Positions 1 to 64,000 of a stretch of 64,000 nucleotides of DNA are shown piece by piece. How positions within the stretch are numbered: the stretch's first letter is position 1; every line of letters starts with the position of its first letter. Location: NCBI RefSeq assembly GCF_017565645.3, contig NZ_CP086136.1, positions 4,199,501 to 4,263,500 on the forward strand. The letters are read 5' to 3'. The notes beneath the pieces are model-generated. The model ran no database searches. It saw only the letters and a program-made list of their open reading frames with translations, and was not told the origin of the DNA. The position numbers and the translations under genes are program-made. Origin of the DNA: Bradyrhizobium barranii subsp. barranii. Its GTDB lineage: Bacteria; Pseudomonadota; Alphaproteobacteria; Rhizobiales; Xanthobacteraceae.

Positions 1-393
1 GAGCGCTGCCGTCACGGCGTCGAGCATGTCCTGATCGCGAAACGGCTTGGACAGGAAATCCACGGCGCCAGCCTTCATGGCGCGCACCGACATTGGAATG
101 TCCCCATGACCGGTCATGAAGATGATCGGATATCTGATGCCCTGGCGGGTCAGTTGCCCCTGGAGATCGAGGCCGCTCACGCCCGGGAGCCGGACGTCCA
201 GCACGATGCAGGCCGGTTTGTCGGGCATGACGCCGCCAAGCAGCTCGGCCGGTGAGCCGAACAGGCGTGTCTCGAGGCCGACGGATCGGAACAGGCTGTC
301 GAGCGAGGCACGAATGCTCGCGTCGTCATCAACGATGATGACGACTGCACTGGAGGATTGGGCCGGCGGTTGCACTTGGTTTGGTCGTGTCAT
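1..393 (-). CDS. FixJ-type response regulator, receiver domain (3' part outside window)
   Basis: The visible 131 residues form a CheY-like receiver domain: acidic pocket VDDD near residues 21-24, phospho-acceptor Asp in VLDVRLPG, the Thr of FMTGHG and the Lys of LSKPF. This arrangement is typical of FixJ/NarL-family regulators, whose C-terminal half would be a LuxR-type HTH, here lying beyond base 1. The start codon overlaps the stop of the upstream kinase gene (ATGA, 390-393), so the two are translationally coupled and form a cognate pair. The exact target is unknown; the 18-bp palindrome at 2569-2586 is a candidate binding site. Confidence 0.88.
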   Translation of the reverse strand, partial: MTRPNQVQPPAQSSSAVVIIVDDDASIRASLDSLFRSVGLETRLFGSPAELLGGVMPDKPACIVLDVRLPGVSGLDLQGQLTRQGIRYPIIFMTGHGDIPMSVRAMKAGAVDFLSKPFRDQDMLDAVTAAL

Positions 394-2300
394 GGCAAGG
401 CGTGTTCTTGGCTAAATGGCAGTGTCAGGTGGAATGTCGCGCCCGAGCCCGGAGAGCTCTCCACGGACAATCGGCCGCCGTGAGCTTCCACCGTCGTTCG
501 GCAGATCGCAAGTCCCATGCCCATGCCGCCTCCCTTGGTGGTGAAGAACGGATCAAACAGGTGCGGCAGGTCGTCAGGCTGGATGCCCGGGCCGCTGTCC
601 TCGACCGTGATGGCGAGATTTTCACCATCGACGGTTCCGGCGCGCAACGTGACGGTGCGGGAACCCGGCCGGCCTGACATGGCCTGGCCGGCATTGATCA
701 GAAGATTGACCAGGACCTGCTGAAGCTGGATCCGGTCGCCGCGAACCGGCGGCAGGCCATGCTCCGTCTTGACGATGAGGGTGACGTCGTCCTTGACGAG
801 CTCGCGCGCGACCAGGAGGGTCGCTTCCTCGATGATCTCGTCGATCTGCAGCAGATCCTGCTGGGTAGGGGCCTTCTTCAGGAAAGTCCGGATGCGGGTC
901 ACGATCTCGCTGGCGCGGCGGCCCTGAGCAACGACGTGACCGATCGTCGTCGCAACTTCCTTGAGATCGGGCACGTCGCGGCGCAGCCACCGCAAGCCGG
1001 CCTCGCCGCTGGTGACGATCGCTGCCAGAGGCTGATTCACCTCGTGGGCAATGGACGCGCTGAGCTCGCCGAGGGTGGCGACGCGCGCGGCATGCGCCAG
1101 CTCCGCCTGCGCCGCGAGCAGCGCATCCTGTGCCTGCTTGCGTTCGGTGATGTCGATGACGAAGGCGAGCACGTTGCGATCTCCGTCGGGCTCAGCCGGA
1201 AAGGTGATCGTAAACAGGACGGGAACCTTGCGTCCGTCGAGGCTCACGAGATCGGTCTCGCCTTCGTGGAACCGCTCTCCTTCCGCGAATGCGACCAGCG
1301 CGCCGAGGAAACTGCGGTCGTTCTCCCCCAGAAGCCTGTCCACGTTCGCGATGAAGGCCGCAGAGCCGCTTGCTCCCGCCATCTTCTGGAGGGCCGGATT
1401 GACGTCGGAGATTCTGGTGAGCTGGCGGGCATGCCGCACGAATTCAGGATTTCGTGCAAGGTAGTCCCGCAACGTGGCGCCTCCGGTCTCCAGCGAATTC
1501 AGCGCGGTCCGCACTGCGCTCCAATCCTCCTCGACGACGCCGACCCGGCTTGCGTCGAACATCCGGCGGTATCGCTGCTCGCTCTGCACCAGCGCGTTAT
1601 GTGCCGCGACGCGGTCCGTGACGTCGGTGTGGGTTTCAAGGACTCCAACGGGTTTGCCGAGATGGTCGTGCTGGAGCGCCCATCTTGCATCGACGGTGAG
1701 TGCGCCGCCGGCCTTCGTCCGCTGCTCCAGCCTGCCTTCCCATCGGCCGATGTCGAGCAGGCCGGCCTCGATGGCCTCTCGCCGGTCGGGATATTTGGTT
1801 CTCAGCAGCGCGTCGGCGAGTTGCCCGACCGCCTCGTCGGCCGACCAGCCGTAGGCCTGTTCCGCGGCCCTGTTCCAGAAACTGATCACGCCGCCGCGAT
1901 CCCTGACGAAGATCATGTCATGCGAGAGATTGAGCAGGCGCGCCTGCGCCGCGAGGCGCTTCGTCGCCGCCTGATTCTGGAGCGCCAGCAAGGTCGTGAT
2001 TCCGATGGCTGCGAGGCTCACCAGCGCACGAAGGGCAGGCGAGGCGATCGCCTCCAGATCGTGCGACAGTAGATAGGCGGTTATGGTCAGGACGCTGCAG
2101 CCGACAGCGGCGGCGATGATGTCGTTAAGCCGGTGCGTCCTCGCCGCGAGCAGGATCGCAACCACGTAGAGAACCGCGACCGCGCCCTCGAGCGGCGTCA
2201 GCACATCGACCAGGAAAACCGCGAAAGCGAGGACGGCAGACCAGAAGCGCGAGCCGGCGCGGCTCATCGATGAACCCGTGGCCCGATCAAGACTGGTCAT
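390..2300 (-). CDS. Membrane-anchored PAS sensor histidine kinase (FixL-like)
   Basis: This 636-residue kinase has about four hydrophobic N-terminal segments (roughly residues 18-110), then PAS domains at about 120-235 and 290-390, the second ending in DITERK. The HisKA dimerisation domain carries the phospho-accepting His419 in SIAHEVNQPL. The HATPase domain shows the N box (VNLLINAGQAM, about 531-541), G1 (EDSGPGI) and G2 (GGGMGMGLAI). It should autophosphorylate and pass phosphate to the receiver protein encoded by the overlapping downstream gene. The QPLAAI variant of the H box is typical of FixL/DctB-like kinases. The signal sensed cannot be told from sequence; no haem-type PAS His was identified with confidence. 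Confidence 0.92.
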   Translation of the reverse strand: MTSLDRATGSSMSRAGSRFWSAVLAFAVFLVDVLTPLEGAVAVLYVVAILLAARTHRLNDIIAAAVGCSVLTITAYLLSHDLEAIASPALRALVSLAAIGITTLLALQNQAATKRLAAQARLLNLSHDMIFVRDRGGVISFWNRAAEQAYGWSADEAVGQLADALLRTKYPDRREAIEAGLLDIGRWEGRLEQRTKAGGALTVDARWALQHDHLGKPVGVLETHTDVTDRVAAHNALVQSEQRYRRMFDASRVGVVEEDWSAVRTALNSLETGGATLRDYLARNPEFVRHARQLTRISDVNPALQKMAGASGSAAFIANVDRLLGENDRSFLGALVAFAEGERFHEGETDLVSLDGRKVPVLFTITFPAEPDGDRNVLAFVIDITERKQAQDALLAAQAELAHAARVATLGELSASIAHEVNQPLAAIVTSGEAGLRWLRRDVPDLKEVATTIGHVVAQGRRASEIVTRIRTFLKKAPTQQDLLQIDEIIEEATLLVARELVKDDVTLIVKTEHGLPPVRGDRIQLQQVLVNLLINAGQAMSGRPGSRTVTLRAGTVDGENLAITVEDSGPGIQPDDLPHLFDPFFTTKGGGMGMGLAICRTTVEAHGGRLSVESSPGSGATFHLTLPFSQEHALP

Positions 2301-2719
2301 CGTCGCTGGTGGTCGCTCTGCTCATTTTCGGTCACGTTGATGCCGCGATTTGATCGGGCCGACAACATGCGGCAACATGATTTTCGTGCTCTCTTGAAAG
2401 ACGTTGCCGCGGTTTGATCCCGCGCGCGTGCCGATGAGGCACATTCCCCGGCAAAAACGGGGTTTTGCGTGAGTTTCCGACCATTGGCGAGCGCGTCAAC
2501 TTACCGCAGGGCGAGATCTGTTCCGCCATCGCGGCGAACGGGACGCCCGTGCGGCCGGCGACGCCGCGGTCATACCTAGGTATGACGCGATCAACCCGAG
2601 AACCTATCCGGTGCACCCGCGCGTAGAATGGAGCGCGGGGACCGCCGAACTACTCTGCTCCCACATTCGGACGAGCCATTGGGTCTCGCCGGATCGAAAA
2701 TGGGACAAGGAGTTCGACG
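2301..2719. other. Divergent intergenic region between kinase and AraC genes
   Basis: This 419-base gap separates the divergent kinase and AraC genes and should hold both promoters. It contains one striking element, the perfect palindrome at 2569-2586. A minus-strand open frame at 2332-2616 has no recognisable domain and I do not call it a gene. Confidence 0.6.
2569..2586. promoter_or_regulatory. 18-bp perfect palindrome, candidate operator
   Basis: The sequence GTCATACCTAGGTATGAC is identical to its own reverse complement. It lies 134 bp upstream of the AraC start and 268 bp upstream of the kinase start. FixJ/NarL-family regulators bind short palindromes of this kind, so autoregulation by the neighbouring response regulator or control of the AraC gene is plausible but inferred. 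Confidence 0.5.
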
Positions 2720-3559
2720 ATGTCGCTACAGATGTCACACCCGCTAGGCGCGAAGGATCATGTCGTCGGCTCGATCGGCGTCTCCGCCATCGATGGTTGC
2801 CAGTCCGGGCTTGCGGAACGTCCGGATCGCGCCGGCGAAAAGGCGATGACGCTGTCCCTCGTTCACCTCGATGTTGCCCTGGCCATCGAGACGCCCCCGC
2901 CGGGCGTGCGGAGATGCGCCGGCGACGGGCCCAGCTTCAGGGTATCGGCGAAACGCCTCGCGCGTGCCTCGGTCGAGACCGATCGGGAGGCCGGTGCAGG
3001 CGAGTTCCCGGACCCGGTGATGCGAAGCCTCTCCGATGCGCTCGCGGCAACCGAAGCGGCCCATCATCCTCACTCCGCCATCCTTGCGGACGCCTTGCGT
3101 CTTGCCATCCTGACCCGCAGAGCCAGCCGGCCGACGGCCGTCGCGCGCAACGAGACCGATCAGGCCGACGAGCGGTGCCGGTCTGTGCGGTCGTTACAGA
3201 AATGGCGCCTCAAGCGCGTGCTGCAATATGTCGACGAGAATTTGGCTGGCAAGATCACCTTGCAGCATCTGGCGGCGGTCGCCGGCCTCAGCCGCATGCA
3301 CTTTGCCGCGCAGTTCCGCGCGGCCGTCGGCATGCGGCCACACGACTTTCTGCTGAAGCGGCGGATCGAACGCGCCCAGGAACTGCTGAGGCGCGCCGAC
3401 GTCTCGCTGGTCGACGTTGCCTTGACCGTCGGATTCCAGACCCAGGCGCATTTCACGACGGTATTCAAGCGTTTCGCCGGCGATACGCCTTATCAATGGA
3501 GGAGCGCCTACCTTGCGCAATTCCTGCCGCTGCCTCGCGCCGAAGTTTGGCCGTCATGA
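2720..3559 (+). CDS. AraC-family transcriptional regulator
   Basis: A 279-residue regulator whose last ~100 residues form the two-HTH AraC DNA-binding domain: ITLQHLAAVAGLSRMHFAAQ as the first helix-turn-helix and LVDVALTVGFQTQAHFTTVF as the second, ending in the usual FKRFAGDTPYQWR signature. The N-terminal ~160 residues show no recognised ligand-binding motif. The start is supported by AAGGAG at 2707-2712, eight bases before the ATG. It is divergent from the PAS kinase and is followed by an overlapping small frame. Its targets are unknown. Confidence 0.85.
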   Translation: MSLQMSHPLGAKDHVVGSIGVSAIDGCQSGLAERPDRAGEKAMTLSLVHLDVALAIETPPPGVRRCAGDGPSFRVSAKRLARASVETDREAGAGEFPDPVMRSLSDALAATEAAHHPHSAILADALRLAILTRRASRPTAVARNETDQADERCRSVRSLQKWRLKRVLQYVDENLAGKITLQHLAAVAGLSRMHFAAQFRAAVGMRPHDFLLKRRIERAQELLRRADVSLVDVALTVGFQTQAHFTTVFKRFAGDTPYQWRSAYLAQFLPLPRAEVWPS

Positions 3560-3765
3560 GCAGTGTTGGCATTGAGGCCCTGATGCTGCCGCTGGCCGGC
3601 ATTCACCTGGCGATGACGCAGCATGAAGTCACGGGCGTGCTGGAGATCGCCCGTGCTCTCGGCAACTCCTATCGCCTGGCATCGTCAGATCCGGGATCCG
3701 GCGCTCTCTATGGCCGGTTCATTTTCGATTTCTGCCGAACCATCGTCACGGTTATCGCGCGATAG
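3556..3765 (+). CDS. Small hypothetical protein coupled to the AraC gene
   Basis: A 69-residue frame whose ATG overlaps the AraC stop (ATGA at 3556-3559), as expected for translational coupling. The product starts MSSVGIEALMLPLAGIHLAM and has no domain I recognise; no membrane segment is convincing. The overlap is the main reason for listing it, and it could be a chance frame. Confidence 0.35.
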   Translation: MSSVGIEALMLPLAGIHLAMTQHEVTGVLEIARALGNSYRLASSDPGSGALYGRFIFDFCRTIVTVIAR

Positions 3766-3834
3766 CCTCGAGCCCTTTACAAGCGGGGCAGGTCAAGCGT
3801 TAACACTGCGATGGCAAACCGCAGAGCGAGAGTC

Positions 3835-4701
3835 ATGAGAGCCTACAAAGTCGTCGACGCCTTCTCCTCCAAACCCTTCCTGGGAAACCCCGTCGCAGTC
3901 GTCCTTGATGCTGAGGGGCTGGCGACGGCCGAAATGCAGGCAATTGCCCGCTGGACGAACCTGTCGGAAACGACATTTCTCTCGCCGCCCACGAGTTCCG
4001 AGGCGGACTACCGCCTGCGCATTTTTACCCCCCGCAGCGAACTGCCGTTTGCCGGGCATCCGACGCTCGGCAGCGCCCATGCGGTGTTGGAGGCGGGCCG
4101 CGTGATGCCCCGGGGCGGTCGTCTCGTCCAGGAATGCGGTGTCGGGCTGGTGCGGATTGCCGTGGAGGGCGACGGCGCGGAGCGGCGTCTGACGCTTGCG
4201 TTGCCGCCGGCGAAGGTCACGGCTCTTTCAGCCGCAGACGTCGACGAATTGGAGGCAGTCATCGGGCATCGGATCGTTCGCGAGGTGGCTCCAGCGATCG
4301 TGGATGTCGGGGCCGTCTGGGTCGTCGCGCAACTTGCCGACGCGGACAGTGTGCTCGCGCTGACCCCAGACTTCCGGCGCTCGGCTGCCTTCGAGAAGCG
4401 GCTCGGTGTGACCGGGCTCTCGCTTTTTGGCCGTCACGCTGATGGCGAGGCGGCTATCGAGGTGCGTTCTTTTGCACCATCATGCGGCGTCGAGGAGGAC
4501 CCGGTATGCGGCAGTGGAAACGGCGCCATCGCCGTGTTCCATCGCGACCGCGGTCTCCTCAAGGCCGGGACGAGCTACACGGCGGCGCAGGGGCGCTGCG
4601 TCGGGCGCGATGGCCGCATCGCCTTGGCGATCGAAGCGGACGGCGAGATCAGCGTTGGCGGCGCTTGCGTTACGTGCGTGGAAGGCAAGATTGCCGGTTA
4701 A
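3835..4701 (+). CDS. PhzF-family isomerase/epimerase
   Basis: A 288-residue member of the PhzF family, which has the diaminopimelate-epimerase fold and catalyses isomerisations without cofactor. Family marks are the N-terminal YKVVDAFSSKPFLGNPVAV, the catalytic Glu45 in NLSETTFL, LPFAGHPTLGSAHA and the C-terminal EEDPVCGSGNGA loop. In the last motif a Cys replaces the Thr common in other members (DPVTGS). The start at 3835 gives the usual family N-terminus; an in-frame ATG at 3811 would add eight unlike residues. No phenazine genes are nearby, so the substrate is unknown. Confidence 0.88.
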   Translation: MRAYKVVDAFSSKPFLGNPVAVVLDAEGLATAEMQAIARWTNLSETTFLSPPTSSEADYRLRIFTPRSELPFAGHPTLGSAHAVLEAGRVMPRGGRLVQECGVGLVRIAVEGDGAERRLTLALPPAKVTALSAADVDELEAVIGHRIVREVAPAIVDVGAVWVVAQLADADSVLALTPDFRRSAAFEKRLGVTGLSLFGRHADGEAAIEVRSFAPSCGVEEDPVCGSGNGAIAVFHRDRGLLKAGTSYTAAQGRCVGRDGRIALAIEADGEISVGGACVTCVEGKIAG

Positions 4702-4873
4702 GCCATAGGTTGCTGGTCGATCATGCCGCGCTTCGGCTGCGGTACTCATATTGAATCAGATGGGGTATTCGGCCTGTTGCTGAGCCCCGCGTTAGCAGGG
4801 TGCTGCGCTTCAGGTTGATGATAAACGTGGTCTGTTTTCGAACAGCCACAAGCATCAGACGGAGAAGCGCAGC
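4702..4873. other. Non-coding DNA upstream of the IS110 transposase
   Basis: No gene is seen here. The stretch probably includes the left end of the IS110-family element. No inverted repeat that pairs with the right side was found by eye. Confidence 0.35.
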
Positions 4874-5911
4874 ATGAAACATTACGCTGGACTGGACGTG
4901 TCGGTCAAAGAGACGTCCCTGTGCATTGTCGACGAAACGGGCCGCATTTGCCGGGAAGCGAAGTTGGTGAGTCACCCGGACGATCTTCTTGCTGCACTCA
5001 ACGATCCGATTTGGCGGTTTGATCGGATTGGGCTCGAGGCTGGACCGCTGTCGCAATGGCTGTTCAGCGGGCTGGCGGAGGCTGGCCTGCCGGTAATCTG
5101 CATCGAGACGCGACATGCCAAGGCGTTCCTCAAGGCGCAGGTGAACAAGAGCGACCGCAATGATGCGCGTGGCATTGCGCAGATGATGCGCGTCGGCTTG
5201 TTCCGGCCTGTCCACGTCAAGACCCTGATCAGCCAAAAGCGACGGGTCCTGCTTGCCGGTCGCAAGCTGCTTCAGGAGAAGGCCATTGCCATCGAGAATG
5301 ACATTCGTGGGCTGTTACGCAACTTCGGCTTGAAGGTCGGAATTGTGGGGGTGATCGGCTTTGAACAACGTATCCACGAACTCGTCGGCGGTCAGCCGGA
5401 GCTGGCCGAACTCATGGAACCGCTTCTCGTCGCCCGACGCGTTTTACGCGAACAGTTCACACAACTGCATCGCAAAGTGCTTCTACTTGCCCGGGAAAGC
5501 GAGGTCTGTCGTCGGTTGATGACGATCCCTGGTGTCGGCCCCGTCACGTCGCTGGCCTTTATCAGCACGATCGACGTTCCCGCCCGCTTCAAGAGTTCGA
5601 AAGCCGTCGGGCCGTCCCTTGGATTGACGCCAGTTCTCAACCAGTCCGGCGAAAGCCACCGCATCGGCCGGATTTCGCTGTGCGGTGATGAAGCCATGCG
5701 AGCGCTACTCTATGAGGCCGCACAGGTCATGCTGACGCGGGTGCAGAAATGGTCCTGGCTCAAGGCGTGGGCCATGCAGATCGCCAAACGACGCGGGCAG
5801 CAGAAGGCGATCGTCGCTTTGGCGCGGCGGCTCGCCGTCATCATGCACCGCATGTGGAGCGACGGAACGGAATTCCGCTGGACACGGGAGGCCACGCCCG
5901 CGGCACAATAG
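4874..5911 (+). CDS. IS110-family transposase
   Basis: A 345-residue transposase of the IS110 family. The N-terminal DEDD domain shows the first Asp in YAGLDVSVKE, a Glu in IETRHAKAF and the Asp pair in KSDRNDARGIAQMMR. The C-terminal Transposase_20 domain has IPGVGPVTSLAFIS and the Ser of RISLCGDEAMRALLYEAA. It appears full length without stops. IS110 elements usually lack clear terminal repeats and target duplications, so I cannot set the element ends; the flanking non-coding DNA (about 4750-4873 and 5912-6150) is probably part of it. Confidence 0.92.
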   Translation: MKHYAGLDVSVKETSLCIVDETGRICREAKLVSHPDDLLAALNDPIWRFDRIGLEAGPLSQWLFSGLAEAGLPVICIETRHAKAFLKAQVNKSDRNDARGIAQMMRVGLFRPVHVKTLISQKRRVLLAGRKLLQEKAIAIENDIRGLLRNFGLKVGIVGVIGFEQRIHELVGGQPELAELMEPLLVARRVLREQFTQLHRKVLLLARESEVCRRLMTIPGVGPVTSLAFISTIDVPARFKSSKAVGPSLGLTPVLNQSGESHRIGRISLCGDEAMRALLYEAAQVMLTRVQKWSWLKAWAMQIAKRRGQQKAIVALARRLAVIMHRMWSDGTEFRWTREATPAAQ

Positions 5912-6178
5912 TGCGACGCGCGGTCCACGCACCCGTTGTTTAGCGGGAGGAGGTCCCTCGCGGGACGATGGACGAGATGAGTTCGCTTTGGGCTCTTGTA
6001 CGGTCGCGTCCTTGCGATCAGCACGCGAGTCAGATTGTTCCGTCTCGTTCTACTGATCCCATGCTGGGAGAGCCATACGGCTGATCCCGAAGAGAAGCAC
6101 GGCCCCGCGAGCGGTACCGAACCCAAGGAGGCACCCAATCAAGCCCTTGACTAAATCCGGCCGAATAGAGAAGACCCG

Positions 6179-6910
6179 CTAACGCACTGCGATCGCAACG
6201 GCAGACAAGGCTGCTGGAAGGGACCAGGCCCAGTCTCCCAGCACTGAAACGGCCGCCGCGGCGGCGACACAGCCGAAGATGAAGCCGAGCAAGCGATGGA
6301 GCGAGCGACCCAGCGGCGTTGAATCATGCGGCAGCAGAGGGGTGCGTGGAGCGAGCAGGTCCATCGTCGACAAGACGGCATTGGCCAGATTGCCGATCAT
6401 CACCGCCGTCGAGATCGCGCCCGGCAGAGCGAGGCGAAGGAGCGCGTACTGGCAGGCCATGGCCGACACGGCGATCATCGCGGCCGCGCCGGCCCGGGAT
6501 CCAGCCGCATCGGCAGATGGCCTTGTGATGACGCTGAAGATCAACAGCGCGGCCAGCACGAGGAACTGAACCCGAAGCAACAGTCGCGCCAGGCTCGAAC
6601 CGTGCCGGCCGGAAGCTTGGGCGATCAGCCAGACGGTCGCCAAGGTCAGCATGAAAACGGGAATCGCCAACAATTGTGCCCAATGAAACGGGCCACCATC
6701 GACGGCAACGACGGCGGCCAGCACGATGTTGCCGGTCACGTGAGCCGTGAAGATATGACCCAGCGTGAAGAAGCCGGTGAAGTCGACCATTCCGGCGATG
6801 ATGCTGAGCAGCGGTGGCAGCCGCGCCTCCAGGCGCGACAGCTCCGCAGCGTCATCCGCTGAGTCCGCGGACCTTTGCAGCACGAGGAGGTCTCTGGCGA
6901 GCAGGGACAT
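6179..6910 (-). CDS. DUF1275 (YoaK-like) membrane protein
   Basis: A 243-residue integral membrane protein with about six hydrophobic segments. The N-terminal half carries the DUF1275 pattern SIIAGMVDFTGFFTLGHIF followed by TAHVTGNIVL, and later GNLANAVLSTMDLL. The function of the family is not established; a transport role is often suggested. It is the last gene of a long minus-strand run, 48 bp after the 3-hydroxybutyrate dehydrogenase gene. GGAG lies about nine bases before the ATG. Confidence 0.85.
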   Translation of the reverse strand: MSLLARDLLVLQRSADSADDAAELSRLEARLPPLLSIIAGMVDFTGFFTLGHIFTAHVTGNIVLAAVVAVDGGPFHWAQLLAIPVFMLTLATVWLIAQASGRHGSSLARLLLRVQFLVLAALLIFSVITRPSADAAGSRAGAAAMIAVSAMACQYALLRLALPGAISTAVMIGNLANAVLSTMDLLAPRTPLLPHDSTPLGRSLHRLLGFIFGCVAAAAAVSVLGDWAWSLPAALSAVAIAVR

Positions 6911-6958
6911 CTTTGGCTACTCCAATGCTGGCCGTCTGCATGGGCCTCTCACTGTGGG

Positions 6959-7741
6959 CTACTGTGCCGTCCATCCGCCATCGACCGCGATCGCGGTGCC
7001 CGTGATCTGGTCCGCCGCGGGCGAACACAGGAAGGCCACGGTGCCTCCAAGCTGCTCCGGAGAGACGAACTCGGACGACGGTTGTTTCTCGCCCAGGAGT
7101 GTCGCGGCGGCGTCCTTTTGGCTGATGTTCTTCTGTGCGGCGATGTCGCTGATCTGCTTTTCGACCAAGGGCGTCCGCACCCAGCCGGGACAGACTGCGT
7201 TGCAGGTCACGCCGCTGCCGGCGGTCTCCAGGCCAACCACCTTGGTCAGGCCGATCAACCCGTGCTTGGCGGCGACGTAGGCCGCCTTGTGCGTCGATGC
7301 GACGAGGCCGTGGGTCGAGGCGATGTTGACGATCCGGCCCCAGCGCTGCTTCTTCATCTGGGGCACCGCCGCCGCGATGCCGTGAAACGCGGCCGACAGA
7401 TTGATGTCCAGGATCGCATGCCACTTGGCCGACAGAAATTCTTCCACCGGCGCGGTGAACTGGATGCCGGCATTGTTCACGAGGATGTCGAGGCGTCCGA
7501 ACGTCTCGATTGTCGCGGCGATCAATCGGCGCACGGCATCGCCCTTCGACATATCGGCGCCGTCGTAGACCACGCGCACGCCGTGCTCGCGTTCGATCCC
7601 GCTGCGGATGGCTTCGATCTCGCCGGGGTCGCCGAAGCCGTTCAACACGAGGTTGACGCGGAGCCTGGCCAACTCTCTGGCGATTCCGAGCCCGATACCG
7701 CTGGTCGATCCGGTGACGATAGCGACCTTATCCTTCAACAT
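6959..7741 (-). CDS. bdhA: D-3-hydroxybutyrate dehydrogenase (SDR)
   Basis: A 260-residue short-chain dehydrogenase that matches the 3-hydroxybutyrate dehydrogenase subgroup, which interconverts acetoacetate and D-3-hydroxybutyrate with NAD. The cofactor loop TGSTSGIG is at residues 11-18, the NNAG motif near 89, and the catalytic residues are Ser142, Tyr155 and Lys159 in STHGLVAS and YVAAKHG. The typical C-terminal region with GGTVAFLCS and ITGTAIAVDGGW is present. AAGGAA precedes the ATG. With acetoacetate decarboxylase in the same run, it points to acetoacetate/polyhydroxybutyrate metabolism. Confidence 0.9.
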   Translation of the reverse strand: MLKDKVAIVTGSTSGIGLGIARELARLRVNLVLNGFGDPGEIEAIRSGIEREHGVRVVYDGADMSKGDAVRRLIAATIETFGRLDILVNNAGIQFTAPVEEFLSAKWHAILDINLSAAFHGIAAAVPQMKKQRWGRIVNIASTHGLVASTHKAAYVAAKHGLIGLTKVVGLETAGSGVTCNAVCPGWVRTPLVEKQISDIAAQKNISQKDAAATLLGEKQPSSEFVSPEQLGGTVAFLCSPAADQITGTAIAVDGGWTAQ

Positions 7742-7775
7742 GGCAGTTCCTTTCGACGTCAGGTGGGGTGGGGGA

Positions 7776-9392
7776 CTAGTGGGTGCCGCCGGCCTCGATC
7801 TGGCCGGGTTTCTTCAGCATCATCGAGGCGGCGAGTGCGACGATCAGTGCGACACCGAGCAGGTAGAACATGTCGCCGAAAGCCAGGACGAAGGCCTGCT
7901 TCTGCACGATCTTGCCGATCGCGACATAGGCGCGGTGAGCGGCGTCGATGCGATCGGTCACGCCGTGGTTCATGAAATACTGCGTCAGCTTCTCGAGCCT
8001 GGCTTGCGTGGCCTGCTCCAGCAGCGAGACCGACTGCGTCAGCACGTTGGAGTGATATTGCTCGCGCTTGGTGAGCAGCGTCTGCAGCAGCGCGATGCCG
8101 ACGGCGCCGCCGAGGTTACGCATCATGTTGAACAGGCCCGAGGCCGAACCCGCGTTCTCCGCCTCGATGCCCGATGTCGCGACAGCCGACAGCGGGGCGA
8201 ACACCAGCGCCTGACCGAAGGCGCGGACGACGTTCGGCCAGAAGAGCTGGTCGGTGGCGTAGTCGTTGGTCATCGAGATGTTCATGAAGTTGGATGCTGC
8301 GAACAGCGCAAAGCCGACGCCGATGATGAGCCGCGCGTCGAAGCGCCGTAACAGCTGCGGCACCAGCGGGATCAGCAACAGCTGCGGCAGCCCGGTCCAA
8401 GCCAGCACCATGCCGATCTGCTCGGCGTTGTAGCCCTGGATGCGCGATAGATAGACCGGCAGGATGAAGACCGAGCCGTAGAGCGCGATGCCGAGCAGGA
8501 AATTGGCGAGGATACCGAAGCCGAAATTGCGACGCGCCAGGAGGCGGAGGTTCAGCAGCGGCTTCCTTGCCGCCAGCTCGATCCACAGGAAGGCCGACAG
8601 CGCGATCGCCGCGACGATCGACAGCTTGACGATGAACGGCGAGCCGAACCAGTCGTCCTTGTTGCCTTCCTCGAGCACGGTCTGCAGCGCGGCGAGGCCG
8701 ATCGCCATGGTGGCGATCCCGGCCCAATCGCCCTCGCGCAGCAGCGACAGCTTCATCGGTTGCGACTCGAGCGAGACGAACAGCAAGCCGATCATGACCG
8801 CGCCCGGCACCAGGTTGACGTAGAAGATGTACTGCCAGCCCCAGTTCTCGGTGAGATAGCCGCCGATGGTCGGCCCGATCGCGGGCGCAAAGGTCGCGGA
8901 GATCGCAAACAGCGCCAGCCCGATCGGCTGCTTCGCCTTTGGCAGCAGCGTGATGATGAGCGTGAACGCCATCGGGATCAGCACGCCACCGGTAAAGCCC
9001 TGCACGGCGCGCAACACGATCATCTGCGACAGGTTTTGCGCCAGCGCGCAGGCCGCCGAGAACACCAGGAACAACGTCGCATTGGTCAGGAGATAGATGC
9101 GGATCGAGAACGCCTGCGCCAGCCAGCCGGACAGCGGAATCACCACAATCTCGGCAATCAGGTAGGAGGTCGAGATCCAGCCGCCATCATCGATACCGGC
9201 CCCGATCGCGCCCTGGATGTCAGCCAGCGAAGCGTTGACGATCTGGATGTTGAGCACCGCCATGAAGGCGCCGAGCGTGGCGCCGGCGATGGCGATCCAG
9301 GTCTTGGCGGAGACCGCCGGGGCCGGTGTGGTGACGGACCGCTCGCCTTCGCCGGCGGGCACGGCATCGATGGCCGGTTGCAGTGTGGTCAT
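7776..9392 (-). CDS. DHA2-family (EmrB/QacA-type) MFS efflux transporter
   Basis: A 538-residue transporter with the roughly fourteen hydrophobic segments of the DHA2 drug:H+ antiporter family. Diagnostic parts are MAVLNIQIVNASLADIQGAI in the first helix, the GGWISTSYLIAEIVVIPLSGWL segment and the motif-C-like stretch around residues 150-200 (RAVQGFTGGVLIPMAF, FAPAIGPTIGGYL). Directly upstream on the same strand is an EmrA/HlyD-type adaptor, so the two should form an EmrAB-like inner-membrane and periplasmic pump. No outer-membrane TolC-like gene is present in the window. The substrate is unknown. Confidence 0.92.
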   Translation of the reverse strand: MTTLQPAIDAVPAGEGERSVTTPAPAVSAKTWIAIAGATLGAFMAVLNIQIVNASLADIQGAIGAGIDDGGWISTSYLIAEIVVIPLSGWLAQAFSIRIYLLTNATLFLVFSAACALAQNLSQMIVLRAVQGFTGGVLIPMAFTLIITLLPKAKQPIGLALFAISATFAPAIGPTIGGYLTENWGWQYIFYVNLVPGAVMIGLLFVSLESQPMKLSLLREGDWAGIATMAIGLAALQTVLEEGNKDDWFGSPFIVKLSIVAAIALSAFLWIELAARKPLLNLRLLARRNFGFGILANFLLGIALYGSVFILPVYLSRIQGYNAEQIGMVLAWTGLPQLLLIPLVPQLLRRFDARLIIGVGFALFAASNFMNISMTNDYATDQLFWPNVVRAFGQALVFAPLSAVATSGIEAENAGSASGLFNMMRNLGGAVGIALLQTLLTKREQYHSNVLTQSVSLLEQATQARLEKLTQYFMNHGVTDRIDAAHRAYVAIGKIVQKQAFVLAFGDMFYLLGVALIVALAASMMLKKPGQIEAGGTH

Positions 9393-9471
9393 GGTTGTCT
9401 GCTCGTCGCTTGCGAGAGAAGCATTGCCTGAACGGATTGTCCGGGAGGAGACGACCGCCAGGGACGCGTAT

Positions 9472-10620
9472 TCAACTGCGAGGCTCGGGGCGGCGCGATG
9501 CGAGGCGCTTCTTGCTTTCGCGTTCGGCGATCGCCGCCGATTTGGTATTGATGGTCGGCTCGGTCGACATGCCGGGACGGAGCAGGCCGGTCAGGCTGCG
9601 GTCGTCGAGGACGATTTTCACCGGCATGCGCTGCACGATCTTGGTGAAGTTGCCGGTCGCGTTGTCGGGCGGCAGCAGCGCGAACTCCAGGCCGCTTGCC
9701 GGGGACAGGCTGTCGACATGGCCGTGCAGTCTGGTGCCGCGGAAGCTGTCGATGGTCAGCTCGACGGGCTGGCCGCCGCGCACATGGGTGAGCTGGGTTT
9801 CCTTGAAATTGGCGACGATGTACACGGCATCGAGCGGAACGACGGCCATCAACAACGTACCGGCCTGGACGAACTGCCCGACCCGGAGTGAGCGCGCACC
9901 GACGGTGCCGTCGACCGGCGCGATGATGCCGGTGTAGGACAGGTTCAACGCCGCCTGCTGCTCGACCGCACGGGCGCGGTCGCGCTGCGCGACTGCCCTG
10001 GCGCGTTCGGTGGAGAGCACGTCGACCTTGCGCTCGGCCGCGAGCAGGCCCGACTTGGCGTGCTGCAATTGCGCGGCGGCGGCGCGCAGCGCCGCATCGG
10101 TCTGCTGCGCGCGCTGCACCGTGCCGGAGCCCGTCTTCATCAGCCCGTCGTATCGGACCTGCTCTTCCTGCGCGAACTTCAGATTGGCCGTGGCGGCAGC
10201 GACATCGGCCGTGCCTTGCTCGATGATCGGCTGCTGCAGGGCAAGCTGTGCATCGAGATTGCGGACAGTGGCGTCGGATGCGGCGACGTCGGCGCCGGCC
10301 TGGTCGAGCGCGGCGCGGAAATCGCGATCGTCGATCTTTGCCAGCAACTGGCCGGCCTTCACCGTCTCGTTGTCGCCGACCAGGACCTGCGCGATATAGC
10401 CCGACACCTTCGGCGAGATGATCGTGGAATCCGCCTTCACGTAGGCGTCGTCCGTGGTCTCCAGATAGCGGCCGATGGTGAGATAGTGGTGGCCGAACTC
10501 GGCTGCGGCGGCGACGCCCAGGGCCAGTGCCAAGGCGAGGGCGGCCCGCTTGATCGCCTGCCCGGATGGCCGAAGGCTGGTTTTGGCGCCCTGCTCGGGA
10601 GCATAGGGAATGGAAGACAT
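9472..10620 (-). CDS. EmrA/HlyD-type membrane fusion protein
   Basis: A 382-residue periplasmic adaptor. It has one N-terminal membrane anchor (about residues 24-44), the biotinyl-lipoyl half-motif with TDDAYVKADSTIISPKVSGY, a long Ala/Gln-rich helical hairpin (about 105-220), then the second lipoyl half and beta-barrel (GIIAPVDGTVGARSL, VANFKETQL). The start at 10620 is preceded by GGAG (CGGAGAATACC) and matches the family N-terminus; the open frame extends further upstream but without support. It lies 79 bp upstream of the DHA2 transporter gene on the same strand and should be its partner. Confidence 0.9.
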   Translation of the reverse strand: MSSIPYAPEQGAKTSLRPSGQAIKRAALALALALGVAAAAEFGHHYLTIGRYLETTDDAYVKADSTIISPKVSGYIAQVLVGDNETVKAGQLLAKIDDRDFRAALDQAGADVAASDATVRNLDAQLALQQPIIEQGTADVAAATANLKFAQEEQVRYDGLMKTGSGTVQRAQQTDAALRAAAAQLQHAKSGLLAAERKVDVLSTERARAVAQRDRARAVEQQAALNLSYTGIIAPVDGTVGARSLRVGQFVQAGTLLMAVVPLDAVYIVANFKETQLTHVRGGQPVELTIDSFRGTRLHGHVDSLSPASGLEFALLPPDNATGNFTKIVQRMPVKIVLDDRSLTGLLRPGMSTEPTINTKSAAIAERESKKRLASRRPEPRS

Positions 10621-10652
10621 GGTATTCTCCGAAACGAGGTGGGCGGTGAGAT

Positions 10653-11828
10653 TCAGCCGCGGCGATGGACGTCGTGGGTGACGATGCCGAGCTCGGGAGC
10701 CGGCGGGTCCAGGCGTCGCGGATCGGCCAGCGTGCGGCGGATATCGTCCAGTCCGCTCTGACAGTGAGCGCGCATCGCGCTCAGCCCGAACTCGTAATCC
10801 CTCGAGTGGCCCTCGTGGATCTTGGTCTGATAGATCAGGTGCACGATGTTGTAGCAACGATGGCGCGCCATCTCCGCGATGGCGCGGATCTCGGGATCGT
10901 GCCTGGCGGCGTCCGGCAATTTCGCGATCGTGCGCTGCAAGGCCTGACGCATCTTCTGCATCCGCAGCACCTGGTCGGTTACGGCGCGTGTGCGGCTCGA
11001 ATACTGGATGTCCTTCTGCCGGCTCGACACTTCCATCATGTCGTGGGGAACGTGGCCCTTGGCCGACCAGAGATCGATCTGGAACGTCAGCGTGTCACAC
11101 GGCTCGCCGGACAGCACGCGAGATAAAGGCGTGTTCGAAACCACGCCGCCATCCCAATAGTGCTCGCCTTCGATCTCGACGGCGGGGAAGCCCGGCGGCA
11201 GCGCACCCGATGCCATGAAATGCTTCGGTCCCAGCCGGCGCTCGGCGGTGTCAAAATAGGTCAGGTTGCCGGTGCGGACGTTGACCGCGCCGACGCTGAC
11301 GCGCACGTCGCCCGAGTTCAGCCGGTCGAAGTCGACGAGCCGTTCCAGCGTCCGGTGCAGGGGTGCCGTATCGTAAAAGCTGGTCGCGGAGTCGCCCGAG
11401 AACGGTGACCAGAGCGGCGAGGGGAAGCGTGGCTTGAAGAAGCCCGGCTGGCCCTGGATCAAGGCCCGCGCCGCCGCCATCGCGTTGCGTACCGAGTTGA
11501 TGTCGAACGCAAAGGGCAGGGCGTTGGCGAGCCCTTCGCCGGCGGGCCACTCTATCGAAAAGGCGCAGATGGTTTCCCAGAACTCGCGCAACCGCGCAAC
11601 ACGCTCGCCTTCGGGCGAGCCCGCGATGATCGCGGCGTTGAGCGCGCCGATCGAGATGCCGGCCAGCCAGTTCGGCCGGATGCCGGCCTCGTGCAGGCCT
11701 TCATAGACTCCGGCCTGATAGGCGCCGAGTGCGCCGCCGCCTTGCAACACCAGGGCGACGACATCGTAGGGAAGCGAATTGCTCCGCTGCGGCACAGGAT
11801 TGGTTTGCTCGCGCATCACGTTCAGCAT
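10653..11828 (-). CDS. Patatin-like phospholipase
   Basis: A 391-residue patatin-domain hydrolase. The oxyanion loop LQGGGALGAYQAG lies near residue 30, the nucleophile elbow GISIG near 60 and the catalytic Asp in YWDGGVVSNTPL near 205, so the Ser-Asp dyad is intact. Members act on lipids or related esters. Its place between acetoacetate decarboxylase and genes for an efflux pump and 3-hydroxybutyrate dehydrogenase suggests a link to polyhydroxybutyrate or lipid turnover; this is inference. CGGGAG precedes the ATG at good spacing. Confidence 0.9.
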   Translation of the reverse strand: MLNVMREQTNPVPQRSNSLPYDVVALVLQGGGALGAYQAGVYEGLHEAGIRPNWLAGISIGALNAAIIAGSPEGERVARLREFWETICAFSIEWPAGEGLANALPFAFDINSVRNAMAAARALIQGQPGFFKPRFPSPLWSPFSGDSATSFYDTAPLHRTLERLVDFDRLNSGDVRVSVGAVNVRTGNLTYFDTAERRLGPKHFMASGALPPGFPAVEIEGEHYWDGGVVSNTPLSRVLSGEPCDTLTFQIDLWSAKGHVPHDMMEVSSRQKDIQYSSRTRAVTDQVLRMQKMRQALQRTIAKLPDAARHDPEIRAIAEMARHRCYNIVHLIYQTKIHEGHSRDYEFGLSAMRAHCQSGLDDIRRTLADPRRLDPPAPELGIVTHDVHRRG

Positions 11829-11861
11829 TTTGAGGACTCCCGATGGTACGGATGACGTCGA

Positions 11862-12662
11862 TCAGTCGGCATTCGCGTCGACCAGCGTCTCGGAGGATCC
11901 GCGCCGCCGCACAATTTCGCTCGAGGCCAGATAGTCGTGGACCACGGTGCCGAGCCCCAGTGTCAGGTCGGCAACGATATGCTTGGCCGAAAGCACCTGG
12001 AGCACCGGCAGCTCGGCGACGGGGGCAAGGGCGTGCGAGTACAGGTCGAGCGCTGCCGGCCCAGTCCAGGCGCCCTTCACGGTGATGTCTTCGAGATGGA
12101 AGCGCACCAGCTCGCAGATGCGCGGCGTGCCGTCGACATGCGGAATGATCTTGAGCAGGAAATTCGGTGCGGCGAGCTTTTTTGCTTCGGCCGCGGCGTC
12201 CAGGGCCCGGTGCTTGTAGCCCATCGTGCCGGTCGCGATGCGGACCGAGCCGTAGTTCAAGGTGCCAACCAGGGTGTCGGTCTCGACCTCAAGCTTCGGC
12301 TGCGCCAGCTTCTTGGGAAAGCCCCAGAGCTCGCGCCCGCCCGCAATTGGCGGATGATCGTTGAGGAACATCTGGTGGACGAAGCTGCCGGCCTTGCCCT
12401 GATAGGACACCGGAATGACCTGCCCACTTTCGGTGTAGTCGCCGAATCCGGTCGAGTCCGGCATTCGGATGAACTCATAGTTCACCACAGGTTCGGTGAT
12501 TTCGAGTGGTGCCGGCACGATCCGGCGCAGTGCCTCGGGATCTGTCCGGTACTGGATGATGAAGTATTCGCGATTGATGAAGCGATAGGGGCCGGGCGGG
12601 AAAGCCGGGCTGGTCAGCGGCATGGCGAACGCGCTCGCGCGCACGGTTTCGTGTTTCATCAT
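11862..12662 (-). CDS. adc: Acetoacetate decarboxylase
   Basis: A 266-residue acetoacetate decarboxylase, which converts acetoacetate to acetone and CO2 through a Schiff base. The signature [17 protein letters not shown] carries the adjacent lysines of the active site. GYTESG-like and VPVSYQ segments and the [10 protein letters not shown] stretch also fit. Two consecutive ATG codons (12662 and 12659) are preceded by CCGGAG; I use the first. The open frame continues far upstream but over the flavoprotein gene, so the longer start is rejected. It is 33 bp from the patatin gene and in the same run as bdhA, placing acetoacetate at the centre of this operon. Confidence 0.9.
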
Positions 12663-12738
12663 GGTCGGCTCCGGTTGGTATGGGGTGATCGGGCCGGGCC
12701 CGCGCACGGTCGGCGCGGCCCGGTTTCGCGTGAGGCAG

Positions 12739-13944
12739 CTAGACTTCGCCGACGTGCTCCGGATCGGCCGAGGCCAGCGCGGCCGCGCGTTCCGGTCGGG
12801 GCGGATAGATCCAGACAGTATTGATCTGCTGCTTGGTCCGCTTCGCCTCGTCGCCGACGAGCTCGAGCTTCCGATCCCAGCCTCGCGTGAAGATGGCGCC
12901 GGCTTCTCCCAGATCGAGGCAGGTGGCGTAGGCCTTCTGGTGATAAGGCCTGGTCGCGACACCCAAAAGTTCGGCAGCGGCATTGTTGCCGGCAAACGCG
13001 CCCATTCGCGTGGCATGCTGGCACGACATCAGCGCGTGGTTGCCGACGTCGTCACACGCTGCTTTGGCGGCATCGCCGGTGGCAAAGACGCCGGCGACAC
13101 CAGGCACGCGCAAGTCGCGGTCGACAAGGAGCCGGCTCAGATTGTCGCGCTCGGCCGGGATCTGCGCGGTCAAAGGAGCGGCGCGCATGCCCGCGGCCCA
13201 GATCACGGTCTCCGCTTCGATGTGTTCGCCGCTGGAAAGCGTGACGCCAGACTTGTCGAGCGAGGTGACACCGGTGCCGAGGCGGGTCTCCACGCCAAGC
13301 TTGCGCAGCGCATCCTCAATGACGGGGCGGGAATCTGCGCCCATATCGTGAGCGATCGTGCTGTTGCGATCGACGATGACGACACGCGCCTTGGCGTTCT
13401 TGCCGAGGACCGCACGCAGCCGCGCCGGCATCTCCGTCGCCGTCTCGATACCGGTGAACCCGCCGCCGGCCACGACGACCGTATCGCGTCCGTTCCTTGC
13501 CGGCCGATCGGCCAGATCATGGAGATGCCGCTCCAGCGCAATCGCATCGTCGAGCTTGTCGACGCTGAAAGAGTGCTCGGCGATGCCGGGGATGTTCGGT
13601 CGGAAAAGCCGGCTGCCGGTGGCAACGACCAGCCGATCGTAGGAGAGAGTCTGCTTCGTGCCTTCGGCCGTGACGAGCTCGATCGCACGAGACTTGGTAT
13701 CGATGGTCCCGGCGCTGCCTTGCACGTAGACGACGTCGATGGCCTTCAACACGTCTTGCAGAGGTGCCGTCAGGGTCTCGGGCTTGCTTTCGTAGAGGCG
13801 GGGCCGGACCACGAGCGTCGGCTCCGGTGCAACAAGCGCGATCTCGAGTTGTTCGGGCGAAGCGCCCTGAATGTCCCGCAGGCGCGCGGCGGAAAGTGCG
13901 GCGTACATGCCGGCAAAGCCGGCGCCGATAATGACGAGTCGCAT
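12739..13944 (-). CDS. NADH dehydrogenase-like FAD-dependent oxidoreductase (NDH-2 type)
   Basis: A 401-residue two-dinucleotide-binding flavoprotein. The FAD-binding [11 protein letters not shown] is at the N-terminus, the ATG motif VVATGSRL near residue 107, the NAD-binding [13 protein letters not shown] near 158 and the second FAD motif GVFATGDAA near 283. This layout is that of type II NADH dehydrogenases and related disulfide-type reductases. There is no obvious C-terminal membrane helix, so it may be a soluble oxidoreductase rather than a respiratory enzyme. AGGAGATC precedes the ATG. It lies 76 bp upstream of acetoacetate decarboxylase. Confidence 0.85.
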
Positions 13945-14060
13945 TTGATGATCTCCTGTGGATTGAGCTTTCCGGGCATGGGCGCGTCATCGCCGCCGCC
14001 ACTCTCGTGGCGGCTCGTCGAGACCGATGACGCGAAGACGTGAAGTGAGATCGCGAATTC

Positions 14061-14354
14061 TCAGGGAGAGGGGCAGCCTGGCATCGAAGCCATCGGCGGC
14101 GGCCAGCGGTGACGAAAGAAAATTGGCTCGATGGCGTTCGGACGCCAGTCGGCGTACGGAAGCTGGCCGCCATCTCTGTCGATGATGGGCATTACCGGAC
14201 TTGCGTTGTGTACGGACTGCGCCGGTATCTCCACTTCCTCGCCGGTTGCCGAGGTGAAGCGAACGGCCAATGAAAGTCCGTACATGACGGCACTTGCGGC
14301 CATCCTTCGTCGCGGCACGAGTTTGACCGGACTAGCGAAGTTCTTCCAGGTCAT
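14061..14354 (-). CDS. Small hypothetical protein, first gene of the acetoacetate operon
   Basis: A 97-residue protein beginning MTWKNFASPVKLVPRRRMAA; no known domain or membrane segment was recognised. Two things support it as a gene: a Shine-Dalgarno GGAG (GACGGAGACGAACA) before the ATG, and its place between the tandem 20-bp repeat at 14421-14460 and the NDH-2-like gene. It would be the leader gene of the long minus-strand operon. Confidence 0.5.
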   Translation of the reverse strand: MTWKNFASPVKLVPRRRMAASAVMYGLSLAVRFTSATGEEVEIPAQSVHNASPVMPIIDRDGGQLPYADWRPNAIEPIFFRHRWPPPMASMPGCPSP

Positions 14355-14420
14355 TGTTCGTCTCCGTCTATTGGATCGAGGGCACCCTGATCATTTAGCG
14401 GAGCGGACCTGCAGTTGCGC

Positions 14421-14460
14421 CAGAGCGATTGCTCTGCCTGCAGAGTGATTGCTGCTTAGC
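14421..14460 (-). promoter_or_regulatory. Tandem 20-bp repeat, candidate AraC operator of the eight-gene operon
   Basis: Two adjacent 20-bp units, CAGAGCGATTGCTCTGCCTG and CAGAGTGATTGCTGCTTAGC, share CAGAG(C/T)GATTGCT. The repeat ends 66 bp before the ATG at 14354. AraC proteins often bind two direct-repeat half-sites about two helical turns apart, which fits a 20-bp period. The same pair occurs at 18778-18817 before the catalase-like gene, in the same orientation relative to its gene. Confidence 0.65.
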
Positions 14461-15406
14461 GCATGCGACGTCGCCAATCGCTCGGCGTTTCTCCCGTCAA
14501 TCGCCTGAACGCGGCGGCAAAGGCGGTTTGAGAGGCATAGCCAAGCTCAGCCGCCACCGTGGCGATCGGGATTTCGGTGTCGCGCAGCGTGTTCATGGCC
14601 TGCTCGAGCCGGTGCTGGCGCAGCCAGCTATGCGGCGAAAGACCGGTGCTTTCCTTGAAAGCACGACAGAAGTGGAAGCGAGACAGGCCGGCGTCCGAAG
14701 CGAGCGCCGCAAGAGAGACGTCGGAATCGCTGTCCGAACGCAAGCGTTCGATCGCGCGTCGCAGAGCTTGGGGAGCCAGCCCGCCTATGATCGGCTCGAT
14801 GGCGGTCGGCTCGCCGATGTGCGCGGCCAGGATGCGCGTGGCGATGATATCGGTCAGTCGCTGCCTGAAGAGTGCATCCAGAACCGCGTTGCCCTCCAAC
14901 ACATCCGCCCCGCTCATCAGCAGTCCGGATGTGACAGGGTCGAGATGCCCGGTTCGCTCCAGAAGATCACCGGGAATGGGCGCGTCGGCTTCGCGGGCGA
15001 CGCGTTCGAGCGTTGCGTGCGGAAGATACAGCTGGACGACATCGACAGGACCGGGAATATCCCATCTGGCGCTCGAACCAGCCGGGATGATCGTCACGAC
15101 TCCGGAACGGGCCGTTCCAATCGCAACCGATTTTCCGGCGCGTCGCTCCAGGCGCTGAACGCCTGTGGGGTACGTCATGATGACGTGGTCGGTCATGGGC
15201 TCGACGACGTCGTGCAGAGCGCCGTGCTTCCAATGCGCGATGCCGCCATTGGAGGGGTCTGAAGCCATCTGCAGCGGCGCGGTCTTCAGGATGCGCGCCA
15301 TCTCCACATCGGCACGCCGCCGCTCGACGTTCGGCGAGTCGCTGTGGCGCGCACCGGGTGCGGCAAGCAGAGCCCCCAAAGGATCGTGCAGGATTGGCTT
15401 GTCCAT
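14456..15406 (-). CDS. AraC-family regulator, tandem paralogue 1
   Basis: A 316-residue regulator with an N-terminal cupin-like sensing domain (TIIPAGSSARWDI) and a C-terminal two-HTH AraC domain: VSLAALASDAGLSRFHFCRA and IPIATVAAELGYASQTAFAA, ending GETPSDWRRRMR. It is clearly paralogous to the next gene, with almost identical DNA-binding domains. The ATG at 15406 aligns with the start of that paralogue; a GTG at 15433 lacks a ribosome site. Its stop overlaps the end of the tandem repeat at 14421-14460, so it probably controls the adjacent operon. Confidence 0.87.
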   Translation of the reverse strand: MDKPILHDPLGALLAAPGARHSDSPNVERRRADVEMARILKTAPLQMASDPSNGGIAHWKHGALHDVVEPMTDHVIMTYPTGVQRLERRAGKSVAIGTARSGVVTIIPAGSSARWDIPGPVDVVQLYLPHATLERVAREADAPIPGDLLERTGHLDPVTSGLLMSGADVLEGNAVLDALFRQRLTDIIATRILAAHIGEPTAIEPIIGGLAPQALRRAIERLRSDSDSDVSLAALASDAGLSRFHFCRAFKESTGLSPHSWLRQHRLEQAMNTLRDTEIPIATVAAELGYASQTAFAAAFRRLTGETPSDWRRRMR

Positions 15407-15443
15407 AGAGCTATTCTCGCGTTCGGAACGCACTTCGGGACCG

Positions 15444-15463
15444 GCGGAGCGATTGCTACTAAC
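15444..15463 (-). promoter_or_regulatory. Single copy of the GAGCGATTGCT half-site
   Basis: GCGGAGCGATTGCTACTAAC matches one unit of the 20-bp repeats at 14421 and 18778. It lies 37 bp upstream of the ATG at 15406, between the two AraC paralogues. No second unit sits 20 bp to either side, so it may be a weak or autoregulatory half-site. Confidence 0.45.
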
Positions 15464-16412
15464 GCACGCGTCGTCGCCAATCGCTCGGCGTTTCGCCGTT
15501 CAATCGCTTGAACGCCGCGGCGAAGGCCGTTTGCGAGGCATAACCAAGCTCTGCCGCAACCAGGGCGATCGATGCGTCGGTATCGCGAAGCAGGTTCATG
15601 GCCTGCTCGAGTCGGTATTGGCGCAGCCAGGCGTGAGGCGAGAGCCCGGTGCTTTCCTTGAATGCGCGGCAGAAGTGGAAACGCGACAGGCCGGCATCGG
15701 AGGCGAGGGCATCGAGGGAGACGTCGGTATCGCTGTCCGAGCGCAAGCGCTCGATGGCACGGGCCAGGACCTTGGGCGAAAGCCCACCGATGGTCGGCTG
15801 GAATGGGGCTTGCGAGCCGGTATGAGCAACCAGGAGACGCATCGCCAGGAGGTCGATCAACTGATGCCTGAACAGCGTGTCCAGGGCCGCATTGCTCTCC
15901 AGCGTGTTGACCGCGCTCAGGATCAAACGGGACGTAATGGGATCAGGATGCGCCGTTCGCTCCAGGAGTTCGCTCGATGTGCCGCTCGCGGCTTCGTCGG
16001 CGACGCGTTTCAGCGTTGCGTGGGGGAGATAGAGCTGAACGACGTCGACGGGCTTCGGAATATCCCATCGGGAGCTCGATCCTTCGGGAATGATGATCAC
16101 AGCCCCGCGACGAAACGTTCCAATCGCAACCGACCGTCCTGAGCGCCGCTCCATGTGCTGCACCGCGCCGTTGTAGGCCATGATGACGTGGTGGCTCATG
16201 GGCTCGACGACGTCGTGCAAGGGTTCGTGTTTCCAGTGGGCGATCCCGGCACCGGAGGAGTCCAATGCCACGCGAAATGGTTCGGTGTGGAGCACACGCG
16301 CCATCTCGGCATTAGCGGCACGCCGCCCGGTCGTCGACGACTGGCCTTGGCTTGGCTCGGATGCGGCCGGAGGATTTTCACGCGCAGAATTGTGCGAGAT
16401 CGGTTTGCTCAT
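15459..16412 (-). CDS. AraC-family regulator, tandem paralogue 2
   Basis: A 317-residue AraC regulator with the same architecture as the gene at 14456: a cupin-like sensing half (VIIIPEGSSSRWDI, DVVQLYLPHATL) and a two-HTH C-terminus (VSLDALASDAGLSRFHFCRA; ALVAAELGYASQTAFAAAFK). The start at 16412 gives MSKPIS, matching MDKPIL of the paralogue; the open frame extends upstream without support. The near-identical recognition helices suggest both proteins read the same operator. The pair looks like a gene duplication. Confidence 0.86.
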   Translation of the reverse strand: MSKPISHNSARENPPAASEPSQGQSSTTGRRAANAEMARVLHTEPFRVALDSSGAGIAHWKHEPLHDVVEPMSHHVIMAYNGAVQHMERRSGRSVAIGTFRRGAVIIIPEGSSSRWDIPKPVDVVQLYLPHATLKRVADEAASGTSSELLERTAHPDPITSRLILSAVNTLESNAALDTLFRHQLIDLLAMRLLVAHTGSQAPFQPTIGGLSPKVLARAIERLRSDSDTDVSLDALASDAGLSRFHFCRAFKESTGLSPHAWLRQYRLEQAMNLLRDTDASIALVAAELGYASQTAFAAAFKRLNGETPSDWRRRVR

Positions 16413-16859
16413 TGGACGTGCTCGTCTCAGGGGCCTTGCACTCGCGGCTGAGCGCGATTTGCGCGCCCGGCGTGAAGCCATCGCTTCTTTTGCGCCCGTA
16501 CGGGTGCCGCAGCGCGCCGCGAGCGCTCGGTGTCGTTTTCTAGGCACGTGGGACTACGGGGTCTTTCCTGAAACCGCGGTGCTTTTCCTGATTCTGCTCA
16601 AAGCGCTCGGACGCGAGATCTTGTGATCGGCGGTCCCTGGACGACTGCGGAGAATTAAGCTCATGATTTACGCATTAGATATTGAAATCGCTTCTGAAAA
16701 TGGCTTTGCCACAATCGGCCGCGGCGCCCCGTCGCAATCGCAAATCACGCCGCGACGCGACTGGACCGCCGTACTCCGAAGCGGATAATGCTACCGACCT
16801 CCAGGGCGACGGCAGTCAGATGGGTTGCCTGGTCAAAATTCCACGGATGGGTCGATCGA

Positions 16860-17789
16860 ATGGCACTGGCGGGCACCTTCGGACAGAGGGTCAAGCGGCA
16901 GTTGAGCCTGGCGGATGCGCCGCCTTCGCTGATCACGCGGTCGCGGCGAGGCGTCGACGTTGCGGTCACCGAAACCCTGAACAGTGAGCCGGTAGAGGGT
17001 CTTTGCGGCTCGCTTGCCGACGACGCCTATCTCGTCAGCCTGAAGCTGCAGGATTATCCTGACTGCGAGCTCTGGGAGCACGGCAAGTGCTTCACGAGGA
17101 CGGACGTCAGGGCCGGTACGACCTATCTGTACGATCTCCGGCACGATCCGCGCTTCGTCATCGACAAGCCGTTCCATTCCGTCCATTTCTATCTTCCACG
17201 TCTGACGCTCGACGGAATCGCGCGAGAAGCCCGCACGCCGCCCATTGGCGACCTCGCGTGCCGGTATGGTTTCGGCCATGACGACGAGATCATGCGCCAT
17301 GTCGGCGCCCTGATGTTGGAAGGACTGCGTCGTCCGGCGGAGGCCAACCAGCTCTTCATCGACCACATGATGCTCGCGTTCACGGCCCACATTGCCCAGA
17401 CCTATGGCGGATGGCAGCGCGTCGCGGATGCGGCCCGGGGCGGTCTTTCCCCATGGCAGGTGAGGCGAGCCTGCGAAGGGCTCGACTCGGATCTCGGCGG
17501 GACGCTTTCACTGCAACAGATCGCGGCCGAGTTTGGTCTCTCGGTTAGCCATTTTTCCCGCGCGTTTCGAATCTCGACCGGCCTCCCGCCTCATCAGTGG
17601 CTGCTCCGCCAGCGTGTGAAGGCGGCAAAGCAGTTGATGACCCTGCGCGACGTGCCGCTGTCCGAGATTGCGATCTCGGTCGGGTTCGCCAATCAAAGCC
17701 ATTTGACGAAGGTGTTCTCGGCGCAGGTGGGCGTCAGCCCGGCGGCATGGCGCCGCGAAGCGCTTGGCATCAGGGACAGCGAGACGTGA
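16860..17789 (+). CDS. AraC-family regulator, third of the cluster
   Basis: A 309-residue AraC regulator on the opposite strand from the tandem pair. The C-terminal domain reads LSLQQIAAEFGLSVSHFSRA and VPLSEIAISVGFANQSHLTK, ending VGVSPAAWRREAL. The N-terminal half has the same SVHFYLPRLTLDGIAREA layout as the tandem paralogues but is more diverged. An earlier in-frame ATG at 16788 is possible. It is convergent with the catalase-like gene, only eight bases separating the stop codons. Confidence 0.85.
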   Translation: MALAGTFGQRVKRQLSLADAPPSLITRSRRGVDVAVTETLNSEPVEGLCGSLADDAYLVSLKLQDYPDCELWEHGKCFTRTDVRAGTTYLYDLRHDPRFVIDKPFHSVHFYLPRLTLDGIAREARTPPIGDLACRYGFGHDDEIMRHVGALMLEGLRRPAEANQLFIDHMMLAFTAHIAQTYGGWQRVADAARGGLSPWQVRRACEGLDSDLGGTLSLQQIAAEFGLSVSHFSRAFRISTGLPPHQWLLRQRVKAAKQLMTLRDVPLSEIAISVGFANQSHLTKVFSAQVGVSPAAWRREALGIRDSET

Positions 17790-17797
17790 TCGTCCGA

Positions 17798-18721
17798 TCA
17801 GCGGCGCTGCGCCAGTGAATTGGCGTAGGCGGCGCGTCGCGCCACGAAGATCTCATCCGGCGGATAACCGATGCCCTCCGCAAGATTTGCCGGATCGAAG
17901 CCGGAAGTATCGCACGTCTCGTCGGCTTCGATCGCGGTGATCACGATCGTTCCGAGCCGTACGGCTTCCCGGCTGTCCTCATCCGGCCACCGGATCGTGA
18001 CGTCCTGCGTCGGGTCGTCGGGACGGCCGAGCAGCGCCATCAGGCTGAACCGGATATCGCGCGTTGCGATCCTTCCTTTGAGATCGTCGTGCAGGACGTC
18101 GGCGGACGTCGCCCTGGCCTTGCCCCCGATCGCCGCAAGCTCGCTACCGACCGGGACGACCTTGAATTTGATGAACTGCGTCTCGCCCTTCGAATTCGTT
18201 GCGGGGAAGGCGTGGACGGCCCAGTAGGTCGTGCCGGCAAAACTCGGGGGAGGCGGATGCGCGGCGATGTAGTTCGCCTGACGCAGCGTATCGGGATTGG
18301 CGGTGGAGAAGGCCTTGATCTTCTCCAGGTCCGGCCTGCCGTCGCGACCGGGCATGCGCGAGGTGAGGAATGCCAGCATTTGATCGAGCGTCCTCGCATA
18401 ATGAACCGGAGCGCTCTGTGTGAGGATGTCGGAGCGATGCTCGTCGTTGCCGAGCCTGAAGCTGAAGCCGCGCAGCGCGAGATCCCTGGTCTCGGATTCG
18501 TGGGGACCGCCGTCCACCGAGAAGCGCGCCAGCACGCGCGATGGTGTTGTGAAGCTCCGCGACTTCGTGACCTCGTCGGCCCGATCCGAAGGGATGTAGG
18601 TCCCCCGGACGCAGCGGCCCTTGGCAAAGCTCGCGCGTGCCTTGGGTGGATGACCCAGAACGGCCTTCTGAGCCTCGACAATGGAGGCGGGTGTGGCGGT
18701 GCCGCTCGGGAACAGGGACAT
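17798..18721 (-). CDS. Catalase-related (SrpA-like) haem protein lacking the distal His
   Basis: A 307-residue member of the small catalase-like peroxidase family. Core landmarks are VLARFSVDGGPHESETRDLALRGF with SDIL and VHY downstream, corresponding to the VRFST...DVRGFAVKF region of catalases, and the C-terminal ARRAAYANS, which keeps the Arg-x3-Tyr proximal ligand pattern. The position of the essential distal His, normally in R-x-x-HAKG, reads RASFAKG, so Phe32 stands there. If the alignment is right, classical catalase chemistry is unlikely. No signal peptide is seen. A tandem AraC-type operator lies 56 bp upstream. Confidence 0.82.
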   Translation of the reverse strand: MSLFPSGTATPASIVEAQKAVLGHPPKARASFAKGRCVRGTYIPSDRADEVTKSRSFTTPSRVLARFSVDGGPHESETRDLALRGFSFRLGNDEHRSDILTQSAPVHYARTLDQMLAFLTSRMPGRDGRPDLEKIKAFSTANPDTLRQANYIAAHPPPPSFAGTTYWAVHAFPATNSKGETQFIKFKVVPVGSELAAIGGKARATSADVLHDDLKGRIATRDIRFSLMALLGRPDDPTQDVTIRWPDEDSREAVRLGTIVITAIEADETCDTSGFDPANLAEGIGYPPDEIFVARRAAYANSLAQRR

Positions 18722-18777
18722 GGCTTGGTCTTGGATTTGCTACCCCAACCCTTAGCGGTGGGGCTGCTTTCCCGCTC

Positions 18778-18817
18778 CAGAGCGATTGCTGTGGTTGCAG
18801 CGCGATTGCTGTCATCT
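18778..18817 (-). promoter_or_regulatory. Tandem 20-bp repeat, candidate AraC operator of the catalase-like gene
   Basis: Units CAGAGCGATTGCTGTGGTTG and CAGCGCGATTGCTGTCATCT are adjacent with a 20-bp period. The first 13 bases of unit one are identical to the first 13 of the unit at 14421. The site ends 56 bp before the ATG at 18721, close to the 66 bp seen at the other promoter. Confidence 0.65.
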
Positions 18818-19130
18818 TGCGCGGTCACCAGGGCACTCAACGCGGCGTCGGTGGATCGTTTACGATAAAATACCTCAGTAAAATGAGCGGCTTGAGTTGA
18901 AGTCTTCCCACGGCCCATGATGGATCGGGGCGGGCGCTCAAAGGCGGCGTGTGCACGGGCAGCAAAGTCCATTGAAAGCACGGCCGGCCGTTCTTCGGAG
19001 TGATCTGCTGAGGCGTGGGCAACCTCGGAGGGGGCAGTGCCAACCGTCCTGCACCAACGAGACGTGCCTGGGACTGCAATCCGAGCCTGAGCCCGCGCCG
19101 ACGATTGACAGCTAATTATTACATGTCTAA

Positions 19131-19150
19131 AAATATGCAAATTCATATAA
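19131..19150 (+). promoter_or_regulatory. Candidate MarR operator before the dioxygenase operon
   Basis: AAATATGCAAATTCATATAA contains inverted arms ATATG and CATAT and lies 17 bp before the ATG at 19167. ACATGT occurs at 19121-19126. A closely similar element with ACATGT nearby is at 29251-29270, at the other outward promoter of the island. The two MarR genes between them are the natural candidates to bind it. Confidence 0.55.
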
Positions 19151-19166
19151 TTCGTGAGATGCCTGA

Positions 19167-20117
19167 ATGGACACGCATCCGCTCAAGCTCAAGGTCAGAT
19201 CGTATGCCGCGGAGACGCCGTTCATACGGAGCCTTGTGCTTGGCGTGGAGGACGGCGTCGCGCCGCGATGGCAGGCGGGCGCACATATCCGCGTGGCGCT
19301 CCCGAATGGAGGCGACCGGCCGTACTCGCTGATGGCTTTGCCGGGCCTTCCCGAGGGTATGCTGGCGCTCGGGGTGCTGCGCGAGGAGGCTTCGACCGGC
19401 GGCTCGCAGTTCATGCACGCGCTGAAGATCGGCGATGTCGTAAAGGCAACGGCGCCGGTCAACAATTTTCATCTGCATGAGGGCGCGGCGCCCGCGCTGC
19501 TGTTCGCCGGCGGCATCGGTGTCACGCCGATCCTGTCGATGGCGGTGAATCTCGCGGCCCGAGGAAGCCCGTATCGCTTGCACTATGCGGGCCGCACGCA
19601 AGGCCTGCTCGCGTTCGTGCCGCACCTGCAGGAGATTTGCGCCAAGGGGCTATCCATTCACTACGACAGCGACGAGTCCCGCCTGGACATTGCAGCGGCG
19701 CTCGGCGATGCCGCCGCAAACGCCCACATCTACGCCTGCGGTCCGGCCGGCATGATCGAAGCGGTGAAGGCGGCTGCGCTCGGCAGGGACATTCCGGCAG
19801 ACCGCATCCACTACGAGCTCTTCAAGGCCGAGCAATCGTCCTCGGCCGACTTGCCGTTCGAGGTCGAGCTCAAATCGACCGGGCAGGTCGTCAGCGTCGC
19901 GGCCGGCCAGACCATCATCCAGGCGCTGGAGGCTGCGGGTCTCGACGTGCTCTACGACTGCCAGCGCGGCGATTGCGGCATCTGCCAGTGCGGCGTGATC
20001 GAAGGGGTGCCCGACCATCGCGACGTCATCCTCAGCGACGACGAGAAGGCGTCCAACAAGGTCATGCAGATCTGCGTGTCACGCGCGAAGTCGGAACGTC
20101 TGGTGCTGGATCTCTAG
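19167..20117 (+). CDS. Oxygenase reductase component (VanB/phthalate dioxygenase reductase type)
   Basis: A 316-residue iron-sulfur flavoprotein that passes electrons from NAD(P)H to the oxygenase. Order of domains: flavin-binding barrel with RPYSLMALPG (about residues 50-60), nucleotide-binding GGIGVTPILSM (about 113-123) and CGPAGMIEAV, then a C-terminal plant-type [2Fe-2S] ferredoxin domain with Cys residues in YDCQRGDCGICQCG and a fourth in MQICVSRAK. It begins the operon with the oxygenase subunits 17 bp downstream. Confidence 0.92.
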   Translation: MDTHPLKLKVRSYAAETPFIRSLVLGVEDGVAPRWQAGAHIRVALPNGGDRPYSLMALPGLPEGMLALGVLREEASTGGSQFMHALKIGDVVKATAPVNNFHLHEGAAPALLFAGGIGVTPILSMAVNLAARGSPYRLHYAGRTQGLLAFVPHLQEICAKGLSIHYDSDESRLDIAAALGDAAANAHIYACGPAGMIEAVKAAALGRDIPADRIHYELFKAEQSSSADLPFEVELKSTGQVVSVAAGQTIIQALEAAGLDVLYDCQRGDCGICQCGVIEGVPDHRDVILSDDEKASNKVMQICVSRAKSERLVLDL

Positions 20118-20134
20118 GGGAGGCGAGGGACGTC

Positions 20135-21475
20135 ATGGCGAAATACGGACAGAATGCCGACGCGATCGCGGCGCTGGTGCGCGAGGCCGAGGTGCACCGC
20201 GACGTCTATGTCGACCCCGAGATCTTCGAGCTCGAGATGGAGCACCTGTTCCCGAACAGCTGGATCTATGTCGGGCACGCGAGCCAGTTGGGAAAGCCCG
20301 GCGATTTCATCACGGCCAATATCGGCCGTCAGCCGGTGCTGGCGAGCCGCCACGCCGACGGCTCCATCCACGTCTTCTACAACCGCTGTCCGCACAAGGG
20401 CGTGAAGATCGCCTCCGAGCCCTGCGGCAACACCGGAAAGTTCTTCCGCTGCCCCTATCACGCCTGGTCGTTCAAGACCGACGGCTCGCTGCTCGCGATC
20501 CCTCTGAAGAAGGGCTACGAAGGCACCGGCTTTGGCGACACGCAAGCGAATGAGGGGCTGTCGAAGGTCAGGAACGTCGTGATCTATCGCGATTTCATCT
20601 TCGCCCGCCTGAGCGACGACGGCGTGTCCTTCGAGGATTATTTCGGCGAGAGCCTCTCGACCATCGACAACATGGTCGACCGCTCGCCGGAGGGGAAGCT
20701 CGCAGTCCAGGCGACGCCGATCCGCTACATGCACACCTGCAATTGGAAGATGCTGGTCGAGAACCAGACCGACACCTGCCATCCGATGGTGGCGCATGAG
20801 AGCTCGGCCGGCACCGCGGTCAAGGTCTGGAAGCGCGAGCAGGGCGATTCCACGGAGACGCCGATGGCGGTGCAGCTCTACGGTCCCTTCATGAGCCCGT
20901 ACGAGTTCTACGAGCAGAGCGGCATCAGGATCTGGCCGAACGGCCATGGCCATACCGGCGTCGCCAACTCCATCCATTCCAACTATTCGGACATCGAAGG
21001 CTATGTCGGCCAGATGGTCGCGGCGTATGGCGAGCAGCGGGCGCACGAGATCCTCGGCGAGGTCAGGCACAACACGGTGTATTTCCCGAACATCATGGTC
21101 AAGGGCGCCGTGCAGATCCTGCGCAATTTCATCCCGATCGCGGTCGACAAGACGCTGGTCGAGAGCTGGGTCTATCGCCTGGTCGGCGCGCCGGACAAGC
21201 TCTACGAGCGGGCGTTGATGTACAACCGCTTCATCAACGCGCCGACCTCGATCGTCGGGCACGACGATCTCGAAATGTACGAGCGGGCGCAGGAAGGACT
21301 GAAGTCGAACGGCAATCAATGGGTCAATCTGCGGCGCCTCTACGAGAGCCATGAAGAGCAGGACGTCACGGCCGTAATCAACGGCACGTCCGAGCGACAG
21401 ATGCGAAACCAGTTCCACGCCTGGTCGAAATTCATGACCATGAACATGGACAAGCGTGTCGAGGCCGCAGAATGA
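20135..21475 (+). CDS. Aromatic ring-hydroxylating dioxygenase, alpha subunit
   Basis: A 446-residue Rieske non-haem iron oxygenase large subunit. The Rieske ligands are Cys85 and His87 (RCPHKGV) and Cys106 and His109 (FRCPYHAW). The mononuclear iron site shows the bridging Asp and two His of DTCHPMVAHE. The start has GGGGAGGCGAGGGA upstream. It overlaps the beta-subunit gene by ATGA and should form an alpha-beta oligomer fed by the reductase encoded just before it. The substrate cannot be read directly; the setting (CoA ligase, gentisate dioxygenase, indolepyruvate oxidoreductase, two MarR) suggests an indole or aminobenzoate-type aromatic. Confidence 0.92.
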   Translation: MAKYGQNADAIAALVREAEVHRDVYVDPEIFELEMEHLFPNSWIYVGHASQLGKPGDFITANIGRQPVLASRHADGSIHVFYNRCPHKGVKIASEPCGNTGKFFRCPYHAWSFKTDGSLLAIPLKKGYEGTGFGDTQANEGLSKVRNVVIYRDFIFARLSDDGVSFEDYFGESLSTIDNMVDRSPEGKLAVQATPIRYMHTCNWKMLVENQTDTCHPMVAHESSAGTAVKVWKREQGDSTETPMAVQLYGPFMSPYEFYEQSGIRIWPNGHGHTGVANSIHSNYSDIEGYVGQMVAAYGEQRAHEILGEVRHNTVYFPNIMVKGAVQILRNFIPIAVDKTLVESWVYRLVGAPDKLYERALMYNRFINAPTSIVGHDDLEMYERAQEGLKSNGNQWVNLRRLYESHEEQDVTAVINGTSERQMRNQFHAWSKFMTMNMDKRVEAAE

Positions 21476-21948
21476 TCGACGAGAAGGCCATCACGGACTT
21501 CATCTATCTGGAAGCCGAGCTGCTCGACACGATGCAATGGCAGGCCTGGCTCGATCTGTTTCACCCCGAAGGGCGCTACTGGATGCCGCTCGAATGGCAA
21601 CAGCGGGATCCAGTGCTCCAGCCCTCGTTGATGTACGAGGATCTGCTACTCCTGAAGGTGCGGGTCGAGCGGCTCGCCGGCGAGCGGACCTTCAGCCAGA
21701 AGCCGAAGAGCCGTTGCCATCATCTTCTCCAGGCACCGCGGATCGTGGCGTGCGATCCGACTGCGGGCGTCTACAAGGCGCGGACGTCCTATATCTATAC
21801 CGAGACCCGCGGTGATCTGCTGGAGCGCTATTCGGGATGGGCGTCGCACGAATTCGTAGAGGTCGGCGATGCCCTGAAGATCAAGCTCAAGCGGGTCGAT
21901 CTCGTCAATTTCGACGCGCCGTTCGGCAACATCCAGCTTTTCATGTGA
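21472..21948 (+). CDS. Aromatic ring-hydroxylating dioxygenase, beta subunit
   Basis: A 158-residue small subunit of the SnoaL/NTF2-like fold. Typical features are FIYLEAELLDTMQWQAWLDLF, YWMPLEW and the RVERL segment. It has no iron ligands and stabilises the alpha subunit. The ATG overlaps the alpha-subunit stop (ATGA at 21472-21475), showing tight translational coupling. Confidence 0.9.
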   Translation: MIDEKAITDFIYLEAELLDTMQWQAWLDLFHPEGRYWMPLEWQQRDPVLQPSLMYEDLLLLKVRVERLAGERTFSQKPKSRCHHLLQAPRIVACDPTAGVYKARTSYIYTETRGDLLERYSGWASHEFVEVGDALKIKLKRVDLVNFDAPFGNIQLFM

Positions 21949-21955
21949 GTACGCC

Positions 21956-23572
21956 TTGACCGCTGCGACCACAGTCTACGCCCGCTTTCGCGAGACCGCC
22001 CTTCGCCGGGAGGAGGCGGGCTTCCTCAACGTGCTGCCGGAGACCGCCGATATCTATGGCATCGCGGCAGGCGAGATTTCCTACCGCGCCATGCTCGACC
22101 GGGTCGAGCGCTGGCGCGCAGCCTTTGCAGGTCGGGGCTATGGCGAAGGCCACAGGGTCGGGCTGCTACTCCAGAACCGGCCGGTGTTCGTCGAGCTGTG
22201 GTTCGCGCTCAACGCGCTCGGCGTCTCCGTGGTGCCGATCAATCCCGATTTGCGGATCAGCGAGCTCGAATACATCATTGCGCATTCCGAGATGAATGCG
22301 GCGTTCGTCCTCGCCGAGCGGCGCGACGAGGTCGAGACCGCGGCGCGCCAGGCCGACCGGCCGATCCCGGTCGTGACTGATCAGGACGACGTTCCCGTGC
22401 CCCTCGGAGGTGTGCGGCCTTCGACCGCCGGAAACGAGGCGAGCGAATGCGCGCTGCTTTATACGTCTGGAACCACGGGACAGCCCAAGGGCTGCGTGCT
22501 CACCAACACATATTTCCTGCATTCCGGAAACTGGTATCGCGATGTCGGCGGGCTGATCGATCTCAAGCCCGACTGTGAGCGCATGATCACGCCGCTGCCG
22601 CTGTTTCACATGAACGCGATGGCGGTGTCGCTGATGGCGATGCTGTCGGTCGGCGGCAGCCTCACCATGCTCGATCGCTTCCACCCGCGTACCTGGTGGG
22701 CTTCCGTGCGCGATAGCCGCGCGACCTGTCTGCATTATCTCGGTGTCATGCCCTCGATGCTGATGAGCGCGCCGCCGTCCGAGCAAGACCGGGCGCATAC
22801 CGTGCGCTTCGGGTTCGGTGCCGGCGTCGACAAGCTTCTGCATGCGCCGTTCGAGGAGCGTTTCGGCTTTCCGCTGTTGGAGGCCTGGGCGATGACCGAG
22901 ACGGGAAGTGGCGGCGTCATCGCCGCCAATATCGAGCCGCGCAAGATCGGCACGAGCTGTTTCGGACGCCCGGGCCCCGAGGTCGACATTCGTATCGTCG
23001 ACGACAGCGGCAACGACGCGCCGGTCGGGACGCCGGGCGAGCTCATGGTGCGGCGGGCAGGTGCGGACCCGCGTTACGGCTTCTTCCGCGAGTACCTGAA
23101 GAACGAGGCCGCCACCGCCGAGGCGTGGGCCGGCGGGTGGCTGCACACCGGCGATATCGTGTCGCGCGATGCGGACGGCGACCTCCATTTCGTCGACCGC
23201 AAAAAGAACGTGATCCGCCGTTCCGGCGAGAACATTGCCGCGGTCGAGGTCGAGTCCGTCCTCAATCGCCATCCCGCGATCCGGCAGGCCGCGGTGGCCG
23301 CGACGCCCGATCAGGTGCGCGGCGACGAGGTTGCGGCGGTCATCATCGCCGAGGAGGCCGGTGCTGACCGCGCGCGCGCCGAGGAGATCGTGCGCTGGAG
23401 CCTGGAGCAGATGGCCTACTACAAGGCGCCGGGCTGGATCTGTTTCGTCGACAGCCTGCCGTTGACCGCGACCGAGAAGATCCAGCGCGGCGGCCTGAAG
23501 GATTTCGTCGCCAGGCTGATGTCTGACGGTGCGTTCTTCGACCTTCGCGACCTCAAGCGGCGGCAGGTTTGA
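21956..23572 (+). CDS. Class I adenylate-forming acyl/aryl-CoA ligase
   Basis: A 538-residue ANL-superfamily ligase. The P-loop-like LLYTSGTTGQPKGCVL is near residue 165, the A5 motif WAMTETGSGG near 312, the GGWLHTGDI motif near 395, and RKKNVIRRSGENIAAVEVE near 415 precedes the C-terminal domain with the catalytic Lys of ATEKIQRGGL. It should activate a carboxylic acid with ATP and CoA. The first codon is probably TTG at 21956, seven bases after the beta-subunit stop; no in-frame ATG or GTG is available there. The aryl or acyl substrate is unknown. Confidence 0.9.
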   Translation: MTAATTVYARFRETALRREEAGFLNVLPETADIYGIAAGEISYRAMLDRVERWRAAFAGRGYGEGHRVGLLLQNRPVFVELWFALNALGVSVVPINPDLRISELEYIIAHSEMNAAFVLAERRDEVETAARQADRPIPVVTDQDDVPVPLGGVRPSTAGNEASECALLYTSGTTGQPKGCVLTNTYFLHSGNWYRDVGGLIDLKPDCERMITPLPLFHMNAMAVSLMAMLSVGGSLTMLDRFHPRTWWASVRDSRATCLHYLGVMPSMLMSAPPSEQDRAHTVRFGFGAGVDKLLHAPFEERFGFPLLEAWAMTETGSGGVIAANIEPRKIGTSCFGRPGPEVDIRIVDDSGNDAPVGTPGELMVRRAGADPRYGFFREYLKNEAATAEAWAGGWLHTGDIVSRDADGDLHFVDRKKNVIRRSGENIAAVEVESVLNRHPAIRQAAVAATPDQVRGDEVAAVIIAEEAGADRARAEEIVRWSLEQMAYYKAPGWICFVDSLPLTATEKIQRGGLKDFVARLMSDGAFFDLRDLKRRQV

Positions 23573-23574
23573 TC

Positions 23575-24303
23575 ATGAGCGAGATCCGCACCACACTCAT
23601 CACCGGCGGCAATTCGGGGATCGGCGAGGCGCTGGCGAAAAAGCTCGTCGAGAGCGGGCAGCGCGTGGTCTCGGTCGGGCTGGAGAAGCCGGACTGGACG
23701 CATGATCTGCTCGCGGCCTATCGCGCTGATCTCTCCAATATCGAGGAGACGCGCGCGATCGCACAGGAGATCTGCCGCGATCACGCCGTCGATCGCCTCG
23801 TGCACAATGCCGGCGTGATCCTGCCGAACCTGCTGCCCGATGCGAAGCCGGAAGACATTTTGATGCTGGCGCAGCTGCATCTGGGCGCGCCGATGCTGCT
23901 GACCCAGGCGGCGCTGGATGGGATGCGTGCGCGCCACTTCGGCCGCATCGTGTTCGTCAGCTCGCGCGCCGCGATGGGCGCGGCGACGCGGTCGGCCTAT
24001 TCAGCGACCAAGGCCGGCGTGCACGGCATGGCGCGCACCTGGGCGCTGGAGCTCGCCGCGAGCGGCATCACCGTGAACGTCGTGGCGCCAGGGCCGATCC
24101 TGACCGACAATTTCTGGGGCATCATCCCGAAAGGCTCCGAGCAGCAGGAGCGGATGGCGCGCAACGTGCCGGTCGGGCGGCTCGGCTCGCGCGAGGATGT
24201 CGCGCACGCCATCAGTTTCTTCCTCGACGAACGTTCCGATTTCGTCACCGGCCAGGTGCTCTATGTCTGCGGCGGCACCAGCCTCGTCGGCCTTGGCCCG
24301 TAG
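23575..24303 (+). CDS. Short-chain dehydrogenase/reductase
   Basis: A 242-residue SDR with the cofactor loop TGGNSGIG at about residues 10-17, HNAGV near 78, Ser in VFVSSRA and YSATKAG carrying the catalytic Tyr and Lys. The C-terminus ends VTGQVLYVCGGTSLVGLG. It follows the CoA ligase by two bases and closes the dioxygenase operon. A role in oxidising a dihydrodiol-like or hydroxy intermediate is plausible. The ATG at 23575 is preferred over a TTG at 23569. Confidence 0.88.
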   Translation: MSEIRTTLITGGNSGIGEALAKKLVESGQRVVSVGLEKPDWTHDLLAAYRADLSNIEETRAIAQEICRDHAVDRLVHNAGVILPNLLPDAKPEDILMLAQLHLGAPMLLTQAALDGMRARHFGRIVFVSSRAAMGAATRSAYSATKAGVHGMARTWALELAASGITVNVVAPGPILTDNFWGIIPKGSEQQERMARNVPVGRLGSREDVAHAISFFLDERSDFVTGQVLYVCGGTSLVGLGP

Positions 24304-24372
24304 AGCATGATCCGGACCCGGAGGGCCGCGTTAGCGCAAAGTGTGAAGCGGTTTTCCGAAAAGATCGTGCTC
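24303..24372. repeat. Palindromic intergenic repeat ending the dioxygenase operon
   Basis: The outer arms GAGCATGATCCGGA and its near complement TCCGAAAAGATCGTGCTC enclose a GC-rich centre. A repeat of this form (GAGCATGATC...GTGTGAAGCGGTTTTCCGAAAAGATC) is familiar from intergenic regions of Bradyrhizobium and relatives. It sits between convergent genes, where its hairpin could help end transcription from both sides. Confidence 0.6.
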
Positions 24373-24384
24373 CAATAAACGAGA

Positions 24385-24867
24385 TCAGATCTGGTTCTGG
24401 CGGATATTCTCGACCATCCTGGCCAGCACGCGCGCGCAGACCTCGATGTCGTCGGGCTCGATGCCTTCGATCAGCTTGTCGTAGTTGCTCGCCATGATTG
24501 GCCAGATCTTGCGCAGCAGCGCCTCGCCGTCTGGGGTCAGACCTACGACGCGGCGGCGCTGGTCTTCCTCCGCGATCTCGCGCTTGACGAGGCCCGATGA
24601 CACCATGGACTCGACCATGCGGCTCGCCGTCGACTGCTCGGTCACCGCGAGAACGGCGACCTCGTTGACCGTCAGGGTCTTGTAGATGAACAGGACCGAC
24701 AGCGTCCGGAACACGACATTGTTGATGCCGTGGTCGCTCAGGTCGCGGTTCTGATCGAGATTCCAGCGATTGGCGAGCCGGTTGAACAGATACGGGATGT
24801 AGGTTTGCAGCTGGTCCCGCGTCCTCGGCGGACCCGACTTCCATCTGCTCTTGGATTCTCTGGCCAT
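24385..24867 (-). CDS. MarR-family transcriptional regulator
   Basis: A 160-residue winged-helix regulator. The DNA-binding core includes LTVNEVAVLAVTEQSTASRM as the HTH and the wing region with EDQRRRVVGLTPDGEALL. MarR dimers usually repress catabolic genes and release on binding the pathway substrate. The ATG shares one base with the stop of the second MarR gene (TAATG at 24865-24869), so the two are co-expressed. Likely targets are the operator-like elements at 19131 and 29251. Confidence 0.9.
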   Translation of the reverse strand: MARESKSRWKSGPPRTRDQLQTYIPYLFNRLANRWNLDQNRDLSDHGINNVVFRTLSVLFIYKTLTVNEVAVLAVTEQSTASRMVESMVSSGLVKREIAEEDQRRRVVGLTPDGEALLRKIWPIMASNYDKLIEGIEPDDIEVCARVLARMVENIRQNQI

Positions 24868-25361
24868 TATCTCTTGCGACTTTGCTTCTTGCTCTCGGTA
24901 TGAAGTTTTGAAGAAAGGGATTTCAGTACGGACAACGCACCGTCCAGCTCCCGGGCCGAAACATTCTCGAGCCGTTTGCCGAGATGCTTCTTGTGGACGT
25001 CGGCTGCCTTCCTGAACAACGCTTCGCCCTTTGGCGTCAGGCGCACGATGAAGGACCGCCGGTCCTCGCTCGACATTTCCCTGCTGATGAGGTCGTCGGC
25101 GAGAAGACGCTGCACCAGCCCCGAGACGTTGCCGCCGGTGACTTTCAGATTTTGCGACAACTGCCCGAGCGCGAGGCCATCCCGGTAGCGATCGAGCTGG
25201 GCCAGCACGTCGAATTTTGCGAGCGACAGGCCGAACTCGGCGTTCAGCATCGCATTCAGCGACGCGAACAGCTCGCCATGCAGCGACAGCAATTGGAGCC
25301 AGAGCCGGGTTTCGATCTGCCCAGGGACGGGAACAATGTTCTCTTTGAGTGCTGCCGGCAT
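24867..25361 (-). CDS. MarR-family transcriptional regulator, second of the pair
   Basis: A 164-residue MarR protein with LALGQLSQNLKVTGGNVSGL as the HTH and a wing with SSEDRRSFIVRLTPKGEALF. It is only distantly similar to the downstream MarR. The C-terminal tail is Lys/Arg-rich. Two adjacent MarR genes inside an aromatic island recall auxin-degradation loci of plant-associated bacteria, where MarR proteins sense the substrate; that parallel is inference. Confidence 0.9.
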   Translation of the reverse strand: MPAALKENIVPVPGQIETRLWLQLLSLHGELFASLNAMLNAEFGLSLAKFDVLAQLDRYRDGLALGQLSQNLKVTGGNVSGLVQRLLADDLISREMSSEDRRSFIVRLTPKGEALFRKAADVHKKHLGKRLENVSARELDGALSVLKSLSSKLHTESKKQSRKR

Positions 25362-25516
25362 TGCATGACCATCGAGTACAAGATGTCTCGTCGATTGGAG
25401 GGATTATCGCGGGTCTTTCGCTCCGATTAACAATTTGAGAATCGTAGTCAAGTCGCCTGATCCTGACGTCTCGTGGGTCGAACGGCAATCCACTCCCGCG
25501 TTCCCCTCCGATGGAA

Positions 25517-27082
25517 TCATGCAAAAGTCTTGATGGTCTGGATCACGCCGTCGAGCTCCTTGCCGGCGCTGTCCTTCAGCGCGGCCTCGCGCAAGCGGCG
25601 GGCCCAATCGGCGGCATCCTCGCGTCGTTCGACCAGCTTGATCGCCGCCAGCGTCCTGTCGAATTTCGACAGCCCGCGGCTGTGGGTATCGGAATAGCCT
25701 TTCACGAGGCGTCGGCATTGCAGGATCTCGACACCGAGCTGGTAGTTGGCGGCGACCGCATCGGTTGCCGCCTTGAGCCATCCGTCCCGATGCGCGGTCT
25801 CGACCGCGTGACGCAGCGAGCGGCGTCGCAGGCCGCGTAGTCCGGCCACGACATAGAGCGTCAGGAACCAGGGCAGCGAGTAGGTCCGCACCCGGCGTCC
25901 CCGGTTGACGCGGCGATCGAGCCAGCCGAGCAGACGTGGCCGCGCGCCGAGCCAGCGGCTGAAGCCCGCGGGCAGCACGCCCATGACCTCCTCCATGCGC
26001 GGATGCATGAACTCGGTGGTCTGGAGCACCTGTCCCTCGGACATCTCGAGCTCGCTCTCGATGCGCGCGCGGCGACCAGCGCGCGTCTTCAGGTCGGCCA
26101 CGCGGATGACGTCGTCATAGCTCATGGCGTTGGCGAGGTACTTAGCCGCGGTCTCCGTGAAGGCATAGGCGTGCGCACCACCGCCGGCGCTTCGGTCGGC
26201 CGCGTGCAACGTCTTGAGAATGTCGAGATACTCGGCGCCATAGGCGACGTCCTGGAAGTCGACCACCTTTTTCAGGCCGGCGCGAGCCATGGTGAGCGGG
26301 GGCTCGGGCAGTTCCTGCTTCAGTCTTGCGATGAGCCCGGCGAGTTCTGGATCGGGCGTTGCGGGAGAGGGGACGTGATCGGCCTGCTTTGATGGCGCTG
26401 GCGCGGCGACCTCGGGTGAGCCGGTCTTGACCCGGTCAAACGCGGCTTCAAACGTCTCCACGCTAGCCTTGGCGCCTTTCCCACTTGCGCGGATCACGTC
26501 GAGATAGCTGTCGCGGCTGAACGGCAGCACAGCGGCCGCCGCGAGCGCACCGAACATCGCGGCCGAGATGACGCTGCCATGCGCGATCGCCAGCGCGTTC
26601 AGATCGAAGATGATCTCGGTCTTGGCGGCGACCCCGATGGCGCCGGTGACGGCGCCGCCGTCGGCGATGCCGTTGCCCGGTGCAATCTTCTCGCCGATTG
26701 CAAACGACCGGTGGTTGGATGCGATCAACGTGGTTCGATCCGGCGTCACGAGGCCGCGCAGGATCGACCGGCCGGCCTCCATGAACTCCGCCGCCATCAC
26801 CACGTCGACGTCGCCGGGCGTCGGCATCAACGACAGGATCGGCTTGCGGCCGTCGAGCGGCGGCATCGCCTCGATATAATAGATCGTGGCGCCGGTGCGC
26901 TGGGCGACGCCGGGTACCGAGGTCGATTGCGCGACCCAGCCATGGTTCTCGGCCAACTGAACGATCCAGTCGGTCAGCACGCCGCCGCCCTGGCCACCCA
27001 TCGCGACGATCGCGATGGAGATCGGCCGCTCGGTTGCCTCGCCGGCGGCGGGGAGGGCCAGCCGGACCGTCTCGTCTCTCAT
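25517..27082 (-). CDS. iorB: Indolepyruvate oxidoreductase subunit beta
   Basis: A 521-residue protein whose N-terminal ~200 residues are the gamma-domain of 2-oxoacid:acceptor oxidoreductases: IAIVAMGGQGGGVLTDWIV and STSVPGVAQRTGATIYYIE. The remaining part, including GYSDTHSRGLSKFD near the C-terminus, is a DUF6537-like extension found in large IorB proteins. With IorA it should oxidise an aryl-pyruvate such as indole-3-pyruvate to the acyl-CoA with ferredoxin. Its ATG overlaps the iorA stop by four bases. Confidence 0.88.
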   Translation of the reverse strand: MRDETVRLALPAAGEATERPISIAIVAMGGQGGGVLTDWIVQLAENHGWVAQSTSVPGVAQRTGATIYYIEAMPPLDGRKPILSLMPTPGDVDVVMAAEFMEAGRSILRGLVTPDRTTLIASNHRSFAIGEKIAPGNGIADGGAVTGAIGVAAKTEIIFDLNALAIAHGSVISAAMFGALAAAAVLPFSRDSYLDVIRASGKGAKASVETFEAAFDRVKTGSPEVAAPAPSKQADHVPSPATPDPELAGLIARLKQELPEPPLTMARAGLKKVVDFQDVAYGAEYLDILKTLHAADRSAGGGAHAYAFTETAAKYLANAMSYDDVIRVADLKTRAGRRARIESELEMSEGQVLQTTEFMHPRMEEVMGVLPAGFSRWLGARPRLLGWLDRRVNRGRRVRTYSLPWFLTLYVVAGLRGLRRRSLRHAVETAHRDGWLKAATDAVAANYQLGVEILQCRRLVKGYSDTHSRGLSKFDRTLAAIKLVERREDAADWARRLREAALKDSAGKELDGVIQTIKTFA

Positions 27083-29238
27083 GCCAATGCCTCGAGCGCC
27101 GGACGCCGGCGATCACGCCGCCGTTGCAACCAGCCGATCACGGCCATCGCGACCTTGGATTTGAACCTGTCCCAGCCGGTCGGATTGTGAATGACGTCCG
27201 CGCGATAGAACGAGGGGCAGAGCACGGCGGCCTCGGAGACCTCGCCGCAATTGCCGCAGCCGACGCAGGAATTGTCGATCGCGGCAACGGGATCGTCGCG
27301 CAGGGGATCGTCAAGCTGCTTCACCGAAAGCGACGGGCAGCCCGAGAGCCGGATGCAGGCATGGTCGCCGGTGCAGACGTCCTCGTCGACACCGAAGCGC
27401 TCCTTGACGGTGCGCACTCCGTCCTTGATGGCCTTGTTGATCTGCGGCTTCACGCGGCGCTGCTTGTTGAGCATGCATTCGGAGGAGGCGACGATGACCT
27501 TGGGGCCTTCCTCCTTGGTCGTCAGCGCTTCCTTCAGCGTGTCGCGCATCTTGCCGACATCATAGGTGCGGTCGAGTTGGCGCACCCACTGGCCGCCGAT
27601 GCCCTTCACGGCCTTGACGATCGAATTGTTGGTGTCTCGCCGCTTGTTGGTCGCGCGCGACGACAGAATGTCCTGACCGCCGGTCGCCGAGGTGTAGAAA
27701 TTATCGACGATGACGAAAACGCCGTCGTGCTTGTTGAACACGGCGTTGCCGATGCCGCTGGTCAGTCCGTTGTGCCAGAAGCCGCCGTCGCCCATCACCG
27801 CGATCGAGCGTTTGTCGGCCTTGACGTTGAAGGCCGAGGTCGAGGCCGGGCCAAGGCCGAAGCCCATGGTGGTCGCGCCGATATTGAAGGGCGGCAGGAT
27901 CGAGAACAGATGGCAGCCGATGTCGGCCGAGACATGATGCTGGCCGAGCTCTTCCTCGACGAGCTTCATGGCGGCGAAGATCGGCCGCTCCGGGCACCCG
28001 GTGCAGAGCCCGGGCGGGCGCGCCGGCACAACCTGCTTCAGCTTTTCGACCGCGGGGTGATTGAGCACGGGAACGGCGTCCGGCGCCGGCGGCCGGTTGC
28101 CGAGCAGCCGCGGCTCGGTCTTCTCCAGGAAGTCCCGGACGCCGCCGAGCAGAACCTGCGCGGTGTAGTCGCCGCCCATCGGCAACACGTCCTTGCCGTG
28201 GATGCGCGCCTGGATGTCCCTGCGGCGCAGCACGGTGTTGATCGCCTGCTCCAGATATTCCGGCTGGCCTTCCTCGACGATCAGGACGGCGTCCTTGTCG
28301 ACGCAGAACTCCGCGACCTCGGTGTCGATCACGGGGTAGGTGACGTTCATGACGTAGAGCGGAACCTGCGTGTTGCCGTAGGCATCCGACAGCCCGAGAT
28401 ATTGCAGCGCGCGGATCACGTTGTTGTACATGCCGCCCTGCATGATGATGCCGACCTTGCCCTGCTTCGGCCCCATCCATTCATTCAGCTTGTTGTCCCG
28501 GATGAAGCCGATCGCCGCGGGCATCCGCGTCTTGATCTTCTCCTGCTCGTGCTCATAGGCCGCCGGCGGCAGCACGATGCGGTTGACGTCGCGCCTGGGG
28601 TTGTTGAGAGCGTCCTTGATGGTGTGTGCCGGCTTGACGTTGTCCTTGCAGGCGAAGCTGCCGTGCATGTGACAGGCGCGGACGCGGACCTCGAGCATCA
28701 CGGGCGTGTTCGAGAATTCGGAGAGCTCAAAGCCCTTCTCGATCAGATTGACGATGCACTCATGATCGGGGCGGGGATCGAGCAGCCACATCTGCGATTT
28801 CATCGCGAAGGCGTGGGTGCGCTCCTGCATGATGGAGGAGCCTTCGCCATAGTCCTCGCCGACGATGATCATGGTGCCGCCCGTGACGCCGCCCGAGGCG
28901 AGATTGGCGAGCGCGTCGGAGGCGACGTTGGTGCCGACCGTCGACTTCCACGCAACCGCGCCGCGCAGGGGATACATCACCGAGGCCGACAGCATCGCCG
29001 CCGCGGCCGCTTCGTTGGCGGAGCTCTGGAACACGACGCCGAGATCGTCGAGCACGTCCTTGGCGTCGGCGAGCACGTCCATCAGGTGCGAGATCGGCGA
29101 GCCCTGGTAGCCGCCGACATAGGCGACGCCGGATTGCAGCAGCGCCTTGGTGATGGCGAGGATGCCTTCGCCGCGGAACGTATCGCCATCGCCGAGCCGG
29201 AGATCCTCGACTTCGCGAGCAAAAGACCGTTCAGCCAT
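27079..29238 (-). CDS. iorA: Indolepyruvate ferredoxin oxidoreductase subunit alpha
   Basis: A 719-residue thiamine-diphosphate enzyme subunit. The N-terminal pyrimidine-binding domain (GYQGSPISHLMDVL) is followed by the linker domain and the pyrophosphate-binding domain with VMGDGGFWHNGLTSGIGNAV. The C-terminus carries a Cys cluster, SCVGCGNCGEVSEAAVLCP, for an iron-sulfur centre, plus further Cys in VCTGDHACIRLSGCPSL. GGAAGG lies before the ATG. The promoter region has the element at 29251-29270, matching the dioxygenase promoter. It divides divergently from the gentisate dioxygenase operon. Confidence 0.92.
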   Translation of the reverse strand: MAERSFAREVEDLRLGDGDTFRGEGILAITKALLQSGVAYVGGYQGSPISHLMDVLADAKDVLDDLGVVFQSSANEAAAAAMLSASVMYPLRGAVAWKSTVGTNVASDALANLASGGVTGGTMIIVGEDYGEGSSIMQERTHAFAMKSQMWLLDPRPDHECIVNLIEKGFELSEFSNTPVMLEVRVRACHMHGSFACKDNVKPAHTIKDALNNPRRDVNRIVLPPAAYEHEQEKIKTRMPAAIGFIRDNKLNEWMGPKQGKVGIIMQGGMYNNVIRALQYLGLSDAYGNTQVPLYVMNVTYPVIDTEVAEFCVDKDAVLIVEEGQPEYLEQAINTVLRRRDIQARIHGKDVLPMGGDYTAQVLLGGVRDFLEKTEPRLLGNRPPAPDAVPVLNHPAVEKLKQVVPARPPGLCTGCPERPIFAAMKLVEEELGQHHVSADIGCHLFSILPPFNIGATTMGFGLGPASTSAFNVKADKRSIAVMGDGGFWHNGLTSGIGNAVFNKHDGVFVIVDNFYTSATGGQDILSSRATNKRRDTNNSIVKAVKGIGGQWVRQLDRTYDVGKMRDTLKEALTTKEEGPKVIVASSECMLNKQRRVKPQINKAIKDGVRTVKERFGVDEDVCTGDHACIRLSGCPSLSVKQLDDPLRDDPVAAIDNSCVGCGNCGEVSEAAVLCPSFYRADVIHNPTGWDRFKSKVAMAVIGWLQRRRDRRRPALEALA

Positions 29239-29250
29239 TGCACCTTCCAG

Positions 29251-29270
29251 AAATATGCGATAGCATACGT
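29251..29270. promoter_or_regulatory. Candidate MarR operator between ior and gentisate operons
   Basis: AAATATGCGATAGCATACGT contains the inverted arms TATGC and GCATA, and shares AAATATGC-A----CATA with the element at 19131-19150. ACATGT follows at 29273-29278. It lies 12 bp upstream of the iorA ATG on one side and in the leader of the plus-strand operon on the other, so it could control both. Confidence 0.55.
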
Positions 29271-29365
29271 TTACATGTGAAGTAAGTCAACGCCGCGCCA
29301 TGCTATCACGCTTGCGGACCTCTGCTCCGGCAAGGCGATCATGAGCTAGCGACAGGGTAGGGCCA

Positions 29366-29620
29366 ATGCTGAAGCTGCCTCGCTTTAGAGCCGCCGCCGT
29401 CCAGGCTTCACCTGTCTATCTCAACCCGGGCGCGACAGCCGACAAGGCGGCTTCACTGGTCCGTGAAGCCGCAGCCAATGCACGACATCATCAGGCGCTA
29501 CAACCGGTTCGACATCTTCGATCTGCGGGTCGATCGCCGTCGGCCGGCGCCGCTTGGCAAATCGGAACGAGAGTTCGGGACGCGTCGCGTCAACGGTGCC
29601 AAAGGGCAGGACTTGGAGGA
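29366..29620 (+). pseudogene. Nitrilase remnant with a large internal deletion
   Basis: The frame from 29366 starts MLKLPRFRAAAVQASPVYL and runs to EAAANAR, which is the N-terminal strand and helix of nitrilases (FRAAAVQAAPV...EAAANGAEL). At about 29470 the matching phase changes: the +1 frame from 29463 reads MHDIIRRYNRFDIFDLRVD, resembling the GHYxRPDVFxLxVNR end of nitrilases. The roughly 250 residues between, including the catalytic Glu, Lys and Cys, are absent. I infer an internal deletion that left both ends. It lies directly upstream of the gentisate dioxygenase gene. Confidence 0.55.
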
Positions 29621-29624
29621 TAGG

Positions 29625-30731
29625 ATGCGCGAAAACATCGTCGGTCGGGCCAATGTCGAGGACACCCCCGAGCTTAAGGCCTATTACAAGGACCTCGAGA
29701 AGTACGAAGCCGGCGCGCTGTGGACGGTCGCCAACAAGATCGAGCCGTGGGCGCCGCAATCGGCCTCCGTTCCCGTGCTCTGGCGCTACAACGATCTGCG
29801 CGAGCACGTGCTGCGCTCGGTCGAGCTGGTCTCGCCGGAGAAGGCCGGGCGGCGGGTGATCTACCTCAACAATCCCGGCCGCCGCGACGTGTCGGCCGCG
29901 GTCGGTTGGCTTTATTCGGGATTGCAGGTGATGCATCCCGGCGAGGTCGCAACCGCGCACGCGCACTCGGCTTCAGCCCTGCGCTTCATCATGGAGGGTT
30001 CGGGCGCCTACACCATCGTCGACGGGCACAAGATGACGCTGGGGGCGCGGGATTTCGTGCTCACGCCGAACGGAACCTGGCACGAGCATGGCGTCGAAGG
30101 CAACGGCTCGGTGTGCATCTGGCAGGACGGCCTGGACATCCCGCTGGTCAACGCGCTGGAGGCGAATTTTTTCGCGGTCCATCCCAAGGTGCAACAGGAA
30201 GACTCCGGCTATCCCGTGGACGACATGACCAAGACCTGGGGCAATCCCGGGCTTCGGCCGGCGGATTCGAAATGGTCGAAGGGCTATTCCCCGATGTTCA
30301 AATACGAGTGGGAGCCGACCTACGAGTCCTTGCGCAAATATGCCGCCGCGACCGACGGTTCGCCCTATGACGGCATTCTCATGAACTACGTCAATCCGAT
30401 CTCTGGCGGACACGTGATGCAGACGATCGGCGCGAGCATGCAGCTGCTGCGGCCGGGCGAGAAGACGAAGTCGCATCGGCACACCGGCAGCTTCATCTAC
30501 CAGGTCGCCAAGGGGCGCGGCTATTCGATCATCGCCGGCCAGCGTTTCGAGTGGCAGGAGCGCGACATCTTCTGCGTTCCCTCCTGGGCCTGGCATGAGC
30601 ACGGCAACGCCTCGAGCAGCGAGGACGCCTGCCTGTTCTGCTTCAACGATCTGCCCGTCATCGAGAGTCTCGGCTTCTACCGGGAAGAGGCCTATGGCGA
30701 CAACGCCGGCCATCAGCCAGTCGCGGCCTGA
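29625..30731 (+). CDS. Gentisate 1,2-dioxygenase-like bicupin
   Basis: A 368-residue bicupin ring-cleavage dioxygenase of the gentisate/1-hydroxy-2-naphthoate/salicylate dioxygenase family. The iron site in the first cupin shows TAHAHSASALRFIMEGSG; the second cupin has SHRHTGSFIYQVAKGRG. It would open gentisate to maleylpyruvate. GGAGGA at 29615-29620 supports the start at 29625; the open frame upstream comes from the nitrilase remnant and gives a non-family extension. It heads the operon with the FAA hydrolase, thioesterase and EthD-like genes. Confidence 0.85.
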   Translation: MRENIVGRANVEDTPELKAYYKDLEKYEAGALWTVANKIEPWAPQSASVPVLWRYNDLREHVLRSVELVSPEKAGRRVIYLNNPGRRDVSAAVGWLYSGLQVMHPGEVATAHAHSASALRFIMEGSGAYTIVDGHKMTLGARDFVLTPNGTWHEHGVEGNGSVCIWQDGLDIPLVNALEANFFAVHPKVQQEDSGYPVDDMTKTWGNPGLRPADSKWSKGYSPMFKYEWEPTYESLRKYAAATDGSPYDGILMNYVNPISGGHVMQTIGASMQLLRPGEKTKSHRHTGSFIYQVAKGRGYSIIAGQRFEWQERDIFCVPSWAWHEHGNASSSEDACLFCFNDLPVIESLGFYREEAYGDNAGHQPVAA

Positions 30732-30774
30732 CGTCCCCGCACAGAATTCAACCGAAAGAGCCGGATAAAGCTTC

Positions 30775-31669
30775 ATGCGCCTTGTTACCTACACCTTGGG
30801 CTCCAGTGGTGCCCGCCTCGGGGTCCTCGTTGACGGATTGGTCGTGGACGTCGAGCACCTCGGTGCGTCGCATGGCTTTGCATGGCCGAGCGACATGTTG
30901 TCGTTCATCGACAACAGCGTGACGCTGCTGCCGGCGCTGAAGGAGCGTCTGGACGATGCCGATGGACGCTTGCCGGCCGGCTCCGCCGTTCCGCTCGAGG
31001 ACGTGAAGCTGCAGGCCCCGATCCCGCGGCCCCGCAAGAACATTTTTGGCATCGGGCTGAACTACCGTGCGCATGTGGCGGAGTCCGCCAAGAGCCTGGA
31101 CACGGACAAGGATCTGCCGAAGCAGCCGGTCGTCTTCTCCAAGCCGCCGACCTCTGTGATCGGTCCGGGTGGTGCAATCCAGCATAATGCGAAGATGACG
31201 CAGCAACTCGACTGGGAAGTCGAGCTCGCCGTCATCATCGGCAAGACCGCAACCCGCATCGCGACCGACAAGGCGATGGACCACGTCTTCGGCTATTCGG
31301 TGATGATCGACATCTCCGCGCGCGACAATCGCCGCGCCGGCCAGTGGATCTTCTCCAAGGGCATGGACACCTACGCGCCGTTCGGCCCCTGCATCGTGAC
31401 GGCGGACGAGATTCCCGACCCTGTGGCTGACCAAGAACGGGGTCATGAAGCAGGACTCCAATACCAAATACATGATCTTCGACATCCCGGTCCTGATATC
31501 GGATATTTCATCGGGCATGACGCTGGAGCCGGGCGACATCATCGCTACGGGAACGCCGGAAGGCGTCGGAGCCGGCAGGACTCCCCAGGAATGGCTGTGG
31601 CCGGGCGACGTGATCGAAGCGGGGGTCGACGGCGTCGGTGTCATCAGGCATCCGGTCGTTGCGATCTGA
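30775..31669 (+). pseudogene. FAA hydrolase (fumarylpyruvate hydrolase-like), frameshifted
   Basis: A fumarylacetoacetate-hydrolase-family gene in two frames. The first reads from MRLVTYTLGSSGARLGVLVD through KNIFGIGLNYRAHVAES, DWEVELAVIIGK and DISARDNRRAGQWIFSKG to ADEIPDP at 31420. The second, one base on, continues LWLTKNGVMKQDSNTKYMIF and ends with GDIIATGTPEGVG and GVIRHPVVAI at 31666. Homologues have about four residues (like HNLR) between these parts, so a deletion near 14 nt at 31420 explains the shift. Intact, it would hydrolyse the product of the dioxygenase. A sequencing error is possible but less likely for such a length. Confidence 0.85.
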
Positions 31670-32106
31670 TGGCGTCGTTCTCGTTCGATCGCGAGCTGAG
31701 ATTCGGAGACTGCGATCCCTCGGGGATCGCGTACTTCCCGTCCTACCTGAACATCCTCAACGGGGTCGTCGAAGACTTCTGGGCGAGAATTGGATTTCCA
31801 TGGCCGGAGCTGATCACGGTCCGGAGGATCGGGACGCCCACGGTGCATCTGTCCTGCGACTTTTCCCGGCCGTCGATGTTCGGCGACCTCCTGACGTTCA
31901 ACTTGCATATCAGCCGGGTCGGCGGATCGTCGATCCATTTGGAGCATGTCGTCTCCGGCGCGAACGGCATGCGCTGGCGCGCCCGCCAGATCCTGGCCGC
32001 GACGTCGCTGGTGGATCACCATGCGATCCCGTGGCCGGATGACATTCGCGCCGCGCTGATGGCGCATGTGAGCGCGGGCGAGGGCGCTGAGGCAAGGCCC
32101 GCATGA
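31669..32106 (+). CDS. 4-hydroxybenzoyl-CoA thioesterase-like hotdog protein
   Basis: A 145-residue hotdog-fold thioesterase. The N-terminal RFGDCDPSGIAYFPSYLNI is the active-site signature of the 4HBT subgroup, with the Asp of DPSGI as the expected catalytic residue. The ATG overlaps the stop of the FAA hydrolase second frame (TGATG). It probably releases CoA from an aromatic acyl-CoA, consistent with the CoA ligase in the island. Confidence 0.88.
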   Translation: MASFSFDRELRFGDCDPSGIAYFPSYLNILNGVVEDFWARIGFPWPELITVRRIGTPTVHLSCDFSRPSMFGDLLTFNLHISRVGGSSIHLEHVVSGANGMRWRARQILAATSLVDHHAIPWPDDIRAALMAHVSAGEGAEARPA

Positions 32107-32852
32107 TCTCGCTGTTCATGACATTCGCCGATCCGGCAGGCGAACGGCGAATTCATCCTGACGAGGTTGACGCCGTGGCGGAGCTGGTCGGATCGATCCC
32201 TGACACGACCGAGGGCCTGCTGTTCACGCCGCTCGAGGAGTCCGTCGATCATCCCTACAAGGCCGATGGCTCCGGCCCGGTGTTTGCGCTTCAACTCCGG
32301 TTTCCGGACCTGCTCGCCTGCGAGGCGGCAATGGACCGCGGTGGCATCCTTGCCGGTCTCGCGACGGGGGCCGGACTGGCGAGCCTCACCGGCTTGGACG
32401 TCACGCACCAGGTCATGCTGACGCGCGCGTTTCCCGTCGATGCCGCCGAACATCCGCCAGGCACGACCACTCCGTGCAGCTACCTCGTGCACTATCCCGG
32501 CCCGGCCGAGGACATGAACGCCTGGAACCTGCACTATCTGGAGCACCATCCATCGATCATGCGAACCTTCCCGGCCGTTCGCCAGATCGAGATCTACACC
32601 CGGATCGATTGGGTCGACCGGCTGCCGTCGCAGCGCGTCGAGCACATGCAGCGCAACAAGCTGGTGTTCGACAGCCCGCAAGCCCTCGCGCACGCGCTCG
32701 GCTCCGACGTGATCAGGCGCATGCGCGCGGACTTCGTCCAGTTCCCGCCATTCGCAGGCGGCAACAAGCATTTTCCGATGCTGACGCGGGTGGTTCGACC
32801 CGGGTACTCAAGAACCGAGAGTGCGGGAAATAGCCGGGGCGTGCACCCATAA
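32103..32852 (+). CDS. EthD-like dimeric alpha/beta barrel protein
   Basis: A 249-residue protein that appears to contain two ferredoxin-like barrel repeats, the second with SYLVHYPGPAEDMNAWNLHY and a following HHPSIMRTFPAVRQIEIYTR segment typical of EthD-type domains. Such proteins are often accessory or ring-modifying in catabolic operons. It overlaps the thioesterase stop by ATGA and is the last gene of the operon. The enzymatic role is not known. Confidence 0.6.
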   Translation: MISLFMTFADPAGERRIHPDEVDAVAELVGSIPDTTEGLLFTPLEESVDHPYKADGSGPVFALQLRFPDLLACEAAMDRGGILAGLATGAGLASLTGLDVTHQVMLTRAFPVDAAEHPPGTTTPCSYLVHYPGPAEDMNAWNLHYLEHHPSIMRTFPAVRQIEIYTRIDWVDRLPSQRVEHMQRNKLVFDSPQALAHALGSDVIRRMRADFVQFPPFAGGNKHFPMLTRVVRPGYSRTESAGNSRGVHP

Positions 32853-32896
32853 ATTCAGATTGGTCGGCGGAGCTAACGTGCGCGCCACGTTATCGG

Positions 32897-33397
32897 TCAC
32901 CTGCGTCCGAACAGGCCTCCCACCACGCCGCCAATCAGTCCACCGGGACCGCCCCCACTGTGCTGATGGCGAGCACCCGTGCGACGACGGGCCGGACGGT
33001 CGTCATCGGATTTGTCGCTGCCCTTGAAGCTGGCATGCGCCGCCGAGGCGGACTCGGTCAGTAGCGCCTGATGCTGCAGCGGGTTTAGGAAGCCTGTCCT
33101 GGGATAGCCGTGTGCCGCCTGCCAGCGCGCGATGACGGCGCGGGTCGACCCGTCGAACTGTCCGTTGACCTTGGTGTCGAAACCGAGACCGGTCAGCCGG
33201 CGCTGTACGTCGCGACGCTTTCCCTTGTTGAGGCCGATCTGATCTTCGGTTTCCTGATTTGCCTCGCCGGCAACGATCGTTGGATCGACGGATGCGATCA
33301 GCTCACGGTCGGTCGTGCTCGGACCCGCCGCGGCAGCATTTGCACCGACGAGAATTCCCAAGACTGATAATGCAAGGATGAAGACACGCAATGGCAT
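32897..33397 (-). CDS. Secreted peptidoglycan-binding-domain protein
   Basis: A 166-residue protein with an N-terminal signal peptide (MPLRVFILALSVLGILVGAN, cleavage after AAAA) and a PG_binding_1 domain: KRRDVQRRLTGLGFDTKVNG followed by FDGSTRAVIARWQAAHG. The C-terminus is basic then Gly-rich (GGLIGGVVGGLFGRR). It probably acts in the periplasm at the cell wall. A GTG at 33436 would extend the N-terminus by 13 residues. Confidence 0.8.
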   Translation of the reverse strand: MPLRVFILALSVLGILVGANAAAAGPSTTDRELIASVDPTIVAGEANQETEDQIGLNKGKRRDVQRRLTGLGFDTKVNGQFDGSTRAVIARWQAAHGYPRTGFLNPLQHQALLTESASAAHASFKGSDKSDDDRPARRRTGARHQHSGGGPGGLIGGVVGGLFGRR

Positions 33398-33980
33398 ATT
33401 CTTCGCTGATCTTAAGTCTGATTTCGCGTTGAACACCTGTATCGGTTCAAATGCACCGCTGTGACACTCAAACTTCCGTCGGTGTCCAAATCAAAGGTCA
33501 ACTCCGGGTTCCGTCGCTGGCAACTGTTTCAGAGGTCACTTGTTCCTTGGTAGGCGTGGATTGTTACACTGCCTTGCTCTGAGACTGCCTAACGGGAAGG
33601 ACAATCGGCGCCCCCGCTTTGGGCTATTCGGCTTCAATGTTCGCCGAGTACGCCCGGGCGATAATCTCTATCGCCTGCCGGGCGTGCGAACTCCGGCCGC
33701 TTGCGCATCCGGTGCATGCGCTTGGACACAGGATCTGAAACGGGAAGCGGGTGGTTGCTCGCTTTGAGGCGCCCAAGCCGACGCTGAATGTGGCATTAGA
33801 AGCAACATTAAAAGTGCTGCTCTCGACAAGCGCCCCAATTGTCGGAACAAGCATTGCTTTGGAGCAAGCTATTTGGACCAAAATGAAGGAGTCATGTCAG
33901 CTTCGGGTCACGTGTGGGCGTTGCAGGATCGAGTGCTAAAGTCGGCTTTCGGCGTCGTGGGCGATGGCGATCCCCGCGAA
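33398..33980. other. Gene-poor stretch with one dispersed repeat
   Basis: No convincing gene is present. Short open frames on both strands (for example 33751-33939 plus and 33624-33881 minus) overlap each other and lack domains. One copy of the dispersed MSxxGQK-type repeat lies at 33894-33912. Confidence 0.5.
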
Positions 33981-34373
33981 CTATGGGGGCGGCAAATCGA
34001 GGCCGTTGGGTAGCCTGATCCAAAGAACGGTTTGCTCGTCTGGGGAATGACGAGACAGATGGCCCTTTCCGTGTGTGTCCTCCACCAACACGAACTCGCC
34101 CGCAGAGACGTGCCGCACCTCGCCGTCGCTCGTCTCGTATTCGACCGCGCCAGTCAGTCTGACAGTCAATACCCGCGCTGGAACGGTGTGCCACTCAACC
34201 TGTCGCATACCGGCAGGGATTTGAGTAACCTCCATGCTTGACGCGAGATAGCGCTGGGACACCTGAAACGGCTTGGCACCGGGAGCGACGGTCAACTTTG
34301 CCGTCATGGGGATTTCCACTTCACCGAAGTGAGATTCACCGTCCGGGGTTGCGTATATCCGAAGACACTTCAT
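33981..34373 (-). CDS. Cupin-domain protein
   Basis: A 130-residue single-domain cupin-like protein with RVLTVRLTGAVEYETSDGEV and AGEFVLVEDTHGKGHLSRH, matching the two conserved cupin motifs in spacing, though the first has no HxH pair, only WHTVPAR. AAGGTGA precedes the ATG. The family includes many hypothetical proteins; function is unknown. Confidence 0.7.
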   Translation of the reverse strand: MKCLRIYATPDGESHFGEVEIPMTAKLTVAPGAKPFQVSQRYLASSMEVTQIPAGMRQVEWHTVPARVLTVRLTGAVEYETSDGEVRHVSAGEFVLVEDTHGKGHLSRHSPDEQTVLWIRLPNGLDLPPP

Positions 34374-34645
34374 CGGCTGTCACCTTTTGGCTCGCCAGCG
34401 CAAACAAGACCACCCTACCATGACCGCGGCGAGGGTGATCGCGGCTCTGACGGGTTGGTCCGCTACGGGCGACGGCCCGCTTCGGGCCAAAAGCCGCCAT
34501 CCCCGCCAAATGCGGTTTGTTCTTACGGGGCCCCCGGGCGACGTCCGAGGCCGTATCGCGTCGTATCAGCGCCGACATCCTGATGCTAGATTTCACAACG
34601 GCGGGGAGCAGCTGCTTCCTGCTTCAGACCGAACAGGAGGACGAT

Positions 34646-34861
34646 ATGCCTGATAGCGTCTACAAGGTCATTGAACTGATCGGTACCAGCAGTGACTCAT
34701 GGGAGAAGGCGGCCGCCAATGCGGTCGGGCAAGCTGCAAAAACTCTCCGGGATCTTCGCATTGCAGAGGTCGTCAAGCTCGATATGCAACTGGATGAGAA
34801 GGGAAACATAGAGGCCTATCGCGCCAAGCTCAACGTCTCGTTCAAGTTCGAGGGGTCCTGA
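34646..34861 (+). CDS. Dodecin family flavin-binding protein
   Basis: A 71-residue dodecin: VYKVIELIGTSSDSWEKAAA with the ASxTIRDLR-like segment AAKTLRDLRIAEVVKLDM and the final YRAKLNVSFKFE strand. Dodecins form hollow dodecamers that store flavins. The Trp of DSWEKA is the aromatic residue that stacks on the flavin. AGGAGG at 34635-34640 fixes the start. A strong hairpin follows the stop. Confidence 0.9.
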   Translation: MPDSVYKVIELIGTSSDSWEKAAANAVGQAAKTLRDLRIAEVVKLDMQLDEKGNIEAYRAKLNVSFKFEGS

Positions 34862-34869
34862 GCCTCGGC

Positions 34870-34896
34870 ACCTCGCCCCCGCTTGCGGGGCGAGGT
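34870..34896 (+). terminator. GC-rich hairpin after the dodecin gene
   Basis: A perfect 10-bp stem, ACCTCGCCCC with GGGGCGAGGT, encloses a 7-base loop nine bases after the dodecin stop. There is no run of T after it, so it may act as a weak intrinsic terminator or as an mRNA-stabilising hairpin. Confidence 0.6.
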
Positions 34897-35005
34897 TGGC
34901 TCACTGAAGAAAGGCGCGCGGCCATTCGGGAAGCAGCGCCCTGGTCCGACCGGGAGCCGGTATGCTTTGATGCGTGGGACGGGAACTGCAACGCGTGGTG
35001 GCCTC

Positions 35006-35311
35006 ATGTACATCGTCATTCGCAAGTACACCAGGGTTCGTTCGGTCGCGGACGCTGCTCGCCGCGCCAAGAGCGGCGTCGGTCAGATCCTGAAGCAATC
35101 GCACGGATTCAGATCTTACTACGTGCTGGATGGGGGCGACGGCGTTGGTGTCGCCGTGATGATATTCGAGGACCGCGAAAGCGCCAATGCAGCGAACGCC
35201 AGGATAATGGAGTTTATTCAAGCAAGTCTGCATGACCTCGATCTCGGGGATCCCGAAATCACTGCCGGCGAAGTGTTGGTAAATATAGAACCTGATGCGT
35301 CCTCGGCATGA
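35006..35311 (+). CDS. Hypothetical ABM-like (dimeric barrel) protein
   Basis: A 101-residue protein starting MYIVIRKYTRVRSVADAARR with QILKQSHGFRSYYVLDGGDG and MIFEDRESANAANARIMEFI. The pattern is like antibiotic-biosynthesis-monooxygenase-type ferredoxin-fold proteins, often small stress proteins. An upstream ATG at 34972 would add eleven residues. Function unknown. Confidence 0.6.
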   Translation: MYIVIRKYTRVRSVADAARRAKSGVGQILKQSHGFRSYYVLDGGDGVGVAVMIFEDRESANAANARIMEFIQASLHDLDLGDPEITAGEVLVNIEPDASSA

Positions 35312-35462
35312 AGTATTCGTAAACGCCGCCAGTTGCGTGGGGGGCGGCCCCTGCCGCTGCCGTCGATCTGGTCGCCGTCGCGCAGGAGCGATCGCGCCCT
35401 GGACATCCGGATGTCGTCGGTCAGGAATATTCGACTGCGCATGCTTTTCGAGGAGTAACAAC

Positions 35463-35642
35463 ATGAGGCAACACGATTTCGAAGCATTTTTCATCACAGC
35501 GCCCGTCTGGACGCCGCTCGTAGCTATGGGCACCGCGATGCCGCCCCGAGATCCTGATGAAGACGAGGAGGACGACGAGGGCGACGAAGAGGAGGATGAA
35601 GCCGACGAGCCGGCGGTCGTACGCGAGCCGGATGAAGACTAG
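35463..35642 (+). CDS. Small protein with a highly acidic C-terminal tail
   Basis: A 59-residue protein: an N-terminal MRQHDFEAFFITAPVWTPLV followed by a tail made almost entirely of Asp and Glu with a few Ala and Pro. GAGGAG at 35449-35454 lies eight bases before the ATG, which supports translation. Low-complexity acidic tails can bind metals or basic partners, but nothing specific can be said. No family recognised. Confidence 0.6.
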   Translation: MRQHDFEAFFITAPVWTPLVAMGTAMPPRDPDEDEEDDEGDEEEDEADEPAVVREPDED

Positions 35643-35789
35643 GCCGTGAACCCATAAAGTAGGGAGGACCGGCGCTGCATGATGCCGAGTATTCAACCTT
35701 GTGCATATCGTGTCAGCGCGATAGCAGCAGGTGTGGAAATCTCGCTCCTGCGAATTAAGGCACTTAAGCCAACGTAAGGACGCTCAAGT

Positions 35790-36431
35790 ATGCTCACTGT
35801 CTATGGCGAAGGTCGTGGGTTCCGCGTCGTTTGGCTGCTCGAGGAATTGGGGGTAGCTTATCGGCTGCGCCCGGTCGATCTGTTCGCTATCGAGAATGAT
35901 CCCGATTTTCTTGCGATCAACCCCGCCGGCTTTATCCCGGCGCTGCAGGACGGCGAGATGATCATGGTCGAGTCGATCGCGATCCTCGAATACCTGCTCG
36001 CCCGCCACGGCCCGAGCCCGCTCGCCGTCGCCCCGGATGATCCGGCTTTCGCCGCCTATCTGCAATTCCTCCATTTGGGAGAGGCCGGGCTCGCTGGACC
36101 AATGAACGCCGTCATCGTCGGTCGCGCATTCGCCCCCGCAGCAGAGCGAAACGCCCGGGTCACAATCTGGGCACTGGAGACCTTTCATAGCCGGCTGGGA
36201 TTGGTCATCCAGCGTCTCGCAAATCGTCCATTTCTCGCCGGAGACCGGTTCACTGCTGCTGACATTTCAGTGAGCTACGCACTCCTGCTTGGTCTGCGAA
36301 CCAGCAACTATACCCCGGGTTCAGTCGAGCGTGCCTATCTCGCCCGTACGACGACACGCCCCGCCTACGCCCGGGCGATGGAAATCTGCCAAGCCACCAA
36401 GGCTTGGGCGGAGAGATCACCAGCGTTGTAG
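35790..36431 (+). CDS. Glutathione S-transferase-like protein
   Basis: A 213-residue GST. The thioredoxin-like N-terminal domain has NPAGFIPALQDGEMIMVESIAIL, with the cis-Pro and the ES pair that contacts glutathione; the all-helical C-terminal domain includes RPFLAGDRFTAADISVSYAL with the N-capping box. AAGGACG precedes the ATG. It could act in detoxification; in principle a GST could also serve as maleylpyruvate isomerase for the gentisate route, but the location gives no support. Confidence 0.87.
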   Translation: MLTVYGEGRGFRVVWLLEELGVAYRLRPVDLFAIENDPDFLAINPAGFIPALQDGEMIMVESIAILEYLLARHGPSPLAVAPDDPAFAAYLQFLHLGEAGLAGPMNAVIVGRAFAPAAERNARVTIWALETFHSRLGLVIQRLANRPFLAGDRFTAADISVSYALLLGLRTSNYTPGSVERAYLARTTTRPAYARAMEICQATKAWAERSPAL

Positions 36432-36514
36432 AGCCAAGTCGTGAATCCATAGAAGGGATTCCCGCGAGCGGCCTGGACTAGCCAGTGTCGGTCAGTCCGC
36501 GCTATAATCTCTCC

Positions 36515-36844
36515 ATGGGCTGGGATGCGAAAGACGTAGCGCTGCTCAAAAGGCTCTGGGCCGCAGGACAGAGCGCGGCACAGATTGCGCGCCGTCTCGG
36601 GTGTAGCCGTAACGCGGTCTGCGGGATGCTAACCCGTTCGGGCTTGAAGCGTGGCCACAAGCCGCCAACAGCAAGACCCAAGATAAGGCCGCCCCCGAAG
36701 CCAAGGCCGGCGTCGTCGGCCGCCCTGGTACGTCGAGTAGAGAAGAAGGTGTCGCGAAGCACCGCAGAGAAGCAGCAGCCCAAGGAATTCAGCAAGCAGC
36801 AGCTGTACGCCATTCTAGCTGAGGCGGTCAGGAACACTGGCTAA
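36515..36844 (+). CDS. GcrA-like DNA-binding protein
   Basis: A 109-residue protein whose N-terminus MGWDAKDVALLKRLWAAGQS followed by AAQIARRLGCSRNAVCGML matches the GcrA family HTH (W-x3-R-V-x-LLKKLW...SASQIA). GcrA is a cell-cycle regulator of alphaproteobacteria acting with sigma70 and methylated DNA. The middle is Pro/Lys-rich. It is shorter than Caulobacter GcrA (173 residues) and lacks the family's C-terminal Zn-like motif, so it is probably a paralogue of unknown role. A GTG at 36485 is an alternative start. Confidence 0.75.
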   Translation: MGWDAKDVALLKRLWAAGQSAAQIARRLGCSRNAVCGMLTRSGLKRGHKPPTARPKIRPPPKPRPASSAALVRRVEKKVSRSTAEKQQPKEFSKQQLYAILAEAVRNTG

Positions 36845-37058
36845 GCGCTAACCACGACGGGCGTTACGCTCCGCGTCCGTGTCCTGGTCCAACTCGAACG
36901 GTTCGGCTGTCGTGACCATTCCCCAAGCCTTGGTCTGCTTCGGGTCAATCGCGTCGGTTTGGTTCTCCCGAGACGACTTCCGGTCAGCCCCAGTGAGCGG
37001 ACATCTTTAGTACCCCTCGCCAGGTCTCAAACGGGCCATTAGCGGAAGTGGACAATCG

Positions 37059-38249
37059 TCAAGCGGCTGCAGCGACTGAGCTAAGTGGAACATCCAGCGA
37101 ATAGATGAAGCCGGACGGTTGGTAGGCGAGCTGCACTTGGCCGTTCAATTGTTGACCGAGAGACTTCATCATGCGGGTGCCGAAGCTTTGCCGTACCGGC
37201 GGCTCAACCGCGGGTCCACCGCTTTCAGTCCAGACAAGGCGAAGCCTTTGTTTGGGCTCATCGATCGTCCACGCGATTTCCACGCGCCCAGCAGGGACGG
37301 AAAGAGCGCCAAATTTGGTCGTGTTCGTGCACAGCTCATTGAAAGTCATCGCAAGCGCAATGACCGCGCCTGATGTAATTCTGAGATCCGGCCCGTTGAA
37401 ATGGAAGCGCCGGCCCCCTTGGCTGTCGTACGGCTCCGTTGCGCTGCTAAAGGTGTGGGTAAGACTTGCGCTCGCCCAACTGACCTGCATCAGCAAATCG
37501 TGGGCTCGGCCCAATGCGGTTAACCGCCCCTCCATGGCCTTCTGGCCGGCCTCGATACTCGGCGCTGCACGAAAGCTCTGGGACGCGATCGCGCTCACCG
37601 TGGCAAGCGTATTCTTGATGCGATGATGTAGTTCACCAAGGATCAGCTTCTGCAACTTGTCGGCGGCCTCGCGTTCCTTGGCGTCGATCCCGGCCTGGAT
37701 AAGTAAGGTCTCAGCATCGATGCCGGCTTGCTCCAGCAGCAGCCGGAGGCTGTCATTTTCCGCCGACAACACAACTTCCTGCGCGGAGCGGGGCGACGGG
37801 GCAATTGGTTCTGCGCCGGGCAGCGCCACATTCACCGACAATATCGTTGCGTCAGGAAAAATTCTCAATGCGCCCGCGCCGACCATATCCTGCAATTCAG
37901 CGATCATTTGTTCAACACCCAGCGGTTTGCCAAAGAAACGACTTTGCGCCGGCCTTTCCGCGTCTGACGGCTTCACTTGACCGGAAACCAGGATGATCTT
38001 GATGGAGGGCCAACGGTCGTGGACCGCGTGGGCGAGCTTCAAGCCGTCGATGCTGCCGGGCATTTGAATATCGGTGAAAAGCAGGGAAATGTCCGAACGG
38101 GATTCAAGAATTGAAATTGCCTCGTCGGCGTTGACCGCCTCGACCGGGTTAAACCCCGCGTCCTCCACGATGTCGACCGCGCGCATGCGCAGAATCATCT
38201 CGTCTTCCACGACTAGAACGCTCGGCACCGGCGTTAAATCTGTCGACAC
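37059..38249 (-). CDS. Receiver domain fused to a HWE/HisKA_2-type histidine kinase
   Basis: A 396-residue fusion. Residues 10-125 are a receiver domain with Asp60 in LLFTDIQMPG and a conserved Lys in FFGKPL. A short linker repeats QAGIDA(E/K). The kinase part has His209 in the HWE/HisKA_2 box ELHHRIKNTL, then an ATPase domain with the N box MTFNELCTNTTKFGAL and a later Gly segment. HWE kinases are common in rhizobia and often act in the general stress response. The start is a GTG with CGAGG upstream. No partner is encoded next to it. Confidence 0.85.
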   Translation of the reverse strand: MSTDLTPVPSVLVVEDEMILRMRAVDIVEDAGFNPVEAVNADEAISILESRSDISLLFTDIQMPGSIDGLKLAHAVHDRWPSIKIILVSGQVKPSDAERPAQSRFFGKPLGVEQMIAELQDMVGAGALRIFPDATILSVNVALPGAEPIAPSPRSAQEVVLSAENDSLRLLLEQAGIDAETLLIQAGIDAKEREAADKLQKLILGELHHRIKNTLATVSAIASQSFRAAPSIEAGQKAMEGRLTALGRAHDLLMQVSWASASLTHTFSSATEPYDSQGGRRFHFNGPDLRITSGAVIALAMTFNELCTNTTKFGALSVPAGRVEIAWTIDEPKQRLRLVWTESGGPAVEPPVRQSFGTRMMKSLGQQLNGQVQLAYQPSGFIYSLDVPLSSVAAAA

Positions 38250-38611
38250 GGATAGCCTCGTTCGTCATACAGCCGATTACAGATCGGCCCCTGGCGTAGT
38301 TGAGCGAATTTGTTAAAGGTGGAGACGGCAGCAGTTGTTCGCCCATCTCAGCGACCGTTGAGCATTTACAGCAACCATTGCTGCGCCCTTCACGGACAGA
38401 TAGCGAGCTAATTCGCGTCATCCGAAGGACTGGTCGCGTCGAACCGTGGCTTCGGTCAGGGATCAGGCCGAACAACAACCGGAAAACGAAAACGTTCCAA
38501 TAAGACCGCTTATGTTGTGAGACCGCTCACTCGACGTTCCTGCCCGGCTTATTTGGCGGGTGATGCAGATGAGACTTCCGCTGCGCTGAGAGGAACTCCA
38601 ACCGTCAGCCC
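38250..38611. other. Intergenic region upstream of the REC-HWE kinase
   Basis: This 362-base gap has no convincing gene. It should contain the promoter of the minus-strand kinase and the end of the small minus-strand frame that begins near 38767. I see no clear operator. Confidence 0.45.
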
Positions 38612-38767
38612 TTAGGCCTCTTCTTGGCCGTTAGCTTTCTTTTCGAGTTCGTCAATTCTATCGAGCGCGTTGCTCAGGAGCTCTCCCATGACCAGCAGCG
38701 TCGAGTAGAGTTGCTGCGACATTCCGGGCGCTGCAGCCTTAATTACTCGTTTGATTTCTTCTCTCAT
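38612..38767 (-). CDS. Small hypothetical protein (Lys/Glu-rich)
   Basis: A 51-residue frame: MREEIKRVIKAAAPGMSQQL, ending IDELEKKANGQEEA, predicted helical. GAAGGGCG lies before the ATG. A longer start at 38809 is possible. No family recognised; listed because of the ribosome site and composition. Confidence 0.4.
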   Translation of the reverse strand: MREEIKRVIKAAAPGMSQQLYSTLLVMGELLSNALDRIDELEKKANGQEEA

Positions 38768-39236
38768 TCCATCGCCCTTCCGTCCAAGTCGCGTCTCGGG
38801 TTGTATCACTTGGAGTTATAGATGCTAGTAGGAGGGACACCAAATGGCGAGCTGCCGGCTTCACTACTCAAAGTGAGCCGTTCGCTCTAACGCACACGGC
38901 GGACCGCGAATATCAAGCCAAGGCGGATCTGGGTCGGAAGGTCAGCTAAGGGTCAAAAGCAGCAGTGGGCGCCAAGCTGTATCGGCGTCCGGTTTGCCCC
39001 TGACAGTCGACATGACACGCGCTCAATTGACCTTCGGCTAAGGGCCATAAGCGAGCGCGGCAAAACATGCCAGCGCATGCTCCGGCAAATGCTATTGGTC
39101 CATGCTTGGGCGGGGTTAACGCTGCGCCGGCGAGCCAGAAAGTCCTTGACGCAACAGAACACCACGGATTTGGATCGGTCGGAAGACCTTGATTGGACGA
39201 TGGACGGAGCCGACCCGTGGGATTTTGCTGAGAATT
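38768..39236. other. Non-coding stretch with dispersed repeats
   Basis: No gene is apparent. Degenerate copies of the dispersed GGTCAAAAGC-type repeat lie at about 38941-38965 and 39028-39060. The end should contain the promoter of the secreted-protein gene at 39237. Confidence 0.45.
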
Positions 39237-39629
39237 ATGCTCGTAACCGCTCTCGTGAACCTTGCTCCAGCCGTCGCCCAGGCGCCGAAGAAAGCCGTCG
39301 CTTCTCCTGCCTTGCAGAAGGAATTCGATGGCTTCATCGCGAAGTTTCGCGCGGCGCTGAGGACAAACGATTCCGCCGCCGTCGCCGGTATGACACGATT
39401 GCCGTTCATGAACGACAGCGCAATTCGCGACGCCGCGCAATTTCGCGCAAAGACCTATCCGACCTCGTTCACGGCGAAAAATCGCGCGTGTATCCAGCGC
39501 GGCAAGGCCGTCTACGATCGCAATCAGGAGAACAATGACAATTACTTCGTCTTCTGCGGCGAGCTCATCTTCGTCTTTACCAAGACGCCCGCGGGCTTCC
39601 TTTTTACGGAGGTCGGCGCGAATGACTGA
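39237..39629 (+). CDS. Secreted hypothetical protein
   Basis: A 130-residue protein with a signal peptide (MLVTALVNLAPAVAQA, cleavage after AQA). The mature part is FDGFIAKFRAALRTNDSAAV and NNDNYFVFCGELIFVFTKTP, with two cysteines that may form a disulfide. An upstream ATG in the same frame (39189) would give a longer, less typical N-terminus. A periplasmic role is likely; family unknown to me. Confidence 0.6.
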   Translation: MLVTALVNLAPAVAQAPKKAVASPALQKEFDGFIAKFRAALRTNDSAAVAGMTRLPFMNDSAIRDAAQFRAKTYPTSFTAKNRACIQRGKAVYDRNQENNDNYFVFCGELIFVFTKTPAGFLFTEVGAND

Positions 39630-40032
39630 TCAGGCAACAATGCTATCCACTGCCGCCGGACGTATGATCGGCGCCTCGCTCAGCGACGTATTGGATACCG
39701 CAACCTAGGCGATGGGCCGCACTCATCAACGGAAAGACTCGCCGCGAGCACAACGAGTCGGCTCAGCTCCCCATTAACGGACATGCAAACGGACAGCGGC
39801 GACTTCGCCTTCGGGGCACACCCGGAAGAACTCGGGCTGAGCCTATCAAGTCTGCTTCACCCCCAAGGAGCGGACATCTAGCGGACATGCCGGGTCGACC
39901 GCTTGGGGCCACAAGCGGACCATCTGACCCAAATTACGAACAGAAGAAGAGCCCAGCTGTGGTGTGCTAGGCTCTCGTTCAGCGATTGATGCCGCCTCAA
40001 CAACCATCTTTACGGCGACATCGGGTTCAGGA
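39630..40032. other. Repeat-bearing intergenic stretch
   Basis: No gene seen. It contains further degenerate AGCGGACAT-type repeat copies near 39775-39790 and 39865-39925. Confidence 0.45.
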
Positions 40033-40599
40033 TCATTTGATTTCCCAGGACGTGTTGTGCGGGATGTCCATCGCAAAATAATCGCCAGAGCCAGCCAGCG
40101 CAGGCATAGCTATGCACGCAAATGGTTCGCTTCCGGTGATGCCCTTGTACTTACCGGTGCCGCCGGTGATGATATGCGTTCCACAATCCATCTTCGGCTG
40201 GGCCTTGTCGAGGTCTCGAGTATCGAAGGTCGAGAAAATCTTGTCGCCGTCGCTGTCGGCGAGCACGCAAGCGCCGTCAATGTATTTCTTGTCTCCGGAC
40301 GCGACGTTCAGCGCCACGCAGCGTGCTGACATCTTGTCCAGCATCTTCTCTCCCTTCATGTTTTGAGTGGTCCCGACCGCCTCCAGCGTAGTGGCCTTGC
40401 CGAGTTCGGCGGTGTCAATGCTCATCAAGGGCCGAAAAATAAAGTGCGTCACATAAGGAGTAGTCCCCTTCTTTTCAATCGGCTCTCCCGCGACAGCCGC
40501 GGGGGCAAAGGACACGAGCGCTGCAGCAAAAGCCGTTGCTTTGGTGAGTCTCATCGCTGCGGTGACTGTGGGGACTATGCGCACGTTGATGGAGTTCAT
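40033..40599 (-). CDS. Secreted hypothetical protein with Cys pairs
   Basis: A 188-residue exported protein. The start at 40599 is fixed by AAGGAGG twelve bases upstream; the N-terminus then carries a long region before the signal core (LTKATAFAAALVSFAPAAVAG). The mature part has ARCVALNVASGDKKYIDGAC, KMDCGTHIITGGTGKYKGIT and SEPFACIAM, four cysteines suggesting disulfides. It resembles small periplasmic allene-oxide-cyclase-barrel-like proteins in the TGGTGKYKG pattern; this is tentative. Confidence 0.65.
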   Translation of the reverse strand: MNSINVRIVPTVTAAMRLTKATAFAAALVSFAPAAVAGEPIEKKGTTPYVTHFIFRPLMSIDTAELGKATTLEAVGTTQNMKGEKMLDKMSARCVALNVASGDKKYIDGACVLADSDGDKIFSTFDTRDLDKAQPKMDCGTHIITGGTGKYKGITGSEPFACIAMPALAGSGDYFAMDIPHNTSWEIK

Positions 40600-41154
40600 G
40601 AGTGCCTCCTTAGATCAAGCGGCGGTTCAGGTCTCCGCCGTGAACTGCCGCGAGTTGAAATCGACCTGCGTATGCTTTCTCTTGTCAAATCGAGTTTGCA
40701 CGCCGGCGCCGAGCGTCAACGTGATCATGCTTTCTTGATGCTTCGCCTTGGACTGACGAAGTATGTGGGGATGGTGGCTCCAATCATCGGTTTTGACCTC
40801 AATACAAGGCTCGACCGAACGACCTGGAATATTAGCATAATAGCAGGGAACGCGGCGAACGTCAGCGTCATGCCCGGAATACGCAGCACGCACCGTCAGC
40901 TGTCCTGACCGAATGCGCTGTGAAAAATGCAATTCTCCTGTTGTTCGGATGAAGCACGGGGCACATCGGTGCAGCGACTCCGCTCTTCATGCTTTGCGTC
41001 GTTCCGCTTGCAACTCAGGAGTGAGCATTGAGTCACGTCGATTTCCACAGCCACCAATATCCGTAATGTCCGCTTCGGGTCACAAGGGGACGTTCGCTCT
41101 GAGCGCGGGAATGTCAACTAACGGCCAAGAACGGACATCCCGCTTCAAAACCTG
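40600..41154. other. Intergenic stretch with MSASGHK/MSTNGQ-type repeats
   Basis: This 555-base gap has no convincing gene. Copies of the dispersed repeat at 41066-41091 (ATGTCCGCTTCGGGTCACAA) and 41110-41138 would be read as MSASGHKGT and MSTNGQERT, which is why short frames appear here. The promoter of the secreted protein lies at the left. Confidence 0.5.
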
Positions 41155-42126
41155 CTACTGCAGCGTCCGCTTGAAGAAGGCGACGATGTCGTGATCGAAG
41201 CGCTCATGAAACGCAGCGCGGTCGAAGCCCGGCTTGCTTGTGCAGATTGCCGGCATGCGGGTTGCCAGGTCCGCAGAGCACGGCTTCAGAAAGTCGTAGT
41301 GCCCGGCGTCAGCCACGACGTGCGTCTCCGGTGGCGTCGGCAACGCGAGCCGAACGGCTTCCGCATAATAGGGGTGTGGTAGCACTTGATCATCCTCGGC
41401 CCGCCAGAGCTGCACCGGCTGGAGGACCGCCGCCAGACCGTTGGTCCCGAAGGCAAAACCGAGAGCGGGCGCGGCGGAGACCACCGCCTTGATTCGCGGA
41501 TCGCGGGTCCAGACGATATCGGTATCCGGCAGCAATGGGTGCTCTTCCATGATCTGACAGTCTTCGAAGGCGGGATGCGCCTTGCAGTGACTCGGAAGGG
41601 TCCGAAGGTCCGGCTCGCCGCCGGCGGCCGCTAGCACCGTCAAGCCGCCAGCCGAGAAGCCGAACGCGCCAACGCGACTGGCATCGAGGCGGGCGTGGTC
41701 GCTCCACGCGCCCAGCATGTAATCCGTGAGCAGCTTCAATTGCCGTGGCCGTTCCCAGATTGCGGTAGGACGGCTTTGGTCGCGCCAGCTATCGCCATTG
41801 TGCGTAAGAGCGGCGACGACGAACCCTGCATTGGCCAGGGCCGTGGCGGTGTCGAGGTGCCCGGCGTAGGAGCCTCCGTGACCGTGAGATATGACCACCA
41901 GCGGAAGACCGGTGCCCTCAACCGGCGCGTCGCGGGCGACCATCTGTTGATCGGTCTCGACCGCCTCCAGCTTCGGGGGCATCGTGGTCGGATACCAGAC
42001 GCCCACCTCGATAGGTGGGCCTTGCGGATCGTCGATGCTGAAATGCCGGAACCCGACCGCGGCGTCGGCCTGGCCGGTGGTGACTGTGATGAGTACGGCG
42101 AAAAAATATGCAATCGTGTAGCGCAT
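41155..42126 (-). CDS. Secreted alpha/beta hydrolase (dienelactone hydrolase-like)
   Basis: A 323-residue hydrolase with a signal peptide (MRYTIAYFFAVLITVTTGQA). The fold shows LPLVVISHGHGGSYAGHLD, the nucleophile elbow GAFGFSAGG, the Asp segment VQLWRAEDDQVLP and the catalytic His in ADAGHYDFL. It belongs with predicted dienelactone-hydrolase-family proteins; substrate unknown. GAGAGG precedes the ATG. It is divergent from the LytTR regulator gene 120 bp away, which may control it. Confidence 0.83.
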   Translation of the reverse strand: MRYTIAYFFAVLITVTTGQADAAVGFRHFSIDDPQGPPIEVGVWYPTTMPPKLEAVETDQQMVARDAPVEGTGLPLVVISHGHGGSYAGHLDTATALANAGFVVAALTHNGDSWRDQSRPTAIWERPRQLKLLTDYMLGAWSDHARLDASRVGAFGFSAGGLTVLAAAGGEPDLRTLPSHCKAHPAFEDCQIMEEHPLLPDTDIVWTRDPRIKAVVSAAPALGFAFGTNGLAAVLQPVQLWRAEDDQVLPHPYYAEAVRLALPTPPETHVVADAGHYDFLKPCSADLATRMPAICTSKPGFDRAAFHERFDHDIVAFFKRTLQ

Positions 42127-42778
42127 GGGAACCTCTCGGCGAGTGGGACGCCAAGGATCCAGCAAACGGCACAGGCCTGCGCCAGCACTTGTTCGCCAAC
42201 GGGCGAATGGGTTCGCCGGCGGGCAAACCGCCACTATAATGGCCTTATGAGCGAAGCGCGTCGGAGTGACCTTCTGCGGGATTGGGCCGTTGACCTCGCG
42301 ATCGCGAGCGTCTGCGCCATCTTTTTCGGCCTGATCGGACCGTTTGGTAGCTATCTGAACGGACCGACCTGGCAGCGCGTGGTGTTTCAACTCGCCTGCT
42401 TCTTACCCGGAACCCTCCTTTTCGGATCGCTCATCCGGGTGGTGCTGCGGCTCCGCCTGAACCCGGCGATGACCTGGATGTCGATCTTCCTCGGCGTCGT
42501 CATCCTGAACGCGCCATTCCAGATCTGGGTCGTGTCGATAGCCGTATCGATATGGCCCTTCCTGAAAATCTTACGACCCCTCGATTGGTACTTGCAGGGG
42601 CTGATCACCGCCTTGCCGATTGTGCTGGGTTTCACCTTTCTCATGCAGGCCCGGTTACATCGCCGGCAACAGGCCAAGGAAGCCGGCGAAGCGCCGCCAA
42701 CTGCTTTCGGACTACTCGGTGCGCCACCTTCCGCGGTGCTTTGCCTGCAGATGGAGGACCACTATGTGCGCGTCCGTA

Positions 42779-42785
42779 CCGCCGG
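42779..42785. repeat. Left target-site duplication of the IS256 element
   Basis: CCGCCGG directly before the left inverted repeat, matching the copy at 44185-44191. Seven bases is one short of the eight to nine usual for IS256; the boundary could be off by one base because the flanks share GG and CC. Confidence 0.7.
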
Positions 42786-44184
42786 GAGCTATGGCTGATT
42801 TTGGGTGACGCGGCCTGATCAGGCGGCGTGGCTTTCAGTGTTCGGAATGACTTCGATTCCGTCGATGAACTTTACACCGGCGATGACTTTCGGCAACTGG
42901 TTCGTGCTCTTCAATCGCCGCCAGGTCTTCGATGCGGCGTCGATGAGCTTGAACACCATCAGCTTCGCAGTTTGTTGCGACAGCGATCCCTTGGTCCGCA
43001 CCGTTCGGTGGCGCACCGTGGCGAAGACGCTCTCGATCGGGTTCGAGCTGCGTAGGTGGATCCAGTGCTCAGCAGGGAAGTCGAAGAAGGCGAGCAGCGC
43101 ATGGCGATCCTTGATCAGGCACTCCACCGCACGTCCGTATTTGACGTGGTATTTCTCGACGAAGACGTCGATCGCGGTTTCAGCTTCGGCCCGGTGTGGG
43201 GCCAGATAGATGTTCCGCAGGTCGTTCTTCATGGGGCCCTGCACGGATTTGGCGACCTTGTCGAGTACGTTGCTCACTTTATGGCACCAGCATCGTTGGT
43301 GCCGCGTGCCGGGAAAGGCCTCGTCCAGTGCCTTCCAGAAGCCGAGGGCGCCGTCGCCGATGGCGAGTTGCGGGGCAATCCGTAACCCGCGTTGCCGCAG
43401 GTCGATCAGGAGTTCGCGCCAGCTCTGCGCGCTCTCGCGCACGCCGACCTGGAAGCCGATCAGCTCCTTCTTGCCTTCCGGCGTGGTGCCAATCAGCACC
43501 AGCATGCATTCGCTGTGATCTTCCATGCGGGCCTGCAGGTACACGCCATCGGCCCAGATGTAGACATAGCGACGCGCCGACAGATCGCGTCTCTGCCAGC
43601 GTTCGTACTCGACCTGCCAATCGGCCTTCAGGCCGGCGATCACCGAAGGCGACAGGTTCGGCGCATCCTTGCCGAGCAGCGCCGAGAGCGCCTCCTGGAA
43701 GTCGCCGGTCGAGATGCCGCGCAAATAGAGGACCGGGATCAAGGCATCCAGGCTCTTCGTCCGCCGCGCCCATAGCGGCAGGATTGCCGAACTGAAGCGG
43801 AGGCGGTCGCCTGGCCCGCTCGCTCCGCGGTCGCGGACCTTGGGACGAGCGACCTCCACCGGACCGATGCCGGTCGCAATCTCGCGCACCGGACCGTGCC
43901 CATGTCGGACCAGGCGCGCTCGACCGTCGGGCAGCGTCAGATTGGCCGTGCTGGCCAGAAACGCGCCAACCTCGATCTCGATCGCCCTGGCAAGCAGGTC
44001 CCGCGCGCCGGCACGAACGATATCGGTCAGTGGATCATCAACCGCGGACGGCTGACGGAAAGCAAGAACATTGGTAGTCTCGGTCATGGCGTATCGCTCT
44101 CCTCGAGAGGTTCTGGCAGGCTCGTCACCCGCCTCGATACGCCGCCTTCCTCACACCGTCATCACCCAGATTCCGCCATAGCTC
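42786..44184. mobile_element. IS256-family insertion sequence, 1399 bp
   Basis: The ends are imperfect inverted repeats: left GAGCTATGGCTGATTTTGGG, right (complement) GAGCTATGGCGGAATCTGGG, both followed by TGA. The element carries one transposase gene and is flanked by CCGCCGG direct repeats. The insertion splits a LytTR regulator gene. Both repeats and the transposase look intact, so it may be recent and active. Confidence 0.9.
42819..44087 (-). CDS. IS256-family (Mutator-type) transposase
   Basis: A 422-residue transposase. The DDE triad is visible: Asp in YIWADGVYLQ, Asp in AIGDGALGFWKAL and Glu in SSNPIESVFATVRHRT. The signature HQRCWCHKVSNVLDKV between the second Asp and the Glu is typical of the family. 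GGAGAGCGA lies before the ATG. Full length with no stop. Confidence 0.95.
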   Translation of the reverse strand: MTETTNVLAFRQPSAVDDPLTDIVRAGARDLLARAIEIEVGAFLASTANLTLPDGRARLVRHGHGPVREIATGIGPVEVARPKVRDRGASGPGDRLRFSSAILPLWARRTKSLDALIPVLYLRGISTGDFQEALSALLGKDAPNLSPSVIAGLKADWQVEYERWQRRDLSARRYVYIWADGVYLQARMEDHSECMLVLIGTTPEGKKELIGFQVGVRESAQSWRELLIDLRQRGLRIAPQLAIGDGALGFWKALDEAFPGTRHQRCWCHKVSNVLDKVAKSVQGPMKNDLRNIYLAPHRAEAETAIDVFVEKYHVKYGRAVECLIKDRHALLAFFDFPAEHWIHLRSSNPIESVFATVRHRTVRTKGSLSQQTAKLMVFKLIDAASKTWRRLKSTNQLPKVIAGVKFIDGIEVIPNTESHAA

Positions 44185-44191
44185 CCGCCGG
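44185..44191. repeat. Right target-site duplication of the IS256 element
   Basis: CCGCCGG directly after the right inverted repeat, the partner of 42779-42785. Confidence 0.7.
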
Positions 44192-44663
44192 CAACTCTCG
44201 CCTTGTACTGGCAACGCTCAACCAGGCGATGATGGCGCTCGAAAATGCCGATGGCCTGCAGGTACATCGCTCCTGGTGGGTCGCGAGGAGGGCGGTTGTT
44301 CGGGTCGTTACCGAGGGCCGCAATCTGCGACTGCAGCTCGTCAATGGCATCACGGCCCCGGTCGCCCGGTCAGCCGTCGCCATCGTGCGGGAGGCGGGCT
44401 GGTTGACGAACGAGAGCTCGACGGGGGGCCGCAGCACCGAAACAGAAATATTGCCCCTATGACGGAGGCCATGTCCGTTGTGGGTCAAAAGCTGGCGGTC
44501 GGCAGCAGCGTGGCAACGTCGGTTGGGGGCCAATAACGAAAGTGAGCGGCTACACTGCTTGATCGCAGATGCGTGATAGGGCGGGGGCGAGAGTTGCGGT
44601 CAGCCACGAGTCCGACCACATTGACGTCGTCGAGCCTGCAGCCTGTCCAAAGGTGACGCCCGC

Positions 44664-45602
44664 GTGAATTTATTTGGCCGAAATCAGGAATTGACATCTC
44701 GGCCGACGCCGTCAGGCGAACGCAGCTCCAATAAATACGGCGTCGCCGGGCTGCTGGCCTCATCCGCCACGCGAGGTTGGTCAAATCTAAAGGCAGAGCT
44801 TCGCAGCCACCGCGGTACGGTTGCCTGGAATAACCCCCAGCCTGATGCCGAGATCTGCGTTGATGTGCGCGGTAGTCGGTCCGTTGTCACGCGTCGGCCG
44901 GACGGGGCCATCGACTCGACCATCTCCGAACGTGGAACCATCTGGTTTCGTCCGGCCGGCGTGCACGAAGGCCTGATCGACATGTCCGAGCCGGTGCCCG
45001 CGATCTTACATCTTTACCTACCGCCCGGTTTGTTCTTGTCGCATGATCTGGGTGAAGGGTTCGGCGCGACGGCGATCGATTCACTCCGCCACAAGGGCGG
45101 CTTCCGCGATCCACTGCTTGCCGAGATTGCCTTTGCCATCATGCTCGAATTGGAACACGAGACGTCCGCGGGCAGGCTGCTCGCCGAAACCCTGGCATTG
45201 AGTCTGGTGGCAAGATTGATCCAGAACCATGCTGCGCCGCGGTCCGGCTTGGTCACGCCGGCCGCAGGGGAAGGGCTCGACCGACGCAGATTGGCGCGCG
45301 TGCTCGACTATATCGAAGCCAATTTGGAGGGCGATCTGACGGTAGCGCGGCTGGCCTCGGTTGCCTGCCTGAGCGAGTTTTATTTCGCGCGCGCGTTCAA
45401 GGCCGCCATCGGCAAATCGCCGCATCGGCATGTCAGTGCAAGGCGCCTCGAACGCGCCAAGGATCTGCTCTGCGATGCGGATCGGGCCTTGGTCGATATC
45501 GCCCTCGGGCTCAGGTTTTCGTGCCAGGCCAATTTCACCCGCGCATTCGGGCGAGCCACGGGCCAGACACCGGCGCAATATCGGCGAAACCGGCTGGCTT
45601 GA
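44664..45602 (+). CDS. AraC-family regulator
   Basis: A 312-residue regulator. The C-terminal DNA-binding domain has LTVARLASVACLSEFYFARA and ALVDIALGLRFSCQANFTRA, ending TGQTPAQYRRNRLA. The N-terminal half contains SERGTIWFRPAGVHEGLID, a cupin-like sensor. The start is a GTG with AAAGGTGA upstream. It is followed on the same strand by the SDR and nitronate monooxygenase genes and probably regulates them. Confidence 0.87.
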   Translation: MNLFGRNQELTSRPTPSGERSSNKYGVAGLLASSATRGWSNLKAELRSHRGTVAWNNPQPDAEICVDVRGSRSVVTRRPDGAIDSTISERGTIWFRPAGVHEGLIDMSEPVPAILHLYLPPGLFLSHDLGEGFGATAIDSLRHKGGFRDPLLAEIAFAIMLELEHETSAGRLLAETLALSLVARLIQNHAAPRSGLVTPAAGEGLDRRRLARVLDYIEANLEGDLTVARLASVACLSEFYFARAFKAAIGKSPHRHVSARRLERAKDLLCDADRALVDIALGLRFSCQANFTRAFGRATGQTPAQYRRNRLA

Positions 45603-45739
45603 CTTTGTTACCGATGTAACGATCTGCATCCACCGACGGCAGGAAATGACAATAGCTGAGCAGGCGATGCAAAGAGGCATTGCCTCGATCAGGGTAACTG
45701 TTCGCTCATCCATGCACTTTGCGTGAAGGAGAAGCGAAT

Positions 45740-46453
45740 ATGACGTCCGAACGGAAGGTTGCCATCATCACCGGAGCATCGCGCGGCATTGGCGCAGGAT
45801 TGCTCGAGGCCTACCGGGATATCGGCTACCACGTCGTTGCCAGTTCTCGTTCGATCGGCAGGAGCGACGATCCGTCGATGCTCGCGGTCGATGGCGATAT
45901 CGCCAGCGCAAAGACGGCCGATCGCATCGTGGAACTGGCCATCGAGCGCTTCGGACGGATCGATACGCTCGTCAACAATGCCGGCCTGTTCATTGCGAAG
46001 CCCTTTACCGAGTATTCTGAGGCCGACTTCGCCAAGATGGTCGGGGTCAATCTCGCGGGCTTTTTCAATCTGACGCAGCGGGTGGCGGCGCGGATGCTGC
46101 TCGCGGGCTCGGGTCACATCGTCAATATCACGGCTACGATCGCCGAGCAGCCGATGGCGTCCCTGGCGGCGGCGCTCGCGGCGCTAACCAAAGGCGGTCT
46201 CAACGCGATCACCCGCTCGCTCGCGATCGAGTACGCAAGCCGGAATATCCGCGTGAATGCCATATCGCCTGGTGCGATCGCGACCCCTATGCATGCGCCG
46301 GAGGCGCATGGCTTCCTCGCAAGCTTGCAGCCGATGGGCCGCATGGGCGAGATACAGGAGGTCGTCGACGCCGTGATGTATCTTGAGCGAGCGGCTTTCG
46401 TCACCGGCGAGATCATGCATGTCGACGGCGGCGCGTCCGCCGGCCACTGGTAG
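45740..46453 (+). CDS. SDR-like protein lacking the catalytic Tyr
   Basis: A 237-residue SDR-fold protein with the cofactor loop TGASRGIG and LVNNAGLF. The usual Ser and Tyr-x3-Lys are changed: VNITATIAEQPMASL has Thr at the Ser position and AALAALTKGG keeps Lys but has Ala where Tyr is expected. Such members (SDR without YxxxK) exist and act as binding or atypical proteins. AAGGAG precedes the ATG. The gene for nitronate monooxygenase starts ten bases after the stop. Confidence 0.82.
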   Translation: MTSERKVAIITGASRGIGAGLLEAYRDIGYHVVASSRSIGRSDDPSMLAVDGDIASAKTADRIVELAIERFGRIDTLVNNAGLFIAKPFTEYSEADFAKMVGVNLAGFFNLTQRVAARMLLAGSGHIVNITATIAEQPMASLAAALAALTKGGLNAITRSLAIEYASRNIRVNAISPGAIATPMHAPEAHGFLASLQPMGRMGEIQEVVDAVMYLERAAFVTGEIMHVDGGASAGHW

Positions 46454-46463
46454 GAGGCGTGCG

Positions 46464-47543
46464 ATGTGGTCTGACCGACGTCTTGTTGAATTGTTCAAGA
46501 TCGAGCATCCGATTGTGCTGGCACCAATGGCCGGATTGGGCACGGTAGACCTTGCAGCCGCGGTCTCGAATGCCGGCGGCATGGGCTCGATCGGCTGCGC
46601 TGTCTTGACGCCTGAGCTCATTGCAAAGACCGTTGCCGAGCTACGGCGACTGACGAAGAAACCAATCAATCTCAACTTCTTCTGCCACGATGCGGCAAAG
46701 GCGGACGCCGCTCGCGAGCGTGCCTGGCATGAGAAGCTTTCGTCGTATTATCGCGAACTGGGCATCGCCCCCGCAACGGCTGCACCGCGCCTCGATCTCG
46801 CTCCGTTCGGCGATGCCGCGTCCGCCGTAGTCGAACAGGTCCGGCCGGAGGTGGTAAGCTTTCATTTCGGTTTGCCCGAGCCCGGATTGGTCGATCGGGT
46901 CAAGGCAGCCGGCTGCAAGGTGATCTCATCGGCGACGACAGTCGACGAAGCATGCTGGCTCGAAAAGCATGGTGCCGATGCGATCATCGCTCAGGGGTAC
47001 GAAGCCGGAGGACATCGCGGCTTATTCCTTGATTCTGACCGCGAGCGCGCGATCGCCTCACAGGCCGGCACGTTCGCCCTTGTGCCACAAGTCACTGACG
47101 CCGTCAGCGTGCCCGTGATAGCAGCCGGCGGGATCGGGGATGGGCGAGGGATCGCAGCGGCGTTCGCACTCGGGGCCGCCGGCGTGCAGGTTGGAACCGC
47201 CTTTCTGCTTTGTGCCGAGTCGGCAACGCCCCCGCTTCATCGCGAGGCTCTGCGAAATGCGCGGTTGAACCGGACTGTCATGACCAACGTGTTCTCCGGG
47301 CGACCGGCGAGGGTTCTGGTCAATCGCCTTGCCGCCGAGATTGGTCCCTGGTCGGACGCGGCGCCGGACTTTCCGCTGCCCATGGGCGAACTGTCGCCGC
47401 TGCGTGCTGCGGCTGAGCAGAATGGAAGCTCCGATTTCACGCCACTCTGGTCAGGTCAGGCGGCCGCGCTTGCCCGCGAGATGCCCGCCAGAATGTTGAT
47501 GGACGTCCTCGTGCGGGAAGCCACCAAGTCTGGAGGCAGCTGA
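46464..47543 (+). CDS. Nitronate monooxygenase (2-nitropropane dioxygenase family)
   Basis: A 359-residue FMN-dependent TIM-barrel oxygenase. The N-terminal HPIVLAPMAGLGTVDLAAAV, GADAIIAQGYEAGGHRG with the catalytic His, and the phosphate-binding VPVIAAGGIGDGRGIAAAFA and GVQVGTAFLL are all family marks. It detoxifies alkyl nitronates by oxidative denitrification. TAGGAGG precedes the ATG. It is in an operon with the SDR-like gene. Confidence 0.92.
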   Translation: MWSDRRLVELFKIEHPIVLAPMAGLGTVDLAAAVSNAGGMGSIGCAVLTPELIAKTVAELRRLTKKPINLNFFCHDAAKADAARERAWHEKLSSYYRELGIAPATAAPRLDLAPFGDAASAVVEQVRPEVVSFHFGLPEPGLVDRVKAAGCKVISSATTVDEACWLEKHGADAIIAQGYEAGGHRGLFLDSDRERAIASQAGTFALVPQVTDAVSVPVIAAGGIGDGRGIAAAFALGAAGVQVGTAFLLCAESATPPLHREALRNARLNRTVMTNVFSGRPARVLVNRLAAEIGPWSDAAPDFPLPMGELSPLRAAAEQNGSSDFTPLWSGQAAALAREMPARMLMDVLVREATKSGGS

Positions 47544-47740
47544 TGTCCGGCTTGGGATACCAACCAAAGTCCGAATTGGGTCGAAGTCCGGCGTGGTTCG
47601 CTGCGGATCGGCGCGCCGGGTTTACCCTGCGAAGACCTGTCGTTGAGGAGCGCTGTCGGCAGGGATGGGCCATCAGCAGACATTGCGGCTGACTTTCGCG
47701 CCACCGTTCAAACGCCCGGCCGGTCTGCTTTGGGGGCGCG

Positions 47741-48163
47741 CTAGACGCGCGTGCGCGGTAGCGAGGTCGAGCCGAACCGATTGTCGCCAGGCCGTCCGGG
47801 AAATGCACTCAGGATTGTCGCCAATAAAAGATAAGGAAGCCAATACGGAATGCTGAGCGCGGCGACGAGGAGAGGAATTGCGAGGATTGTGAGCGCCCAC
47901 CAACCCGAGATGTTGAAGTCATGTAGTCGCTTCATAAGGATTGCAGCGAGCGGCCAGAGCGAGATAAAGAGGACAGCCGGGACGATGGGCCAGTCGAGCG
48001 GAGGGTTGACGCTATAGTATTGGGGTCCTGAATCAGTGAGCTTCCTCGCGACGCGCACGACGAGCATGCCGACTAGCACAAGTCCCAAAAGTCCCAATCG
48101 AAATTCCTGCGGACCGATGCGGCCTTTCATGGATAAAAAATACCAAATGAAAGCTGAGTGCAT
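47741..48163 (-). CDS. DUF805 membrane protein
   Basis: A 140-residue membrane protein of the DUF805 (YhaH-like) family with four hydrophobic segments. The family-specific AAILMKRLHDFNISGWWAL stretch is present, as is the N-terminal WYFLSMKGRIGPQEFRLG. GGAGGCGC precedes the ATG at 48163. Function unknown. Confidence 0.85.
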   Translation of the reverse strand: MHSAFIWYFLSMKGRIGPQEFRLGLLGLVLVGMLVVRVARKLTDSGPQYYSVNPPLDWPIVPAVLFISLWPLAAILMKRLHDFNISGWWALTILAIPLLVAALSIPYWLPYLLLATILSAFPGRPGDNRFGSTSLPRTRV

Positions 48164-48408
48164 GCGCCTCCGAGATCATCCTGTCCGATAGCTGTAGTGC
48201 AACGCTTAAGCAGCATAGGCTATTCAGCCCAACACTATCCGAATAGATAACCTAAAATTGTGCGCACGGGCGGACAATCGCCGACGGTCACAATAGGATC
48301 AGGCCAGCAGCGTCGCATAGGACGCGAGAGGGCGATGCCCCCCGGTCGGCGCTGGGCTGATCTGTGCTAGGCTTCGTCAACACATGGTTGGTTTTGGCGG
48401 AGGCGATT

Positions 48409-49167
48409 GTGAGGCGACGTGAGTTCATCGCGCTCCTCGGCGGCGCGGCGGCAATCCGACCACTCGGCGCGCATGCGGAGCGTCCGCGAGAGCGCATCCT
48501 CTATTTCACATACTCCGCCGGCTACCGGCATGATGTCATACCGCTTTCTAAGGTTATCCTGACCCAGCTCGGAAGCCATTCGGGTGTTTTTGAAGTCACT
48601 GCAACGGAAGACACGTCCGAATTTTCTACCGAAAACCTCGAGCGCTACGCAGCGGTGATGTTCTATACGTCAGGAGAACTTCCGATGAGCGACGCGCAAA
48701 AGAGAGCTCTTCTCGACTTTGTGCGCTCGGGCCGCGGGTTCCTCGGCGTTCATTCGGCGACGGACACATTCTACACTTGGCCGGACTATCTCGATCTGGT
48801 CGGCGGCTACTTTAATGGTCATCCTTGGCATCAGGCCGTGAAGATCGAGGTGGTTGATCCCGGCGATCCCCTGGTGGCTTTTCTCGGGAATTCGTTGCAA
48901 GTCGAGGACGAGATCTACCAAATCGGCGACTTCGACTATCGTGGTTCACGCGTGCTCCTGCGCCTCGACCCAAGCTCGGTGGACCTTGGCAAGACCGGCG
49001 TACATCAACGATTCTATGGCTGGCCTCTCACCTGGACCCGATTCTATGGCGAGGGACGAGTATTTTATTCGGCGTTAGGCCACGAGCCGTCAGTTTGGCG
49101 GGACGCCCGCTACCAGCGAATTCTCACGAACGCTATCCTGTGGTCTATGCGAAGGTCGCCCTGGTAG
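48409..49167 (+). CDS. Tat-exported ThuA-like protein
   Basis: A 252-residue protein with a Tat-type signal peptide, MRRREFIALLGGAAAIRPLG, ending in AHA. The mature part is ThuA-like, a class-I glutamine-amidotransferase-like fold, with RILYFTYSAGYRHDVIPLSK, SGRGFLGVHSATDTFYTWPD and GRVFYSALGHEPSVW. ThuA acts in trehalose use in rhizobia; the role of secreted members is not clear. The GTG start has GGCGGAGGCG upstream. Confidence 0.85.
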   Translation: MRRREFIALLGGAAAIRPLGAHAERPRERILYFTYSAGYRHDVIPLSKVILTQLGSHSGVFEVTATEDTSEFSTENLERYAAVMFYTSGELPMSDAQKRALLDFVRSGRGFLGVHSATDTFYTWPDYLDLVGGYFNGHPWHQAVKIEVVDPGDPLVAFLGNSLQVEDEIYQIGDFDYRGSRVLLRLDPSSVDLGKTGVHQRFYGWPLTWTRFYGEGRVFYSALGHEPSVWRDARYQRILTNAILWSMRRSPW

Positions 49168-49331
49168 ACGCCGCGGCACTTCGCATTTGCGCCACCGCCG
49201 GATTCGTTGGCTGGTGTCCATGCCTGAGAGGTTCGGACCGTCTTGGTCTGCGACTTCCGCTCCGGGTCAAAATGCGAAGAACTCAGAGTGAGCCTTGATG
49301 ATCCTGACATCGCAGCCCTGCATGGCCGCCG

Positions 49332-50219
49332 TCAGCCCAACGCCTCCATCCAGCCGGCGACGGCCCGTCCGATCTCGTCCGGCGAATCTTCCTGGACAAA
49401 ATGGAGTCCCGAGATCGTCACCTCGGTCTGTGCCGGGAGGCTGCGGGCCAAATCGAGAACCGGGCCATGGGCGAGGATCCCACCGGGCTCCGCCCTCAGG
49501 AACAACTTGGGTATATGGCTCGTCTTAAGCCAGTCAGCGTAGGCGGTCACGATCGCAGTCACGTCGGCGGGCTCGCCCTCGATGGGGATTTGCCTTGGCC
49601 ACGTCAGCGTCGGACGCCGGCCCTCGCCGGGCTCGGCGAAGGGCCGTCGGTACTCCGCCATATCCTCGTCGGACATTTTGCGAAGGATGGCTCCCGGCAG
49701 GATCTTCTCGATGAAGAAATTGTCTCGCAAGACCATTTCCTCGCCTTTCTCGGAACGTAGCCCCTGCAAGGCGTGACGCATTTCGAACTTGTCCCAGTGG
49801 TCCCAGTATTGCGGCCCCATGATCGCCTCCATGTACGCGATACCCTTCACGGCCTCGCGGTGGCGGTTTGCCCAGTCGAAGCCGAGCGCCGAACCCCAGT
49901 CATGGATGACGAGGGTGACCCGTTCGCGCACGTCCAGGGACTCGAGCAGGGCGTCGAGATAGCGGCGGTGCTCGACGAAGCGATACGAGTTGGGACCGCT
50001 GTCAGGCAGCTTGTCGGAATCGCCCATGCCGATCAGGTCGGGGGCGATGCAGCGACCCAGCGGCTTCAGGTGCGGCAACACATTGCGCCAGAGATACGAC
50101 GAAGTGGGATTGCCGTGCAGCAGTACGATGGGGTCGCCCTTTCCCACCTCGACATACGCCATCTCGCGGCCGAGGACCCGCCGCCGCTGCTTCTTATAGG
50201 GAAATGCCGCAGAGATCAT
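49332..50219 (-). CDS. Haloalkane dehalogenase
   Basis: A 295-residue alpha/beta hydrolase of the haloalkane dehalogenase family. The nucleophile is Asp107 in VIHDWGSALGF, with the halide-binding Trp108 and Asn37 (HGNPTSS); Glu131 (AYMEAI) is the likely acid and His273 (GLHFVQED) the base. The layout (Asn plus Trp, Glu after beta-6) fits subfamily II, like DbjA/LinB. It converts haloalkanes to alcohols. GGGAGAGCG precedes the ATG at 50219. Confidence 0.9.
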   Translation of the reverse strand: MISAAFPYKKQRRRVLGREMAYVEVGKGDPIVLLHGNPTSSYLWRNVLPHLKPLGRCIAPDLIGMGDSDKLPDSGPNSYRFVEHRRYLDALLESLDVRERVTLVIHDWGSALGFDWANRHREAVKGIAYMEAIMGPQYWDHWDKFEMRHALQGLRSEKGEEMVLRDNFFIEKILPGAILRKMSDEDMAEYRRPFAEPGEGRRPTLTWPRQIPIEGEPADVTAIVTAYADWLKTSHIPKLFLRAEPGGILAHGPVLDLARSLPAQTEVTISGLHFVQEDSPDEIGRAVAGWMEALG

Positions 50220-50533
50220 GTTCGCTCTCCCGTTTACATTTGGGCGCAGCGACACCGCGAAGCCTGCGCAACAGCGCGCCGCTGGGTTAGACAGTGATCT
50301 TACTCGGGCCCTGCATCAATCGCTTGCCCGCCATTGATGCTGTTTTGCTAATCTTGCTCAGAAGATCACCCAAGCAGATACTGGGTATCAAGCCATTGAT
50401 ATGCCGCGCGTTAAGCGGATAGTTCGACGGCCCTTGCCCACTGCCCAGATCAACGTTTAAGCTGATTTCCTGGAGCGGTTCCCTGATCTGATGCTGAGAT
50501 TTTCTTAGGATTACTCAACCGACGGGGCAGGCC
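50220..50533. other. Divergent intergenic region before the large regulator
   Basis: This 314-base gap separates the haloalkane dehalogenase and the large ATPase regulator, which are divergent, so both promoters should be here. I see no gene and no clear operator. Confidence 0.5.
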
Positions 50534-53404
50534 GTGATGGCCGAGCAAGGCCTACGAGCCGTCTATGAGTCGAACGGGTGGGAGATCGATCTTACCCAGC
50601 GTGAGCTGCGGTCCCGAGGTGTTTCCGTTCCGATCGGGAACCGCGCATTCGAGATTCTGGAGATTCTGGTTCAGTCGGGCGGCGAGCTTGTCACCAAGCG
50701 CGATCTTATAGATCGGGTGTGGCCGGTTGCGACGGTCGAAGAAAACACGCTCCAGATTCATATATCCGCCATTCGCAAGGCGCTCGGCGCAGATCGCGAG
50801 TTGTTGAAGACGGTGTCCGGCCGCGGCTATCACCTGCGCGGCATCTGGACCATGCGGCCAGCAACCGGACCGGGACATCCACTCTACCTAAAGGAAAGTG
50901 CGTCGGCGCAGCCATTAGCGTCGACCAACCTGCCGCAGCCGGTTTCAGCGTTGATCGGCCGCACCGCCGAGGTCGAGGAAATCTCGAAGCTTGTCCGTGC
51001 CGGCCGGCTCGTCACCCTGACCGGGGCGGGGGGCATCGGCAAGACACGGCTCGCGCTCGCGGTCGCCCGTGAACTGCTGCCGCATTTTCCAGAGGGCGTG
51101 TGGCTGGCCGAGTTCTCGCCGCTCGCTGATCCCAGTCTGGTTCCCATAGCGCTCGCTGTCGCGATCGGACTCAAGTTCGGCGGAGGTGAAATTTCGACGC
51201 AGCGCGTGGCGCTGGCACTGGCAGCGCGGCGCTTGTTGGTGGTGTTGGACACCTGCGAGCATGTGATCGACGCCGCGGCGAGGATGGCTGAGGGCGTGCT
51301 GCGAGCCGGATCCTCGGCTCAGATCATCGCAACCAGCCGCGAGCCGCTCCGGGCCGAGGGGGAGCAGGTCTACTGGGTGCAGCCGCTCTCGATTCCGACG
51401 GAGGACGCGGACGATCTCCTGGAATACGGCGCCGTCAGACTATTCATCGAACGTGCACGAGCAACCGAGGCAGGGGCGGTTCTGGATGGCTATCAGGCAA
51501 AGACGATCGCGGCGATCTGCCGGCGTCTTGATGGCATACCGCTCGCGATTGAAATGGCGGCGGCACGTGTCACGGCACTCGGTGTCGAAGAACTCGCCGC
51601 TCACCTTGACGATCGCTTTCAGCTGCTGACCGGAGGGCGGACGGCGCTGCCGCGGCACCAAACTCTGCGGGCGACCTTCGATTGGAGCTACGAGCTACTG
51701 ACTGAGCCTGAGCTGGTGCTCCTCCGCCGGCTCGCGGTCTTCGCCGGCGCCATCGACCTGGAGGCGATCTGCGCGGTGGTAACGGGCGCCGGGATCGCTT
51801 TGCCGGACGTGGTCGATGGAATTTCCAGCCTGGTTTCGAAGTCGCTGGTTGTGGCGGAAATCGATGCCACCACGGCGCGCTACCGCTTATTGGATACGAC
51901 CCATACGTATGCCCTCGAAAAGCTCGGCGAGAGCGGGGAACGGGAACGGCTCGCGCGCCGCCATGCCGAATATTACCGGGACTTGTTCGAGCGGGCTGAA
52001 GCGGAGCTGGAGATGCGCCCCACGGTCGACTGGATGGGCGACTACGGACGGCACATCGACAACCTGCGCGCGGCGCTGGGTTGGGCCTTTTCACCCAGCG
52101 GTGACGTGCAGATTGGCGCGGGGCTGACCGCGGCCGCAGTGCCCCTATGCGTCCATTCGTCGTTGCTGGAGGAATGCCGCGGCCGCGTGGAGCGGGCGAT
52201 CGGCGCCCTTGGGGCTGCCGTCAATGGCGACGCGCGCCTCGAGATGAAGCTGTATACCGCGCTCGGTACGACCCTGATATTTGTCACCGACGCGAAAATT
52301 CCCGCGCTCGGCGAAGCCTGGACAAAGGCGCTGGAGCTTGCAGAGAGGCTTGACGATGTCGAGCACCAATTGCGGTCGCTGCTAGGCCTGTGGTTCTTTC
52401 ACCGGGTCGCCGGCCGCCTTCGCGCCTCCTTGACCGCCGCGCAACGATTCAGCGCTCTTGCGGCAAGCCGGTCAAATTCCAACGATCGGCTGATCGGTGA
52501 GCGATTGATCGGCATCTCGCAGCAATGCTTCGGCGATCAAGCGAGCGCGAGGTATCACCTCGAACGCATGCTCGCGCACTATGTTCCTCCAGTCCAAAAG
52601 TCGCGGATCAGCCGTTTCCGGAGCAACCAGCGGGTGACCGCCGGCGCCTTTCTGGGCCGGACCCTATGGCTGCAGGGATTTCCGGATCGCGCAATGCACG
52701 TCACCGAAACATACCTGCATGAGGCATCTGCCAGCAGACACGTCAACTCGGTGTGCTACATCGTCGCCAACGCAGCATGCCCGATCGCGCTGTGGAGCGG
52801 CGATATGGATGTCGCAGACCATTACGTGGCAAGGCTGATCGACCTTTCGACCAGGCATTCGCTGATGCGCTATGTTGCCTTTGCCCGCAGCCATCAAGGA
52901 CTGCTTGCGATCAAGCGCGGAGATACCGCCGGCGGCTTGCCGCTGCTGCGGTCAGGCATCGACGAACTCGGCGACGAAGTCAACGCATCGCATCGCTATT
53001 TCCTGTTCGTTGGTGAGATGGCGGAAGGCTTGGGGCGCGTCGGGCAAGTGGGCGAAGGACTTTCGGTGGTACACGATGCGATCGCGCGCGCAGAGGAGAC
53101 CGAAGAACGCTTGAGTATCGCCGAGCTGCTGCGCATCAAGGGCGAACTGCTGCTGTTGCAAGGTGCACCCGGCGCTGCGGCAACGGCCGAGGATCAGTTT
53201 TTCCGGGCGATGAAGTGGGCGAGCCTGCAGGGCGCTCTGTCCTGGGAACTACGCGCCGCCACAAGCTTGGCACAGTTGTTTCGCGATCGGGACCGACCGG
53301 CTGACGCGAAGGCGCTGCTACAACCGATTTACGACCGGTTTACCGAAGGTCTCGACACCGCCGACCTTAAGCGAGCAAGAGGTCTCTTGCGTGATCTCAG
53401 TTAA
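50534..53404 (+). CDS. Winged-helix regulator with NB-ARC-type ATPase and TPR-like C-terminus
   Basis: A 956-residue multidomain regulator. Residues ~12-103 are an OmpR/SARP-type winged helix (ELVTKRDLIDRVWPVATVEE, GRGYHLRG). Then follow an ATPase domain with Walker A TLTGAGGIGKTRLA (Lys170) and Walker B LLVVLDTCEHV, and a long all-helical C-terminus suited to TPR repeats. Proteins of this type (COG3903) couple ligand or partner binding to transcription. It starts GTG-ATG (50534/50537). The ligand is unknown. The truncated gene at the right window edge has a similar C-terminus. Confidence 0.88.
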   Translation: MMAEQGLRAVYESNGWEIDLTQRELRSRGVSVPIGNRAFEILEILVQSGGELVTKRDLIDRVWPVATVEENTLQIHISAIRKALGADRELLKTVSGRGYHLRGIWTMRPATGPGHPLYLKESASAQPLASTNLPQPVSALIGRTAEVEEISKLVRAGRLVTLTGAGGIGKTRLALAVARELLPHFPEGVWLAEFSPLADPSLVPIALAVAIGLKFGGGEISTQRVALALAARRLLVVLDTCEHVIDAAARMAEGVLRAGSSAQIIATSREPLRAEGEQVYWVQPLSIPTEDADDLLEYGAVRLFIERARATEAGAVLDGYQAKTIAAICRRLDGIPLAIEMAAARVTALGVEELAAHLDDRFQLLTGGRTALPRHQTLRATFDWSYELLTEPELVLLRRLAVFAGAIDLEAICAVVTGAGIALPDVVDGISSLVSKSLVVAEIDATTARYRLLDTTHTYALEKLGESGERERLARRHAEYYRDLFERAEAELEMRPTVDWMGDYGRHIDNLRAALGWAFSPSGDVQIGAGLTAAAVPLCVHSSLLEECRGRVERAIGALGAAVNGDARLEMKLYTALGTTLIFVTDAKIPALGEAWTKALELAERLDDVEHQLRSLLGLWFFHRVAGRLRASLTAAQRFSALAASRSNSNDRLIGERLIGISQQCFGDQASARYHLERMLAHYVPPVQKSRISRFRSNQRVTAGAFLGRTLWLQGFPDRAMHVTETYLHEASASRHVNSVCYIVANAACPIALWSGDMDVADHYVARLIDLSTRHSLMRYVAFARSHQGLLAIKRGDTAGGLPLLRSGIDELGDEVNASHRYFLFVGEMAEGLGRVGQVGEGLSVVHDAIARAEETEERLSIAELLRIKGELLLLQGAPGAAATAEDQFFRAMKWASLQGALSWELRAATSLAQLFRDRDRPADAKALLQPIYDRFTEGLDTADLKRARGLLRDLS

Positions 53405-53540
53405 GCCAATCTCCGTTCTTAGCGAGGCTCTGATGTTTGGGGGAAGTTTTGCTTGCTCAATTGAGGAGGCAAGTACCTCAGCTTCCCGGGCGCTGTATTG
53501 ATCTCGCTGGTAGGGAATCCCGCGAGGTGCCGTTGCCCGT

Positions 53541-54191
53541 TCATACAGCTTGCTGAAACACCCCCGTTGAATTGCGCGCGAAACGGAGGAAGAACCTCTG
53601 CATTGCCTGATCCGCCTTGGTTCGGGCTGCGACCAATGCATCAGGACCAAGGGACGATCCTTCAACGGAGAAGAACGTCAAATCATGCAGCCCGATGGTG
53701 CCGAGGATAGCTTTTAGATACGGCGTGAGAAAATCGGGCTGATGCGCGCGATCGCCGGAAAACCGTCCGCCCGAGGACACTGCGACAAAAACCGGACGGT
53801 CGCGCAACGCCCCCAGTTTTCCCTGGGCAGTCACGTCGAACGTTCGACGGACTCGAACGACGTGATCTATCCACGCTTTGAGAGCGGCAGGCACGGTGAA
53901 GTTGTGCATCGGAGTTGCGATGACGACGAAGTCCGCGCTCTCCAGTTCCTGGATCAGTTCTTCGGACCGGGACATGGAACCCTCGACAAACATTTCCAGG
54001 CTCGATCGCTCGGTCGCGCCAAGAGCAGTTGCGTAGCTTTCATCGATATCGGGGACGCCGCTGATCGGTCGAACGATGACGGTTGCCGTCGGCTCGCGAT
54101 CCAGCAAGTGGCCGACGAGTTTCTGGGATAGCCTGTAACTCTCCGAGGCCTGCCCGCGGGGGCTGCAAATCAATTGCAGTATTTTCGTCAT
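53541..54191 (-). CDS. azoR: FMN-dependent NADH-azoreductase
   Basis: A 216-residue flavodoxin-fold reductase of the AzoR/AcpD family. Marks are MTKILQLICSPRGQASESYR at the start, the FMN-binding VVIATPMHNFTVPAALKAWI and FVAVSSGGRFSG. It reduces azo dyes and quinones with NADH. The start at 54191 follows GGAAAG; the open frame extends upstream without support. It is divergent from a MocR-type regulator. Confidence 0.88.
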   Translation of the reverse strand: MTKILQLICSPRGQASESYRLSQKLVGHLLDREPTATVIVRPISGVPDIDESYATALGATERSSLEMFVEGSMSRSEELIQELESADFVVIATPMHNFTVPAALKAWIDHVVRVRRTFDVTAQGKLGALRDRPVFVAVSSGGRFSGDRAHQPDFLTPYLKAILGTIGLHDLTFFSVEGSSLGPDALVAARTKADQAMQRFFLRFARNSTGVFQQAV

Positions 54192-54393
54192 CTGCTTTCC
54201 AATCTCTGCTGTCCGAACTCTGATCATCAGCAAAGAGCAATTTCGGCCTACATCCAAGGACCATGAATGAGCTTTGCGACTGGTCCATGATTTGTCGGCG
54301 CAGGCTGACCGCTGCAGCGTGCGAGAAGTGGAGACCAATCCGAACTGTTATGGCATAGTGGGTTTTTCGTTCATCGAAAGATCGGATCGGGCC

Positions 54394-55812
54394 ATGCCTG
54401 CCGCGAATCCCAAGCTCTCGCCGCTTGATCCGACAGCAGCCGCGCCGTTCTACCGGCAGATTTACGATCGGTTTCGCGACGCTATCGCCAGTGGAATGTT
54501 GAAGCCTGGTGACCGCATTCCGTCGGTACGGGCGTTGACCAAGGAATTGGGGCTGGCCAGAGGTACCATCGACACGGCTTATTCCTTGCTGGCCGCTGAA
54601 GGGTATATCGAGGCGCGCGGGCAGGCAGGAACCATTGTAAGCCCAGACCTTACGCCGCGAATATCCATTGCGAACCCGACGCCGCGGGCGGATCCCCGGA
54701 TGGACGCAGTCAGTTTTCGTCCGGATTCCATCCTGCCGTTCCAGATGGGTTTGCCTGCCCTGGATGCGTTTCCCCGGAAGATCTGGGCGCGCCTTGGCGC
54801 GCGCAGCGCGCGGGCCATGCAGCCTTCCGATATGATCCATCCCCCTGTGTCCGGCTTGCCTCCGCTGCGTGCTGAGATCGCGAGATACCTCCAGGTTTCC
54901 CGTGGGATCAACTGCACCCCGTCTCAGGTGTTCGTGACCTCGGGATACCGCCAAACCGTGGAGCTGGTCGGTCATGCCCTGCTGAAGGCGGGTGATCGCG
55001 TCTGGCTCGAAGACCCGGGATATCCGCCCACGCGAGAAATTTTCGAATATGTGCAGATCGAAGGCATCTCGGTGCCGGTCGATGCGGAAGGCATGGTCGT
55101 TTCCGATGCCGTCAAGCTCGCGCCCCGGGCGCGCGCAGCGGTGGTCACGCCTGCGCATCAGAGCCCGCTCTGCATGTCCCTGTCGTTACCTCGGCGTCTG
55201 GCGCTGTTGGACTGGGCCGCGCGAAACAAGGCATGGATCATCGAAGACGACTACGATGGCGAATACCGCTATGTCAGCCGCCCCCTCCCTGCATTGAAAA
55301 GCCTCGATCGTGACGGGCGGGTGCTCTATGCGGGTACCTTCAGCAAGGTACTTTTTCCAGGCATGCGGCTGGCCTATCTCGTCGTGCCGGAAGCGCAGGT
55401 CGAGCGGTTTGAGGAGGTCACCGAAAGCCTTTCAACTGGCTCTCCGGGGCTTACGCAAACCATCGTCACTTCATTCATCGCCGAAGGACATTTTGCGCGC
55501 CATATCCAGCGGATGCGGAGGCTCTATGCCGAGCGCCGCGCGGCAACCGCGGCGGGGCTGGAAAGCGTGCTGGGAAAAAATGTGCGAATAGATTTACAGC
55601 CGGGGGGCATGCACCTGATCTTGCGTCTGCGAGGCAACCGTTCAGATCGCCGGCTCGCTGCGAGCATGCGGGAACAAGGCCTGTACGCGGAGGCACTTAC
55701 GGATTGGACGAGGCGCAATGATGGGGCTTCCGCCCTTCTTTTGAACTTCACGAATATCGCCTCGCGGCGCACGGCCGAAAATTTCGGACGGCGCATTTTG
55801 GGATTGATGTGA
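54394..55812 (+). CDS. MocR/PdxR-type GntR regulator with aminotransferase domain
   Basis: A 472-residue fusion: an N-terminal GntR winged helix (FRDAIASGMLKPGDRIPSVR, LARGTIDTAYSLL) and a fold-type I aminotransferase domain. The PLP Lys is in YAGTFSKVLFPGMRLAYLVV, and EDDYDGEYRY and VFVTSGYRQTVEL are conserved. MocR proteins use PLP as effector. The start at 54394 matches the family; the frame continues upstream. It is divergent from azoR, which it may regulate. Confidence 0.88.
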   Translation: MPAANPKLSPLDPTAAAPFYRQIYDRFRDAIASGMLKPGDRIPSVRALTKELGLARGTIDTAYSLLAAEGYIEARGQAGTIVSPDLTPRISIANPTPRADPRMDAVSFRPDSILPFQMGLPALDAFPRKIWARLGARSARAMQPSDMIHPPVSGLPPLRAEIARYLQVSRGINCTPSQVFVTSGYRQTVELVGHALLKAGDRVWLEDPGYPPTREIFEYVQIEGISVPVDAEGMVVSDAVKLAPRARAAVVTPAHQSPLCMSLSLPRRLALLDWAARNKAWIIEDDYDGEYRYVSRPLPALKSLDRDGRVLYAGTFSKVLFPGMRLAYLVVPEAQVERFEEVTESLSTGSPGLTQTIVTSFIAEGHFARHIQRMRRLYAERRAATAAGLESVLGKNVRIDLQPGGMHLILRLRGNRSDRRLAASMREQGLYAEALTDWTRRNDGASALLLNFTNIASRRTAENFGRRILGLM

Positions 55813-55939
55813 CTGAAGCTCGAGCGTGATCTGCCGGATTATAGAAATCATGGCCCAGCTGCAAACGCCTATCATGGAGCTTCTTGAATAGGCCAAGATG
55901 CGAAACGATGGAATCCTTCAACCAGATGAGGATTCAATC

Positions 55940-56395
55940 ATGAACAAGCGCATCGATTACGCCAAGGCTTCACCGGAAGGCTTCAAGGCTTTTGGAGGGG
56001 TCTACGTCTATCTTCAAAAAAGCGGCCTTTCAAAGCAACTTGTCGATCTCGTGTATCTGCGGGTTTCGCAGATCAATGGCTGTGCCTACTGCATCGATAT
56101 GCACTCCCGCGACCTGCTCAAGTCTGGTGTCGCCGCGGACAAGCTCGTGCTGGTGCCTGTGTGGCGAGACGCGGGGGAAGTCTTTAGTGAGCGCGAACGC
56201 TCTGCGCTGGCCTGGACCGAAACCGTGACGAGGGTGGCCGAAACCGGCGTTCCCGATGCCGACTACGAGGCCGCCGCCGGCGAATTCAGCGACAAGGAAC
56301 TCGCTGACCTCACCTATGCCATCGGCTTGATGAGCGCGTTCAATCGATTGGGAATTTCGTTCCGCTCGATCCCCGCTGCCGCCAGTAAGGCTTGA
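55940..56395 (+). CDS. AhpD-like carboxymuconolactone decarboxylase family protein
   Basis: A 151-residue all-helical protein with the redox CxxC pair in INGCAYCIDMHSRDLL and the following His typical of AhpD-like alkylhydroperoxidases. AF-N-RL-GISFR at the C-terminus fits the group. It probably reduces peroxides with a disulfide partner. It follows the MocR regulator on the same strand, 127 bp away, and GAGGATTC precedes the ATG. Confidence 0.9.
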   Translation: MNKRIDYAKASPEGFKAFGGVYVYLQKSGLSKQLVDLVYLRVSQINGCAYCIDMHSRDLLKSGVAADKLVLVPVWRDAGEVFSERERSALAWTETVTRVAETGVPDADYEAAAGEFSDKELADLTYAIGLMSAFNRLGISFRSIPAAASKA

Positions 56396-56501
56396 GGCGC
56401 CCATCAGCAAGCATGTCGCGCATGGAATCCTCCATGCGCGTCCAGCCCCTCACAAGCGGCCCGGCGGTAACGCCCGGTGACCAGCGAATGGATTGACCCA
56501 C

Positions 56502-56822
56502 ATGGCATGGATGATATTGGCCTCCGCCGGCCTTCTCGAGATCGGATTCGCCTTCGGTATGAAGTGGTCCGCAGGCTTCACGCTGCTGATACCCGCGCTG
56601 TTTACGGCTGTCACCGGTTTGTCGAGTGTCTTTCTTCTCTCGCTGGCGCTCCGCACACTTCCCGTAGGAACGGGGTACGCGGTCTGGACCGGTATCGGTG
56701 CCGCGGGTACCGCCGTTCTGGGTATCGCAGTGCTGGGCGACTCTGCGTCGCCGGCGCGGATACTTTGCATTGCTTTGATTGTGGCCGGCGTGATTGGACT
56801 AAAGCTTGTCTCTGCAAACTGA
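56502..56822 (+). CDS. SMR-family (SugE-like) transporter
   Basis: A 106-residue small multidrug resistance protein with four membrane helices. MAWMILASAGLLEIGFAFGM carries the essential Glu in the first helix, and YAVWTGIGAAGTAVLGIAVL is the TM3 signature. The SugE/Gdx subgroup exports guanidinium; the sequence favours that type but does not prove it. A TTG at 56493 would add three residues. Confidence 0.87.
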   Translation: MAWMILASAGLLEIGFAFGMKWSAGFTLLIPALFTAVTGLSSVFLLSLALRTLPVGTGYAVWTGIGAAGTAVLGIAVLGDSASPARILCIALIVAGVIGLKLVSAN

Positions 56823-56869
56823 GGATGCCACTGACGCTCGGGTGCCCGTTTCGGCCTGACCGTTTGATG

Positions 56870-56923
56870 CTAAGGCGGATCCGGCGACCACCAACGCAGG
56901 GCGGCCGAGGTCAGAACGTTCAT
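56870..56923 (-). CDS. Possible 17-residue peptide with strong ribosome site
   Basis: A short frame, MNVLTSAALRWWSPDPP, preceded by AGAAGGAG. No gene follows it on this strand that it could lead, so it may be the decayed start of a lost gene rather than a working peptide. Confidence 0.2.
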   Translation of the reverse strand: MNVLTSAALRWWSPDPP

Positions 56924-57031
56924 GGCGTTCTCCTTCTGCAGCCGGAGATGGCGCAATCTTGCCGGCGGTCCGTCAGCGGCCAGCCCACCGGGCGCCGGAC
57001 AGTGTGCCGCGATGGGCTCCGACTTAGGCGG

Positions 57032-58261
57032 TTATTCCGGCACGACCAGAGCCTTGTTCGTGCGCAGCGCGCTCATCACCTTCGGATCGAGTTTGAGATG
57101 GGCTTGCACCAGTCCCGGCGGTGTTGCCGCCATCCAGGTATCGAGCGAGAAATCGATAAAGCGGTCACTCTTGAACGTCTCGAGAAATCGAAAGTTGGTC
57201 GAGCCGGTATTCTCGAGATAGTGGCCCATCGCCACCGGGACGTAACCAACGTCGCCGGCCTGCAGATCAAATGTGCGCGCCTGCCCCTGGCCGGCAAACA
57301 CACCCATGCGCGCCTGTCCCTCGATGACGTAGAGCCACTCGTCTCCGTTAGGGTGCCAGTGCACCTCGCGCAATCCGCCAGGTTCGAGTTCAACCAGGGC
57401 CGCTGCGGTCGTGGTGCTGATTGGAAACAAACGGGAATCGGTGATCCGCACCGTTCCGCCCTTCGTCTTGATGGGCACCTGCTCCATCATCCGCCAGGTG
57501 TAGCTCGTCTCCGACGCCTTTGCGCCCGATATGGCTTCCGATCCGAGCGGCCCCGGCAACGGGGCCAGGAAAATATAGCGCTCGCTTTCATCGGGAGTGT
57601 GGCCGAACAGTGAGGCAGGCACTCCGAAATTCTTGCCCAGCACATCGGTCGGTATGCGCTTGAACCAGTCGTTGAGCAGGAAGGTGTTGTCTTCGTCGAA
57701 ATCGCCATCGTCGAACACGAGAAGGAATTCGCAGCCGTCGGGGCCGAGGCCCTGGATCGAGTGCGGGGTTCCGCCCGGGAAGAACCAGAGATCTCCGACG
57801 CCGACGTCATCGACGAAATAGCGTCCCTCGGAATCGACGGCCGTCACGCGAGCCGTGCCATAGAGCATGTAGGCCCATTCTGACGCCTTATGCCAATGCA
57901 GCTCACGCACACCGCCCGCGTTCAGGCGCATATTCACGCCGGCCATGGACTTGGCAATGCCCAGCTCACGCTGCGTGACCTGGCGGGTCCAGCCGCCCGG
58001 CTCAAGCCGCATATGGGCGTCCGAGAACGAGAAGCGCAGGTTCGGCAAGGTGCCATGATCGGTCGACGGCGGAACCAGCAGATCCGGGTTCTGCCGATCC
58101 CGCATGAGATTGCGCGGACCGGGATCGGTGCCGCCGTGACCCGGTCGCTGTGGCTGAGGAATCGCGCCGTCCGCGGTTTGCGCGTGCGCCAGCCCAACGC
58201 TCGTTAGAAGACCTCCGGTAGCTGTCGCTGCCAACATATGGCGACGAGAAATGGAATCCAT
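57032..58261 (-). CDS. Tat-exported bicupin oxalate decarboxylase
   Basis: A 409-residue bicupin with a Tat signal (MDSISRRHMLAATATGGLLT, ending AHA). Each cupin has a Mn site: ELHWHKASEWAYML and EVHWHPNGDEWLYVIEGQ. The order and spacing fit oxalate decarboxylase, which turns oxalate into formate and CO2. The lid region after the first cupin reads DDGDFDEDNTFLL, where Bacillus OxdC has SENST; the key Glu is kept but neighbours differ. GGGAG precedes the ATG at 58261. Confidence 0.87.
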   Translation of the reverse strand: MDSISRRHMLAATATGGLLTSVGLAHAQTADGAIPQPQRPGHGGTDPGPRNLMRDRQNPDLLVPPSTDHGTLPNLRFSFSDAHMRLEPGGWTRQVTQRELGIAKSMAGVNMRLNAGGVRELHWHKASEWAYMLYGTARVTAVDSEGRYFVDDVGVGDLWFFPGGTPHSIQGLGPDGCEFLLVFDDGDFDEDNTFLLNDWFKRIPTDVLGKNFGVPASLFGHTPDESERYIFLAPLPGPLGSEAISGAKASETSYTWRMMEQVPIKTKGGTVRITDSRLFPISTTTAAALVELEPGGLREVHWHPNGDEWLYVIEGQARMGVFAGQGQARTFDLQAGDVGYVPVAMGHYLENTGSTNFRFLETFKSDRFIDFSLDTWMAATPPGLVQAHLKLDPKVMSALRTNKALVVPE

Positions 58262-58534
58262 GCTCGGTTCTCCCATGATTCCAGGCTACAATTCTTCTGC
58301 GCACGACACCTGCGCCTGACGTCTCCGAGCGTCGTCCGTTGGAAGCGGTTCAAACTATCAAAGCAGTACGCTTCGATATTTCTCGTTAGCACGAGTTCCT
58401 GCGGCTTCCGGCAGGGCGAGCGCCAACATTGGCACTGTCCGCCTCGATGCTTCGATAGCCGTATCGGTTTTCGGACCAGGCCGTGAACCCATACCCCCGC
58501 TGCGATCGACGAAAGACCCGGGATCACGATGCGG

Positions 58535-58760
58535 TGCTCTATGCTCGTGCGGGTGCCATCCACGATGTCTTTAGCGGACAGTTTGCTGACTTCACTAAGG
58601 ACGGCGAGGACAACAAAACGCTGTTCGCAAAGACCGGAAAATTGCCGATTCCGGTCTTGGCTATCGGTGGCGATCACTCCGTCGGCACATTGATGAACTC
58701 CGGCTTGGCCGATGTCGCGGGCGCCGCCAAGAATGCTGTCATAACCAATGCGGGCTTTTT
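58535..58760 (+). pseudogene. Alpha/beta hydrolase fragment
   Basis: A stretch reading YARAGAIHDVFSGQFADFTK, then DNKTLFAKTGKLPIPVLAIG and GLADVAGAAKNAVITNAG, as found in the C-terminal third of epoxide-hydrolase-type alpha/beta hydrolases before the catalytic His. No nucleophile region precedes it and the frame ends without the expected GHW(L)xEE. I take it for a remnant. Confidence 0.55.
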
Positions 58761-59727
58761 GCCTAATTGTCTCCGGAACTGCTTGAGGTCAGCTTTGGGT
58801 TAAAAGAAGTCCTCGGCTGAACGATCGGGCAGGTCAGCTATGGGCCAGAAGCGGACGACGAGACCGAGCGTCTTGGCATCCCCAAGGCCAACGATAAGCT
58901 CGAACTTCTCCGGTGGCTGCGTCCATCTGGGCTTGCCTTACGAACCCACTGACTACACGCTACCCAAATGAGCAGATTCCACGCCCGAGGTAAGGTCATG
59001 ATCGGCGCCACGGCACTCCGTGCGCTTATGCTGACTGCAGCTTTTTTCGCGGCGTTGTCGCCGGCCACCTGCCTTGGCGAAAACAGCAACCGCTTGCCGG
59101 CCAAGGCTACAAAGGAGCTACCACCCGAGTTGCTCTCGCTGCTCCGACAAAAGAAGATGCCAAAATACTCGCCTATCCTTGTGCGCGTCTTCAAGCAAGA
59201 GGCGGAGCTCGAAGTCTGGAAACAGGACACCACCGGCCTCTTCAAAATCCTCAAGGTGTACCCGATCTGTCGGTGGTCGGGGGATCTCGGGCCGAAACTG
59301 AAGGAGGGTGACCGTCAGGCTCCAGAGGGTTCTATACGATTACTCCCGAGCTGATGAATCCCAACTCCGATTACCATCTCGCGATCAACGTCGGCTTTCC
59401 CAACAGCTTCGACAAGGCAAACAATCGCGACGGCAGCTTACTCATGATCCATGGCGACTGCTCATCGAGCGGTTGCTATGCCATGACCGACGAACAGATA
59501 AGCGAGATCTATTCGCTAGCGCGGGACTCCCTCGGCGGCCGACCGTCCTTTCAGGTCCAGGCTTATCCATTCCGCCTGACGCCGGCAAACCTGGCGCAGC
59601 ATCGAAATAGCCCGAACCTCTCCTTCTGGAAAATGCTCAAAGTCGGCAACGATCACTTCGAGACGACGCATCTCGAACCTAAGGTGGACGTGTGCAATCG
59701 ACGCTATGTGTTCGATGCGCAAGCTCC

Positions 59728-59735
59728 ACCAAATT
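59728..59735. repeat. Left target-site duplication of the IS66 element
   Basis: ACCAAATT immediately before the GTAAGCG end of the element; the same eight bases follow the right end at 62351-62358. Confidence 0.95.
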
Positions 59736-59833
59736 GTAAGCGGAGCTTTTCTCCCATTTGATTGACTGGTTTCGCTTCGGCTTTCGCTCTGCGATCCTTG
59801 GCTTGTCAGAGAGCCGAGAGGAGACTGAAGGCG

Positions 59834-60232
59834 ATGGAACAATCGGGGGAGGAAGCCGAAGCTGATGGCTTTGTGGGGAAGCTTACGCGCCGGACGCGTT
59901 CTGGAGGCCGGTTATGGTCTGCGGAGATCAAGGGGCGCGCTGTTTTCGAGAGCATGAAGCCCGACGCCCGGGTATGTGATGTCGCACGGCGTTATGGTGT
60001 GAAGGCCCAGCAGTTGACGACGTGGCGCAGATTGGCGCGTGCTGGCCGGCTCGCATTGGTCACGGACGACGCGGCGGATTTCGTGTCGATCGAGCTGAGC
60101 GATCCAGTGGCGTCAGGCAAGAGCGAGGGGCCCGTCGAGATTACGATTGGCAAGGTTTCGGTCCGCCTGGATGCGGACGTGTCGGCGGTGCGGATCGCGG
60201 AGATCGTGACTGCGATCGAGCGCGGCGCATGA
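59834..60232 (+). CDS. tnpA: IS66 accessory protein TnpA
   Basis: A 132-residue TnpA of IS66 elements. The HTH is RVCDVARRYGVKAQQLTTWR followed by RLARAGRLAL; the C-terminal half has ITIGKVSVRLDADVSAVRIA. It probably binds DNA to aid transposition. Its stop overlaps the tnpB start (ATGA at 60229-60232). Confidence 0.9.
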   Translation: MEQSGEEAEADGFVGKLTRRTRSGGRLWSAEIKGRAVFESMKPDARVCDVARRYGVKAQQLTTWRRLARAGRLALVTDDAADFVSIELSDPVASGKSEGPVEITIGKVSVRLDADVSAVRIAEIVTAIERGA

Positions 60233-60600
60233 TCATTCCGGCGCAGGGACTGCGGATTGTGCTTGCTGTGCGTCCTGTTGACTTCCGGTGCGGGCACGAC
60301 GCGCTGGCCGGTCTTGTGCAAAACACGCTTGGGCTCGATCCGCATTCGGGCCTGATCGTGGTTTTTCGTTCGAAGCGCGCCGACCGGCTGAAGATTTTGC
60401 TATGGGACGGCACGGGCCTCGTTTTGGTCTACAAGCGCCTTGGCCGCGATGGTCGTTTCGAGTGGCCGCAGATCAGCGACGGCGTCATGCATCTGACGCG
60501 CGAACTGGAAGCGAGTGGGCGAACGGATTGTCGCGACGACGCCAGCTGCGGCGAACTGACTCAGACCCGACAACCTGTTTCGCGCGGGGCTTTGGGATGA
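60229..60600 (+). CDS. tnpB: IS66 TnpB, C-terminus altered by a frameshift
   Basis: A 123-residue protein that matches TnpB (Orf34-like) through ILLWDGTGLVLVYKRLGRDG and VMHLTRELEA. After about residue 93 the frame reads SGRTDCRDDASC and ends at 60600, unlike the family. The usual ending (ERIVATTPAAAN then TGA) is present in another frame just after 60512, so a short deletion seems to have occurred there. TnpB is required by IS66 elements, so this copy may be defective. Confidence 0.75.
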   Translation: MIIPAQGLRIVLAVRPVDFRCGHDALAGLVQNTLGLDPHSGLIVVFRSKRADRLKILLWDGTGLVLVYKRLGRDGRFEWPQISDGVMHLTRELEASGRTDCRDDASCGELTQTRQPVSRGALG

Positions 60601-60612
60601 TAGCTTGCGGAT

Positions 60613-62238
60613 GTGCCGCCGTCCCCCATTGATCCCGCCCGTCTTGCAGCGCTGCCCGCCGATTTGCGCGCGCTCTTCCGCGCGCAGGAAGCGATGATTG
60701 AAGCCGAGCGTCGTCGCGCAGACGATGAATGCTCGGCGCGCCTTCATGTCGAGAGTGAACTGGCTGCGTCCAAAGAGAGCGTCGAACGCCTCGAACTGCT
60801 CGTGAAGGAGTACGAGCGCGCACGTTTCGGTAAACGCTCGGAGAAGTTCAATCCCGATCAGATGCAACTGGTTCTCGAGGACATCGAGATTGCCATCGCC
60901 GAAGTCCAGGAACGCCAGGACGATCGTGCGCGCCGCGCCGGCACGGCGCCGTCCAGCCGCCGGACCAGGCGCGCTGCCCGTGCCTTTCCCGCGCACCTGC
61001 CGCGCATCGAGCAGGTGATCGAACCCGAGAACCTCGAGTGTCCCTGCGGCTGCGGCCGGATGGTCCAGATCGGCGAGGATCGCTCCCGCCGTCTCGATGT
61101 CATGGCCGCCCAGTATCGTGTGATCGAGACGGTGCGACCGCGCTACGCCTGCGCAAAGGGCTGCACCGGTGTTGCTCAGGCGCCGGCGCCCGCCCATCTC
61201 GTGGAGGGTGGCATCCCCACCGAGGCGCTGCTGGCGCAGGTGGCGGTCGCCAAGTTCAGCGAGCACATGCCACTCTATCGTCAGTCGCAGGTTCTGGCTC
61301 GGCATGGCATCTTCATCGATCGCGCCGTTCTGGCAGACTGGATGGGAACGGTCGCCTTCCACCTCGCGCCGCTGGTCGAGCGCATGAGCGTCGTGATGAA
61401 GCAATCGGGCCGCTTGTTCATAGACGAGACCAGGGCGCCTGTGCTCGATCCGGGCCGGGGCCGAACGAAGACCGGCTATCTGTGGGCTGTCCTGCGCGAC
61501 GATCGCGGCCACGGCGGCGCTGATCCACCAATCGTGGTCTACCACTACGCGCCAGGACGCGGTGGTGACCATGCTGAGCGCATCCTCGAGGGCTTCGACG
61601 GCATCCTTCAGGTCGACGGATACCAGGGCTATCATCGGCTCGCACGGCCCAAGCGCAAAGGCGGCGTGCCGCTGCGGCTGGCCGCATGTTGGTCCCACTC
61701 AAGGCGCAAGATCATCGCAGCGACTCCGAAAGCCGGCTCACCCATCGCCGAAGCCGTTCTCGCGCGCATCGCCGCACTCTATGCGATCGAGAAGGAGATC
61801 CGTGGCGCCGACGCCCCGGCTCGGCAAACGACCCGTAACGAGCGATCACGGCCGCTCGTCGCTGAACTCGAGAGGTTTCTGCGCGAGCAAGCCGCTCGCC
61901 TGTCGCCGGGCAGCGAGATGGGCAAGGCGATCGCCTATCTCCTGAACCATTGGGATGGCCTCACCTTGTTTCTCGACGATGGTTGCGTTGAGATGGACAC
62001 CAATCCCGTCGAAAATCAAATCAGGCCGCTGACTCTGACGCGTAAAAATAGTTTATTTGCTGGTCACGACGAAGGTGGTCGTTCATGGGCGCGCATAGCT
62101 TCGCTCATCGCCACCTGCAAAATCAACAGCGTGGAGCCCTACGTCTGGATGAAAGCGACGCTCAAAGCGATCGCAACCGGTCACCCGCAGTCCCGGATCG
62201 ACGAGCTCCTGCCCTGGTCGTTCGGCCGCACCTCGTAA
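60613..62238 (+). CDS. tnpC: IS66 transposase TnpC
   Basis: A 541-residue IS66 transposase. Features in order: an N-terminal coiled-coil with ELLVKEYERARFGKRSEKFN, a Cys4-type zinc motif (CPCGCGRM and YACAKGC), the HMPLYRQSQVLARHGIFIDR segment, the DDE residues (Asp in FIDETRAP, Asp in LQVDGYQGY, Glu in TNPVENQIRPLTL), and the C-terminal SWARIASLIATCKIN. The start is a GTG. Full length and intact. Confidence 0.93.
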   Translation: MPPSPIDPARLAALPADLRALFRAQEAMIEAERRRADDECSARLHVESELAASKESVERLELLVKEYERARFGKRSEKFNPDQMQLVLEDIEIAIAEVQERQDDRARRAGTAPSSRRTRRAARAFPAHLPRIEQVIEPENLECPCGCGRMVQIGEDRSRRLDVMAAQYRVIETVRPRYACAKGCTGVAQAPAPAHLVEGGIPTEALLAQVAVAKFSEHMPLYRQSQVLARHGIFIDRAVLADWMGTVAFHLAPLVERMSVVMKQSGRLFIDETRAPVLDPGRGRTKTGYLWAVLRDDRGHGGADPPIVVYHYAPGRGGDHAERILEGFDGILQVDGYQGYHRLARPKRKGGVPLRLAACWSHSRRKIIAATPKAGSPIAEAVLARIAALYAIEKEIRGADAPARQTTRNERSRPLVAELERFLREQAARLSPGSEMGKAIAYLLNHWDGLTLFLDDGCVEMDTNPVENQIRPLTLTRKNSLFAGHDEGGRSWARIASLIATCKINSVEPYVWMKATLKAIATGHPQSRIDELLPWSFGRTS

Positions 62239-62350
62239 TTCTCCGTCGTTGCCGCCTCCATACCCCCCGCCAACGATTTGCAAACACGTTGATCAACAGA
62301 CTGCAATCCCCACGCCAAACCTTTGCGAGTGGGACGCGAACGTCGCTTAC

Positions 62351-62358
62351 ACCAAATT
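62351..62358. repeat. Right target-site duplication of the IS66 element
   Basis: ACCAAATT directly after the right end of the element; the partner of 59728-59735. Confidence 0.95.
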
Positions 62359-62427
62359 CGCCGTATCCTCTCGTGTTCAGTCCCACCGATAAATGCCCCG
62401 CGTTTTGGTCCGGATTGGGCAGGAAGC

Positions 62428-63411
62428 ATGAGCAGGGCTCTGACCAGCTTCGTCATGGATCCCAAGAACTATCTGCATTTATGGGACCCATCGACCATGG
62501 TGAATGCCTTCAGGGATTCTATGTCGCTCTGGTTCCCTCAACAGAAGTTCACGATCCCGGACGACGGAGACATCAACAGATGGATCCTTAATCAGGTTCT
62601 GGCACCCAATCCCTTCGTTCGCTATCTCACGTCAATGATGTACTTGTCCCATGTCACTGGACTCTCCAAGATCAACTATCCGAATAGCCAGTTCATGAAG
62701 AGCATTAAGTTCGAAGCGCTCAAAGAGCCTGGAAAGCCCGTCATATTTCACAACGCCTGGAATCTTGATGACCATAAGCTCGCGTTGTTTTCCAACCGAC
62801 CAATGATCCAGCAAGCCGACAAGAAAGAGTACAAAGGGCCAATCAGCGCGTCCAGCCTATGTGCGTGCTCAGCTCTTCCCTTTATCGAAGAAACGGTAGA
62901 GATCGACGAGGTTACATACTGCGAAGGAGCGCTGGTCGACACCGTCAACTTCGAGAGCTTGCTCCTGGAGCACCATAACCCACCGGACGATACGCTGGAC
63001 GAAGTATGGGTCAGCAGGATCGTTGATTCAAAGCAGGTCCGCAAACCGAAAGACCTTCATGATGCCCTGGCGAATCTCTGTCAGTTATTCGCAGCGACCG
63101 TTGGCGAAGATGACGTCAGGATCTTCAAATATCACGTGCAGTACGACGAACCCAAATGGGAAGGCATAATCGTCGAGATCCAGGTGCCGGGGCACATCAA
63201 TTTCAAATGGAATCACAGCAACCTCTATAACGGGCGAGTGTTGGGAAGAGCCGCTGCGGAACAAGCAATCAAGAGGTATCACGCACATGCAGACCTCGAC
63301 CCGCATGAAGGGCCACACTTCATAAATGAGCATCCAGAGAAGAACGACAAGGAGGGATGGCAAAAGGTGAAAGATACGTATCGTAGATGCCAAGAGCGAG
63401 CGGATGCCTAG
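62428..63411 (+). pseudogene. Patatin-like phospholipase, 5'-truncated
   Basis: A 327-residue frame that resembles the second half of a patatin-family protein: ISASSLCACSALPFIEETVE and a following YCEGALVDTVNFESLLLEHH, equivalent to the catalytic Asp loop (Y-x-D-G-G). No GGGxxG or GxSxG motif precedes it, so the nucleophile half is missing. In the Asp loop the pattern is CEGALVD, so the usual Asp may be Glu. A ribosome-like AGGAAG lies before the ATG, so it could still be translated. The base composition is less GC-rich than its neighbours. Confidence 0.5.
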
Positions 63412-63474
63412 TGCCAAAGGCAAGTAGCTCTGCGACCGCTGAACCAGACTCCAATATCTGTGATCCAGGCAAAA

Positions 63475-64000
63475 TTACTGCAGTCGATCGAGCAGTGCCT
63501 TCGCTTGCTTTAGATCCTGCGTTTCAAAACCCTCGGCGAAGCCGGCGTAGATGGGCGCGAGCAGATTGAGCGCGTCCTTGCGTCTGCCCTGATCGACCCA
63601 CAAGGCGCCGAGGTCCACTGCAACTCGAAGTTCAAGGGCCTTGGCGTGTTGGCTTCTTGCAGTTGTCAGTGCGCGCTCGAACAGTGATTGCGCCTCGGTG
63701 CCGGCTCCCGGTACGTCATCGAAGAGCAGCGCGCGCGCCTTCAGTCGGTACAGTTCGGCCTCAAATATCCGCTCGCTATTGCGGCTGGTTGTGGCAAGAC
63801 CCTGTTCGATCAGCTCGAGCGTGGCTTCGCGCTGACGGCTCGACAATAGGGCCGGGCTCAGGAGCACGTATAGGGCCGTGATGCCGAGCTGATAGCCCGC
63901 GTTGCGATATTCGTTCATCGCACCCTGGATTTCCGCGAGCGCGGCGGACGAAGGATCAAGAAAGGTGGCACTTATCCCCCGGACGGCGCGCGCCAATCCT
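63475..64000 (-). CDS. C-terminal part of a TPR-type regulator (5' part outside window)
   Basis: The visible 174 residues are all-helical, with repeats such as REATLELIEQGLATTSRNSE and AQSLFERALTTARSQHAKAL, ending GFETQDLKQAKALLDRL. The end resembles the C-terminus of the large regulator at 50534 (GLDTADLKRARGLLRDL), so it is probably of the same class (winged helix or adenylate-cyclase ATPase with TPR). The gene continues past base 64000. Confidence 0.75.
   Translation of the reverse strand, partial: GLARAVRGISATFLDPSSAALAEIQGAMNEYRNAGYQLGITALYVLLSPALLSSRQREATLELIEQGLATTSRNSERIFEAELYRLKARALLFDDVPGAGTEAQSLFERALTTARSQHAKALELRVAVDLGALWVDQGRRKDALNLLAPIYAGFAEGFETQDLKQAKALLDRLQ

Follow-up and report, generated by a model that had tools for sequence, protein, structure and literature searches.

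A conserved tandem repeat beside paired AraC-type genes in Bradyrhizobium is a probable activator operator

Two tandem repeats in the DNA of Bradyrhizobium barranii subsp. barranii appear to be operators of the adjoining AraC-type pair, AraC1 and AraC2, which would act as an activator at both promoters; we put the probability of this reading at about 0.86. The window, the whole stretch of DNA that was analysed, is 64,000 nucleotides long, and its features are collected in Table 1. We computed the site, its spacing, its geometry, its conservation and its association with the AraC1/2 clade. The first-pass annotation had proposed operators of the tandem AraC pair, and the comparative evidence supports that proposal: beside the AraC1/2 clade the site is conserved, as are its spacing, its position and the geometry of the promoter.

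Table 1. Features of the window discussed in the text
Feature	Position	Strand	Remarks
Tandem operator 1 (candidate)	14421..14456	-	half-sites AGCAATC-N-CTCTG x2, 20 bp apart; conserved at same position in relatives
Tandem operator 2 (candidate)	18778..18813	-	precedes catalase-family gene
Promoter-like element, operator 1	14393..14421	-	GGCGCA abuts operator; CTAAAT (14398-14393) starts 22 nt after
Promoter-like element, catalase gene	18750..18778	-	CTAAGG (18755-18750) starts 22 nt after operator 2
Single half-site, just after AraC2 stop codon	15445..15457	-	17.1 bits for distal half; no proximal half (-27.1 bits)
AraC1, AraC/XylS-type	14456..15406	-	HTH_18 6e-26; whole-genome score 626 bits
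AraC2, tandem paralogue of AraC1	15459..16412	-	66% identical; HTH_18 8e-27
AraC3, distant AraC-type regulator	16788..17789	+	adjoins catalase gene; different recognition helices
sm97, 97-aa ORF	14061..14354	-	first gene after operator 1; truncated alpha/beta-hydrolase relative
FAD/NAD-dependent oxidoreductase	12739..13944	-	Pyr_redox_2 1.5e-47; commonest target gene behind operator across loci
Acetoacetate decarboxylase	11862..12644	-	ADC 3e-93; start chosen in analysis
Catalase-family protein, target 2	17798..18721	-	Pfam Catalase 1.4e-17
Remaining co-oriented cluster	6179..11828	-	five genes, as follows
Patatin/DUF3734	10653-11828	-	
HlyD-type	9472-10713	-	start chosen in analysis
MFS	7776-9392	-	
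3-hydroxybutyrate dehydrogenase	6959-7741	-	
DUF1275	6179-6910	-	

The tandem pairs are real. Each consists of two 13-bp core units (14421-14433 and 14441-14453 in operator 1; 18778-18790 and 18798-18810 in operator 2), and, as first described, both pairs have the same orientation relative to their genes, one lying 66 bp from the start codon at 14354 and the other 56 bp from that at 18721. They had also been called perfect; the spacing is exactly 20 bp, but each pair has one mismatch per 13 bp (CAGAGC/CAGAGT in one, CAGAGC/CAGCGC in the other). Operator 1 touches the AraC1 stop codon and precedes the cluster of the 97-residue ORF, the FAD oxidoreductase and acetoacetate decarboxylase. Single cores are not significantly enriched in the window, with seven matches at up to two mismatches against 3.76 expected, and 7 of 100 shuffles had at least as many. 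The tandem arrangement is significant, because 13 window positions matched themselves (at least 11/13) at +20 bp, whereas 100 Markov sequences averaged 1.58 such positions and never had more than 8. These positions form three clusters (14420-14422, 18776-18783 and 42191-42192). The last bears no resemblance to the operator and scores below 12 bits.

A search of the whole genome for pairs with 20-bp spacing, which had been suggested as a check, found the tandem core only at the window's two sites, and a looser pattern (up to three mismatches) added one further site; the reversed control gave 0 in both. This third site, at C1:7960366, is an orphan 3.7 Mb away and lies upstream of the operon's second copy (sm97-FAD). 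Here the araC gene is gone except for about 14 codons, and the site itself is kept. Across the class, a pattern search allowing up to two mismatches matched in 2 of 385 genomes (reversed control 0), a stringency that misses weaker sites such as those in Tardiphaga and Oxalicibacterium. The two genomes, G000 and G021, belong to the window's genus and are its only representatives among the 385 listed. The tandem-core search of other genomes also matched G072, G087 and, at an additional place, G040, with one match for the reversed control (G096).

The site is conserved beside the AraC1/2 clade. Of 80 loci retrieved through their AraC1/2-type gene (the best 80 of 158 confirmed), 79 have the site at 30 bits or higher, and the reversed motif reached at most 11.5; the sole exception is L106. 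The scoring matrix was built from six sites, a few of them from genomes also among the 80 loci, and a sample picked by the AraC1/2 gene is silent on whether other regulators lack the site. The 80 loci include Tardiphaga and Oxalicibacterium. The same promoter carries the site in dozens of related species, and beyond the promoter the sequence is poorly conserved. In 71 of the 80 loci the site precedes the short-ORF/FAD-oxidoreductase genes. The 97 sites found comprise 66 before sm97-type genes or their full-length relatives, 8 before FAD genes, 12 before catalase genes and 11 elsewhere, including some before alpha/beta-hydrolase and metallo-hydrolase genes. When 2.16 Mb of strand was scanned, there were 99 matches above 25 bits and none for the reversed control, and 20 mononucleotide shuffles peaked at 10.8 bits. 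The sites have the arrangement of an AraC/XylS tandem operator, a direct pair of half-sites separated by some two helical turns, with the 20-bp spacing conserved (94 CAAT pairs).

The candidate regulators have the expected architecture. We chose ATG 15406 and ATG 16412 as the starts of AraC1 and AraC2; longer ORFs are listed from GTG 15433 and GTG 16547. A C-terminal AraC/XylS domain (about 100 residues, two HTH) is present, with HTH_18 and HTH_AraC above cut-off. The predicted model of AraC2 has a beta-barrel N-domain of about nine strands followed by helices and two HTH motifs, and the modelled HTH region matches AraC-family DNA-binding domains. The N-terminal domain is cupin-like, resembling those of AraC and BgaR with TM 0.53-0.61 by target length in a model whose overall pTM is only 0.52. 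Among the best 25 matches listed for AraC1 (of 32), AraC2 (of 34) and AraC3 (of 28), no named NCBIfam AraC-type equivalog exceeded its curated cut-off. The genome holds four AraC1/2-clade genes, at 532 bits or more (the next scores 116), with the same recognition-helix segments; two of the four (L129 and L130) have no operator adjoining.

The catalase gene raised two further questions: whether it shares a regulon with the acetoacetate operon, as had been suggested, and whether AraC3 could be the binding protein. Of 50 catalase orthologues, 16 have the operator in front of them, and each of these has an AraC1/2-type gene nearby. These 50 are the best matches (E at most 2.8e-114), with two genomes contributing two each; 48 loci were fetched anew, the other two being the window and G011 contig 12 (L029). 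The site is missing from 34 of the 48, 17 of them despite an AraC1/2 gene near. An AraC1/2 gene was sought first within about 7 kb, which gave 12/14 operator-bearing against 17/34 operator-less loci (Fisher p 0.026). With widened flanks the figures were 14/14 against 17/34 (p 0.0007), a value that is favoured because the flank was widened only for the two operator-bearing exceptions and two operator-less loci; both values treat loci that are related by descent. The single-regulon proposal is supported, the catalase copy occurring only where AraC1/2 genes are near; the catalase branch itself is found in a minority of the relatives.

AraC3 is itself an AraC-type protein, and its gene is divergent from the araC pair and adjoins the catalase gene, so it might be thought to own the sites. 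However, its orthologues adjoin the catalase gene in 46 of the 48 loci, with or without the operator, and the site is found in only 14 of those 48. Conversely, L173 has the site and no AraC3 match, and loci such as L102 and L110 have it before the FAD gene, with AraC3 orthologues absent from the 13 kb fetched. The recognition-helix segments of AraC3 also differ from those of the AraC1/2 clade. On this distribution AraC3 is very unlikely to be the binder.

Our model of how AraC1/2 would act draws on the promoter. The proximal half-site abuts a poor -35-like hexamer (GGGGCA-like), and a -10-like hexamer (xTAxAx; CTAGAT/CTAAAT) begins at an offset of exactly 22 nt from the operator in 71 of the 98 sites and of 21 nt in one, with none found at offset 21-22 in the other 26. 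The geometry, as predicted from sequence, fits a class II overlap. We propose that the half-sites, AGCAATC-N-CTCTG in direct orientation on the transcribed strand and 20 bp or two helical turns apart, would accommodate a pair of adjacent AraC monomers, each oriented towards the promoter. Because the proximal half-site abuts the poor -35 and the -10-like hexamer follows 22 nt on, the AraC1/2 dimer may recruit RNA polymerase much as XylS does at Pm, which we take to be the action of a class II activator. Operator 1 would drive sm97, the FAD oxidoreductase and acetoacetate decarboxylase, and probably the efflux and 3-hydroxybutyrate genes behind them; operator 2 would drive the catalase-family gene; and the third operator would drive the second sm97-FAD operon in trans. 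We infer that the proteins bind, that they activate rather than repress, and that a small molecule acts as inducer through the cupin-like N-domain. Because the proximal half-site is in contact with the promoter region, the same proteins could instead repress from it. We regard this as rather improbable, since a poor -35-like hexamer with a -10-like hexamer conserved at a fixed distance is what is expected of an activator-dependent promoter. Judged by sequence, either paralogue could be the binder.

A single unit at 15444-15463 had been noted as well. Its core is present at 15445-15457, but it is unlikely to be a working operator: none of the 20 scorable paired-araC loci has a proximal half, the distal half is still recognisable (at least 13 bits) in 11 of 22 such loci, window included, and the near relative L033 has lost even that. 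It is probably a decayed relic of a duplicated araC and operator cassette, and less probably a functional lone half-site. The units after the AraC1 and AraC2 stop codons occupy matching places, and by eye L041 and L078 show araC-like fragments separating duplicated operators; the repeats could on these grounds be a functionless by-product of tandem duplication of araC and its 3' flank. Duplication fits the 15444 unit, but not the catalase site, the orphan without araC, or the fact that 79 of 80 loci keep the two half-sites, and as a full account it is very improbable. An RNA-level hairpin or terminator at the araC end is similarly implausible. By inspection one unit, CAGAGCGATTGCTCTG, is able to form a 6-bp hairpin, but the other window units and most relatives cannot; moreover, the conserved feature is direct repeats with 20-bp spacing, and the window's catalase site is not positioned behind a gene.

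The first target gene, sm97, had no match in protein-family searches. It aligns to full-length hydrolases that occupy the same slot in other loci and, judged by alignment and dN/dS, is a truncated alpha/beta-hydrolase still under selection. The five remaining co-oriented genes are probably in the same operon as the acetoacetate decarboxylase cluster, on the basis of strand and gaps. A broader history is tentative. The araC gene with its 3'-end operator may have been repeatedly duplicated, the operator being copied or kept in trans to give a Bradyrhizobium-centred regulon; sm97 might have been cut from a hydrolase to 90-114 residues and then retained by selection in a different role, in which it could serve the full-length enzyme as an exported partner, or act as its decoy or inhibitor. 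The trans targets in such a history are catalase, hydrolase and metallo-hydrolase genes. The locus illustrates araC-operator units duplicating, decaying to half-sites and surviving as orphan operators.

In sum, the analysis yields a predicted high-information binding motif of 36 bp and a candidate regulon for an AraC clade without a match among named regulators. The regulon would take in genes for FAD oxidoreductase, acetoacetate decarboxylase, catalase-family proteins, alpha/beta-hydrolases and metallo-hydrolases, and the genus is one of nitrogen-fixing symbionts. Literature searches on the motif letters and gene combinations listed no account of this regulator, and the AraC1/AraC2 switch and its gene set seem undescribed.

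Several known systems bear comparison. RclR is an AraC-type regulator that controls the flavoprotein oxidoreductase RclA. We rejected identity with this reactive-chlorine regulator; the scores are far below the curated cut-offs (45.6 and 48.7 bits against 400 for RclR, 28.4 against 740 for RclA). MarA and SoxS are not known to carry an N-terminal cupin domain. MarA, SoxS and Rob share the two-HTH DNA-binding fold with the AraC1/2 system, and the Rob and SoxS sites have a similar A-box, but the sites are single and about 15 bp long (GCAC-N7-CAA for Rob, GCAC-N7-TAAA for SoxS; PMC4514859), whereas the AraC1/2 sites have two half-sites. The same paper describes MtlR/PmtlE of Pseudomonas, where a pair of similar 15-bp blocks precedes the -35 sequence (PMC4514859); this is a sugar-alcohol regulon, and its likeness to our site is one of layout. 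A like layout is that of XylS at Pm of the TOL plasmid, where two monomers occupy two direct repeats (each with box A, TGCA, on the 5' side and box B, GGTA, on the 3' side, 6 bp apart) and contact RNA polymerase (PMC5481539). Two direct repeats occur in both systems, here as AGCA-N6-TCTG twice, but the letters and target genes differ, and no NCBIfam equivalog was found for AraC1 or AraC2 among the best 25 matches listed for each. In kind the operator is ordinary; the operator and regulon themselves seem to be new.

The tandem pairs and the single unit lie where the first-pass annotation had placed them, and its account of their orientation and of distances of 66 and 56 bp from the start codons also holds. 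It had called the pairs perfect; this is true of the spacing, but not of the sequence, as the two 13-bp cores of each pair differ at one base. Single cores occur near the chance level in the window (7 found versus 3.76 expected), whereas the tandem arrangement exceeds it. A genome-wide search had been recommended, and in the 11.4 Mb genome of this strain the tandem core was found only at the two window sites. A looser pattern with up to three mismatches added one genomic site, the orphan site (control, 0). A third self-match at 20-bp spacing (11 or more of 13) also occurs in the window; it is not operator-like by the position weight matrix described below. So far as sequence can show, the proposal that the repeats are operators of the tandem AraC pair is upheld.

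Coordinates of the operators and associated features (window positions unless a locus or contig is named)
Feature	Position	Strand	Remarks
Operator 1	14421..14456	-	AGCAGCAATCACTCTGCAGGCAGAGCAATCGCTCTG; CTAAAT 22 nt after
Operator 2	18778..18813	-	GACAGCAATCGCGCTGCAACCACAGCAATCGCTCTG; CTAAGG 22 nt after
sm97	14061..14354	-	97 aa
AraC1	14456..15406	-	stop codon touched by operator 1
AraC2	15459..16412	-	paralogue of AraC1
AraC3	16788..17789	+	distant AraC-type regulator
Single unit	15445-15457		follows AraC2 stop codon
Genes divergent from catalase	19167-24303	+	
Third self-match	42191-42224		
Orphan site	C1:7960366		
Orphan operator region	L116:7321-7398		own genome (G000), C1 about 7960320-7960400
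araC-like stretch at orphan site	L116:7321-7364		44 nt
araC-like fragments in relatives	L041:6959-7153; L078:6953-7112		by eye
araC in two pieces	L032:7964-8907		

The minus strand carries both target genes. Operator 1 is followed by co-oriented genes for sm97, an FAD oxidoreductase (FAD), an acetoacetate decarboxylase and a patatin/DUF3734 protein, and further on the same strand by HlyD- and MFS-type transport proteins, a 3-hydroxybutyrate dehydrogenase and a DUF1275 protein. Downstream of operator 2 is a catalase-family gene. The genes divergent from it encode a reductase, Rieske oxygenase alpha and beta subunits, a ligase-like ORF and an SDR; they may form an aromatic-acid pathway, and no tandem operator was found facing them.

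The pattern GATTGCT-N13-GATTGCT matched in 9 of 120 genomes: the strain's own, 6 of 71 others of the genus and two of the order. The reversed control gave one match in the 120 genomes; G040 had a second match. Of the six matching genus members, five have the site between an AraC1/2-type gene and sm97-FAD, and one has it before the catalase orthologue. We also sought AraC1/2-clade loci in named genomes and took the best 80 of 158, almost all of them from Bradyrhizobium and the others from Tardiphaga, a Rhizobiaceae bacterium, a Xanthobacteraceae MAG and the betaproteobacterium Oxalicibacterium solurbis. Of the named records that yielded loci, Bradyrhizobium sp. Arg816 (L033) is the nearest, at 97% in the AraC match, among matches that may omit the own genome or very near ones. 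A position weight matrix built from six sites scored at least 30 bits in 79 of the 80 loci, and the reversed matrix at most 11.5; only in L106 did it find no operator. The 80 loci hold 97 sites (99 with the two in the window), 66 of them before sm97-type genes, a class that includes some loci with a full-length hydrolase, 8 before FAD, 12 before catalase and 11 elsewhere. At least one site stands before sm97/FAD in 71 of the 80 loci. Behind the sites elsewhere, the first ORF is an alpha/beta-hydrolase gene in L044, L074 and L078, and metallo-hydrolase-like genes occur in L064, L078, L081 and L086 (Lactamase_B, 9.4e-27 for L064, the only one profile-tested). The two O. solurbis loci (L102, L110) carry an AraC1/2-type gene, the operator and an FAD gene, suggesting horizontal transfer. 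In L032 the match of AraC2 to the araC before the operator falls into two pieces that lie in different frames, and this gene may be broken.

The strain's genome has four AraC1/2-clade genes (532-629 bits versus 116 for the next AraC), two of which (L129, L130) lack an adjacent operator. The recognition-helix segments SRFHFCRAFK and SQTAFAAAF are identical in all four and, one Ala position excepted, are conserved in at least 95% of the 80 loci. The operator precedes 16 of the 50 best catalase matches in relatives (14 of 48 fetched catalase loci, the window and contig 12 of G011). An AraC1/2-type gene lies near all 16, in two cases seen only after the flank was widened, versus 17 of the 34 without operator. 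We rejected AraC3 as the operator's partner: 46 of 48 catalase loci have it next to the catalase gene, operator present or absent, and its recognition-helix segments differ. Presence of the operator thus tracks AraC1/2 and not AraC3. The catalase branch appears to be a lineage-specific addition to a core unit of araC, operator and sm97/FAD.

The single unit stands to AraC2 as operator 1 does to AraC1, at the stop codon. Of 22 paired-araC loci, 11 retain a recognisable distal half-site, and all 20 that could be scored for the proximal one lack it. The simplest reading is that an araC-operator cassette was duplicated and that the inner operator then decayed. In two relatives, araC-like fragments are visible between duplicated operator copies.

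The orphan site precedes a second sm97-FAD operon, behind which a metallo-hydrolase-like sequence, identified by resemblance to L064, spans two reading frames. No AraC match was found near it in the 17 kb fetched (tblastn, E 1e-6). The araC-like stretch directly upstream is 80% identical to the araC2 3' end and overlaps the first two site bases; this remnant amounts to about 14 codons. We infer that this locus lost araC but retained the operator, and this speaks for a regulator that acts in trans.

Profile searches gave no family match for sm97. In several loci, its promoter slot is occupied by a full-length alpha/beta hydrolase (Abhydrolase_1, 7.6e-29 for L104). In an alignment with those of L104, L105 and L108, sm97 corresponds to the hydrolase N-terminus, which is signal-like by eye. 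ORFs of 90-114 residues fill the slot in 60 sources, window included. Their median dN/dS is 0.51 over 467 usable pairs and 0 to 0.22 in the 12 most similar, with tighter constraint on the N-part than on the C-part (0.33 versus 0.65). The sm97 protein looks like an alpha/beta hydrolase cut down to its N-terminal part, now a small protein under purifying selection. Many relatives have cysteines in the C-terminal tail (by eye).

An AlphaFold2 model of AraC2, built on 32 aligned sequences (mean pLDDT 75.7, pTM 0.52), shows a beta-barrel N-domain together with helices and two HTH motifs. Rns, ToxT, CsvR and CuxR are its best long structural matches, at a high rmsd (about 20-24 A) that probably reflects a different placement of the domains; taken separately, the domains match AraC, BgaR, AdpA and SoxS.

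The aligned sites contain the two half-sites, a GGGCAG stretch immediately 3' of the pair and a CGCTA-A element, beyond which conservation is poor. In 94 pairs, one CAAT follows the other at a spacing of 20. Of 98 sites, 71 have an xTAxAx hexamer that starts at offset 22 and one has it at 21; 26 have none. This layout is as would be expected for a class II AraC-type activator. AraC/XylS operators are a well-known kind of system; in the open-licence PMC literature we found no description of this particular motif, regulon or regulator clade. Two known sites can be set beside the half-sites: XylS/Pm, where box A (TGCA) and box B (GGTA), six bases apart, form a direct repeat that occurs twice (PMC5481539), and the Rob site, GCAC-N7-CAA (PMC4514859).
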